NCBI GenBank assembly: GCA_001692895.1
Contig: KV748213.1
Coordinates: forward strand, 1 to 64,000
DNA length: 64,000 nt
DNA from: Cenococcum geophilum 1.58
Taxonomy: Eukaryota > Ascomycota > Dothideomycetes > Gloniales > Gloniaceae
Reading direction: 5' to 3'
A program made the translations under genes and the position numbers. Shown here piece after piece: positions 1 to 64,000 of the stretch. The stretch's first letter is position 1, and each line of letters starts with the position of its first letter. The notes under the pieces are model-generated. The model was not told the origin of the DNA. It worked only from the letters and a program-made list of their open reading frames with translations, and did not search any database.

Positions 1-1155
1 GGCAGTAGAAGGTATATAGGCGTAGGAGTAGGAGGGGGGGGGGGGGCGGCGGTAGTAGACGCTATTATCTCTATTAGTTATACTTTTTATAGCTTATATT
101 ACTAACTTACAGACTTAAAAGGAGTAGTGTGCCCCTTTACTACTATAATAGCAGTTAGTATAGCTGCTGCGTAGCTAGCCGGCAACTAGCATACAACTCT
201 ATAAATGGGCTACCGCCCTATATATATAACGTATAAGCCTATAAGGCTATTATACCCCGGCTTTACGCTAGGGCGGCCTTTGTATTTAAGGCCCTAGCCT
301 TTAAGCAGACCCCCTAGTAGACCCTAGAAGCTCTACCTAGGCTAAAAGCCTACTATAAAGATACGCCCTAAATACGCGGTAGGGGATACAACGCCTATAT
401 TATAGCCGTGTTAGCGGCGGCGGCTTTAGTAGCAGTAGTAAGTATAATAGGTAAGGGATTCTAGAGCGGGAGGGCGGCGGGCTAATTAACGGCCGTAAAG
501 CTAGCTGGGGGGAGAGCGACGGGGGCGGCGGTAGTAGCGGCGGCGGTAGTAGTAGGAGTGGGGAGGGGCCTAGCGGCAGCTATAGCTACAGCAGCTATTT
601 ATATATTAGTATCTTCTTAAATTCTTAAATTCTTTTATAGTACTAATACTTACTAGTACGCTTATCTGCTGGGACTGAAGTCCTATATATAGGCTACTCG
701 GCCTAAGATAGCAGAGGTATAGATAAAAAGCGGCAGCTGGGCGCAGATATGGTGGTAGTGGCGGCGGCGGTAGTAATATAGTGGTAGTAGTAGTAGAGCT
801 AGAGTAGGAGTAGGAGTAGGAGTAGGGGCGGCAGCAGTAGTAAGAACGGCAGCGGTAGTAGGAGCAGGAGTAGACGATATAGCAGCAGCAGCAGCAGTAC
901 TAATAGTGGTAGTAATAGTGGTGCTATTACTTAAGGAAGAAGATAACAATAACAATAACAACGTAAATAGCTATTATTAATATACGTTATGTAATTAACT
1001 ATATAAATCTATATCACGCGATTATTATATAAAGGCAGCCTTACGTTACCACGAGGTAACTATATAAATTCTATAGTAGTAGGGCAGTAGTAGGTAGTAG
1101 AGGATAGTAGTATAGCAGCACTTAGTTTAAAGGGACGGAGGCCCGCCGCAGGCGT
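1..1155. other. RIP-degraded DNA with trinucleotide runs, no gene seen
   Basis: I see no gene here. The sequence is rich in TAG and TAA in all frames, with interrupted GGC/GTA trinucleotide runs (about 510-560, 760-910) and a G run near 37-46. The only long open frame, on the minus strand at 683-961, is a low-complexity Ser/Thr/Ala/Pro translation of these runs. The stretch is probably degraded transposon DNA, but I recognise no family. Confidence 0.6.
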
Positions 1156-1245
1156 GAGAAATAGGCTAAATTTCTCCAAGGACCGAATTGCCGGCTGTAA
1201 GTCGGTAAGGAGGAAATTTTCCTTGGAAAATCTGGCCTATTTCTC
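1156..1245. repeat. Hairpin with about 27-bp imperfect inverted arms
   Basis: The left arm starts gagaaataggc at 1156. The right arm ends ggcctatttctc at 1245. The arms pair over about 27 bases with a few mismatches, around a GC-richer loop. The hairpin lies just beyond the C-terminal end of the Tc1-like relic, so it could be a terminal structure of that element or an independent small MITE. I could not find a clear target-site duplication. Confidence 0.55.
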
Positions 1246-1254
1246 GTCTCTATA

Positions 1255-2125
1255 TACTAACTTAAAAAGCTATTAAAGCCATTACCCTATTACTTTAGCG
1301 CCTCCTTTTATATAGTAAAATATTATTAAATAAACTCCTTTAGCTTATTAAAGAACTTCTTAATTAGATTTAGATTGGGCGAGTATCTAGGTAAGTATAT
1401 AAGCTTTATACCGGCTCGCTTAAAGAGGGAGCTAATATAGGCTAAGTAATAAAAGCTCGCGTTAGCTATAATAACTACTAATCTTAATTTTAGATAAGGA
1501 TTATAATAAGGTAAGAGGATATGCTTAATCTAGTAGTTATAGCCCTCTAAATTTATTAAGCTAGTATATACTAATAATACTAGTACACCGTTAATAGTAT
1601 AGGTAAGTAGTATATTAACTCGCTGCTTACTACGATTATATAGTATATATAGAACTAGTATAACTCCCACTAATAACTAAAACGCCTTTTATATACCTAT
1701 CTTTAAGTTAGCTCTAGATTCGTCTATAAATACTAACTAATTAATAGTAAACTGCGAGATTATAGCTTAGAATAAGGTATAATCCTCCTAGCTTTGCTTA
1801 TAGGCAACTCGGCGAGCCTTATATATAATTAGCAACTTCTATATATACGCCTATAAAAGCTTCCTTACTAGCTTCCAGCTCTAGCTAGTAACTCTTAATT
1901 CTACACTAAGTATCTACCTACTAATAACTACCTAGAACTAATTATAGATAAACTATATTATTTTATTAAGATATAAGTGCGGAGCCTTATCTAGTCGGTA
2001 GAGCAATGCGATAATTATCTCGTTATTTAATATACGTTTTAACTTATATTCGCAACCGAGCCTTATCTTTCTATATAGCCTTATTTTCTTCTAAATACGT
2101 TAGATTGCCTTAGGAGAGCAATCGG
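1255..2125 (-). pseudogene. Tc1/mariner-type (DDE_3) transposase relic
   Basis: This is the dead remnant of a cut-and-paste DNA transposase. Read on the minus strand, fragments resemble the DDE_3 catalytic core of fungal Tc1-like elements. An FIDES stretch corresponds to the first catalytic Asp. IIANAS lies where VMDNAS is usual, so the second Asp is changed. LPRYSPNLNLIK at about 1360-1395 stands for the family's LPPYSPDLNPIE, with the catalytic Glu changed to Lys by G-to-A. Many TAG/TAA codons interrupt the frame, and CpA/TpG are scarce, as expected after RIP. No intact copy is possible. The hairpin at 1156-1245 may mark one end; the other end should lie near 2125, where normal base composition begins abruptly. 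Confidence 0.75.
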
Positions 2126-2894
2126 CTTAACGAGTATATAATGCTTGAAACAGAAATCCGCATTAGATCTCGACGTCTTGGTTTGACAGCTGACGGAGGT
2201 GAAGCTGTAAGAAAGCCGCGGTTCCCCAGAAATGTAAAGCCGCGAACTTCAGTCATGCAATGTTCACTATCAAGACACTATCCCACTCCAAGAATGTCAT
2301 CATATTATACACTCGTCACCCATCACCCATCACCATCTCGCTTATAGCCGTATCGATACCTCCCTTCCTCGCTAGCCTTCTTCGTTTGTTGCTGCAACTC
2401 TTCCATATGCCTCCATGATCGTTGACATTTTGTTGGTCTGCCTTGAAATGGCTCTCGCATTAGCCCCCTAATACCTCGTGCCAATGTCCTTCGCCTCTTT
2501 TCTGCTTTCTCGGATACTCCTGTTTCTTTGCCCCAATTTCATGGCCGCCGCGGTCTGTGTCTTCCTTTAGCTGTCGCATAGGAGTGGTGCTGAGTGGTCG
2601 AATAAAAGGACTCACTCGTTGAGGGTATAGCGGGAAAAAGGGTGGTCAATGAGGAAGTCGCGGTGCCATGGTTACAAAGAACTTGATATTATTGCAGAAG
2701 GGGTAGATGAGGGTAGTAAAAAGCCAGTTGCAAGTATGAGAGCTCAAATTTATTGTGATAATTACTTTAGTTTTATACTCTATCAGGTAGAGTAATCGAG
2801 GCGAGGATATCTTTATACAAGCGTTCGCAGCAGTGAGCTTGGCATTCCAGTGGTCTCATTGACGATACAAAATCTTCCAAATATACCCAAGTCA
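2126..2894. other. Downstream flank of RAD4, normal composition
   Basis: Base composition returns to normal at about 2126, so this is host DNA outside the RIP-affected block. It holds the 3' flank of the minus-strand RAD4 gene. A 68-codon plus-strand open frame (2141-2347) shows no recognisable motif and I do not call it a gene. Confidence 0.6.
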
Positions 2895-5800
2895 TTAATC
2901 AGTAAGACAGACTAGCCAGTCCGGGTCTGCATCCTCATCCTCAGGGTCGTTAGACGGCAAAGAGTCCCTGTCATCATCACTTGTATCTACCTTGACGAGG
3001 TCGGGAAGGCGTGGTGGTGATTTTGAAACATTTGGCTCTGACGTTTGTGCTTCTAAGTCGGGTGATGCGGTGGATTCTCTTGCAGAGGAATAAGTTTTTT
3101 CTTCGATCGCATCAGCCGACAAAGACCTCGTTGTCGAAATATGCCCTGGTTTCTCCCGAGCGGGACTCTGACTTCGTAACGTGCGGCCGGAATGTCCGTT
3201 ATATCCTAATGCCGTTGGCTCCGTAGTATCGACTTTGCGGCTTGAATCTGCAAAATCACCTACTTCTACTAGAAACCCACCGGCCATACTCAAATCTAGG
3301 ACTGAAGCTTCTTGGGGCATTGCTTGCTCTCCTCTTACTTTTTCGGGTGCAGACTCTTCACGTGTGAAGCCACCATCCTCTCCAGTACTATCTTCAGGAA
3401 GAAAACCTTCTCCCATATCATGTTTTGTGACGGGGTCCACATGCTGTCCACCATTTTCTTGGGCATACTCGTGAGCTTCTAGATCTCGCTCATCCATAGA
3501 ACCCTCAAAAGCATCGGCTTTTACGGGAATAAAACCACCGCCGTAATCACCCCCATATGCGAGACCCGAATTTACGGTTCTTGTAATGGGTCTCATTGGC
3601 TCAGTAGGACCAGCATCGGGGAAGAAGCCGCCAGCTTGATACCGTTCAGTAAGCTCGTCCTCAATACTGTCTATCTCTTGTTGGACATCAGCTGTTTGCC
3701 CGTCGATCTCGTAACCTCTCACTCTCTGGGCAATTCGCAGTCCTATGAGAAATCTCCTCCACAGCCGCAGAGCCCCGGCGCTTCGCTGAGCGTTCTCTGC
3801 TTCTTCTTTCATGTATGCAAATCCGTGAATGACGGCTTCGACGGCTTCGCGATACTGACTCGCCACTATAATTCCTTGTATGACGGCAGCACCGTGACGA
3901 CCTTTGAATTGAAATCCAGTAACGGCATCTGCATAGTCCACTCCTACTATACGAGCAGCTTTTGCAGCGTCAGGTGAGCGAACGTGGACGCCGTCTTTCG
4001 GGATCATAGACGGAACGTAAATGTCGAGGTTACCATAAGCGTTGCGAGGAACTCGACCCCGAACGACAGGCGGAGGGACGTAGAGCTCCGTCTGAAACGC
4101 TGCATAAAGGCCGACACACACATCATCTTCGGGATCTATGGCCTGTGGCGTTAGAGAGTGGCGAGTTCTTTTTCGTCGCTTTGCATGTTTCAGGGGCTGT
4201 GCGCCGTCCTGCTTGCCCGTTAATGTATTTACTGGATATTGACCCATATGTAGTGCCTACCATGACTTCCCGTCCAAGGCGGTACCATTTATCAGCACTT
4301 CTCACAATATGGACATCTCGCCTCCGATAAACTGACTCCATGTTGCTCGATGCAGCAGTGCCAATGTTGACTTTTCCAACTCCTTTCTTTGGATGAATGA
4401 CCTGATTATGTTTGAGATGGCGTTCAAGCACATATATAGGATGGTCCTTAAAGTCTTGGACGTTTCGCGGCATTCCTTCTGCGGCTTCTTTTCGTGCAAG
4501 TGCTGCGTCTTCGACTTGATCTCTGTCCTACATGAAGATTAGATCCAATTAAAACCCACATCTCGTATTCGCTCACAAGGATAGTTCCTCTTCTGAAGAC
4601 TTTAAGAGCCTTCTTCCACCATTTCGCACCCCCCTCTGTACTCTCAACTCTTGATCTCCTTGTTTTAGCATTGTATGCTTTCGCATACTGCCGGGTTATA
4701 TCTTTGGCAACGGAATCTTCTTCGAATGCAACGACATAGCTTAATACGGTTTGCTGATAGCCTAGTGGGGGTTCTAATTTATCAGGTTTGTCAACAGTAG
4801 AGGTTGAAAGTGGATCAACCGTAACCCATTTTTGAACTGCTGAATTGAAAGCTTCAACCCAGTAGACTGGATACGCGGTATGATGTATTTTTTTAGGCTT
4901 AGGCTCTGAAGAAATGTCAGCATGCAACCGTGCTAAAGGCGCTTAAATTTTACATACGGGGAGCTGGTTTGCTTAGACCATATCCATGATTTCTGGCGGA
5001 ACCAAGTTGTCCTAGCCTTGATATTCGCTTAGGTCGGCTCGGGGCTACTGATTTCTCTGCTTGAATGGTTGGGGCTGTAGATGCGTTTGCATCAGATTTA
5101 GAGCTCATAGGAGATGCATCTGATAAGGAGGGATCCAGGATCACAGTATTCTTTTGTATCTTCGGCGTCTGAAGATGTGTATTCTGTGCTATCGAAGCAA
5201 AAGGAAGGCACTGTAATGAGCATACTAATCGTGCTTCGACCCCAATCGCTCTTAGAAGAGCACAAAACAATTGGGTACCAACGTCTTGAGATCCTTCAAG
5301 TATCCTAGCAGCTTTTCTAAACTCCAGACGCTGCATAGGCGGGTCAAGGTTGTCAAGAATTTTGAGCTAATGTACGCCTGGAATTAGTAGATGAGACTTG
5401 AATTTCCTAGGAAGATTAGGTTCATACTTCTTGCTCTACTTCTTCACTATCAGCCCATCTTGGTTTATGTAGGCCTAGAGCCGTAATGGAGAATCTGCTC
5501 GACCACATCGTTTTGATGGCTTGAAGACCATTTATAAAGCATTTTGCGGCCTGGGCTTGAGTATGTTCGGGGTTCGGAATAAGGTCAGAGAGCATCTTTG
5601 GAGAAGGCAGCTTCCGTAAAATGTTCTAGGCAAATTAGCGTAGAGTGCCTTTCGATATAATCTGATTCAAAAGTACCTGGGCCCCGTCATCATTGCACCA
5701 AGCGTTCCGGAGATGGACGTGATATAATAGGCATAGAAGGTGCACTTTATGAATATCAAGTCTCCGTCTTTTATCAGCCGCAGTAACACCCTTCCGGCGA

Positions 5801-6324
5801 ACTTGCTTTGTAACTGTTTTACCAGCTTTGTTATCTCCAATGACGATCGAGAGATCCCCGATATGAGACTCAACTCGCGTAGTTTCTCCATCTTCGCCCT
5901 CAATTTGACCTAGCCCTACATCTTCCCATTCAAATTCACTTTCATCTGACTCTTCAGAATAATCTGTAACGGTGTGAAGCCTTGCATTCCAATTATAATC
6001 CACTATTTCTTGATCGCTTTCTGTCGGCGCCGGCGAGGTTGATTTGGGCGCAATTCGGATATTGGGAGCGGGGCTTTGTCTCGTATCGTCGGTTTCATTT
6101 CCAATAATGCCTCTTGCTGTCCTTCGTTTCTTCAGTGGTTTACTATCCTCATCAGCCCCAGCAACTACGGAAGTTGTTGCCTCCGAGAGTAAGTCTCGAA
6201 AGACTTCCGGAACTTCGGTATCTTGCTTTGAGATCCTGCCCTTTGTGCCTCGAGTGCGTGCCGCACTACTGGTACTCTGCGAAGCTAGCACTGTCTTCCG
6301 TGATCTGCCTCTACTGCCCGCCAT
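2895..6324 (-). CDS. RAD4: DNA repair protein Rad4/XPC homologue, six exons
   Basis: Rad4/XPC recognises helix-distorting lesions in nucleotide excision repair, acting in the nucleus with Rad23. I infer exons 6324-5677, 5625-5428, 5366-4958, 4905-4577, 4527-4261 and 4211-2895. The five introns are 51, 61, 52, 49 and 49 bp, all GT-AG, several with a CTAAT or CTGAC branch site. The joined frame is 3,168 bp (1,055 residues), near the usual fungal size. The transglutaminase-fold region runs from about residue 290 to 515 (SQDVGTQLFCALLRAIGVEA; PVYWVEAFNSAVQKW). BHD1 starts at MPRNVQDFKDHP, about residue 547. BHD2/BHD3 lie at about 605-750 (VPRNAYGNLDIYVP). The tail is acidic. ATG 6324 is chosen for its strong context (accATGg). 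Two in-frame stops near 5626-5640 lie inside intron 1 and are not lesions. The gene looks intact although transposons begin 261 bp upstream. Confidence 0.93.
5626..5676 (-). other. RAD4 intron 1 (51 bp)
   Basis: The donor is gtactt, the branch-like site gctaat and the acceptor cctag, in phase 0. Reading through it would meet TAA and TAG. Splicing instead joins CNDDGAQ to NILRKLPSP and gives the spacing I recall for other Rad4 proteins before the FINGL motif. Without this intron the gene would look broken. Confidence 0.85.
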
Positions 6325-6585
6325 GGTTATCGTATTCAAGATGAGAATGGGAAGAAGATAAGAAGAGACTGAAATCACCGACCAGCGGAGATGCAGATGT
6401 TGCGCCCGTTGGTTGTGAGACGCTGCGCATTGCTCCAAACAAGGTACGTAATAATAGTACAGATTTCTTTGAAAAACGGATGAACACGCGACCTTGCACA
6501 CAGACATGCTCTTTGTCTATCCCACAAGGCTGCCCAAGCTTTGCGGCTGATGACGCGCACTCACGTGCGGCTTGGCATCTAATTA
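6325..6585 (-). promoter_or_regulatory. RAD4 upstream region, truncated by a transposon
   Basis: Only 261 bp of host sequence separates the RAD4 start codon from the TA target site of the Fot1-like element. It has normal composition and no recognisable promoter motif. The native promoter is either compact or has been separated from farther upstream sequence by the 2.5-kb insertion. Confidence 0.5.
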
Positions 6586-6624
6586 ACGTGGGACCCCAGG
6601 AAGCGAGACACCCCCCCAAGCGAG
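6586..6624. repeat. Left terminal inverted repeat of the Fot1-like element
   Basis: It begins acgtgggaccccaggaagc and includes a run of seven C. It pairs with 9057-9095 with two mismatches and is preceded by the TA target dinucleotide. Confidence 0.9.
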
Positions 6625-7135
6625 TCACTTACCCCCAGATGCATTTGTATTAATAATAAAATTAACAACGCCTTTATATTAAATCTAAATAGCCCAAATT
6701 AAAGCGATTATGCTTCTTATTATAAAAGAAAACGGCTTAGAAGTTTCCGAGTACGTTGTGGGCGTAAGTTTGCCCCCAACGTTGACTAATTAGATAGCTT
6801 ACCACCACACTCTTCCAAGCCTCCCTTCCAGATCAACTCACTACCAAATTCCTTTGCAGGCTAAGGATTACACTAAAAAACGTATATAAAGGTTGCCTAG
6901 TCTTAACTATATTCACTAGGGTTTAATATAGCTCTAGTATATAAAGCAACGTTAAGCTCTAGTAGAGAGGTCCCTTCCTTATACTCCTTTTAAGCTAACT
7001 TTTAGGCAGCAAGCTCCTATTTTTGTAGATCCTCCAACTTTAATTAATTAACGTCCTCCTAGGTAAGGACTTTGCCCTTACTTAGGAGTCTCCTACTACT
7101 TTTCTTATCTATCTTATACTTCTAAAATCGCTTAT

Positions 7136-7555
7136 TGTTACAAACGCTTTAAGTACGATATTACGACTACTAGGAGAGGAGTTGGAAGCAGCTAGTTGGT
7201 TAATTAAGGCATGGTCTAAAATAGAGCCGGTAGAACTATATAATAAGGAATAGTAACTAAGGTTATATAATGTGCTACGTATTAAATAAAAGGAACAGGA
7301 GGAACTTATGTACCTTATATATAAGACGTACTTCACGTATAAGGAGGATTTCTTAGAAGTACGGTTGTGTATTTAAAGGACTATAGTCCCTACCTAGATA
7401 GTTCTTCTCTTTGTAGTGAATCTTAGAATATAATTAGAGTTAATCTATTAGGCAACTACTCTACTAGTTATTATTACATTATTGACTTCCTACTTACCTA
7501 TATACCTAGCTTATTAATAAGTCTACCGTAGTTCCTGCTATAAGGCTTTATTACA
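7136..7555 (+). mobile_element. Solo LTR of the Gypsy-1/2 family
   Basis: This 420-bp LTR is collinear with the 422-425 bp LTRs of Gypsy-1 and Gypsy-2. It starts tgttacaaacgc and ends tttattaca. A perfect 5-bp duplication (cttat, 7131-7135 and 7556-7560) flanks it. No internal sequence remains, so the element was lost by LTR-LTR recombination. Confidence 0.92.
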
Positions 7556-7579
7556 CTTATTCTCTTCTCTTTATATTTA

Positions 7580-8900
7580 TACATTAGTAGCAAAGCTAAT
7601 AGCAGCTTTAAATAGCTTTTTAACGTATTGCTAAATAGGGGTTTTAAGCATACCATCTGGTCGCTCGGTAGTTAATTCGGTAATCTAATTTTATAGAGAC
7701 TTAAGGTCCTCTACAGTCCTAGGGGTCTTTAGGGTTTAACGGTCTATAATTATAATTAACTAGCTTATTTTAGGGCTTGCGGAGGCCTCTATACGTGGTA
7801 AAGTCTTTAAAATAGTAGTAGAATTATATAATAGAAGACCTATAGCTTTCTAGGCGCTACAAATTGTCTTATAAGTAAACGCCTTAGCGCGCGCTATAGG
7901 GTGGAGCTTTATAAAATACTCTTTGTTAATTCCTATATAGCCATAATAATAGAAGTTATCCACCTCTACGCCATAGTAGTACTAAAGAGGTCTAAAACAG
8001 CTTATATCTAGTAGCTGAAGCTTATATATTAAATAAGGTGGGAGTATAACTAGAATAATCTTATGCGACAGCGTATACTTAATAAACTGCTAGGTAATGT
8101 GGCTTAAGTAATTATCTATTATAAGTATACGATAGCTTTAAATGTTGCCCTTATTATCCTCCAAAAGATATCGCGTATAAGTATTATAGTATTTAATATA
8201 GTATAGGCCTAGCGAGTCGTCTGTCTAGCCTTTTGTTAAGGTTATATAGGTATACCCACGAAGACGTTTATCCTGCTTAGTAATTTAATACTAAGTCTTT
8301 TAGTATTACTGCCCTTTCCAAATTATAAACGGAGGTAGGTAAGAGCTATTAGCGCTAATTGTCTTAATTATAAAGACTAGCTTTTGTGTTCCTAGTTATT
8401 AAATAGTCTAATTCTTTAACCTCTCCTTACTAGTCTTACTATCTACAATTACTTAAGCCGATGCTGCCAGGCCTAGTATTACCCCTTTTTCGTTAAAGTT
8501 ATGCATGAATTTGGAGTGCTTAATTAAGTATTTATCCCGTATGCTTTAAAAGAACTTAAACCAGTCGCGAATAATAACTAGATTATTATTCTAGGCTCTC
8601 TAGCAATCTAATTAACAACTTATAATACTATAGAGCCCGTGGTATTGCGTAAATCTCTTCCCTTAATATTTACCTATAACCCTACCTTCTGCTAAGAATA
8701 AGTTCGCAATTATAGAAAGCATATTAACTCTTATTAGAAAGCCCTAGGACTAATATTCGCGTATCTATTTAATAATTTAATCCTCCTAATAAGTATGCAG
8801 TAGGGTTTTATGGGCTAGGTGTTAAGGGAGACGCCCAGCAAGACAATGAGCAACGGTAGAGGGTGGTAATGCGCGAATATCGGAGGCTTTGCGAATCGAC
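7580..8900 (-). pseudogene. Pogo/Fot1 (DDE_1) transposase relic
   Basis: Read on the minus strand, the region 8000-8150 gives a block resembling SHIT.QFIKYTLSHKIILV followed by LPPYLIYKLQLLDI. This matches the SH(I/L)T block and the PPH(S/T)THLLQPLDV block that characterise DDE_1 transposases of the Fot1/pogo group. Many TAA/TAG codons interrupt all frames. The protein cannot be made. Its position between paired terminal repeats makes it the element's own transposase. Confidence 0.78.
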
Positions 8901-9056
8901 GGCTCAACGCCTAATTTAACGTCTTGTATAGCTTTTTATATGGAGGTTTCGGCTTCGCGAGAACTAAATTTAGGAAGGGACATGGCGATTTGTGCTAGAA
9001 ATTTTCGATTTAGGTGTAATTTGGCAGGGAAGAAGGGGAGGCATGGGCGCGAATGT

Positions 9057-9095
9057 CTCGCTAGGGGGGGTGTCTTGCTTCCTGGGGTCCCACGT
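9057..9095. repeat. Right terminal inverted repeat of the Fot1-like element
   Basis: It is the reverse complement of 6586-6624 with two mismatches, and is followed by TA at 9096-9097. Confidence 0.9.
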
Positions 9096-9146
9096 TACGG
9101 CCTGACTTCTTGTAATTCCTCTAGCCTTTAAGTCTGGAGCTCGGAG

Positions 9147-11376
9147 AGTGTTGCCGAAAGCTCTAGAAGTGTTAAAATGCGCCACGTTGCAAAATCTTAC
9201 ACTAGATAAACTTTAATGAGTTTTTAGTATAAAATTCTTTAATTTTTGGCATTAATCTATTAAAGCTATATTAGATTAAATAATATTATAACTATCCTAT
9301 CTTTGGTATACGTAAGATTATATTATTTTAATATTAGAAATAGCTAATAATATATAAATACCCTAAAGTGCGAAAGATATATCTAGGGTAGATTAATAAT
9401 ATATCTAAGATATAATTTAAACACCCTTACATATCTACCTATGTTAGGTAGTTTTTCTATATTACTACTAATGGAAGTAACTTAGTCCTTAATTAAAGAC
9501 TTAGAATAATTATAAGAGGACTTCTTTTATTAATAGTAACGGGTGTAGAAGGAACGCACATATATTAAAGATGGTAATTAGGATATATCTGGCTTATATT
9601 GAGAGTGTTATAAAGATATATAATTCTAAATACCTATACTATAATAATCTACTAATACATTTTCTTTAACGGGAGTAGTAAGTAGAATTTTATAATGCGA
9701 GCTATATATAATATATAAACTAATTATTTCTATAATATAGCTAGGCTTAATATCAATTATATAAACTAGATTACTTATAGTAGAAAGACTTATATTTAGT
9801 TAAGATATTAGAATATTTTACATCCTCTAAATATAGGGTTAGATTTATTATAGATTTATCTAACCTATAGCTAAATAATAAGAATATTATTAAGATGTAT
9901 AAAAATATATATAAGAGACTATATCCTAAATAGATCCTATATATAACTAGGTTCTAATATAGATAAATATAATACTTATATATATTAAAAAACAAAATAA
10001 GTATAATATGCCCTCTTTTTAGCCTCTAAAAGTGCTTAAAAAAGACAAATACCCTATTTAGGCGTGTTTTATTATAAATACTTAAATCCTTAATTATAAA
10101 ACTTTTACTATAAGCAAATTATAGTAGAGGACTAGGAAAAAATACATAAATTTTTTTTTTAAAAAAGTATAATATATTTATAATATAGATGTTACAAACT
10201 CTTATATATATATTTAGTAATTTATTAGAATTAAATTAAGATAATATTAAACGAAGAGATATAAATATATAAGATATTTATTTATCTTATCTATTCTTAT
10301 TAACGTAGATATAAGCTTTATAATAGCATTTATTATATATTTTAGCACTGAATTGCCTATATAGAGTAAAGTACTAATTATAAGCTATATCTTTATATTA
10401 TAAAGTATACGGTTAGTGTCTAATAGGTCCTAAATATATTACTACTATAATTAAGCTATAACTAGTTACTTATAAATAGACCTATGGTAAGTATATACTA
10501 TACTAAGGGAAGTTAAATATAGAACTATAAAAAACACTACTAAAAGTCTCTTTCTTTAGTTTTAAGATACTTATTAAAATATTTAAGAGATTTACTTAAT
10601 TAAGGCTATTAGGGTACTCTAGAAACCTATATAGTAGTAAAGTATAGAAGAAAAAAAAACAAAAAATTGTGGTAAGTTATTATAATAAGTATATAACTAT
10701 AATATAATATTAATATATCTAGGCTGTAACTACGCCTAAGGACCTAGAAAATGGGTACTAGCCCTATATAATATAGAGTTTAACTATATATAGCTAGATA
10801 ATATTAAGGATTGCCCTTATATTATTTTAACTCCTTATAGTAAATATATACATCCTTTAGCGCCTCTATTAAAGGTGCCAATATAGCTTATTAAAGAACT
10901 TTGATAATATATCTAGCGATAGTTAGGGCTAGTGCTTACTTTAAGTATATTATATCTAAGCTATATTAAGACTCTATCTTTATTCTATTAGGTTCTTTTA
11001 TATACAGCCCTTTAATAAAAGAGTTTTATAATATATATATAACGTTACTAGCCTTCTAAGCCTTTATTAAAGCCTAGTAAATCTTAATAAGATGTAATAT
11101 ATAATTAAAAAGTAATAGCTTTTATTATTTCTATAAGGTTAAAATATATAAGGGGTAATATTTAAAAAGCATCTATATTATAAAATAGGTCTTAAATATA
11201 AAAAAAAAATTTACTAAAATAGTAAGCTAATAATTATATACTTTTAAAAAGGCTAGGCGGAAATAATATTAACGTTAAAAACGTTTAAAATTAATATATC
11301 GTTTAAATAAGTTAGTACAGCTAGGTTAGATAAAGTTGTAATTACTATAAATATCCCTAGAATTAATAAAGGTATT
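9147..11376 (+). mobile_element. Repeat family H, copy A, part 1
   Basis: It starts with a lightly mutated block (agtgttgccgaaagctc) shared with 61220-61290 and continues as strongly RIP-mutated DNA collinear with 61330-62760. No transposase or reverse transcriptase was recognised. The end resembles the CAGTGTTG-type ends of some hAT elements, but I found no matching opposite end and leave the class open. Copia-1 interrupts it at 11376 (gtatt duplication 11372-11376 and 33239-33243), and the copy resumes at 33239. Short minus-strand open frames over its left end recur at both copies and are repeat, not gene. Confidence 0.7.
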
Positions 11377-11457
11377 TATTTATATCAATTTAATAATATA
11401 AGTAAGTTATATCTAGGGGTATGAAATACATATAGTATTGTATGCTCTTTTAGATAG
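11377..11457 (-). repeat. Copia-1 3' LTR, distal piece
   Basis: These 81 bp plus 27201-27339 (139 bp) add up to the 220 bp of the other LTR. The break carries the Gypsy-1 duplication gatag (11453-11457 and 27196-27200). Confidence 0.9.
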
Positions 11458-11882
11458 TGTAACGGAACCTTATAGCAAGAACTACGGTAGGCTCGTTATT
11501 AGGCTAGGTGTATAGGAAATGCAAGTACAAAAGTCAACAACGTAATAACAACTAGTGGAGTGGTTGCCCAATAGATTAACTCTAATTATATTCTAAGAAT
11601 TACTATAAGGAAGGAACTATCTAGGTAGGGACTAAGGGTCCTTAAATACATAACTGTACTCCTATAAAATCCTTCTTATACGTAATATACGTCTTATATA
11701 TAAGGTATATAAGTTCCTCTTATTCCTCTTATTTAATATATAGCATATTATATAACCTTAGTTACTATTCCTCATTATATAGTTCTATTGGCTCTATTCT
11801 AGACTATACCTAAATTAACTAACTAGCTTCTTCCGTTTCTTCTCTAAGTAGTTATAATATCGTACTTAAAGCGTCCGTAATA
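11458..11882 (-). repeat. Gypsy-1 3' LTR (425 bp)
   Basis: On the plus strand it starts tgtaacggaacc and ends gcgtccgtaata. It is collinear with 26771-27195 and, inverted, with the Gypsy-2 LTRs. Confidence 0.92.
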
Positions 11883-11899
11883 CCATCTCCCTCCTCTTT

Positions 11900-14800
11900 A
11901 TCTTTGTCCTTAAAGATTCGAAACATCTCTAAGTTATTTACTAGAGGTATAATATCCGTCTAATTAATTTAGTTAATATTATTGCTTATTATACCTAAAG
12001 TAATTTCTTCTTTATACGCCCAACGTTGTGCTTACACTATTACTGTAATACTATCTCTTAGTGAGATTATGCTATCTCCGTATTCTTGTTGTTTAAAAGA
12101 GGGGTTAGTTTATATTGCGTTAGTAAACCTATCTTTACAATAACTGTTCTCTTACTTAAAGTATACTAAAGCGAATATTCGTTTGTCCTATAATATTCGC
12201 TTTACTTCTAATACTAAATATACGTAACCTATTACTCTTAATAGTCGTCTAGTTCCCTAATTAATTTGTCTTAGGGTTTTATATTTAATCTACTACTGCG
12301 CGGCTAGATAGTAAACTATTATAAGCCCTTACTAAGTTAGAACGTTCCTATAACGCGGAATAGAAAGCTCTAGATACTTAAATTACGGCGTTTACTTATT
12401 TACTTCGTCTTAAGAAGGTTTATAAGAAGGTTTATTCTAAGGAGTAGAAACTTATAAAATAAGGTTTATAGGAACTAGGTAATAAAAGAACGGACTTTCC
12501 TCTAATAGAGAAGGAAATAGATCTAAGTAGTTCGGCAACTGCTCTTCTTAGGTCCCCCTTAGGTAACTTATTCTTTAGCAATCCTTCTTTATTAATATTA
12601 CTTAACCTAATCTCTTCCGATACTCCTATACCTTTCTTATAGCGTTCTTTAAATTCTCTAGTAGCTCCTAGGTAGTCTTAGTATAGCCTATTTACTTAAC
12701 CTTATACCATATTTTATTGTTAATGTCCTTATAATTAACGATCTTTAATACTTACTATTTATCTTCTTCCTATCCTCTATACGTGTCTACTTTATAAACC
12801 GGTGGCTTAATATTCCTATATACTGGCTCTAGTATTATAATATACTATATAGGGTAGATCTTTATTTTGGCTAGTAGGTTTAACTTAAATATAACCGGTG
12901 AAATCCTCTATATAATTTTAAAAGGTCCTAGTTTAACGTGGTCCAACTTCTTACTTAGTTATTAACTCTTAAAATTTTTATGTAGTAACTATACTTTATC
13001 TCCCTCCTTAAGATCTAGTCCCTTAAATCTCTTAGCATTATAGTACCTTTTTATTCTTTTTTATACTTTTTTTACTAATTCTATAAGGTCTATATAAAGA
13101 TTTATTAACGTCTTTATTCTTTCTTTAGCTATACTACTCATTTTTTTTACTTACTGTGGTAATAACGATATTCTTAGCTTATATTTATAATTTGCCTTAA
13201 ATGGTAATATACCTATTCCTTTTTAAGGTATTATATTATATGCAAACTATATAACTAGTAATAGTAATACCTAATTATTCTATATATAATTAATATAATA
13301 CCTTAGTGACTACTCTAGCGTCTAATTTAATCTTTTTATTTAACTATCTATCTGCGGATAGTATATAGTAGAAGTTACTACTTAAACTCCTTACTCTACT
13401 AAGAACACTTCCTAAAATGCTGCTATAAATCTTAGGTCTCTATCTAATATAATTTTACTTAGTACTCTATGTCTTATAAATACTTCTTTAATATAGATTC
13501 TAGCGATATCTTCTGCTAAGATTTCTTCTATATATACTATAAAGTATCCCCACTTTATAAGCTTATCTATTATTACTAAGATCGCGTTATAATCTTATCT
13601 AGTAATAGAATCTTTTAATTTTGGCAACTTAATAATAAAGTCCTATAATATAACCTTCTATAGTCTTTCTGGTATTTTAATAGGTTATAGCCCTCTATAT
13701 AGCTTATACCTTATTAGTTTATTCCTTTAGTAATCTAGACATTCCTTTATAACTTTTCTAGCTATCCTCTAGATTCCGTTAATAATATACTCCTCCTAGA
13801 GTCTTAATACTAAGCCCGTAGCTCTATTATATCCTTAAGTTAGTCCCTTATAGAAGTCTTCCATAAACTACTCTACTATGCTTCTTAGGATATACTTTAC
13901 TTCTTAATTTATATATATATCCGTCTATAGATCTTTTAGCTATGCTTTTAGAATTCTTTATACCTAAAAGCTTTCTGGTATCTTATAGACTTTCTCTAGT
14001 TTATTATCTTCTTAAGTTGCTATAATTCTTAGATAATTATACCTAATTAATCCGTCTATATCCTTTCGTAATAGAGCCCTTAATAGCTTCTCCTTATTTT
14101 ATAGTTTAGCTTTGCGGCTTAGAGCATCTACCCTTATATTATCTATACCTTTAATATACTAAATTTTAAAATAGTATTCCGTAAGTATCTCTGCCTATCT
14201 AACCTATCTTTAGTTAAGTTCCTTCGTTATTAGGAATCCTATTAGGTTCTTATAATCCGTCTTAACTATAAATAGTTTTTCTATACCTTGTAAAAATACT
14301 CTCTATTCCTTTAATACTATAACTATACCTAATAACTCCTTATTGTAGATGTTATAGTTTAACTCTAGTAGTATTATCTTTCAACTATAGTATACCACTA
14401 GGTGCCATCTATTTTAATACCTTTATATAAAGTATGCCCCTAGTATATAATCTAATATATCCGTCTTTATAACTGTCTCTAGTTTTAGTTAATAGATCTT
14501 AAGAACTAGCTCCTAGGTAAACAACTTTTTAACTTTTTTAAAGAGTTCTTTTTACTCCTCTCCCTATGCCTATAGTTCTTCTTTCTTTATTAACCTTATA
14601 AGTGGCTTAATATTCTTTAACTACTGCGCTATAAACCTTCTATAGTAATTATAAAACCCTAGGAATAATCTTAACTATATAACGTTCTTTAATTCCTACT
14701 AATTTACTATAGCCTTAATCTTCTTTAAATCTATACTAAGTTAGCCTGGTTTAATAATAAATCTAATAAAATTAGTCTTCCTAGTAAAGAACTTGTATTT

Positions 14801-15429
14801 CTTAATTGCTACTAGTATTTATTCTTCTTGTAGTCTTTTTAAAACCCATTTAATATGTTCCCTATATTCTTCCTTAGTTATTAAATAGATAATAATATTG
14901 TTAAGATATACCATAATAAATTCATTTAAGTATTCTCCTAATATATTATTAATACGCTTTTAGAATGTTGCTAGTATGTTTATAAGCCCAAATTATATAA
15001 CTAATAGTTTATATAGTCCTTCCTTTAACCTAAAGGCTGCCTTCTATTTGTTACCTTCTTTAATCCTAATCTAATAGTACGCCTATCTTAGATCTATCTT
15101 TGTAAAGATTTGCGTATTACCTATTCTATTTTAGATTTCGCTAATTAAGGGTAAAGGATACCTATCCTTCCTAGTAATGCTGTTTAACTGTCTATAGTTA
15201 ATACACAGCCTTAGTTTACTATTTTTCTTTAGTATAAATAGTACTAGATAACCCGCTAATAACTGTAATGGTCTAATATATCCCTTTTATAGATTTTCCT
15301 AGATAAACTCTTTTAACGCTCTACCTTCTTCTTTAGTAAGCTTATAGATTAGAAAAAACTTTAGACTTATTCCTAGTTCTAACTCTATTTTATAGTCCTA
15401 TACTATATATTCTAACAGCTTCTTACTTT
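11900..15429 (-). pseudogene. Gypsy-1 pol relic: RT, RNase H, integrase
   Basis: This is the dead pol region of a Ty3/Gypsy element, read right to left. The reverse-transcriptase active-site box appears on the minus strand at about 14889-14920 as VYLNNIIIYL, for VYLDDILIY, with both Asp changed to Asn by G-to-A. Integrase and a chromodomain-like end should follow leftwards, by collinearity with the better-read Gypsy-2. Stop codons, mostly TAA/TAG, occur every few tens of codons. The pol upstream part (protease side) lies in 15430-17429. Confidence 0.8.
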
Positions 15430-17429
15430 CTAGTAACTATAGTTTCTTACCGTACTTATAGTATCTCTTTAGTATATAACTTAGTCCTTTTTCTATTTCT
15501 TTATAGGTTACTCCTACTTAGTACCATACCATCTTAGCTTATTATTGCATTTTATAATATTAAGTATTTCTAATATTAACCTAACCTGTAATCTAATTAA
15601 TCCTTAAATTATATTCCTATAATTAAGGCATGCCTAATACTGCCTTGTCCCGTCCTAATAGTAAGATATTAAAAGACATCTTAATTTGTCTCCCTTTAAT
15701 AGTTATCTAAATAGGTCCTGTTTTAAGATTAATAATCCCTTCTTTATAGGTTATTAGATCTCCTAAAATTATAACTAATAGGTAAGATTGCTCCTTTTAT
15801 CTATAAGGTAATCCTATTCTTTTAACTACTACTAGTAAGATATAGTTTCGCGTTACTCCACTATCTATTAGCGCTTTAAACTGCTAATCTTACTAATTAA
15901 CTTATAAATTTAGGTGTTGTCCTTAAATTCCTTTAAGGGTCTAAGGCTCTACTACTAGCTCCCTCTAGTCCCGTGGGCCTCTACTTTTCCTAACTATTAG
16001 CTACTTAATTCTGGTATATTTGGCTTACTCTTTAGCCAATGCCTAGTTCGCTTTTTATCTTTAATATACTATAAACACGTGTTTTCTAGGCATTCCCACT
16101 ACTATTATCCATCTAAGCATTCTTCCGTAAGGAATCTTCCTAGTTAAAGTACTAAACTTCCTTCCTCTTAGACCTTTGCTAGATGCTATCTATATATATA
16201 TTTAGTATTCCTATACTATTGCTTGTCCATTATCTAGTACATCCTTATAGGGTATTTCCGATTCTTTTTTTTTGGATTCTTATATATTTCGTATATATTA
16301 TCTATGCACGCAATCCATAATAACGTATAGTATGCTAGGTGCTTTAGGTTAACTCTTAGCTCGTTTTCGTCCTTAAGTTTAAACCTTTATTATACTAATC
16401 TAAACGTTATAACTCTATTTATAGGTACTAAGATACACCTCTTACTTCTCTAGTTCTTTAAACGTTCCTCTAGATCCTTTAATATTATAATTAAGGCTCC
16501 TTTAATATGCGTTATAGCCTTTTCTATAATTAGGTGGTTTTANATAACTTTTTTATCCAACCATATATAGAAATCTTCCTACTTATTATTATGCCTTTGC
16601 CTATACTACTTTTGGTATAGCTGCTAAAGTATATACGGTCTATCCGTAAGGAAGTATCTTCTTATTGCTGTATTATAATAGCCCTTTATATATCATTCCT
16701 TAAACCTAGTTAGAATCCCTAAAGCCTCTTTATCTTCCAGTTTAGTAAGCTACTTAGCTCTTAGTATGCCTACTCTCGGTCTATTAATAATTCTTTATAC
16801 TAGTACTCTATCCTTTATACATCCTAATATACTAGATCTTTTATCTAGTTTCTGTTCTTACTATATAATGATTTTTTGCCTAAACTCTTCTATAGTTTCT
16901 TTTAGTTTGCGTCTTGTGTTCTAATCCTTAAAGTCGTCTTGCTTCTTAATCCTGGTATTAATTTTTTAATCTTTAGTTTAAACACTTTATTTAACTAGTA
17001 AATCCTCTAGGTCTATATATTTGTCTCCTAGTCTAATTACTATTTATACCGTAGATTCTCTAATTTATAAAGAAGCTCCTTACCTCTTGTCTATAGGTGT
17101 CCTAATTTATACTCCGAATTCTTAACCCCTTAGGTTCTTTAATCCTAAGCTTGCTTTTAACTTAAGCTTAGCTCCAGTCTTAGTCTAACTAGGCTTACTT
17201 AGTGTTCTTATCTCGTCTTAAAAGTCTTAAATCTTACTTATCTTGTCTTAAGAGTCTTATATTTATAGGAACTTCTATCCTAAGCTTATTCGTATATCTT
17301 TAAACTAAGCTACTACTCTACTCTATCAGTTATTGTCTATTATAGGTCCTTAAGCTTACCTTATCTCGTTTTAAGAATCTTAGTTATCTCTTATCTCGCT
17401 ATAAGAATCTTAAGCCTTTAGCCTTTTGC
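15430..17429 (-). pseudogene. Gypsy-1 pol 5' part; source of a 2,000-bp duplicate
   Basis: RIP-mutated Gypsy sequence corresponding to the gag-pol junction and protease region. At a constant offset of 7,787 bp it matches 23217-25216 in every line I compared, including the ambiguous base n at 16543/24330. The natural continuation of this block is 25217, not the N run that follows it here. Confidence 0.85.
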
Positions 17430-17454
17430 NNNNNNNNNNNNNNNNNNNNNNNNN
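17430..17454. other. Assembly gap of 25 N
   Basis: Exactly 25 N separate the end of the first 2-kb block from the mirror segment. A round size like this points to a placeholder, not a measured gap. Confidence 0.97.
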
Positions 17455-20400
17455 TTCATCTTCGACAATCTTAATACATATCCTGATATTTATCTCAATC
17501 TTGATCCTTATTCAGATTCAAAAAAGATTAGATATTCGAATGATTTCTTCTTCCATCTCGCATTTTCTCAATATAATCCTTTAGATATTTTCCCATATAA
17601 TCTGGTAATGTCAATAATCGCCAAATAATCATGATAAATATGATTTCTTTTTATCATTGATTCCGACACATAATTGATATCTTCAATTTGTCGTAATGAT
17701 CTTCCATATAGGAAATGGGAATTAATCGCTTTAGATTTATCTTATCCATTATGCGTTTAGAATGTTTCTATCTAGATTCTATCGCATGATAATCTAATCT
17801 AATTTCTTCCATTTGTTATTTCCGTCGAAATCCAATTTCCTTCCTGATTATTGATACATCAATATATTAAACCCGAATATTGTAGATCGTTGTAAGATTT
17901 TCGCAAATTTATATAATCCTCTATGAATTACTTAAATAATACCATATAGATGGTTAAATAATAGAAAATTATTGATTCCTTTCTTATATCCCTTGTATAT
18001 TACTCCAAAATTTTTCTATGTTCTTCCTTATTATGATCACAGGGTTGATCATATCTAGATAATGATGTTCTATTACAATAATATAATAATCTGGTCCATA
18101 TCATTGAATCAATCTAAAATTTCTAATAATTCTTTAAGAAATTAATCAGCCTTGATTCTTGCAGTCATTCTACAGGATCCCAAAAATAAATGATATCGTC
18201 TAAATATATACTTCTTAATTCGTGTAATATCTCAATTATTTCTTCTCTTATGAATATCCTATCCCTCTCCTCATTTCTTTAATATTTTTCAAATTTACTA
18301 TAGATCGGGCCTCGCATGAATTAATAAGAAAATATAATCGAATATATCATAACAACTTGCTAAATATACAATCGAGGAAATCCCAATGAAATCAACTTCT
18401 CTAACTCATGCTTATCTAACAGTTGGATGACGTGTCATACCAAATAAAAAATCTAGATATGAGAGATTTCAATTGTCGATTTATATGCAGGCGTGAATCC
18501 CTCTTCGTACTCGATATTGGTATCATAATTTTTACCTATCCTATCGGTGTCTATGATGTCTCATGCAAACATGATTTATATCTAATTTTGAGGTATTACA
18601 ATCCTTGAATTCATTACTTATTCCTAGGAATTAATTTTAGAACGTATCTTCATGCTTCCGATACATTTTATTGCGATTTATTGTCTGTTAACCGCTTTAT
18701 AATCTCTAAAGAAGAATCGATATGATAAAATTATAACGTGTACGTCCCTCGTCTGCGATGGCGCTGATCGCGTTAGAGGGCTTCGGTGTTGAACAACTTA
18801 TTCAAAATTTTTCTGATTTTCTTCTGTATTAATTTATTGCGATGAACGCTACTATGTTCCAAGGTATGTTCAGAGAATCAATTAATCCCTACTTCGTTGA
18901 GTCTATAATAATATCCTCGAAACATTCAATAATTTGGTCGCAGGATTATATGGTTCTTCGGCAATCCCTATTTCTTAACGAATGTCATATTCTGTATCTA
19001 TTGTCTCGATTCTCCATATAGTTATATTTACATCTTCGGTTCATATAGGATTCGTAGCATACGCATCAAAATACCTTCCCTGAAGATAATTCCTGATGAA
19101 TTCTATTTATCTCATGCGCCGAATCATACTTCTGAGATCCTCCTCCATATAATATGCTTAGAATCTCTATCGATCTTTTCAATATTTCCTTACAAGATCT
19201 AATGATTCCTTTATTGATTATCCTATTCGATATATCTCCCGACATTGGATAATTTGGTCTTTCTGATAGTTCATATAATATCTGAAATAATAATTTCAAC
19301 GGTTCTTTCTTAAGAAAGATTCTATTCTAATATTGCGCAAATCATTATATCATTCGATATTTCACCCCTATGAAATACAATATATCTCTTAGAATCTCTT
19401 CTATAGCGATCTAGATTATTTCTTCATAAATATGCTGTATCTCATTGATGTCATTTTAATATAATTATCTCTGATTCTAAAATATCTCGTAGAATCCTCA
19501 CAAGAACATCTATCTCAATATTCATCATGAAGTGATATAAGATAGGCGTCTATGCCTACAATTCTTTTCTAATTTATCTGGGCGATCTCACAGTACAATT
19601 TTTTACATAATATACATTATACTATATATCTTATTATCATAATGAAATGATCATATATCAACTTATTAATTATGGACTTTTTCCTATCCATATTAATGTA
19701 AATTCCGTTTAATATTTATATCATTCTTATAGCAATAATGGGTCATTCATTGTTTTTACTCATCATATTCGATTCTTTCTTATTTTGAATTAATTTAAAT
19801 ATATCGGGAAATTCTTATTTAAATCATTTTTTCATATTTTTCTTATTTTTCATGGATATTCCGATTCTCTAAATTCTGATCTAGAATTCTCCCTCTATTC
19901 ATATCATGATGTATTTTAAAATTCTCAATTATTGATTCATCTTCAACCTGGGTGCAATTGATCTGGAAAATTATTATATATCTCCTACAGTGGCAATATA
20001 AATCAATGGGTGATCGGTTTATTTCTAGATGGGAATATCATATAATATTGATGATCTCGGTCATATATCCTTATAATTCGGTGGCCAAATATTTGCATCC
20101 TGGTGCATATTCTACCTCTTCTATTTATCATTTAAATTCTAGCAAATTAATATCCTGTAATTGTTATTTTATACATATTCCAATTCATTTATCCGATATG
20201 ATTCGATGATCCCGATTGACCTTGAAAATTTCCTTGCGGATATCTTTTCGATACCGTCATAGCCTTCGTCGTAATAATTTCATTATAATTATTTCTTCCA
20301 ACGATTCTTATTCATGTGGATTCCCCGGATTCTCTCGTCAACGCTTGATGAATTAGATATGGAAGAGATAATCCCTTTCAGGCAAATAAAATAATGGACA

Positions 20401-23216
20401 AGGAATATTTGGTAGAATATTCAAAGATGAGGAATCTTTATTTGGATGGATATTTGGAAGAATTCTGCTTCTATTATTCATTTGCGGCATTAAATTCATA
20501 GATCCGAAAGATAGGCGCAATATCCTTGCAAGATTGAAGCATTCCGAATAATTATCAATGTAGATCGGCGCGTATCACTAATTTATATTTTGGGATCCTG
20601 TTTAATTAATCCCCTTATCTGCTGATATGCTCATTATAATGCATATAAATATAATCTTCATTTCGCTTATAATATCCTGTTTGCTATAGTCGAAATCATA
20701 TGCATTCATTCTCTTGTCAATAAATTTCTATCCATGATTGCGTTATATTGATTGGGAAAAATTTGTTGTCTTGATGCCTCATCGTATTAGAGTGTTCATC
20801 ATATGTCATTAATCACATTCGTGTTGCAACCCGCATATTTCTTCTTTAATGAAATCCATTATTTTCGTTATGTAAAATTGATTTAATTAATCGCCTATAA
20901 ATGGAGATCATTTATTGAATCTCTAAAGCTTGAAATTCTGTTTCTATTCTCCCCCTCTACAGAATGCCTTGCGATTCATGCTAATAATATGGATGAATCT
21001 CTTCTTTGCCTTCTCGGATCAATCAATTTAAATCCATAATAGACTTATCTCGGTATCTTGATTATTACTCTTATCATTGATTCCAATATATTATACGGAT
21101 ATATAATTTATCTCCGTATTCTCCTTGAATATAATGGAATATATATTCTGCATAGATGCATATTCTCCGTATAAATATCCTCATGTCAATACATAAATAC
21201 CCTGGGAAGAGGGGATCTATAAGGAAGGAATAATCATAAGATCTTATATTAATCAATAGATACCCTTTGGTGAGGTGATCAACATAATGCAACAACTGAA
21301 ACATGAACGTAAAGGATAGTGGATACGGATTATTTGCTCGGATGGTAAGAAGGCTATTCCAAGGCAAGGTGATAGATTCGTATGTTATTGATATACATTA
21401 ATATGGGGATCTATATTGAATGAATATTAATATTAACTATATTTATTTAGGGAAATAATTAAGATCCCATATAATATGTTTGAAATAGATTGGATCGACC
21501 GATGATTGAATAAATTTCTATATAATTAAAATTGCAAAAATTGCAATTATAATAGGCGGATCGGAAAAATTTAATATATAAATAAACGAATATAAAATCA
21601 TTTAAAAAAAAAATTATAATCTGGGATAAATAATACTACGGAAAAAATTATAATGGGGAAATTAAATTGGATATCCTTATTATTTTCGATATGAAAATTA
21701 ATATAATGTGTAATAATTCTATAATGATCCGAAATTATTTCGAATCTTCCGACATTGCATATATATTAATATTTGAGAAATAATTTCCCGACATATATTT
21801 CTTGGATTATCTTATTTCTATCTCAATAATCGAATATATTATTGAATTTCATTCGTATCGGGATGATAAGCGATTATATAATAGTTTTCAAGAAATTATT
21901 CGATATACCGTGGACAATTATCCCGCTTCTACATATATAAATGTAATTCCTCTTTTATTATATTCCGTTAGGCAATTAAATAGATCATATATACAATTTG
22001 GTATAATATACCCGTATCATGGGTAAAGATCCAGGATCCAGCATCAAGTCGGATCTATATAATTATAAAAAATATCAATCAATGATAATTTATTGAATGG
22101 TGTTAAAAAACAAAAAAAAGAGATATGAAATGATGATATATCCAAAGATCTCATGGGATTATCGTATAATTCATTTAGAGAATTTATAACATTATCATAG
22201 AATTTTGATTCTTCTCTGAAAATCATCTCAAAATATCAAGAATAAATTGGTAAGGGAAGCAGTATCATTATGAATGGTATCAGATAAATATTCTTGATAA
22301 TATCAATTAATATCATCATTATGATAAATCCTGGATAATCTGGTGATTGGCATATGAATATTATATTTTATATCAAATTAATCTGAATGCGATATATCGT
22401 TAAGTCACGATTTTATAATTATTTACGATAATAATTTCGAATATAGAGCAATTATCTTATCTATTCTATTTATTATTAGTAATATATAAATACAAGAGGA
22501 AGCAAATTATAATAGAATTAAATTAGATTATTTATATTATATATATATTTCAAACATTGTAGATATAATATTTATAATATGAAAAAATTTTTTTTAAATA
22601 CATAAAAAGGATAGGAGATGATATTAAACTGAATATCATTTAAAATATTATTCCTAAATCTCATGAAATATGTATTTTTGGCGGAATTTTATCCATAAAC
22701 AGAAAAAATTCGTGAAAATCCCGAGTTTCTCCCGTATAATATGAATAGAAACAAAAATTATATATATCATATATAAATAGATATAACTGGATCAATTCAT
22801 TATCCTAGAGTAAATCTATATCAGAGTATATAAAAATATGTAGAATTATTTATAAGAATAATAACGATATCCAATTAATTTTAGATATTATTTAGATTGG
22901 GATATGAACTCCTACATTTATAAGGATATAGAATTGATTTAATATTCAGAAAGAGATATTATTAGATCAAAATAATTAATAATAAATTCGGTCGATATAA
23001 TTCTTTATAAATCAATATATAATATATATCGAGCGTAATATTTTAAGATGAATATGAGGCAATTTCTTTCCATAATCAGCTAGATATATAGTCATATCGC
23101 ATAATCCTAATATATAGAAATATTGTGAGAGTTATATGTCGGTCTATATGGAGATTAATGGTAGATTATAACACGCAAAGGAAGATGTGGGCATGATAAT
23201 TATTTTCTTCAGGAGA
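17455..23216. other. Mirror (reversed, uncomplemented) copy of 9515-15429
   Basis: Read from 23216 backwards to 17455, without complementing, this 5,762-bp segment reproduces 9515-15429 with many small indels and substitutions. Examples: 20384 back to 20365 reads acggactttccctaatagag, against 12490-12510. 21370 back to 21351 reads tggaacggaaccttatcgga, against the LTR start at 11458. 19552 back to 19541 reads atctgcggatag, identical to 13350-13361. It spans H, the Copia-1 LTR piece, the Gypsy-1 LTR and pol in order. Short open frames inside it (for example 19952-20209, 21074-21367) have no biological meaning. I infer an assembly or processing error using a low-accuracy sequence. Confidence 0.93.
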
Positions 23217-25216
23217 CTAGTAACTATAGTTTCTTACCGTACTTATAGTATCTCTTTAGTATATAACTTAGTCCTTTTTCTATTTCTTTATAGGTTACTC
23301 CTACTTAGTACCATACCATCTTAGCTTATTATTGCATTTTATAATATTAAGTATTTCTAATATTAACCTAACCTGTAATCTAATTAATCCTTAAATTATA
23401 TTCCTATAATTAAGGCATGCCTAATACTGCCTTGTCCCGTCCTAATAGTAAGATATTAAAAGACATCTTAATTTGTCTCCCTTTAATAGTTATCTAAATA
23501 GGTCCTGTTTTAAGATTAATAATCCCTTCTTTATAGGTTATTAGATCTCCTAAAATTATAACTAATAGGTAAGATTGCTCCTTTTATCTATAAGGTAATC
23601 CTATTCTTTTAACTACTACTAGTAAGATATAGTTTCGCGTTACTCCACTATCTATTAGCGCTTTAAACTGCTAATCTTACTAATTAACTTATAAATTTAG
23701 GTGTTGTCCTTAAATTCCTTTAAGGGTCTAAGGCTCTACTACTAGCTCCCTCTAGTCCCGTGGGCCTCTACTTTTCCTAACTATTAGCTACTTAATTCTG
23801 GTATATTTGGCTTACTCTTTAGCCAATGCCTAGTTCGCTTTTTATCTTTAATATACTATAAACACGTGTTTTCTAGGCATTCCCACTACTATTATCCATC
23901 TAAGCATTCTTCCGTAAGGAATCTTCCTAGTTAAAGTACTAAACTTCCTTCCTCTTAGACCTTTGCTAGATGCTATCTATATATATATTTAGTATTCCTA
24001 TACTATTGCTTGTCCATTATCTAGTACATCCTTATAGGGTATTTCCGATTCTTTTTTTTTGGATTCTTATATATTTCGTATATATTATCTATGCACGCAA
24101 TCCATAATAACGTATAGTATGCTAGGTGCTTTAGGTTAACTCTTAGCTCGTTTTCGTCCTTAAGTTTAAACCTTTATTATACTAATCTAAACGTTATAAC
24201 TCTATTTATAGGTACTAAGATACACCTCTTACTTCTCTAGTTCTTTAAACGTTCCTCTAGATCCTTTAATATTATAATTAAGGCTCCTTTAATATGCGTT
24301 ATAGCCTTTTCTATAATTAGGTGGTTTTANATAACTTTTTTATCCAACCATATATAGAAATCTTCCTACTTATTATTATGCCTTTGCCTATACTACTTTT
24401 GGTATAGCTGCTAAAGTATATACGGTCTATCCGTAAGGAAGTATCTTCTTATTGCTGTATTATAATAGCCCTTTATATATCATTCCTTAAACCTAGTTAG
24501 AATCCCTAAAGCCTCTTTATCTTCCAGTTTAGTAAGCTACTTAGCTCTTAGTATGCCTACTCTCGGTCTATTAATAATTCTTTATACTAGTACTCTATCC
24601 TTTATACATCCTAATATACTAGATCTTTTATCTAGTTTCTGTTCTTACTATATAATGATTTTTTGCCTAAACTCTTCTATAGTTTCTTTTAGTTTGCGTC
24701 TTGTGTTCTAATCCTTAAAGTCGTCTTGCTTCTTAATCCTGGTATTAATTTTTTAATCTTTAGTTTAAACACTTTATTTAACTAGTAAATCCTCTAGGTC
24801 TATATATTTGTCTCCTAGTCTAATTACTATTTATACCGTAGATTCTCTAATTTATAAAGAAGCTCCTTACCTCTTGTCTATAGGTGTCCTAATTTATACT
24901 CCGAATTCTTAACCCCTTAGGTTCTTTAATCCTAAGCTTGCTTTTAACTTAAGCTTAGCTCCAGTCTTAGTCTAACTAGGCTTACTTAGTGTTCTTATCT
25001 CGTCTTAAAAGTCTTAAATCTTACTTATCTTGTCTTAAGAGTCTTATATTTATAGGAACTTCTATCCTAAGCTTATTCGTATATCTTTAAACTAAGCTAC
25101 TACTCTACTCTATCAGTTATTGTCTATTATAGGTCCTTAAGCTTACCTTATCTCGTTTTAAGAATCTTAGTTATCTCTTATCTCGCTATAAGAATCTTAA
25201 GCCTTTAGCCTTTTGC
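23217..25216 (-). repeat. Exact second copy of 15430-17429 (2,000 bp)
   Basis: It is ungapped and identical to 15430-17429 in all lines compared, including the shared n. RIP-mutated sequence diverges quickly between copies, so perfect identity over 2,000 bp means one genomic locus written twice. This copy is continuous with the Gypsy-1 gag at 25217 onwards. Confidence 0.93.
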
Positions 25217-26726
25217 CTTTATTAAGTGCCAAAGTGGTTTACTATCCTACTTCTCTTATATCTNGTAAAGCGATAGACATTATGTCTAGTNGGGTTTTAA
25301 TCCCTACTAATATTTCCTATTCTATAGTGGAATTATCCTCTACCTTTAGTATAACATCTCTAAGGTCTACTCGCTCCTAGTAAGCGGCCCTTATTACCTT
25401 ATCGTTACGGAATGTTTCGCCTAGGTTAAATTTATTATCCTTAATATCTAATCTACAAACTAGTTTATTGGTTCCTTTATATCCTATAGGTGCTAGCTCT
25501 TATAGCTAATAGCTTGCGCCGTACTTAGCATCTTTATAAATTTAGTATACGTTGTTATAACAAAACGTAAAACTTCTAATTAAACATTTTTTTATTCCTC
25601 GCAGCATATTATCGTCCCTTTATACGTATATATCGTCTACTAGTCTCGTACCCTTTACTGCGTAGTAACTCTGCCCACTTCTATAGTCTCTAATATAATA
25701 ACCCTATTTTCCGCAATTTATGCAAGCTCCTTTTTTAAACTATTTCTCTTACTATAGAGTCCGCCTGAATATCTTCTGCTAATAAGATCCCTAATTTAGC
25801 CTCTGCTCCTTAGACCTTTAATCGCCTAATTCTTATCCTCTAGGTTTCTATAGTTTACTCCATCTCTTATAGGCTTCTTTAGTACCACTTAGGTCTATTA
25901 GCTCTGCGCCATACTATAATTTCTAACTTAGCTTTTGTTATTGCGTACTCTACGCCTTATACAACTATAGAACTCTATCCTAGCCTTTCTTAGCCTATTC
26001 CCTTTAGTAGATCTAATTATTAATCTTAATCGCCTAATCTATTAGTTCCCTTAGGGTGTCCGCATCTTCTATTAGGATAATCGCGTCCTAAACTTTATCC
26101 TTAAGTCCCTATTTATACTATGCCTTAAGCGCCCTATTATTCCACTTTACTTATATTGCTAGTGTCTAGAACTGTGTTATATACTTAATTACTAAAGTTC
26201 GTTGCACGAGGTTCTAGAGTTTTCTTTTTACTATAGTTATTTCTTCCGGGTCTCTAAATATCTACGTAAGTCATTCTATAAATCCTTCCTAACTTAAAAA
26301 CATAAATCGCACGTCTTAGTTAGTGGTCGTTATTCCGTTTACCTATATCTTTATAAGGTAAAATTTAAACCACTTAAGTGCTTTTCCTAATAAGAATAGT
26401 CCTGCGTAGGCTATCCGATCCACGGGTATAGATAACTTTACTCCCTCTTATGAGACCTTAAAGTGCATCTACATAAGGAATCCTTTGAGCTTTAACCTCT
26501 CTCCTATAAATCTCTTAATTAATAGTAGCTTAATCTTTGCTGCTCCTATCCTATTAAGTCTTTCTTCTAATACTATATTATTAGCTGTTAGCTAGTTAAC
26601 TATTTCCTATAGCTATCTAACCGTCATAGGTTGCTGTGAGTTAGTATCTGCTATACTGGTATTACCTCCTGTCCTTAAAGTAGTTGCTACCGTTAATAGC
26701 GTCGTGGTGGCTGCTTTTGGTGGCAT
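25217..26726 (-). pseudogene. Gypsy-1 gag relic
   Basis: The gag reading frame of Gypsy-1 begins at an ATG at 26726, 44 bp inside the 5' LTR (26771-27195), with MPPKAA-type codons collinear with the Gypsy-2 gag start at 44694. It runs leftwards into 25217. Gag would form the virus-like particle in which reverse transcription occurs. RIP stops disrupt it, and two single ambiguous bases occur near 25264 and 25291. Confidence 0.75.
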
Positions 26727-26770
26727 ATTATTTAACTTCTTATATTAATACCGTAACTAGGTAGTAATTA

Positions 26771-27195
26771 TATAACGGAACCTTGTAGCAAGAACTATGG
26801 TAGGCTTATTATTGGGCTAGGTATATAGGAAATACAAGTATAAAAGTTAACAACGTAATAATAACTGGTGGAGTGGTTGCCTAATAGATTAACTTTAATT
26901 GTATTCTGAGAATTACTATAAGGAAGGAACTATTTAGGTAGGGACTAAGGGTCCTTAAATATACAACCGTACTCCTATGAAATCCTTCTTATACGTAATG
27001 TATGTCTTATACGTAAGGTACGTAAGTTCCTCTCGTTCCTCTTGTTTAATATATAGCACATTATATGACCTTAGTTACTATTCCTTGTCATATGGTTCTA
27101 TTGGCTCCATCCTAAACCGTGCCTAAATTAACCAACTAGCTTCTTCCATTTCTTCTCCAAGTAGTCGTAACATCGTACTTAAAGCGTCCGTAATA
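26771..27195 (-). repeat. Gypsy-1 5' LTR (425 bp)
   Basis: It starts tataacggaacc (first bases changed from tgtaac by G-to-A) and ends gcgtccgtaata. It has the same length as 11458-11882, and most of the differences I noted between the two are transitions. Confidence 0.92.
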
Positions 27196-27200
27196 GATAG

Positions 27201-27339
27201 TGGTGACTTTTAATTCTATTAAGGTAGACTACGTAGTCTATATACTAACGCGCCCTCCCCCCTAATTAGTTATAAGTAGGTAGTTGGTACACCAAATGCG
27301 TAAACACGCGTTTGGTATACCAGGTGCTATAATTATATA
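27201..27339 (-). repeat. Copia-1 3' LTR, proximal piece
   Basis: It is collinear with the corresponding part of 33019-33238. It contains a partly palindromic acgcg-rich motif near 27300-27312, and ends at ggtgctataattatata next to the element interior. Confidence 0.88.
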
Positions 27340-30300
27340 CTAGCGGCACTTAAAGATAGACCCACTTGTATATAGCCTCCGTAATTGCCTTATTAGAACT
27401 ATAAAACACAAAAGAAATATATAAGAAATCCCTCCTAAGGTGCCTTCTAGGCTGCCTTCTAAACGGTGCTTTAAGCTGGCCGTAAGTCCTACTTACGGCC
27501 TGTAAAATAAACCGTACGGCCTTCTAATAGACTGTAAATAAACTATACGGCCTTTTAATGGGCCGTAAATGAACCATAAGTACTCCGTTAGTCTTATTCC
27601 ACCTATTCTATAACCTTTAGATTAAGCTTATTTATATTAATTAGGGGTTTAAGAGCTTGGCATAGCTTTGCCTTAGTTATAGCGTCTACTAGGTTGTTTT
27701 CGCCGCTAATCTATTTAACCTTTATAATCTCACATCGTTTATAGGCCTAACGTAAGCACATTAGGTCGACTATAAGCCTCTTCTCTTATATTAGATATAG
27801 TTTAACTAGGTAGTTATAGAGGGACTTTAAATTGGTATATAAAACTAGGGGTAACTGCTCTAATTATAGAATCTTTTAGATTGTTAATTTGATTACGGCT
27901 GCTATATTAAAGCTATAAGCTAGTATATATAGTTTAAAAGCTAATACACTACGGGTTACTTATTTGCATTTAATTGGGGACTAATATAGTATATTTGCGT
28001 CCTAATTATAGTTTATAAGTACAGTTATAAAGCCAATTTATAATAATAGGTCTCTATTATTAGCAAAGGAGGTATTTATAAATACTAGTACGCTAAGGAA
28101 ATTTAGGTCTAGTGGTATAAAAGTAAGTCCCCTTATTACATTGTTAATTTACTACTAAATACGCTTATTAAGCTGCTTAATATTTTCCTCTTATAGATCT
28201 GTTACCTGGGCCGTAAAGGATAAATTATAGGTAGACTTGGGTTGATAGACTATAGCAATATAGGCGCCTCTTATATACTATATAACGTATTAGTCCTTCG
28301 TATTTATAGTCTTATAGGTCTCTTTATAGGAACTAGTAAGGCCTATAGGCTTTGCTATAATAAGCCTTAGGTTTTAAGCTTGGCGTTCCTAAATTAGCTA
28401 AATTAGGTTACCCTTTTATATAATTAAGCCTTTATTAAACTTTAATTAGAGTCTACTTAGTTAACTACTCTTATAGCTTTACTAAGAACTTTACCTCTTA
28501 TAGTTTAGTCTCTTTAGCGTCCATAAAAGTCTGGTCCGCTAAGAAGAGGGTATTATCTATTTAGAGTCTAATAATGCTAAGGCCGTTTAATAGGGTGTAT
28601 AGGAGGTAGGGGTTATAGGTTAATTATTCTATTTTAAGTTTACTAACGTAATGCTAGTAATATGTTTTAAACCAGTGGTTTCTAGCTTCTAGCACTCCGT
28701 AAAGGGGTTTTATAACCTATAAAATTGTTCTTAGTTATAAGTTAAGCTTAAGGGGTAGTTATATATAGATGTCTCTATTTAGGTAAGTATTAGACTGCAC
28801 ATAGGCTTGCGAGATATCCCGTAAGTAGAGGGCTATAAGTTTAGTTTGCTATAGTCTAGGCATAAGTATAAGTATAATCCGTTAACTAACTCGTTAAATT
28901 ATAGGCGATTATATAAGGACTAAGTCCTTTCCCTAGTTGTTATAAGCTTATATAACAAGCCTTAATTTCTTAAAGGCTTTATTAGTACTAGGGTGCTTAA
29001 TCTTATTAATAAAGCGTAAGTTAAATATACAGACGCCTTACGGAACGTCTCTCTCTATTATAACTGTAAAGATGCCCTTTTTAAGTGGTTTATTAATCTC
29101 TTTGCGTTATAAGTCCGTAAAAGTGGTTTCTTATACTAAGACTGATATATCTATAGGTAGGAGTTGCCTTACGGATGTGCCTGCGGAGGTTAAGTAATTC
29201 TCTATTATAGGGTTCTTAGTTATAAGGTGCTTTTAGGGGCATCCTTAGCCACGGTTTATAGCAGGTTTAGTAGGTTTAGTAAGTTTATAGGGGACTTCTA
29301 AAGTAGGTAAGGGTGCTTCTAGTTTATCTAGTTTAATATTATAGGTATTTTTAAACTGAAAATAGGGTTTTACGGACGTGCTTTTAAAGCTAATTAGTTC
29401 GCTAGAGAGTTATATACAGTACGTTTCGCCTTCTATAGCTAGTAAATGGTGAGGTCCAGTCTAATTGCCGCTTTTACGCTATATAAGGACTTTAGAGTTA
29501 AGCGGGAGGTTATATACTAAGGTTGTGTTAGGTCTGTTATAGTAGTGTAGAGCGCTATTAACGGTTTGTTTGGCCCGTAACTTAAGTATTTCAGCTATTG
29601 CCTTCCGTATTATAGCTGCTTAATCTATAATAGACGGGGTAGGAGGGTCTAGTTTGCCTATCCTTAAATAGGCTCTATAAACTAAGAGGGTAGGTACTAG
29701 TCCGTTAAGGCTAGTAGTGTTATTAATAGCTTTTATAGCTATCTGTAAAGCTAGTTCCTTTTAAATATCCTTATACTCGTCTATAATAATCTAGTAAGCT
29801 CTTTATAGAGCTAGGTAAGCTTACTTAATAAGCCTAACAGACTAATACGCCTTAACTAGAACGGCTTTTATTAAAATAGCTATAGCCATAGCGTACTATT
29901 AGAATTTCTTGCTAATAAAGTTCCTACTAGTATTAAAGGTAATATACTTAGGGGGTCTAATATATATATCAATCTAGCAGGTTTATAAAATATCCTAAGT
30001 ATATTTTGTGGATATATTTTATAACCAACGGGCGGCTTAATAGCGGGTTGCCTTGTTAATTATGTGTAATACTAGGCTACTATTAATATACATAATGTCT
30101 ATATACACTAAGTGGTTAAAATTAAGGTCTTTATAAAGAGTAAACTTAAATTAGCCTAGGGAACGTCTGTATTTCTGGCAGAAGGAGCAGTATTTAGTTA
30201 GGTAGTTAATTGCCTTTTTATTAACGTCGTCGTGTCTAGAGCGTTTAAGGACTCTATATAGCTTTTTGGCTAATAGGTGGCCGAAACAGCGGTATAGGCG

Positions 30301-33018
30301 GTGGATTTCCATATTGGTGAGGTAGTATGGGTTATAGTTAAGAGATTCCTAAATATAGGTTTGTAAAGTTTCTCCCTATATAAGGAACGGGTGTCTAAAT
30401 CGTTATATAATTGGTAGGGTAATATACTTACTTCCTAGGGCAATTATGGGGCTAATTAGAGTGTCTGTAATATTATTATAGTAAACCTATAACCTGTCCA
30501 TGTCCGCAAAATAGAGTAGGAAAGGGGTGTCCGCTTTTACTACGTGGAAGTTAACTAGGCTAGTTAGAGTCTTAACTATAACTAATCTAATTAATGCGGT
30601 TAAGCCGATGCCAAATTAGACGTTTATGGCTCTAGTTTATATAGTATTAATGTCTATATTATTATTTATAATAGTCTTATATATAAGGTATTGTTTATAA
30701 CCTATAATAGACTTCTTAGAGGCACCTATATTAATTATAACGCTGTAGAATTCTTTGGGGGTATAGCGTTTTGTAGTAATATATACAAATAGGTCCTATT
30801 TACGGTCTATAATGTCTATAATAGGTCTAACAGGTGTACTTACGGGCTAGTTTTTGGGTGTAATTAAGTATATAAAGGAGCGGTTGGCTAATACGGTCGT
30901 AATATTAAAGGCTTAGCCGTCCATAAAAGGTCTAAAAGTAGTTAGAAATATCTCTAAAGTCTCCTATTCCTAAGTATCTAAGTTTAAATTAATTATAAGG
31001 GCTTCTATTAACTCATTAAGAGACTCCTCTACTTCCTCTCCTTTATAATCTAAGATAAACTAGTTAATCTAGCTGTTAAATCTCTTCTTAGACTTATTAC
31101 GCTCTTCCTAGGTATACCTTATAGATTAATATCCTTCCTTACCGCATATAAAGCACTTCTAGTTAGTTAGTTTATAGAGGTATACTTTTATATAGGAGTT
31201 GCTACGGGGGTTGCGTGTAGGACTTAGTTGGTATAGGTACTGCTAGTAGTAGCGGCGGTCCATAAAGTAGGTATCTAAGTTAGTTTATGGGTTTTATAGG
31301 TCTATAATAAAGGCTTAAGTACTACCTGGCGGGTTTAAGACTTTATACATTATAATAGAGGACTGTAAATTATTAATAAGGCTAGTTAAGGTGTCTGTAG
31401 GCTTATAATAAGTATATTTATAGGGCTCTACTTCTTAATAAGCTGTAATAAGTTTATTATACAGGAAGTTGTCTGTTTAAAGCTTAATATTAAGGCCGTA
31501 CTATAGGTGCCGAAGGTCTTTAATAAGAATTTACAGGCACTCTGTAGTCGATTTTTTGGTATTCTTATTAATTACAGTCCATAACTTAATTGCATTCCAT
31601 TAGGTTAGAATATTACGCTTATATTCTAGCCCTTTAAAGTAGTTATATATAGCCTCGTATAGCTTATTAAAGGGAACACTAAGGGGGTTGCTTTTAAGGT
31701 TAGTGTAATAATAGTTAAGGGCTAGGCCGCGCAGTATAGTAGAGTAGGCTTAGCTAAACTCTTATTTAGGAATATTAGCCTTCTAATAATGGTCCATAAA
31801 GATAGTCAGTTTAAAGTTAAAGTTGCTGTTTTTACCGCTATATTTAGATTTATTGGTATAGAGCTTAGCTAGGTTGGCTAGCTCCTTACTATAGATCTTT
31901 ATTTAAAAGGTTTACGGATCTATAACTTAAGCAATGGGAGGGTTTTAGTCCGTACTTTAGTTTACGGGGGTATTATAGTCTATAACTTAAGTACTAGGTA
32001 TACTTTAGCCTATAAAATTAATTCTAAGATCTTTTTAGTCTGTAGGATAAATTTAGTTAAATAGGTTATCTATAAGACCGGAGATCCTATTAAGTTTAAA
32101 AGAGGCAAAGAGTCTGCTAGTTTTAATATAATCTAAAATCTACTCTTTAGTTTATTCTGGTTAGTCCTCCTTATATAATATATTATATAGAGATCATATA
32201 ATAGTAACTTATTTATCCTTTTTAACCTATACACCTTAGTAATATAAGAGGGTTTATAGGTTATAGGTAGCTATAAGGTTATAAGCCTTAAAGATAGCTT
32301 CTATCCCTTGCAACGTTGAAATGTGCCCTATTCTTATCGATAAGGGCTGGCCAATAGAATCAATAGGATCAAGGCTCCGTGACTATACGCGTACTTTTGA
32401 TTCTGGTGTTCCCGCACGGACCACCTCCAGTAGGACCTCGACGTTGTAAGGGATAAAGTCCGCAAAGTCTTCCTTATATTATTCCTATAGATTATTATTT
32501 AAAAGCTTAAAGTGTCCGTATTTAAAGATTCTAAAATTAATATAGTCGTTAACGCCGGTTATAGATATAAGGTTAACTCCCTAACTCTACTTCTTTTAAC
32601 CTTTATTAATTTGCTTACTTATATCTACTATATTATATAGCGTAGTATATCTATATAAGCTGTAACGGGTAGTAATAGCTTATAGCGGGGTAAAGGAGGT
32701 CTTATAACGGTCCGTAAAATTAATTAATAGGTCCGTAATAGTTTAAGAGGTCTTATAATAGTCTGTAAAGGCAATTAATAGGTCTATAATAGTTTATAGG
32801 AGGGTAAGGAGTTCTATAAAGGTCTATATTTACGTTTATAAACTTCTAGTAAACTATACTAAGACTTAAATAAGTATATAGAGATAGTGATATAGTTTAT
32901 AATCCCTAACTTCTAACCTTCTAGTAGGTTATACTAGGATATAAACGGGTAGTCGCTATTATATATTGCTTGGGGGAGGTGTTAAGTAATTACTAATCTG
33001 TGCGCGCTTACTAATTAG
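27340..33018 (-). pseudogene. Copia-1 gag-pol relic
   Basis: The order from right to left is gag, integrase, reverse transcriptase, RNase H, the Ty1/Copia order. A gag-type zinc knuckle (CFICGKEG) is visible on the minus strand near 31135-31165. The reverse-transcriptase box near 28528-28575 reads IDNTLFL, for the fungal Copia TDDTL(I/F)L, with an Asp to Asn change. The leader and gag start near 33018, next to the 5' LTR. Stops are frequent and all CpA/TpG-depleted, as from RIP. A 150-bp foreign insert (32304-32453) also breaks gag. Confidence 0.8.
32304..32453. mobile_element. MITE-like 150-bp element in Copia-1 gag
   Basis: It starts tcccttgcaacgt and ends acgttgtaaggga, an inverted repeat of about 16 bp with two mismatches, flanked by TA on both sides (32302-32303, 32454-32455). 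The homologous site in Copia-3, near 35322-35334, is uninterrupted and shows the empty TA target. The insert retains normal CpA, TpG and CpG content, unlike everything around it, so it arrived after RIP or escaped it as a short low-copy sequence. It has no coding capacity. Confidence 0.82.
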
Positions 33019-33238
33019 TATTTATATTAATTTAATAATATAAGTAAGTTATATCCAGGGGCACGAAATACATATAGTATTGTATACTCTTTTAGATAGT
33101 AATGACTTTCAATTCTATTAAGGTAGACTACGTAGTCTATATACTAACGCGCCTTCCCCCCTAATTAGTTATAAGTAGGTAGTTAGTACACCAAACGCGT
33201 AAATACGCGTTTGGTATACTAGGTGCTATAATTATATA
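33019..33238 (-). repeat. Copia-1 5' LTR (220 bp)
   Basis: In element orientation it starts tatataattatagcacc and ends ttaatataaata, next to the leader ctaattag. It is preceded by the target duplication (gtatt on the plus strand, 33239-33243). Confidence 0.9.
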
Positions 33239-34580
33239 GTATTATATAACCTGGTTATATTATGGTTATATCTTTATTCTAATAAGGTTATAGTTATTAT
33301 ATTAATAAGAGTTTTTGTAAACTAAGCCATAGGCTAATTAGTAAAAATCTATTAATAACTTTTCTATACTATATTCTGCTTATATAAGAATTACAGCTAT
33401 CTAACTTATTAGAGTTATATTTATAAACGTGGATTTTATATAGCTCTTATAGATATAGATAGGGTATAGGTAAAAGGTATTTTATAATACGTATATATTA
33501 AAGACACTACTAAAATATATTAGGGCTTGGCCTTTACCTAGTAGATATTAACCCCTTATAGACCTAGTAGGACTATATAAAGTCTATAATTATATATTAC
33601 TAAATTTATATTCTTTATAGTATTTATTAAGTTATTAGAGCCGGAAATATAGGCTAAGATAGTATTAGGTAATATATGGCTTTAATTATAGAGGCTATAA
33701 GCAATACTACGAAATCTTAGACGTAATTAAAGGTATAGAGATATTATATCCCTAATTAATCTATATTATATTTATATTCTAATATTTGCGGTTATAGAAA
33801 AGTATAATAATAATTATAAAGTTATAAACTGGTGTTAACATAAGTAATATATATATATTGCATCTAGAATAAATCTATATTATAGTAAAATAGACCGTAA
33901 TATATTCTCTATAATTATAAAGAATATAACCGCTATTAAATACTCTTATTTTTAAGCGAATAATTTTAGGCATTAATTAAGCCTTCTAGCTACTATTTTA
34001 ATATTAGTATATCTTTTATATCCGTAATATAGTATTATAATAATAATTATAATAGACAGAGAATTAATATTTTTAATTTTAAAGCGTGGAAGGCGTATTA
34101 TTAGTATAGAATTATATATATATTGAGAACTATATCTATTGCCAAAAGAATGGCTTTTATAGAAAAGTATAAATTTATAAATTTATTACGGCTCCAATGT
34201 GGATATATCGCTAATATAATCTGCTATAGTTCTATAAGTTTTAAAGAGCTAGAAAAGTTAAGAAAATAGGCCTATACTAGTAAAGGAAAAGCTAATACTA
34301 TATCTATAAATATTAAAGAGGATAAAGATTTTAATTTTAATAATGTTATATTAGATATATTATCTTATAGAACTAGTATACGCTTATAATTATAATTTTA
34401 AAGTTTGCAAGGCATATAATTAAATTCTCGCTTATAATATATTACCTTTATTTACTCTAGTATATTATATTCTAGATCTTACCAAATTCTATAATACTAA
34501 TATCTTTTAGTTTCCTCTATTATAATATTAAATAATAGTTAGATTTCGCTCTCTCTTAGGCCTATTTTACTATTAGGTAG
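33239..34580 (+). mobile_element. Repeat family H, copy A, part 2
   Basis: It resumes the copy interrupted at 11376. The stretch 34340-34440 is shared with 62790-62878, which ties this part to copy B. A frame on the plus strand at about 34142-34378 stays open except for one TAG and reads like real protein (FINLLRLQCGY... SFKELEKLRK). I do not recognise the family. Copia-3 interrupts the repeat at 34580 (ggtag 34576-34580 and 36775-36779). Confidence 0.62.
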
Positions 34581-34773
34581 TATCTAAATAAGTTTAGACG
34601 GGAATTTATGGACGTAATTACGTGAGCTAAGCGAGCTTAGGAAACCCCTTAAATTCCACCTATTTATATACAATTAGAAGAACAAGCCACCACCATCTAA
34701 AAGAGCATATAATACTATACGTATTTCGTGCCCCTGGATATAACTTATTTATATTATTAAGTTAATATAAACA
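34581..34773 (+). repeat. Copia-3 5' LTR (193 bp)
   Basis: It runs from tatctaaataag to ttaatataaaca, collinear with 36582-36774. Most differences are transitions of the RIP type. Confidence 0.9.
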
Positions 34774-35641
34774 CTAATTAGTGAGCGCGTATAGATTAGC
34801 AATTACTTAATATCTCCCCTTAAGCAATATATAACAGCGACCACCCGTTTAATACTAGTACGACCTACTAGAAGGTTGGAAGTTGGGGATTATAGACTAT
34901 ATCACCATCTCTATATACTTATTTAAGTCTTAATATAGTTTACTAAAAGTTTATAAACGCGAATATAGACCTTTATAGAACCTCTTACCCTCCTATAAAC
35001 TATTATAGACCTATTAATCGCCTTTATGGACCATTATAAGACCTTTTAAACTATTACGGACCCGTTAATTGATTTTACGGACTATTATAAGACCTCTACC
35101 CGCTATAAGCTCCCCTTAACCCGTTACAGCTTATATAGATATACTATGCTATATAATATAGTAGATATAAGCAAGCAAATTAATAAAGGTTAAAAGAAGT
35201 AGAGTTAGGGAGTCAACCTTACGTCTATAAACGGCGTTAACAACTATATTAATTTTAAAATCCTTAAATACGGACACTTTAAGCTTCTAAATAATAATCT
35301 ATAGGAATAATATAAGGAAGACTTTACGGACTTTATAGAAGCTATTTTTAAGACTTATAACCTTATAGCTACCCACAACCTATAAACCCTCTTATGTAAC
35401 TAAGGTGTATGGCTTAAAAAGAATAGGCGAGTTACTATTACACGGTCTCTATACAATATACTATATAAGGAAAACTAAACGAAATAGACTAAAGAGTAGA
35501 TTTTAGATTATATTAAAACCAGCGGATTCTTTACCTTCTTTAAACTTAATAGGATCTCTAGTCTTATAGGACCTTTAATATATATAAATCCACTATTACC
35601 TAAAGGAACACTAGTAGGACTTTTGCAATATATAATATTAC

Positions 35642-35818
35642 AAACTCTGTCCGCATAAACTCCGCCTATGTAAGCCCTATCCGTGTAAGCTCCGTCCGCA
35701 TAAGCTCTGTCCGCGCAAGCTCCGTCTATGTAAGCTCTGTCCGCATAAGCTCCGTTCGCGCAAGCTCCGTCTATATAAGCTCCGTCCGTATAAGCTCCGT
35801 CCGTACAAGCTCTGCTAG
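35642..35818 (+). repeat. Eleven-copy 15-bp tandem array in Copia-3
   Basis: Eleven full units of the form aagctccgtccgcat plus a partial unit lie end to end. The 15-bp period keeps frame, so it would encode a pentapeptide repeat (SSVRA-like or KLRPH-like, depending on frame). It lies just after the truncated gag. CpG is unusually frequent here for this RIP-mutated neighbourhood. Confidence 0.88.
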
Positions 35819-36581
35819 CTTTACCCTCTTTATTAACTAAAGCTAAGGAGCTACGGCAGCTAAGCTTGTATAAACCTCCGTAACCTACCTAGTAATTACT
35901 ACCTGTGGCAACCGCCTCTACCCTCCCCTTAGCAACTGCTCCGACCTTACCTAGTCTTCCTCCCGCCTAGTATCTTTACCCTAGTACTGCCAACACCGAC
36001 CCTAATATGCAGCTGTATATGGACTAACCTATATACGACCCTTGCCTTCCCTAAAACGAGACCTTTATAAAGGCGGAGTAAAACGAGCCACATAAGGCAA
36101 AGCCTATGGCTAAGGAGCGTAAGTAAACTATGTAGTACCAAAATCTACCGCCTGTACTGCCGTTTCGACCACCTGTTAGCCGAAAAGCTATATAGAGTCC
36201 TTAAACGCTCTATGGTTCATTTTACGGACCGTAAGCAGGACTTACGGCCAGCTTAAGGCACCGTTTAGAAGGCAGCCTAGAGGGCAACTCGGAAGGGATT
36301 CCCTATGTATTTCTTTTGTCTTTTATAGTTTTATTCTTATTTTTTTTTATTTTTATATTTTATAGTTTTACTAAAGCAATTACGGGGGCTATATATAAGT
36401 GGGTCTATTGTTAAGTACTACTAGTGTATAATTATAGCACCTATTATACGGAAGAATTTCCTATATATTTCTTTTATGTTTTATAGTTTTATTTCTTATA
36501 TATTTCTTTTATATTTTACGGTTCTATTAAAGCAATTACGGAGGCTATATATAAGTGGTTTTATTTTTTAAGTACCGCTAG

Positions 36582-36774
36582 TGTCTGAATAAGTTCGGAT
36601 GGGAATTTATAGACGCAATTACGTGAGCTAAGCGAGCTTAGGAAACCCCTTAAATTCTACTTATTTATGTACGATTAGAAGAACAAGTTACTACTATCCA
36701 AAAGAGCATACAATACTATACGTATTTCGTGCCCCTGGATATAACTCACTTATATTATTAAGTTGATACAAATA
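36582..36774 (+). repeat. Copia-3 3' LTR (193 bp)
   Basis: It runs from tgtctgaataag to ttgatacaaata, followed by the ggtag duplication. It keeps the original TG start that the 5' copy has lost. Confidence 0.9.
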
Positions 36775-37090
36775 GGTAGAATTATCTAGATATATCCTTA
36801 ATATATCCAGCTTATAAGCTAACTATATTTAGAATATAAAAGTAGCTCCTAGTTATTACTTTATACAACTATTACTTAATAAGCTTAATTTTTATAATAG
36901 TTAACGCTATAATAATCTTAATTAAATATTTGTAAGTAAAAAGCCTAAGTTTTATATATAGAAGCTAAAGTAAAAGCAATTAAACTATAGAACTAGAAGA
37001 TAGAATTAGAGCTTAGGAAATTAAAATAAGAACTAAGTTAATATAAACTTTTATATTTAATAAGTATAAAGGGCGGAGGTTATATTAAGG
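36775..37090 (+). mobile_element. Repeat family H, copy A, part 3 with coiled-coil relic
   Basis: It continues the repeat after Copia-3. A plus-strand frame at about 36935-37090 (AKVKAIKL... KIELELRKLK... KGGGYIKVI) looks like the C-terminal coiled coil of a degraded protein, with several TAA/TAG codons. The right boundary with the next element is not resolved. Confidence 0.5.
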
Positions 37091-37099
37091 TAATTACCT

Positions 37100-39217
37100 A
37101 GATATAAAGACATTATAATATCTAACCCTAATACTCCGCGCTATGCTCTATACTTTATATAATATTCTATACTTATAATATAACTAGTATATAACTAGTA
37201 TATAACTAAGATATATAAACGCTTTAATCTATTTAATCCACACGGCGTAGTCCTTATACGCCTTCTTAGCTACTTTTCCTACCTCTACTACTTCTATACG
37301 GTAAATTATAGCTAGCTTCTCCACATTAGTAACCCTTTTCTAGGCTACCTTTTAGATCTTAACTTACTCCTTAGTAAGCTCCACTACTACCTAATAATCT
37401 TTCTTAAGCTATTTCCTAGTAAGCGTAGCTTACTCTTTAGCCATCTAAGCAGCCTCTTTAGTAGTAGCGAGCTCCCTTATTACTTCTAAAGTAAAAACCA
37501 ATTTAGTAAAGAGCATATTCCGTTTACGCTTCTTTTTAGCCTTTCTCTTAGTATATTGCCAAAGATTGTTATTTTTAACTTATATAAGCTTAAGGCATTC
37601 CTTTAAGGATTGTAAGTATTATATTAACTTTAAGACGACTACCTCTATTACCTCCGGTGTAGTCTCTAGATAAATAATTATATGCATATACTAAGCTTAA
37701 GCGTACTCGCTATTTATTAGGGGAGGGTACATAGGGGAGGATAGGATCGTTACCTCTGCGTAATAAGGTGGAGGTATAGATAGCTTAATAGATATGGACT
37801 AGCTAGAGCAACGCGTAAGGGCTTAATTTAGGTTAAAGGGAAGGAGGTCTATAGCCTTAAAGGCGCTCCTAATTAACTCTCTAGTATATACCTATGGCTA
37901 AATCTTACCTAGTATCTATAGAAAATAGTCTCTACTAATACTATTAATGCCGCGCGCTATATATTTATTAACTTTTAATAAATAGAGTCACTTAAGAACT
38001 AAAAAGATAACTAGATCTAAGGGCTAAAGAAGGTGCGTTAAATGCGGCGATAGGTAAATTAGTATAATCTTCTTTAACTAGTAAAACTTAACAAACTTAA
38101 TATTAACGTGGCTACTATAGCCGTCTATAATTAACAGTTAATAGCTATTATATTAATTTCTGTCTTCTATTATCCTCTCCTATACCTTAGTTCGTTAGGT
38201 ATAGTGTTTAAAATACTCTAGCTATTATACCCTAAGCTCTTAATTTAACTATCCATTTTTACTTATTATAATTATACACTCACCTACAGCTTCCTCTACT
38301 TCTTGCTATAGCAATTCTATATATTAGCGTCCTTTAAAAATAATAAACGGTGGAATTATCCCCCTTATATACTAATTAAATTAATCTATGAAACCCACTC
38401 CCTAGAGCCGTTAATTATCTTAAAGCTAATAACATTACCTCCTAATACAACCACTTTGGCGCTATATGCAAAGCCTATAGCGTGGCCAGTCTTATCTACA
38501 TTCTATATATTAGCGCTATTAATATTATACTAAGTTTTCGGATTTAAGTAGTTAGTAAAAAACCTCTTAATTAGAGCAGGATTATTGCCAGCAATAGCGC
38601 GCTTTAAGGAGATTAATTGCATATAGTAAGTACGAAGCTCCTCCTGCCGTTTTAAGAAGCTATATATCTATTTTATACTAAGTAGTATAACTTAGGTATA
38701 ACTTAGGTTAGAGGTTTCGCGCTAGAGAATAAGTATTACAATTATCTAAATTGTATAGTATTAATATGGAAATCCGGCCTTAGTAAGGTAAATATAATAT
38801 TAAATAATAGCTGCCTTACTAGCTAGAGTAATATAATATTAATTAACGTAGGCAACCTAGGAAGACTATAATTTGCCTTAGAGCCGCTAGCAGAAAGTAA
38901 CTAGACTAACTTTATAGGCTTTCGCATAAGCTTCGGCGCTTTTATAGAGACTTACTATTTGCTAGGCTATTAAAGCTGCTTATAGACGATTTTTTGCATT
39001 TAGAGCACGTAGCTAATAAGGTATAGCTTTAGTAATATGGAGTCCTATGCAAGGAAGTAAGGGGAAAAGTTAATATATTAATGTTTAAAGCGGCAGTATA
39101 TTAATTTAGGCAATAAACTAGCCTAAATTAGAAGGCGGTAATGTAGAGCGGTTACAACTAGGGTCACTTTTATAACCCCATTATATACCTTATAGTAATT
39201 ACAACTTTATTTAACTT
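37100..39217 (-). pseudogene. Second pogo/Fot1-like (DDE_1) transposase relic
   Basis: On the minus strand the region reads in the order expected for a DDE_1 transposase. NVDKTGHAIGFAYSAK stands for the NMDE(T/K)G(F) block with the first catalytic Asp. REWVS is followed by LIIDGYSSHVNIKFVKFY at about 38085-38140, for the IVDGHSSH block with the second Asp. Many TAA/TAG codons break it. I looked for terminal inverted repeats and a TA duplication but could not place them, so the limits are approximate. It is a different sequence from the element at 6586-9095. Confidence 0.72.
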
Positions 39218-39221
39218 GGTT

Positions 39222-39387
39222 TGTTAGTTATATAGGGTAACTCACCAATAACGACTACTCGAGTAGGTTACAGTGATGTTAGTTAATAAAGCTTATTAAT
39301 TGGAATAAGGAAGGGCGAGGAGCTTAAGNCTCCTCGCCACGCTAGTGCCGCGGCGGCACGTAACGACCGCTTGCCTTATTCCCAACA
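39222..39387 (-). repeat. Copia-2 3' LTR (166 bp)
   Basis: It contains two strong hairpins: ggcgaggag/ctcctcgcc with a 7-base loop (about 39314-39338), and gtgccg/cggcac. A purine-rich tract (aaaagaagag on the minus strand, just right of 39387) adjoins it as expected for a 3' LTR. Confidence 0.88.
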
Positions 39388-42300
39388 CTAGCAACTCTTC
39401 TTTTATAGTTGCCATCTATATACAAATACTGCTTAACTAGCGTAACAAATATAAATCCTCCTTATTTACTATTGCCATTGTAATATATAAGTCTCGCTGT
39501 CCTAAAATTCGCCTCTTAGCACGTAGTGCTCTCTTACTTAGGAGTTATAGGTAAGTCTCTTATTCGGAGGGCCGCCAAGGCGCTAGTAGTAAGCGAGCCA
39601 ATAGCGATTTTCCATCCCGGGGATAGAAAATCCTAATTAGCTGGGTTAAGTTAGGGTCTATAAAATGTTATACTCCCTCCTTTTAAAAAGTCTTAGTAAG
39701 AGAATCTAACTAATTAGATAACTTTAACCGCTGGTTAAAGTTCCTAGATATCTTAAGACCTTATATAACTAAGAAATTTCTAGGGACTCCCTTTTAACCT
39801 AACCTTTAACTTATATATATAGAGTATTTGTGTTAACAAACGTCTCTAGTGCCTTATTTAGGTTTACCTTTATTATTATATCTACTGGGTTATCTTAGCC
39901 ATTAATCTATTAAATCTTAAAGAGTTCTTAACACTTATAGGATTACTAAAGTGCCATAATATCAATTATAAGGCGCTTCTCCTTTATAGTATTAAGCTTA
40001 ACTAAATACTTATAGAGGGAATATAAGTTAGTATATACGATTATAGAGATAATAGGAAGTTTAAGTTAATTTATAATTATCTTTAGGGTAGTTCCAATTG
40101 CAATTGTTATATTAACTCCGCTAACTATTCCATATATTTCTAACGCTAAAATACTTTAGGTAACGCGCTTACTCTTAGTTAAGCTCTAATAAATAAAATT
40201 GCCATAGATTATAAAGTTATTCTCTCTAGTAAATTTGTTTGTAATAATAATCTTATATCCTAACTAGGAGCTAAAATCTTTATTATTTATAAACGATCTA
40301 TTAACAAATATAAAGAGCTTAGCGGTAGGAAGATTAATAGGTACGTAGAGTAGTCCCTAATTAAGATAGTTTATTTGCTAGGAAAGACGTTTATTTAGGG
40401 CAAGAACGTCATCCTTAGTTAGTTCCTGGTGTTAGGCGGCAATAGAGAGATTAAATAAAGCCTTAGGTTAACAGATAAAAGTAATATAAGCTCTATAAGC
40501 GCGTTGCTCTATATATCCTTACTTTAGGGAATTAATATTAATAATATTAATCTTTTTACCTTAACCCTTCTGGCGCAAAGTAATAGAATCCTTATTTAGG
40601 GAGAGTATACATCTATTAAAAAGTAATAGTGTTGTTAAATTAAGCTTTTCCTTTGGCTTTGCTATAAGATTTACCTTTACTAGCTTATCCTCTTTAAGAG
40701 CTAAGAATTAGTCGTCTCCTAAGATAATTATATTATTAGTTTATATACCAACAATTCTAAATAGGGTTCCTATGGTTATAATAAGGAAGTAGGGATTAAA
40801 TATTAAAGTAGTTATTAAAAGCTTCTCTTTATGGTACTTGCTATAGGTAGCCTACTAGTAAGTTCCTGCCTTTATAATTCCATATAATGGCTTAAGTATA
40901 ACTATAATCGTATCTTTAGGATACTAGTAGCGAATTTACTCTAGAAGGTATGCTAATATTAAGCGCTAAAGGTGCGTCTCTAATTAGGTATAGGCTTAAG
41001 TAATATTTTATAAATAAACCACTATTCTATTCTTTATTAAGGAGGGAGCTAATACTATAATAACTCGCTAACTAGCTCGTTAAATCATAGGAGATTATAT
41101 AAGAATTATCTCTTTACTATTATTATTATAACCTTAGATAATAAGCCTTAATTTCTTAAATAGGGCGTTAGTAGCTTTGCCCTTAATCTTATTAACTATC
41201 CTTAACATAAAGATGCAAACTTTATTAAACTTAGTAGGGTTATACTTCTTAAATTTAAAGACTTCTCTTGTAATAAGGCTATTAATCTCCTAATTATTAG
41301 ATGCTTAGAAAGGAGCTCCTAAAGTTAGAATACAACCTTTCTTTTAGAGCTGTTTTGCGAGTTTAAAGTTAGCCTTTTCCTTAGCTATTATAAAGGCTAT
41401 TAATAGCTTAACTCTATTCTTAATAGCGGCAACAAATTACTCTTTAAAATTAATAAGATGTTGGCAATTTTGTAATCCCTTTAGGCGACCTCTACCGCGT
41501 TATGGTTACGGCGTATCTACTATAATTATATTAAAATCGTAGTTGCCTTCTAGAGTACGTTAATTATAGCTCTTCTTTAGGGTATTTTCTATGGCATCCT
41601 GTAAAGGCTTAGAGCTGCTATCCTTATAGTAAGGCTTAATAATAGTTAAATGGAATTAAGTAGGTCTATAAAGTATTTAAATAGTATAAGTCTAACTATT
41701 AATTATAATAAGTTAATATAGGCCTAACTATCCTCCCTTTTTACGCTATACGCGTACCTTAGACTAAAGTGGCAGATTAAGCGTAGTTAAGGTGTTTAGA
41801 CCATTTTTTATTCCTAGTATATCGTTAACCTAGCGTATAGCGTAGAGACGTTATACCTCCTTCGTTACCTTATAAATAGCCTTAGCTTATTATATAATAG
41901 AGGGAAACGGTAAAGAATTATTAGTTATTTAAGGGTAGGCGCTAAAGACTAGTAATATAGGTATAAGTCTATCTGGGCCAGCAGAATTATTAACGGCTTT
42001 AATAGCTATTTATAAGGTAAGTTCTTCGCTAGTATCCTCTAGTTTTAAAGAGATAATTTTATATACGCGGCGTAATAGTATATAATATCGCTCTACTTTT
42101 CTAATACTATTATATGCCTTAATAGGGACTTTCTTAACCTTAATTGCCATTACTTTTATCTATTATCGAAACTTTAAAGATAAGAAGTTCTTTCCTATAT
42201 TATAGACGATTTGGTTAAAGGGCCCTAGGTAGACATTAATCTAGTATAATTAAAGGGTATTCTATGCGTTCCTTGCTAATATATCCTTTAAGAATCGTAC

Positions 42301-44226
42301 GGCTTAAAAGGAGGTTAAGAAGTTAATAACTTAGAGTACTAGCTTACCGCTAAGATATATAACATTAACAATAATATAGAAGTTAAAGTCGTAGTTATTC
42401 TTAAGGGTAAACTTAAATCGGCTAGGGGACTTTTAGTTTATTTAGTAGTAATAGCAGTACTTTATAAGATGCTTAATTACCTTAACCTTAACTTTATAGC
42501 CTACTTATTAAAGAGCCCTAAGTAATTAATAAATGGATAGGTAGCTAAAATAATAGTGTAGTTAACGTAACTCTAACTTAGTTAGGTGGCTTTAAGTAAT
42601 ACTCTTTTTTAGTTAATAAAGGAGCAACTAAGGGTAACCCTACTTGCGTATAATAGGTACCCGATTATCTCCCTATATAAGTATATTCTTAAAGTTATTA
42701 AGCTTAACGCCTAATTTATTTATATCTCTAATGTAAAATAGAAACGGAGTATTTATAGGAATAACGTGGAAAGTAATATACCCTAAGAGGGTTTAGACCC
42801 TAATTATGCTAAAAGAGATTATAGTACCCTTGCTAAAACAAATCGTATATTAGCCTACCGTTAAATAGTTAATCTAAATAGAGCTATTAAGCTGCTAAAG
42901 GGCTCGAACTTAAGGTTCTCCTACTATAGATACTTCTGCGGCTTTAGTATCTGGCATAATACTATAAAAGATATTTACTAAGTATCTGTCGTTAAAGGAG
43001 AACGCAAAGCTCTCCTTTAGCTTATTAAAAATATCTAACTTTATAATAGAATGGAGCGTAGATTAGTTATTAAAAACAGTAACGGTTTATATACTATCTA
43101 CCTTACCATACTTAGTAAAGTATTGGTTAAATAAGTAGTCCTTAATTTCTATATCTATAAGGAGCTATTCGGCCTCATTAACCTTACCCTTAAGATCTTT
43201 TACGCCTTTATATTAAACCAGGAAGCTTTAAAAGTAGGCCGCAGTAACCTTATAATTTCTAATATTTCTTATACTCTAGCGAAACTTATTATATACCTCC
43301 TTTTGTTTATTAAGAGAATGCCTAGTTAACTAGTAATTTGGTTTCTTATAAATATAATACTTCTTTTAGCAATTACTTTAAAATAAACCTCTATAAGAAC
43401 CTCCACCTTTACCTTATAGTTATTGGTTATACCCTCTATTGTATTACCTACCACGGCCACTATATATTTAATTAGTCTAGTTATAATTATATTAGTTGGG
43501 CGGGTCAATCAAAGTAGGTTAAAGTTAGGCGTTAAATTGCTATACTTTTTAAGAGCGTAAAGCGGTGCTAATAAAAGATCTTAATTAAGTATACACTCCT
43601 TCGTAAGTATTTACAGGATTAAAGAGAGCAAGATTGTATTCTTTAACGCCTTAGCATACGCTAATAACTTAATTACGTAGGCTAAAATCCTCTTAATATA
43701 ATTTAGATAAACCACGCTAAATTATCTAAAGTTAATTAAAGAGCTTTTAAAGACAATTAAGTTAAGGGATACCTAGGTTTATAGCAATAATCCTTAGAAA
43801 GGTAGTCTCTCTCTATTCTAACATATACTGCTACTTATTCTCTTCTATTTTAAAGTAGTATCTTAATATATATATTATACGGTTAAAATCGTATTCTTTT
43901 CCTGCTAAATAATTATAATAGAAGGTACTAGCTTGGCCCTTAAGCATAACAGAATAGGCGTTATAGTATTAATTAGACTCTATTCCTACCTTCTAGTAAT
44001 ACTTATAGAAGATACATAGTTTTAAATTAAGAATATTATATAATTCCCTACTAAACTTCTTCTCCTAATCCGAGTAGAGCTTCATAAGCTCTATAAGCAA
44101 TTTTAAACTGCCTCCGATTTGAGATTAAGATAGAGGAGGTAGGGGTTATATTACAGGCTGCAGTAGGGACGTAGGTCTAGTTAGTGGAGTCTAAAAGTCA
44201 TTAAATTGCGAAGCAATGGGATCCTA
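39388..44226 (-). pseudogene. Copia-2 pol and partial gag relic
   Basis: On the minus strand the reverse-transcriptase box near 40728-40770 reads VGI.TNNIIILGDD, for (V/I)YVDDIIITGDD, with Asp to Asn changes. RNase H lies to its left and integrase to its right (about 42000-42500), the Copia order. The gag part continues past the Gypsy-2 insertion at 58116-59003. Stops are frequent and RIP-like. A 60-codon open frame at 43326-43508 is a chance survivor within gag. Confidence 0.75.
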
Positions 44227-44648
44227 TGTTACGGACGCTTTAAGTACAATGTTACGACTACTAGGAGAGGAGTCGGAAGAAGCTAGTTAGTTAATCTAGG
44301 CACGGTCCAGAATAGAGCCGGTAGAATTATGTGACGAGGAATAGTAAGCGAGGTTATATAATATGCTATGTATTAAACGAGAGGAACGAAAGAAACTTAC
44401 GTATCTTATATATCTTACGTATATTATATATAAGAAGGATTTTATAGGAGTATGGTTGTGTATTTAAGGACCCTTAATCCCTACCTAGATAGTTCCTTCC
44501 TTATAGTGATTTTTAGAATATAATTAGAGTTAATCTATTAGGCAACTACTCTACCAGTTATTATTCGTCGTTAACTTTAATTTGTATTACCTATATACCT
44601 AGCCCATTAACAAGCCCATTATAGTTCTTACTATAAGGTTCCGTTATA
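44227..44648 (+). repeat. Gypsy-2 5' LTR (422 bp)
   Basis: It starts tgttacggacgc and ends ggttccgttata. It is the reverse complement of the Gypsy-1 LTR type. Confidence 0.92.
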
Positions 44649-44693
44649 TAATTACTACCTAGTTACGGTATTAAATACAGAAAGTTGAATAAT

Positions 44694-47600
44694 ATGCCAC
44701 CAAAAGCACCAGCTACGACGCTATTGACGGCGGCAACTACTTTAAGGTTAGGTAACGACACTAGTATGGCAGATATTAACTTATAGCAACCTATAACAGT
44801 CGGACAACTATAAGAGATAGTTAACTAGCTAATAGAAAATAATGCGACGTTAGAAAATAGGATTAATAGAATAGGAGTAGCAAAGATTAAGCTACTATTA
44901 ATTAAAAGGTACTTAGGAGAAAGATTAAAGCTTAAAGGATTCCTTACGCAGATATACTTTAAGGTTATATAAGAAGGAGTTAAGCTATTAACACCTATAG
45001 ATCAAATAGCGTATACGGGACTATTCCTATTAGGGAGGGCACTTAAGTAGTTTAAGTCTTACCTTACGGAGATATAAGCGAATAGCATAATAACTATTAA
45101 TTAAGACGTACGATTTATATTCGTAAGCTAGAAAGGGTTCGCGAAATAATTAATATAGATATTTAGAGACCCGGAGATAGTAACTATGGTAAAGAGGAAA
45201 CTCTAAAATATTACGTAACGAACCTTAGCAATTAAGTACATAACGCAGTTCTAAACGTTAGCGATATAAGTTAAGTGGAATAATAGGGCGCTTATAGTAT
45301 AGTACAAATAAGGACTTAAGGCTAAAGTCTAGGACGTGATTATCCTAATAGGAGATGCGGATACCCTAAGGGAACTAATAGATTAAGTAATTAAGATTAA
45401 TAATCGGATCTACTAAAGGGAATAGGCTAAGAGAGGCTAGGATAGAGTTTTATAGTTGTATAAGGCGTAGAATATATAACGACTAAAGCTAAGTTAAAAA
45501 CTATAGTATAGCGCAGAGCTAATAGACCTAAGTAGTACTAAAGAAGCCTATAAGGGATAGAGTAAGAAACCGTAGAAACCTAGAGGATAAGGATTAAGTA
45601 ATTAAAGGTCTAAGGAGCAGAGGCTAAATTAGGGATTTTAATAGTAGAAGATATTTAGGCGGACTCTATAGCAAGAAAAATGGTTTAAAGAAGGAGCTTA
45701 TATAAATTACGGAAAATAGGGTTATTATATTAGAGACTATAAGAGTGGTTAGAGTTACTATATAGTAAAAGGAACGAGACTAGTAAACGATATATACGTA
45801 TAGAGGGACGATAATATGCTGCGAGGAACAAAAGAGTATTTAATTAGAAGTTTCGCGTTTTGTTATAACAACGTATACTAAATTTATAAGGACGCTAAGT
45901 ATAGCGCAAGCTATTAGCTATAGGAGCTATATTTAGCGGAATATAAAGGAACTAATAAACTAGTTCGTAGATCGGATATTAAGGACGATAACTTTAATAT
46001 AGGTGAAACATTTTATAATAATAAGGCAACGAAAGCGGCTTACTAGGAGTACGTAGACCTCAGAGATAATATAATAGAGGAAGAGGATAATTCTACTACG
46101 GAATAGGAAATATTAGTAGGGATTAAGACCCTACTAGATATAATATCTATTACCTCGCGAAACGTAAGAGAAGTAGGGCAGCGAACTATTTCGGCACTTA
46201 ATAAAGGCAAAAGGCTAAAGGCTTAAGATTCTTAAGACGAGATAAGGCAAGCTTAAGGACCTATAACGGACAATAACTAATGGAGTAGAGTAGTAGCTTA
46301 GTTTAAAGATATACGAATAAGCTCGGGATAGAGTTTCCTACAGGTATAAGACTTTTAAGACAAGATGAGTAAGATTTAAGATTTTTAAGACGAGATAAGA
46401 ATACTAAGAAAGCCTAGTTAGACTAAGGCTGGAGTAAAGCTTAAGACAAAAGCAAGCTCAGGATTATAAATCTAAAAGGGTTAAGAATTTAGAGTATAAA
46501 TAAGGACACCTATAAATAAGAGGCAAGAGGCTTCTTTATAGATTAGAGAATCTATAATACAAATAGTAACTAGACTGGGAGACAGGTATATAGACCTAGA
46601 AGACTTACTAGGGGAACGCAGTGTTTAGCCTAAAGATCGAAATATTAATACTGAGATTAAGAAGTAAGGAAACTTTAAGGATCTACTTATAAGACGCGAA
46701 AAAAAAGAAACCATAGAGGAATTTAGGGCAAGAATTACCTCATAGTAAGAGCAGAAACTAGATAAGAGATCTAGTATATTGGGACATATAAGGGACAGAG
46801 CGCTAGTATAAAGAATTACTAATAGGCTTAGAACAGGTATACTAAGAGCTAAGTAGCTTATTAAACTGGAATAAGAAGAGGATCTAGGGATTCTAACTAG
46901 GTTTAAGGAACGATATACTAAAGGCTATTACGATATAGTAATAAGAAGATACTTCCTTACGGACGAGCCATATATACTCTAGCAGCTATACTAAAAGTGG
47001 TATAGGCAAAGGCACAATGATAAGTGGGAAGATTTCTATATATAGTTAGATAAGAAAGTTATCCAAGACCACCCAATTACAAAAAAAGCGATAAGTCACA
47101 TTAAGGGAGCCTTAATTATAACATTAAAGGATCTAAAGGAGCGTTTAAAGGACTAGAGAAGCAAGAGATGTATTTTAGTACCTATAAATAAAGTTATAAC
47201 GTTTAGATTAACACGAGAGAGGTTTAAACTTAAGGATAAAGACGAGCTAAGAGTTAACCTAAAGCACTAAGCATACTATACATTAGCATAGATTGTATAT
47301 GTGGACGATATATATAATATACACTAAGCACCAAAAGGTAAGTATTGGAAATACTCTATAAGAATATATTAGTTAGCAGAAGAATAGAAGTATTAAAACG
47401 CTAAGTATATACATAGCTAGCATCTAGTAAAAGTTTAGGAGTTAGGTAACTTAATACTTTAACCAAAAAGATTCCTTACGGAAGAATGCCTAGATAGATA
47501 ATAGTGGTGGGAATGCCTAGAGAATACGTATCTATAGTATATTAAGGACAAAAAGCGAATTAAGTATTAGCTAAAGACGGACTAAGTATAAACAGGATTA

Positions 47601-50600
47601 AGTAGCTAATAGTTAGGAAAAGTAAAGGCCCACAGAACTAGAGGGAGCTAGTAGTAGAGCCTTAGACTCTTAAAGGAATTTAAGGACAACACCTAAATTT
47701 ATAAGTTAAATAGCAAGATTAACAGTTTAAAATATTAGTAGATAGTGGAGTAATAAGGAACTATATCTTACTAATAGTAGTTAAGAGAATAGGGCTACCG
47801 TATAGATAGAAGAAGTAACCTTACCTATTAGTTACAATTTTAGGAGACCCAATAACCTACGGAGGAGGGATTATTAATCTTAAAATAGGACCAATTTAAA
47901 TAACTATTAAAGGAAGACGGACCGAGATATCTTTTAATATCCTACTATTAGGACGGGATAAGGCAGTACTAGGAATGCCTTAGTTACAGGAATATAATTT
48001 AAAAATCGATTAGATTATAGGTTAGGTCAATATTAAAGATACTTAACGCTATAAATTGCGATAATAAGCTAAGTTAGTATAGTACTAAGTAGGAGCGACC
48101 TATAAAGAGATAGAAAAAGGACTAAGTTATATACTAAAAAGATATTATAAGTACGGCAAGAAACTATAGTTACTAAAAAGTAAAAAGCTGTTAAAGTATA
48201 TAGTATAGGACTATAAGATAGAATTAGAACTGGGAATAAGTCTAAGGTTCTTTCTAATTTATAAGCTTACTAAAGAAGAGGGTAGAGTATTAAAAGAGTT
48301 TGTCTAGGAAAACCTACAAAAAGGATATATTAGACTATCGCAGTTATTAGCAGGTTATCTAGTACTATTTATACCAAAAAAGAATAGTAAATTACGGCTA
48401 TATATTAACTATAGATAGTTAAACAGTATTACTAGAAAGGATAGGTATTCTTTACCCTTAATTAGCGAAATCTAAAACAGGATAGGTAATGCGCAAATCT
48501 TTATAAAGATAGATCTAAGGTGGGCGTACTACTAGATTAGAATTAAGGAAGGCAATAAATAGAAGGCAGCCTTTAGGTTAAAGGAAGGACTATATAAACT
48601 ATTAGTTATATAATTTAGGCTTATAAACGTACTAGCAACGTTTTAAAAGCGTATTAATAATATATTAGGAGAACACTTAGATAAATTTATTATAGTATAC
48701 CTTAATAATATTATTATCTACTTAATAACTAAGGAAGACTACGGGGAATACGTTAAATAGGTTTTAAAGAGACTATAGGAAGAATAGATGCTAGTAGCAA
48801 TTAAGAAATGCGAGTTCTTTACTAGGAAGACTAATTTTGTTAGATTTATTATTAAACTAGGCTAACTTAGTATAGATCTAAAGAAGATTAAGGCTATAGT
48901 GAATTAGTAAGAACTAGAGAACGTTACGTAATTAAGATTGTTTTTATGGTTTTATAATTACTGTAAAAGGTTTATAGCGTAGTGGTTAAAGAATATTAAA
49001 CTATTTATGCAATTAATAAGGAAAGAGAAACTATGGGTATAAGAAGAGAAATAGTAAAAACTCTTTAAGAAAGTTAAAGAGTTATTTACCTAGGAGCTAG
49101 TTCTTAAGATCTATTAACTAGGACTAAAGACGGTTATAGAAACAGATATATTAGACTATATACTAGGGGCNTNCTTTATATAAANNNATTAANATAGATN
49201 GCACCTAGTNGCATACTATAGTTNAAAGATAANACTACTAGAGTTAAACTATAACATCTATAATAAGGAGTTATTAGGTATAGTTACAGCACTAAAGAAA
49301 TAGAGAGTATTCTTATAAGGTATAGAAAAACTATTTATAGTTAAGATAGATTATAAGAGCCTAATGGGGTTCCTAATAATAAAAGAACTTAACTAAAGAT
49401 AGGTTAGATGGGTAAAGATGCTTATAGAATACCATTTTAAGATTTAGTATACTAAAGGTATAGATAATATATAAGTAGATGCTCTAAGTCGAAAAGCTAA
49501 ACTATAAAATAATAAAAAGCTATTAGGGGCTTTACTATAAAAAGATACAGACGGATTAATTAGGTATAATTATCTAAAAATTATAGCAACTTAAGAAGAA
49601 CTAGAAAGAGTTTATAAGATACTAAAAAGCTTTTAGGTATAGAAAATTCTAAAAGTATAGCTAGAAGATCTATAGACGGATATATATAAAAACTAAGAAG
49701 CTAAGTATATCCTAAGAAGCATAGCGGAGTAATTTATAAAGGACTTTTATAAGGGATTAACTTAAGGATATAATAGAGCTATGGGCTTAGTATTAAGACT
49801 CTAAGAGGAGTATATTATTAATAGAATCTAGGGCTTAACGCGAAAGGTTATAAAGAAGTGTCTAGATTGCTAAAGAAATAAACTAATAAGGCATAAGCTA
49901 TATAAAGGGCTATAACCTATTAAAATACTAGAGAGACTATAGGAGGTCATATTATAGGACTTTATTATTAAGTTGCTAAAGTTAAGAAACCCTATTACTA
50001 GATAGAATTATAATATAATCTTAGTAATAGTAGACAAGCTTATAAAGTAGGGATACTTTATAGCATATATGGAAGAAATATTAGCGGAAGATATCGCTAA
50101 AATCTATATTAAAGAAGTATTTATAAAATATAGAGCATTAAATAAGATTATATTGGATAAAGATCTAAGATTTATAGCAGTATTCTAGGAGGTATTCTTA
50201 GCAAAATAAGGAGTTAGAGCAGTAACTTCTACCGTATATTATCCGCAGATAGACGGTTAGACGGAAAGATTAAATTAGATACTAGAGTAGTATCTAAGAT
50301 ACTATATTAATTATATATAGAATAATTAGGTATCGTTACTATTAGTTATATAGTTTATATACAATATAACACCTTAAGAAGGAATAGGCATATTACTATT
50401 TAAGGTAAATTATAGATATAAGCTAAGAATATTATTATTACTATAGTAAGTAAAGAAAATAAATAGTATAGCTAAAGAAAGAATAAAGACGTTAATAAAT
50501 CTTTATATAGACCTTATAGAATTAGTAAAAGAAGTATAAGAGAGAATAAAAAAAGTACTATAATGCTAAGAGATCTAAGGGACCAGATCTTAAGAAGGGA

Positions 50601-51718
50601 GATAAAGTATAGCTACTATACAAAAATTTTAAGAGTTAATGACTAAGTAAGAAGTTAGACTACGTTAGACTAGGACCTTTTAAAATTACATAGGAAATTT
50701 TACTAGTTACGTTTAAGTTAAACCTACTAGCCAAAATAAAGATCTACTCTATATAATACATTGTAATGCTAGAGCCAGTATACGGGAATATTAAGCTACT
50801 AGTTTACAAAGTAGACACGTATAGAGGATAAGAAAAAGATAAATAGTAAGTTTTAAAGATTATTATTTATAAGGATATTAACAATAAAATATAGTATAAG
50901 GTTAAGTAGATAGGTTATACTAAGACTACCTAAGAGCTACTAAAAAATTTAAAGAACGCTATAGGAAAGGTATAGGAGTATCGGAAGAGATTAGGTTAGG
51001 CAGTATTAAAAAAGAAGGATTACTAAAGAATAAGTTACCTAAGAGGGACTTAGGAAGAGCAGTTGCCAAACTACTTAAATTTATTTCCTTCTCTATTAGA
51101 AGAGAATCCGTTCTTTTATTATTAAGTTTCTATAAACCCTATTTTATAAGTTTCTACTCCTTAAAACAAACCTTCTTATAAACCTTTTTAAGACGGAGTA
51201 AATGAGCAGATGCCGCGATACGAGTATCTAGGGCCTTTTATTCCGCATTTTAAGAACGTTTTAACTTAATAAGGGCTTAAGATAGTTTACTATCTAGCTA
51301 TATAGCAGTAGATTAAATATGAGACCCTAAGATAAATTAATTAGGGAACTAGATGACCATTAAGAATAATAGGTCGCGTATATTTAGCATTAGAGGTAAA
51401 GTGAACGTCGTAGGATAAATAAATATTCGCTTTAGTATACTTTAAGTAAGAGGATGGTTATTATAAAGATAGGTTCGCCAACGTAATATAAACTAACCCC
51501 TCTTTTAAATAATAAGAATATGGAGACGGTATAATCTTACTAAGGGATAATATTGCGGTAATAGTGCGAGCACGACGTTGGGCGTGTAAAGAAGAAATTA
51601 CTTTAGGTATAATAAGCAATAATATTAACTAAATTAATTAGACGGATATTATACCTCTAGTAAATAACTTAGAGATATTTAGAATCTTTAAGGATAAAGA
51701 TAGAGAGGAGGGAGATAG
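44694..51718 (+). pseudogene. Gypsy-2 gag-pol relic, chromovirus type
   Basis: Gag starts at ATG 44694 (MPPKAPATTLL). A degraded zinc knuckle (YINYGK.GYYIRDYK, for C-x2-CGK-x-GH-x4-C) lies at about 45702-45745. The protease side follows, then reverse transcriptase at about 48270-48900 with VYLNNIIIYL at 48692-48720 in place of YLDD. RNase H comes next, then integrase at about 49850-50450 (DKDLRFIAVF and VTSTVYYPQIDG blocks). A chromodomain-like stretch (YKVK.IGYTKTT) lies near 50890. This is the Ty3/Gypsy order RT-RNase H-integrase-chromodomain. Chromodomains of such elements are known to direct integration to heterochromatin. TAA/TAG codons at former Gln/Trp positions inactivate every domain. 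Several ambiguous bases occur at 49170-49235. Confidence 0.87.
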
Positions 51719-51969
51719 TATTATAGACGCTTTAAGTACAATATTATAACTACTAGGAGAGGAGTTAGAAGAAGCTAGTTAGTTAATTTAGGCATAGTCT
51801 AAAATAGAGCCGGTAAAACCATATAATAAGGAATAGTAAGTAAGGTTATATAATATGCTATATATTAAATAAGAGGAATAAAAGAAACTTATATACCTTA
51901 TATATAAGACGTATATTATGTATAAGAAGGATTTTATAGAAGTACGGTTATGTATTTAAGGACCCTTAG
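51719..51969 (+). repeat. Gypsy-2 3' LTR, left piece
   Basis: It starts tattatagacgc and ends cttag at the Gypsy-3 insertion. It is continued at 57940-58110. Confidence 0.9.
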
Positions 51970-52339
51970 TATTATAGGACACCCCCATAACACCTTATAC
52001 ACGTCTACCTGTTTCTACCGACTTAGCAATTAGAGACCAACCGCGAAATAGTAATTTAATGGCAATCTAATGGCAATCTAACGGTAATTTACGGCATTCT
52101 GCCATATTCTGCTAAGTTTTACTGAATTCTACCAAGTTCTGCTAGGACTATAACCTAAACCCTATTCTGCCTATATACGTGTTAACTAAGCAACTAAGTT
52201 AACAATATATGCCCTTTCTTCCCATTTCCCTACCTTCTTTCCTTATATAACGTCTTGACCTTCTTATACAGTTTATATATATAGCTTAATAATATCTACC
52301 TTGCTATATATTATCGTCGCTTATACTTACTCCGTGATA
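51970..52339 (+). repeat. Gypsy-3 5' LTR (370 bp)
   Basis: It runs from tattataggacaccccc to ctccgtgata, followed by ctacgttgcg. A near-identical ttacgttgcg follows the Gypsy-4 LTR, so this is probably the shared primer-binding region. Confidence 0.9.
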
Positions 52340-52373
52340 CTACGTTGCGTTAACTATCTATATTACCGTTAAT

Positions 52374-53640
52374 ATGCAGAACGAACCCAAAGCCCCTATA
52401 ACGGCCGCCGGCATTATATCCGCACTCTAAGAATAATTGGTAGGGATATAAAAGTCTTTTATAGACGCCCTTAAACAAAACTAAGTTACTTTAAACCAAT
52501 AATAAGCTAAATAAGAAGCACGATACTAGCAATTAATTAAGGACCTTTAAGAAGAAGTCCGCGCCCTTAAAATGCCTACGCTAGAACCTTAAGACTAAAC
52601 GCTATCTCTGGAGATAAACACGCGGAACGCGAGCCCTAAACCTATAGTAGCCACTTACCCTAAGCTAACTACTATACTAAAACAATCCGAATAACTACTA
52701 GATCCCCTAGTATTTACTAGTAAATAACGAGAGCTCTAATTATTTCTAAGCCAGCTTAAAAATAAGCTAACTAGTAACGCTAACCGTTACCTAACTAAAG
52801 CTAACCGACTCTATTACGCCCTAAGTTAACTAGGAGGAGATATAGCTGACCTTATTAAACCGCTTTAGCTAAACTTAGTGTAAAGCCTAGTTATACTTCT
52901 TAAAGCTACGTATAGTAACCTAAACTGTTAAGCTACTGCTTAAAGAAAGATAAACTATATAACTTAAGGAACGAAAAGTTTCCTAGTATACTTCTCCGAA
53001 TTTAACCGTTACATAAAGGAAATAAGCTGGAATGACTCCGCACTAATTAATAGCCTTATTAAATCCCTAAGCCCTAAACTGAAAACCTCCCTAATAGGCG
53101 TAGACCTATTAGGAGCCCTTAATGCCTGCGTAAACGTTATTAACAAATAATATAATGATATACTACGCCTGACACTAAAGCCCGCTCTATAATATAATAC
53201 GGCAACTCTATAAACGTTTATTAAGTTATTATCTTAGCCTAAGCACCCTAACGCTATAGATATTAACACTAGGACCCTAGGGTACGCCCTACTAGGGTCC
53301 TCTAAATAAGAACAACGCATTAAGCTAGGCCTCTGCTTTAAATGTGGAAGTAGCTTTTATCTCTCTAACCACTACTCCGTCCCTATGCCTAAATACGAAT
53401 TACAAACGGCTAACACTAGCAGCCGTTTACCGTATTAATCTTTTAGTTACCGTCCCTAATCTCTACCTAGTTCCAGTCCTGCATCTAATAAGCACTATTT
53501 ATAAGGATAAAGCTATAGCCGACGCCCTATAAGAACCCCACCCCAATCGCCTCTAAAAGGAAGGTCCTAGAGCTAAGTCGCTCTTTAGGACAGCTCTACT
53601 ATAGGATCTCATTAAACATATTTAACGTCACGAACTCCGA
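52374..53640 (+). pseudogene. Gypsy-3 gag relic
   Basis: The frame starts at ATG 52374 (MQNEPKAPITAAGIISAL). It stays readable over about 400 codons with scattered TAA/TAG codons. A zinc knuckle start (CFKCGSSFYLSNHY, for CFKCG-x2-GH-x4-C, with the later His and Cys positions changed) lies at about 53334-53385. Gag would package the element RNA. It cannot yield a full-length protein. The open frame at 53344-53532 overlaps this region out of phase and is not a gene. Confidence 0.8.
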
Positions 53641-56600
53641 CTCTTAGGACCATAGCATAACTATTAACTGCCGTCTTTGGCAGAATGGTTAATAGGCTAA
53701 TGCTTAAATCCTAATTAACATAGGAGCTAGCGGTATAGGATTTATTAATAAGATCTTTGCGTAAGATAATGGTTTTACCCTAACCCCCCTTAACTAGTAT
53801 ATTAATATATTTGGATTTAATAGTAAATGCACCGTCTTAGGCTATATTACCTACGTAGTATTCCTGAGACTCCGATACCTGAACCACGAAGAATTAATTA
53901 AACTTTTTGTTACCACCCTAGGTTACTTAGTAATCCTTAGATAACCCTGGATAAAGCTATATAAGGTAACTATTAATTAGGACAACCTTAAGCTTCTATT
54001 TACCGCCTTCTATTGTAAGCAGAAGTGCCTTACTACTCGCTGCTTAGACCTAGAACTGAAATCCGAAAAATCTACTATAATCCACCAGTCTAAAATTTCC
54101 ACGACTGTTTACCCTATACCCAAGGAATCTACTAGATTCCACTAACCTAGGAATTCCACTGAATTCCACTGATATAAGAATTCTACTAACATCCACTAAG
54201 GATCTAAAAACTCTACTAAATTCCATAAGTTATTACTAAGTACTATACTACCCCGAGCTAAGTAAAAGCTTAAGCTCTATATACGAAAATACTAGAAGGA
54301 CTAGTATTCCACTATAAAAAGGATTTTTAAAGAACCCGAACCTAAATCTAATACTGACTCCGTACCTAATACCGAATCTAAACCTAAATAAGAAACTATA
54401 GACAATCCGAGCGAGCTCGGCACCCTAGATATCCGTATAATTAGAGCTACCCCGCTAGCGTAACTTGCTAAGAAACCCAAGTATACGATCTTTGCTGTTA
54501 CGATAGCCGATATTAAGAAGGCCTTAGTATTAAAGAAGCATACTAACCCTACTATAAAGGTACTAATAGAGTATTATTATTACCTAGATGTATTCTTATA
54601 AAAGGAAGCCAATAAGCTACCAGAATACCGACTATATAACTATAAGATTATACTTAAAGAAGGAAAGCAGCCCGGATTTAGACCCTTATACAGGATATCC
54701 TAAAATAAACTCTAAGTACTACGAAAGTATTTAGACGAGAACCTAAGTAAAGGATTTATTAGAGCAAGCTCGTCGCCTATAGCTATACTAGTGATCTTTA
54801 TTAAGAAACCTAGCGGCGGTCTGCGCTTCTGTGTAAACTACCAAGCTTTTAACACTATTACCGTTAAGAACTAATATCCAATCCCGTTAATATAAGAGAC
54901 GCTAAACCGACTATGTAAGGCTTGTTACTATATAAAGCTCGATATTATCTCTATATTTAACCGTCTCCATATTACAAAAGGGGACAAATAGCTTACTACA
55001 TTTCGTATACGATATAGACTATTTAAGTACTTAGTAATACCCTTCGGCCTCACAAACGCTCCGAGCTCGTTTTAATATTATATAAACAATATCCTACGCC
55101 CCTACCTAGACATCTTCTATACTGCTTATATTAACGACATCCTAATATATAGTAATAACCTAACTAAATATCGGAAACACGTTAACCTTATCCTATAAGC
55201 CCTACACGGAGCTAGTCTATAATTAGATGTAGATAAATGCGAGTTCTATAAAATAGAAGTCTTATACCTTAGACTCCTTATTTCTATAAACGGTATATAA
55301 ATGGACCTAAAGAAAGTCAAAGCAATTATAAACTGGTAAGAACCTAAGAACGTTAAGGACGTAAGAGCCTTTATAGGATTTGCTAATTTCTACTAACGGT
55401 TTATTAATAACTTCTCCGCCCTGGTTTTACCCCTTATAGCTCTAACCTAAAAGGATAAAGTCTTTGTCTTTAATAAGGAATATAAGAAGGCCTTTNCCTA
55501 TCTAAAGGTTATATTTACTACTGCGCCTNTACTNTAANACTTTAACCTAAACTAAATAAGTGTTATAGAAGCCGACTTATCTAACTACGTCACTAGAGGC
55601 ATCCTGTCTCAATATAACGAGGATAGAGTATTACACCCCATAGCATACTTCTTAAAACAACTAAGCCTAGCCGAATATAACTACGAGATCTACGATAAGG
55701 AATTGTTAGCTATTATTAGATGTTTTAAACAATGGCGACCTAAACTAGAAGGCGCTGGATTTCTGATTAAGGTCCTTAGCAACTATAAGAACCTATAGTA
55801 CTTTACAACTATAAAACAGCTAAGTTATTATTAGGCCCGCTAGTTAGAATATCTATCTTGTTTCTGATTTTTAATTACATACCGCCTAGGCGTCTAAGGC
55901 TAGAAGCCTAATGCCCTAACCTAACGCTTGCAAGACACGCTAGCCTTAGAAGAAGCGCGCTCTTATTAAAATTAGACCCTGCTTCGCCCTAAACTATTTA
56001 ACCCTCCTACTAAAGATCTTACGGTACACGTCTTTAAAATAACTAATTAATTAATTAAACAGATTATAGTTAATAAATACCTAAATAATGAGTTTATCTA
56101 AGAGACGCTTAAGCTAATGTAAGATAGCATTAGACGCTCTAAAAATATTTCTTTAAGTGAATGTAAAGCCTGCGGAAACCGCTTATATTACTAGAACCGT
56201 CTAGTTATCCCTAATTACGATAAGCTTAAGCTTAAACTCCTTAAATATATATACGATCTACCTATTACCGGCTACCCAGGCTAAGGAAAGACCCTAGAAC
56301 TACTCTAACGGGAGTATTATTAGCCGAATATGCATAACACGATATAAAGGTATATCTTTAGCTGCTATACCTACCGACGAGCTAAAGCCTTATATAAGAC
56401 GTATAACGGTTTTTTAAAGCCGCTGCCTATTCCGGACCGAAGATAGAAGGATATCTTAATTAACTTTATTATTGACCTTCCTAAGAGTAGAGGCTGCACG
56501 AATATTATAGTAGTTATAGACCGACTATCTAAAATGAGATACTTGATCGCCTGCCCTAATATATTAACGCTTACTGTCGCCCGACTATTCCTAAATTATA

Positions 56601-57560
56601 TATAGAAACTCTACGGACTCCCTAAAATGATTATCTCCAATAGAGGTAGCTAGTTTGTCTTAGCATTCTAGAAAAAACTAACTACTTGACTCCGCATTAA
56701 AGCACTATTATTTACCGCGTATTACCTAGAAACGGATGGCTAAATAGAACGCGTAAATGCTATAATAGAACAGTATATTTGGATATATACGTCGTATTTG
56801 CAGGATAACTGGATTAACTAGCTTACATTCGCCGAGTTTACTGCAAATAACTCTATCTTGGAAACTACAAAAGTCTCCCCGTTCCTAGCTAATTATAGCT
56901 AGCACCCATAAATGGGCTTTAAACCCTTTAGTAATGTTCCTTACCCTGCTTATTACGCCTTATAAGTTATAGAAGTAAATAAATTTATAGAGAAGATAGA
57001 GGAACTATAATAGTTCCTTACTAATAAGATGATATGGGCTCAATCTGTCTATAAAGCCATAGTAAATAAGAAACGAACCCTAGCACCGGCCTACTAAATT
57101 AGTGATTTTGTTTGGCTAGATATAAGAAATCTGAATATAAAACAACCCACTAAGAAACTTAATTGGAAGAACGCTGGCCCTTATAAGGTTAAAAAGGTTA
57201 TCTCTCCTTATACCTACCAATTAAAGCTTCCTAATACGGTTAAAATCCACCCCATATTCTATACGTCAGTCCTCCGCCCTACTACCCCTATATTAGACGC
57301 CCTGCCTAAACAGATATAAGACCCTCCCCTACTAGTTAAAGTGGATGGTGAGAACGAGTACTTTATTAAAAGAATTAACAATATTAAGTATAACAAACGG
57401 AAACGCTAATATATATATCTTACGAAATAGAGAGGCTTTACTAAGTCCTTATGGGAACCCGTTAACTCTATAGGACTTATATAAGCCGCAGAAGACTTTT
57501 ATAAACTTTACCTAGAACTACTATAGCTCTATCTCGCAGAAGCTCGAGTTTAAAGGGGGG
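53641..57560 (+). pseudogene. Gypsy-3 pol relic with chromodomain
   Basis: Reverse transcriptase spans about 54560-55490 and is well preserved ([28 protein letters not shown], then YINDILIYSN near 55126-55155 for YVDDILIYS). RNase H lies at about 55550-55900. Integrase spans about 56250-56800 (FIIDLPKSRGCTNIIVVIDR; the LTVARLFL and TDG..ERVNAIIEQY blocks). A chromodomain (YIYLTK.RGFTKSLWEPV) lies at about 57330-57500, and a purine tract (aaaggggggg) precedes the 3' LTR at 57565. About one stop per 20-30 codons, nearly all TAA/TAG, breaks the frame. Single ambiguous bases occur at 55496-55537. Confidence 0.87.
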
Positions 57561-57564
57561 GTAC

Positions 57565-57934
57565 TATTACGGGATACCCCTATAACACCTTGCACACGTC
57601 CACCTGTTTCTACCAACTTAGCAATTAGAGACTAATCGCGAAATAGTAATCTAATGGCAATCTGATGGCAATCTAAGGGTAATCTATGGCATTCTACTAT
57701 ATTCTGCTAAGTTCCACCAAATTCTGCTAAGTTCTGCTAGGACTACAACCTAAACCCTATTCTGCCTATGCACGTGTTGACTAAGCAACTAAGTTAACGA
57801 TATATGCCCTTTCTTCCCGTTTCCCTACCTTCTTTCCTTACGCAACGTCTTGACCTCCTTATACAGTTTATGTACATAGCTTAATAATATCTACCTTGCT
57901 ATATATTATCGTCGCTTATACTTACTCCGTAACA
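57565..57934 (+). repeat. Gypsy-3 3' LTR (370 bp)
   Basis: It runs from tattacgggatacccc to ctccgtaaca. It differs from the 5' copy mostly by transitions, about one in 15-20 bases. Confidence 0.92.
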
Positions 57935-57939
57935 CTTAA

Positions 57940-58110
57940 TCCCTACCTAGATAGTTCCTTCCTTATAGTAATTCTTAGAATACAATTAGAGTTAATCTAT
58001 TAGGCAACTACTCTACCAGTTGTTATTCGTCGTTAACTTTAATTTGTATTACCTATACACCTAGCCTATTAATAAGCCTATTATAGTTCTTGCTATAAGG
58101 TTCCATTACA
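57940..58110 (+). repeat. Gypsy-2 3' LTR, right piece
   Basis: It continues 51719-51969 after the Gypsy-3 duplication cttaa (57935-57939) and ends ttccattaca before the tccta duplication. Confidence 0.9.
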
Positions 58111-58115
58111 TCCTA

Positions 58116-59003
58116 TACCTACTCTTATTAGGGTATAGTATCTGACGTTAAGGTTATAGGTTAAATTAGATATAGAGGAGTTAAAGGCAGAGGTAGGTTT
58201 ATCTTTAGAGGTATATTACTTAGGTTCTATTGTAAGTTAAGCTTCCTTATAGTGCGTAGTTAGTACTTAATCTCTTATAGAGTCCATTCATGCTCTTCTT
58301 TTACATTAATAACTTGCTCCTAAATATTGTCTCTAATAGTGCCCCCATCTATAGGTATAAATACTCTATACTCCCATAAGAAGTTATAGAAGTTTTATAT
58401 AATAACCTTTTTTACAGGAGTCTATATTTCCTTTATTTATCTAATAAAGTCCTCCCTTACACAGTACTATAGTATAGTGTCGTTGTATTCGCTATCTTTA
58501 TAGTATACTATACGGTATAATAAGAATCCGTTTAAGTCCTGTTACTTAGCGTTTACAAAGTTAATTATATCGGTATTCTATATTTCCGGGTTAATATCCT
58601 TCTCGTACTTCTTTAGATAGGTTAACGCTATAATAGCGGACGTGCGTAGGTGGATTTAGGTATTAATTATAATCCTAAGATCTGCGAAGGTATATAGAGG
58701 GTGTTAAGGTAGTTATTTAACGCGTTTTGGACGTTAACTTAGGACCTTAGGTTTAGTAATATTTCTGACCTAAAGTACTTAACCAAATCTTTGTAAACGC
58801 GGTTATTCTGCGTAATAGACGCAACTTAGTATCTCCTAGTACTTAGTAACACTTCTATTACTAGTTTTCCGCAAGTTTAAGGTAGTATAGTATTGCCGGG
58901 ATCTATTCCATATAAGCGTATATAGCACCCCTATATAAGACTATCTCTTCTATTCGAAAACCTAGCTGCTCTATAATTAACTGTATATTTAACCACTAAT
59001 TAG
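58116..59003 (-). pseudogene. Copia-2 leader and gag 5' part
   Basis: This is the stretch between the Copia-2 5' LTR (59004-59169) and the Gypsy-2 insertion. Read on the minus strand it should hold the primer site and the start of gag. Stops in all frames prevent a reliable start call, and I recognise no domain in it. The assignment rests on position. Confidence 0.65.
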
Positions 59004-59169
59004 TGTTAGTTATATAGGGTAACTCACCAATAACAACTACTTAAGTAGGTTACAGTGATGTTAGTTAATAAAGCTTATTAATTGGAATAAGGAAGGGCGA
59101 GGAGCTTAAGACTCCTCGCCACGCTAGTGCCGCGGCGGCACGTGATGACCGCTTGCCTCATTCCCGACA
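59004..59169 (-). repeat. Copia-2 5' LTR (166 bp)
   Basis: It has the same two GC-rich hairpins as 39222-39387. In element orientation it starts tgtcgggaatgaggc and ends ctaaca. Confidence 0.9.
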
Positions 59170-59345
59170 GGTTATACCAATTTATTTAAATTTTAAACGT
59201 TTTTAATATCAATAATAATTCTATTTAACGTTTTAAAAGTATATAATTACTAGCTTATTATTTTAACAAAATAGATTTTATATATATTGAGGACCTATTT
59301 ATTGATATAGATACTTTTAAAATAAAGTTCTTATAGAAGAAAGGC
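59170..59345 (-). repeat. Fragment of repeat family H
   Basis: Its reverse complement aligns with 11150-11320 (for example around agtatctatatcaataaat and aataataagctagtaatta), with transition differences. Copia-2 is inserted in it; the other side is at 39205-39221. Normal base composition starts at about 59346. Confidence 0.7.
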
Positions 59346-59530
59346 CCTCGGTTTTCCTCGAACTGGTGGGGTGACCACACATACAACACCGGGTGTGCTG
59401 GTGCAATCTAGGAGGGAGCTGAGACGGGCGGACACATTGTTGTTTGCATTGATATATCCAACTGATGTTAGTTACGTATTTCCTCATTTCTTTTAGACCA
59501 AATTGCTAGTGTATTATTTCCTCTCTCGTC
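59346..59530 (-). other. Downstream flank of the RNase H gene
   Basis: Host-like composition with no repeat. It presumably contains the 3' untranslated region of the minus-strand gene that ends at 59531. No motif was recognised. Confidence 0.5.
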
Positions 59531-60013
59531 TCATTGTTTATCCATATTCTCATTGCATAATCTATCCGCAAGCTGATTCTCCTCCCTCGAAATCCAGATA
59601 TATTCCACGTCTCCCTCCTCTTTCAATCTATCATCAAGATGAGAAGCTTCCTGGATAAGATCTCGATTCGCAACCTCGTTGCCCGCAGCATTGATCCATC
59701 CATTTCTGGCCCACTTGTAAATCCAGTTTGTCATACACCCAATCGCATATCTGGAATCCGAATAGATCTTGACATCTAGATGTGGATTTGTGTCTAGCTC
59801 TTCAAGCTTTTCCAGGGCTTGCTCCAGTGCAAGGATAATGGCTGTGATTTCGGCTCGCTGGTTTGTGGGTGGGGGATATAGGGGTAAAGATTTCGTCCAA
59901 GCGACGGATTTTCCATTTCTTTTTTTGAAAACGGCGGCAGCAGCGCCTATTGCTCCTGGTTGCCCGTTGCCTCTGCAGCCACCGTCGACATAGATTTCCA
60001 TAATGTAAACCAT
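59531..60013 (-). CDS. RNase H-like protein, 160 aa
   Basis: The protein has an RNase H fold from end to end and would cleave the RNA strand of RNA-DNA hybrids. Four acidic residues sit in the expected blocks: D10 in IYVDGGCRGNG, E55 in NQRAEITAI, D86 in IYSDSRYAIG and D150 in REENQLADRL. The loop that carries His in bacterial RNase H1 instead reads WISREENQLAD, closer to the RVT_3-type variants. There is no N-terminal hybrid-binding domain, and 160 residues is about the length of the bare domain. No introns are needed. M1 (60013) is chosen; a start at M5 is also possible. The frame shows no RIP and normal codons, so it is a host gene or a domesticated domain rather than part of the neighbouring retroelements. 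No targeting signal is evident. Confidence 0.87.
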   Translation of the reverse strand: MVYIMEIYVDGGCRGNGQPGAIGAAAAVFKKRNGKSVAWTKSLPLYPPPTNQRAEITAIILALEQALEKLEELDTNPHLDVKIYSDSRYAIGCMTNWIYKWARNGWINAAGNEVANRDLIQEASHLDDRLKEEGDVEYIWISREENQLADRLCNENMDKQ

Positions 60014-60363
60014 ACTAGCGAGGTGGGCTAGGGTAGAAGAGGATGTGGTGGTTCGGTGTCATAAACGATATGTATAGTCTAGAAACCTCACTGCCTTTCG
60101 TAGGAGCATACAGCAATATATATGTTCTATGGGGTCATACTTAAATATACGAATAATTCTTTCATAAGTGTTTTGGTACTTCTACTCACCTCCACTGTTG
60201 ATGCTTCACTGTCACATTCGAGCTTTCTGGAAGGTATAGTGGACGAAGAAGAGAGTTGGAGGGAGTCGGCGGACAACCCTGCAGCACAATAAGCTCGGAC
60301 CCATAGAACCCGGCCACCCCCTGAACTCCAGCCACCAATCAAAACCAAACCACCAATTTGTTT
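60014..60363 (-). other. Upstream region of the RNase H gene
   Basis: About 350 bp of host-like sequence between the gene start and the MULE-derived element (its duplication ttgttt is 60358-60363). A 73-codon minus-strand open frame here (60127-60348) has no recognisable motif and probably overlaps the promoter or leader. Confidence 0.5.
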
Positions 60364-60482
60364 AGGCCACTGCTAGTTACGCACTCCCTGATTACTGCGC
60401 GTACACCCCCCAATTGATACGCGCACACCCCCCATCTAACAGGCTTAGATCCTTCCTCTTCAGGTTAGAACGTCACGTGTGT
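60364..60482. repeat. Left long inverted repeat of the MULE derivative
   Basis: It pairs with 61081-61196. Shared blocks include gcgcgtacaccccccaattg and caggttagaacgtcacgtgt. Confidence 0.88.
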
Positions 60483-61080
60483 ACGCGCGTAACTATCGCG
60501 CGTGCATACTTTTCCCTACATCTACCATGGCTCTCAATCCACCTCCGCTGAGGCTGTATGATTGCGCAAACTTTGCCCTTGATGATATCAACGAGTTCGC
60601 AAAAGGCTAGGGCTATGCGGTGTCAAAATTTCGCTCAAAAACTAACAAGCAGACACCGCCGGGCGGGGGGGCGGGCGCGGGCGTGCCCGCGGGGGCAGCC
60701 CGCAGACAACAAGCAGAGGTGGCAGCAGCCAAATTAGTTTGTATACTGCCTCACAAGTCACTGCGCAATCCAATCAATCGACTTAGGAGCATGTAGGTAG
60801 TATTACAAGTGGTATTACAGGTGGCGAGAATGGTGGTAGAAGTTAAGACGCCTCTGCTGATGGCTTGCTAAGTGTTGGCGGCAATATTTCACAGGCTTAC
60901 AGCGGTCGTGGGGCCTTGCCCTTTCAGCAAGACTTTACTAAGGGGTCCTTTGGCGCGTTCCGGCTCTGATTTAAACTCCAAGTTATACTATAGTTGAAAT
61001 TAAGACTTAATTGTGGTGGTATACATAGAAGTTGCATTTTAAAAGTTGAATTTTCGCGATGCAGATGCATACAAGTCAAA

Positions 61081-61196
61081 CACACGTGACGTTCTAACCT
61101 GAAGAAGAAGGATCTAAGCCTGTTAGGTGGGGGGGGTGCGCGTATCAATTGGGGGGTGTACGCGCAGTGATTAGGGTGTGTGGCTGGCAGTGGCCT
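61081..61196. repeat. Right long inverted repeat of the MULE derivative
   Basis: It is the reverse complement of 60364-60482 with a few substitutions and length changes in C runs. Confidence 0.88.
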
Positions 61197-61461
61197 TTGT
61201 TTAGAGCATATAGCTCGGCCAGTGTTGCCGAAAGCTCCGGGAGTGTGGAAATACGCCACGTTACAAAATCTTACACTGGATGAACTTTAACACCGTGCGC
61301 GCACACTTAATGAGGTTTCAATACAAAATTATTTAAAATTATCGCTATTTATATACTTAATTATATAATATTATAACTATACCCTATCTTTAGGATATTT
61401 AAAATCGTATAATCTTTAAATTAGAAATAACTAATAATATATAACTACTTTAAATTGTGTA

Positions 61462-61874
61462 AAGATATATCTAAGATATAATCTAGGATATAATCTAAGA
61501 TATAATTTAGGATATAATCTAAGATATAATCTAGGATATAATCTAGGATATAATCTAAGATATAATCTAGGATATAATCTAAAATATAATTTAGAATATA
61601 TCTAGGATATAATTTAGAATATATTTAGGATATAATTTAGAATATATCTAGGATATTATTTAGAATATATTTAGGATATAATCTAAAATATATTTAGGAT
61701 ATAACCTAAAATATAATTTAGAATATATTTAGGATATAACCTAGAATATAATCTAGAATATATTTAGGATATAACCTAGGATATAATCTAGAATATATTT
61801 AGGATATAACCTAGGATATAATCTAGAATATATTTAGGATATAACCTAGGATATAATCTGGAATATAATCTAGG
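61462..61874 (+). repeat. Tandem array of 11-13-bp units (gatataatctag-like)
   Basis: More than 30 imperfect copies of gatataatctag and gaatatatttag variants lie in tandem over about 410 bp. At the matching place in copy A (about 9380-9420) only two or three units exist, so the array expanded in copy B or collapsed in copy A. Confidence 0.9.
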
Positions 61875-62188
61875 TACTCCTACGCACTTACCTATTTTAA
61901 ATAGTTCTTCTATACTACTACTAATAAAAGTAACTTAGTTCTTAATTAAAGATTTTAAATAATTATAAGAGGACTTCTTCTATAAAGGGTAATAAGTATA
62001 AGAAGAACGTATATATATAAATATTAAAGATAGTAACTAGGATATATTTAGCTTATATTAGGAGTATTATAAAAAATAAGAATCCTAAATACTACGCTAT
62101 AATAATCTACTAATACCTCTTCTTTAACGCTAGTAATAAGTAGAATTCTATAATATAGCTAGGCTTAATATTAATTATATATACTAGA

Positions 62189-62350
62189 TGTCACGGAACA
62201 AGGTTAGGAGGCTCTGTAAACGTCGTAGCATTAACTATAGTATACAACAGGATATTGTACGAAGGTGTAAAGAGGTGCGAAGGGACTAGTACTCTATATA
62301 CTGTGGGGTGCCAAGGCTCGCTAAGGGCCACCAGGCCGGAATCCGTAACA
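62189..62350 (+). mobile_element. Solo LTR (162 bp), lightly mutated
   Basis: It starts tgtcacggaacaagg and ends ggaatccgtaaca, with a perfect ctaga duplication (62184-62188, 62351-62355). Copy A has the uninterrupted site near 9775. It keeps CpA and TpG, so it inserted after the host repeat had been mutated. It resembles the Gypsy-4 LTR only at its ends. Confidence 0.88.
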
Positions 62351-62878
62351 CTAGATCTCTAATAGTAGAATGACTTATATTTATTTAAAAGATACTAGAA
62401 TATCNTATATCCTCTAAGTATAGAATTAAATATATTATAGATTTATCTAATCTAGAGATATATAATAAGAATATTACTAAGATATATAAAAATATAAAAG
62501 ACTATATCCTAGATATATCCTAGATATATCCTAGACATATCCTAGACATAACTTAGTTCTAGTATTAATATATATAATATTTATATATATTAAAGAATAA
62601 AATAAGTATAATATATACTCTTTCTAGCCTCTAAAGTACTTTAGAAAATAGATGCTCTATATAGGCGTATTTTATTATAAATATTTATACCCTTAGCTAT
62701 AAAATTTTTACTATAAGGAAATTATAGACGAAGACTAGAAAAGAATATGTAAATAATATATTTATATTATTATATCTATTATATTAGATATATTATCTTC
62801 TAGAACTAGTATATACTTATAGTTTTAATTATAAAGTTTATAAGGCGTACGATTAAAATCTCACTTATAATTTATAGC

Positions 62879-63071
62879 TGTTACGGAACCCTACCGCAGG
62901 GGCCTCTATAGGAGAGCCCCGTGCTCTCGCGTACACCTCGCGTACAGCTTATATCAGCTACGCGTAGGTATATCACCTCCTTACGCCCTTAACCCTTACG
63001 ATTGATCGCGTAACGTCTTGTAGACTCCTTAAATATATACGCTTTGTAGCCACTGCCCCCGTCCCGTAATA
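62879..63071 (+). repeat. Gypsy-4 5' LTR (193 bp)
   Basis: It runs from tgttacggaaccc to gtcccgtaata and is followed by ttacgttgcg, nearly the same as after the Gypsy-3 LTR. The termini are complementary (tgttacgg and ccgtaata). The 3' LTR lies outside the window, so the length rests on this boundary call. Confidence 0.75.
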
Positions 63072-63194
63072 TTACGTTGCGCCTTTTTTACCACCGATGC
63101 TTAGCCTATAACCAATTCTACGTCTCTGTAATACTGCAGGCGCTGCTAAAAGCAGCGTGTCTATAAATTACCTCACTTTATACTTCTAAGGAAC

Positions 63195-64000
63195 CCATAA
63201 TAGTAAGATAATATCCCTTACTAGCTACTATATTAAACCTAAAGAACAATCTAATACCTACACTTAACCTACGACGCCAATTAATCCTAGGAGAATTTAA
63301 TTTATTAGCCCTAGCCTTAACCCCTAAGGAGACGGACACTAATAATATCTTATCTTTTATTAACTATATAACTACGGATAAGTAAATAGAAGGGCTACTA
63401 CCCATTAAAATCGAAATATAAGACGCCGAGATATTTGCAAAAATGGTAGTATAAGACCCTAATAAATACTACCGCCTTCTATAGAACTACCACCTAAAGC
63501 TTATATAAGCCGAGATACATACTACCTAAGATCGCGATATCATCTAAGACCTACAAGCTCGTAAGGCGCTCGCTAATAACACACGTTAAGAAACTAAAGA
63601 CGACCTCTATATGTCTAAACGCGACATCTAATAGTTAAAGAAGGCTGAGATTGTACTAATTGCTACGGTTACTAAAAGAGAAGGCATAATTAAATACCTA
63701 TAATCTTAGCTTAATNAGNANATTNGTAANAANNCTANANACCTNTTTACTATATATAANNCNACCTAAGTCTNTANGCCCCNNGNAACTTTACCTACTT
63801 AACGCTTAACGGAGGGCTAGCGCTAAGCAGCTTTACCTAATAGGAACCCCTACTAAAGTAGCGATAATAAAAGCCATAATAATTGGACCTAAACTACTAC
63901 CGTAGGGTTTAATATACGCTACCCTAATCCTCTAGTCTTCTAGGGAGACCGTAAGGAATACAGCTACTAAAAGATATAAATCCGTAAAAAACTAACTTAG
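63195..64000 (+). pseudogene. Gypsy-4 gag relic, cut by the window end
   Basis: One plus-strand frame from about 63215 stays readable with scattered TAA/TAG (LRRQLILGEFNLLALALTPK; then MSKRDI and LKKAEIVLIATVTKREG). From about 63905 it reads NPLVF.GDRKEYSY.KIQIRKKL-like sequence, which matches the PDPPVFTGD start of fungal Gypsy gag domains. A cluster of ambiguous bases lies at 63716-63785. Pol would follow beyond 64000. RIP stops make it non-functional. Confidence 0.72.

Follow-up and report, generated by a model that had tools for sequence, protein, structure and literature searches.

Can a stretch of DNA occur twice in a genome, once in its normal order and once with the same letters read backwards? 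Inversion of real DNA produces the reverse complement of a sequence, not its plain reversal. In the genome assembly of Cenococcum geophilum 1.58 (GCA_001692895.1), a block on contig KV748213.1 had nevertheless been predicted, from its letters, to be a reversed but uncomplemented copy of sequence a few kilobases away. We analysed the first 64,000 nucleotides of this contig (the window), and compared the block with the rest of the genome, to ask whether the reversal is real and how it arose.

Results

The block matches a neighbouring stretch when read backwards

The features involved are as follows.
17455-23216, no strand assigned: backwards block, the reversed, uncomplemented letters of 9515-15429 with about 12-15% errors.
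9515-15429, + strand: source in normal orientation, a repeat-rich flank followed by the first ~4 kb of a long terminal repeat (LTR) element.
18323-18879 (557 bp), no strand assigned: low-quality patch within the block, nearly unmatched; its counterpart is 14051-14498 (448 bp).

Two pieces of the block, reversed without complementing, were aligned to the source by blastn. Positions 18880-23223 matched 14050-9508 with 4494 bits (86.3% of 4655 columns identical), and 17455-18322 matched 15428-14499 with 867 bits (84.9% of 941 columns). The two pieces are collinear on the source, so the claim that the block reproduces 9515-15429 in order stands for these parts, and only weakly for the patch between them. 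When reversed, the patch shows weak collinearity with 14051-14498 (z = 3.9 against 200 shuffles), whereas its three remaining readings gave z-scores of -0.7 to -1.8. The best blastn scores for the control readings of the block were 36.5 bits (forward), 32.8 bits (complement), and 30.1 bits (reverse complement).

The original prediction had proposed a global alignment of block and source, with other readings and shuffled sequence as controls. As seen with blastn, the plain reversal was set apart, with a score of 7852.5 and 84.1% of columns identical, compared to 200.5 for the forward reading, 687 for the complement, -38 for the reverse complement, and 293-378 for five mononucleotide shuffles of the block. 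The reverse complement thus scores like random sequence in both kinds of alignment, and we rejected a real inverted duplication; such a duplication would share the reversed order of parts with the block, but would be a reverse complement.

The estimate of 10-15% small differences was about right (13% of source length within 9515-14050 and 15% within 14499-15429). The three anchors described as exact fared less evenly: the third matches exactly in block and source alike, but the first is one base short of the source, and the second aligns locally over no more than 16 bases out of 20, with a single mismatch.

An assembly gap and an exact duplicate frame the block

Three further features adjoin the block.
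15430-17429, + strand: D1, first copy of an exact 2000-bp duplicate, ending at the gap.
17430-17454, no strand assigned: unresolved scaffold gap of exactly 25 N, flush with the start of the block.
23217-25216, + strand: D2, second copy of the exact 2000-bp duplicate, flush with the end of the block.

The layout in the window is therefore source, D1, 25 N, backwards source, D2, and the remaining sequence. D1 and D2 are identical at all 2000 letters, including a single N (16543 in D1, 24330 in D2). Independent copies from a real tandem duplication of 15430-17429 should differ at ambiguous or mutated sites, and we rejected this explanation because the two copies share even the N. We also considered a mirror that runs on through the 2-kb spacer, and rejected it: the spacer is an exact duplicate instead.

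D2 would be the start of the right-hand contig. Where the block adjoins D2, its outermost letter mirrors the first part of the source; where it adjoins the gap, the last. An extension running leftward from D2 in the correct orientation would have the opposite order, so the extension was flipped in place. The pair 15430-17429 and 23217-25216 belongs to the same artefact as the block, and together with the gap the artefact comes to 7,787 bp in the window (25 N + 5,762 + 2,000).

Block and source differ by read-like errors

We compared the differences between block and source with those between diverged copies of the same element. Within 9515-14050, block and source differ by 1.1% substitutions and 10.5% indels in the flank outside the element, and by 2.5% substitutions and 11.6% indels inside it; 24 of 85 substitutions in this range are transitions. 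Between this copy of the element and an inverted sister element elsewhere in the window, by contrast, substitutions amount to 10.2% (536 of 585 being transitions) and indels to 3.3%, and all 44 substitutions between the LTRs at 11460-11882 and 26773-27195 are transitions. Transition-dominated divergence fits repeat-induced point mutation. Because the differences in the block are dominated by indels and not by transitions, the block looks like error-rich long-read sequence of this very locus rather than a diverged copy. On the same grounds we rejected the idea that the block derives from a diverged paralogue, since the errors are alike in the element and in the flank that lies outside it.

Deletions outnumber insertions in the block by about 2:1. 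Raw PacBio reads are insertion-rich, and the deletion excess could mean that the block is a locally built consensus or stems from a different sequencing platform. A search for the SMRTbell adapter in the window and in seven regions around other sites described below, in four readings, found none (best scores 11-20 of 45).

The sister element shows the expected layout

The block interrupts an LTR element, and the window holds a second, inverted copy of it.
11460-11882, + strand: LTR of the artefact-bearing element, 423 bp, 88.9% identical to 26773-27195.
26773-27195, + strand: second LTR of the same element, paired with 11460-11882.
44229-51970, - strand: inverted sister element with a single D and no backwards block, an internal control for the expected layout.

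The left piece of the artefact-bearing element (11631-17382) aligns to 51970-46224 of the sister, and the right piece (23218-27193) aligns to 48175-44229. D1 and D2 both land on one sister stretch, 48175-46224. The 423-bp LTRs are paired, as in a Ty3/Gypsy element, for which this element is a candidate. A Pfam scan of stop-free pieces (four from source and sister, six from the block) gave no match for any of the 10 at an E-value cut-off of 0.01, and so did not confirm the predicted label 'Gypsy-1 pol'; the elements are full of stops, and the four source and sister pieces are only 56-85 aa long.

It should also be noted that the window contains a Rad4 gene and an RNase H gene, and that the relatives of both are fungal. 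The best named relatives in the RNase H and Rad4 searches were Pochonia chlamydosporia (83%) and Cryomyces minteri (61% over 44% of the query).

Backwards sequence recurs beside other gaps

Pieces of the block, and nearly the whole block, were searched against the 177.2-Mb genome. Backwards probes returned 4 to 11 candidates genome-wide, compared to 3739 for a forward probe of the same element (12500-14000), for which the 39 non-self matches among the 40 scored were 91-92% identical. Backwards sequence was found at eight further places: C3:5.63 Mb, C58:0.63 Mb, C6:1.30 Mb, C10:1.19 Mb, C47:0.42 Mb, C29:1.34 Mb, C10:2.92 Mb, and C10:2.79 Mb. This number is a lower bound, as the genome search scores the best candidates only; the C47 site was found by a single one of the block searches (E = 2e-6).

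A run of at least 25 N lies within the match ±1.5 kb at all eight backwards sites, a count that applies to sites picked by likeness to the block. No such run was found at any of 12 forward copies, which were taken from the 39 non-self matches as high-scoring complete copies and are thereby biased away from gaps. The stretches compared were similar in size (3.0 kb for the controls and 3.1-3.9 kb for the reversed matches). The run is 25 N at six of the eight sites, 2732 N at C6, and at least 1155 N at C10:2.79 Mb.

Seven of the sites were viewed in regions of 10-30 kb, and C10:2.79 Mb as match and N run only. A backwards block lies beside a gap in all seven regions. Three of them (C3, C10:2.92 Mb, and C47) also carry a near-exact duplicate; none was found at C58, C6, C29, or C10:1.19 Mb within the regions viewed. 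C3 has the layout of the window, namely duplicate, 25 N, backwards block, and duplicate, with a duplicate of 2078 bp (99.95% identical). The same layout is present at C10:2.92 Mb, where the duplicate is at least 2612 bp (99.92%). At C47 the layout is the mirror image: a duplicate of 1962 bp (100%), a backwards match of 114 columns, 25 N, and the duplicate again.

The remaining sites vary. At C6 the left contig reaches reference position 5416, continues backwards from 5749 to 5417, and then meets the 2732 N, a flipped right-hand extension that is flush to the base. C29 carries backwards sequence on both sides of its 25-N gap. C10:1.19 Mb has a 3.5-kb backwards block with an internal palindrome, and its closest copy on the far side of the gap is inexact, at 94% identity; the adapter search found no SMRTbell sequence where the palindrome on C10 has its centre. 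At C58 neither a duplicate nor a mirror source was found within 30 kb, and the mapped backwards part begins 250 bp from the gap. The match at C10:2.79 Mb reaches up to 288 bits and ends ~345 bp from the N run. At C3, C6, C47, C10:1.19 Mb, and C10:2.92 Mb the backwards stretch is flush with the N run or at most 3 bases from it.

Discussion

The block arose through an error of data processing; it is not a real feature of the genome. The original prediction had attributed it to an assembly or file-handling error that placed a low-accuracy long read backwards, and this explanation gains support from the flush 25 N, the exact duplicate in which even an N is shared, an error spectrum resembling that of reads, and the backwards blocks beside other gaps. 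We refine it in that the fault is not a one-off but recurs as part of gap filling. There is a strong case that the block is a long-read gap-filling product whose overhang was written flipped, and that it is not the organism's DNA.

Under this proposal, neighbouring contigs would overlap by 2000 bp (D), and the scaffolder would set a gap between them. The gap filler would then take long-read sequence covering the true junction and anchor it on the right-hand contig at D2. The 5.8-kb overhang, equal to the sequence left of D (9515-15429), would be used as a leftward extension into the gap and written in flipped letter order. The two sides would then fail to join, and a 25-N placeholder would be left. 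The flip could come from a plus-strand read that was reversed without complementing or from a minus-strand read that was complemented without reversing; as both slips give identical letters, the sequence is equally consistent with each.

The gap would then be overfilled, and the gap filler was probably PBJelly or a program like it. PBJelly is described as aligning long reads to contig ends, extending them into gaps, and flagging a gap as overfilled if the sides are not joined (passages of English et al. 2012, PMC3504050). By default, gaps shorter than 25 bp are inflated to exactly 25 bp (as stated in part of PMC6733440), and overfilled gaps are noted to inflate assemblies (passages of PMC9635638 and PMC7757076). 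The window shows a gap of exactly 25 N, added sequence between contig edge and gap, and long-read-like errors. It thus resembles an overfilled gap as characterised in passages of PMC3504050 and PMC6733440, with unjoined long-read extensions of contig ends, excess sequence, and the exact 25-N gap. However, the extensions described there are correctly oriented, whereas the one in the window runs backwards letter by letter, and reversed extensions are not mentioned in those passages.

Hybrid fungal assemblies from JGI were built with ALLPATHS-LG and patched with PBJelly, according to a passage of PMC7550596, a later JGI paper. The C. geophilum genome was published at 178 Mb, with an account of its methods that gives ALLPATHS-LG, PacBio RS gap filling, and a 3-kb library. 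This shearing to 3 kb argues against a single-pass read, since a block of 5.8 kb would require either an oversize fragment or more than one read.

The pattern also overlaps with false duplication from overlapping contig ends (a negative gap), where identical sequence lies on both sides of the gap. The duplicates here are 2000 bp, and 2078 bp and 1962 bp at two of the other sites. Unlike the window, such false duplication alone does not include a backwards block.

Other routes to a plain reversal would leave some of the same traces. The flip could have been introduced by other data handling, such as another gap-filling program, a patching script written in-house, or the conversion of files at a later stage. 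The sequence itself names no software, and the C. geophilum methods, in the part that deals with gaps, say only that these were filled with Pacific Biosciences data and do not name the filler. We consider this unlikely, as the exact 25-N gap together with the contig-end extensions matches the behaviour of PBJelly in the passages of PMC3504050 and PMC6733440, and PBJelly is the program given for JGI hybrid fungal assemblies in that of PMC7550596. A later file conversion, moreover, would not restrict the flips to extensions adjacent to gaps. The flip might instead have happened inside the sequencer, if a molecule was sequenced against the usual chemical direction (for example, a strand threading a nanopore in reverse) and the filler took over the resulting read unchanged. 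This would likewise yield a plain reversal with high error, but such a read would fail to align to the contig and would therefore not be selected for the gap. In the window and at C3, C6, C47, and C10:2.92 Mb, the extension expected between contig edge and gap is replaced exactly by the flipped stretch. This suggests that the flip came once the read had been aligned and cut, and makes a flip within the sequencer highly improbable.

A last alternative is a mirror-image duplication in real DNA, made by copying with parallel strand polarity. The block is long and follows the source in exact reverse order, and by our own derivation parallel-strand copying followed by normal replication would in principle yield such a product. 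We know of no polymerase with parallel polarity. The flush 25 N, the exact duplicate that copies even an ambiguity code, the read-like indel spectrum in place of the transition-dominated divergence of real copies, and the position of all eight other sites beside gaps refute this explanation in practice, and we regard its probability as vanishingly small.

Our literature searches, which mostly did not extend to subscription journals and software issue trackers, where reports may exist, listed no paper that by its title describes a reversed-but-uncomplemented assembly artefact. Backwards sequence escapes ordinary similarity searches and therefore passes as unique sequence. It can draw spurious gene and repeat calls and inflates genome size; in the window, the artefact makes the source element look twice its true length. 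A scan for plain reversals beside 25-N gaps would be a cheap possible addition to assembly checks. It is conceivable, though we hold this only tentatively, that the fault is a general one in a single extension branch of a widely used long-read gap filler. Many public hybrid assemblies would then carry backwards stretches beside 25-N gaps, unseen because ordinary aligners never test the plain reversal, and annotators would take these stretches for unique, gene-free, or orphan sequence.

Backwards sequence at other assembly gaps

Three sites elsewhere in the assembly differ in how backwards sequence (reversed in letter order, not complemented) is arranged. On contig C29 (1338087-1341477), it flanks a 25-N gap on either side, and here the two contig ends seem each to have received an extension that was flipped. 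On contig C58 (632340-633263), a backwards element fragment adjoins a 25-N gap, and no mirror source of this fragment was found within the 30 kb fetched around the site; the contigs may have been wrongly joined at this point. At 1188389-1189142 on contig C10, a backwards block contains an inverted repeat (80% identical), which looks as if it came from a fold-back or chimeric read. No adapter was found at the centre of this repeat, near 1188765.

Genes and scattered Ns in the window

Two genes were recognized in the window by Pfam matches:

2895-6516, minus strand, Rad4/XPC DNA-repair gene with several exons (Rad4, BHD_2, BHD_3); limits outside the Pfam-matched exons were set by eye
59531-60058, minus strand, intact RNase H gene (RNase_H), with close metagenome relatives (up to 99% identity)

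Single Ns are also scattered in otherwise normal sequence, with clusters of 10 at 49171-49233 and 19 at 63716-63786, as if polymorphic or low-quality positions had been masked.

Divergence of the element copies

Transitions account for 536 of the 585 substitutions between the inverted sister copy (44229-51970) and the window copy of the element, and for all 44 between its paired LTRs (11460-11882 and 26773-27195). Near-exclusive transitions are the expected mark of repeat-induced point mutation.
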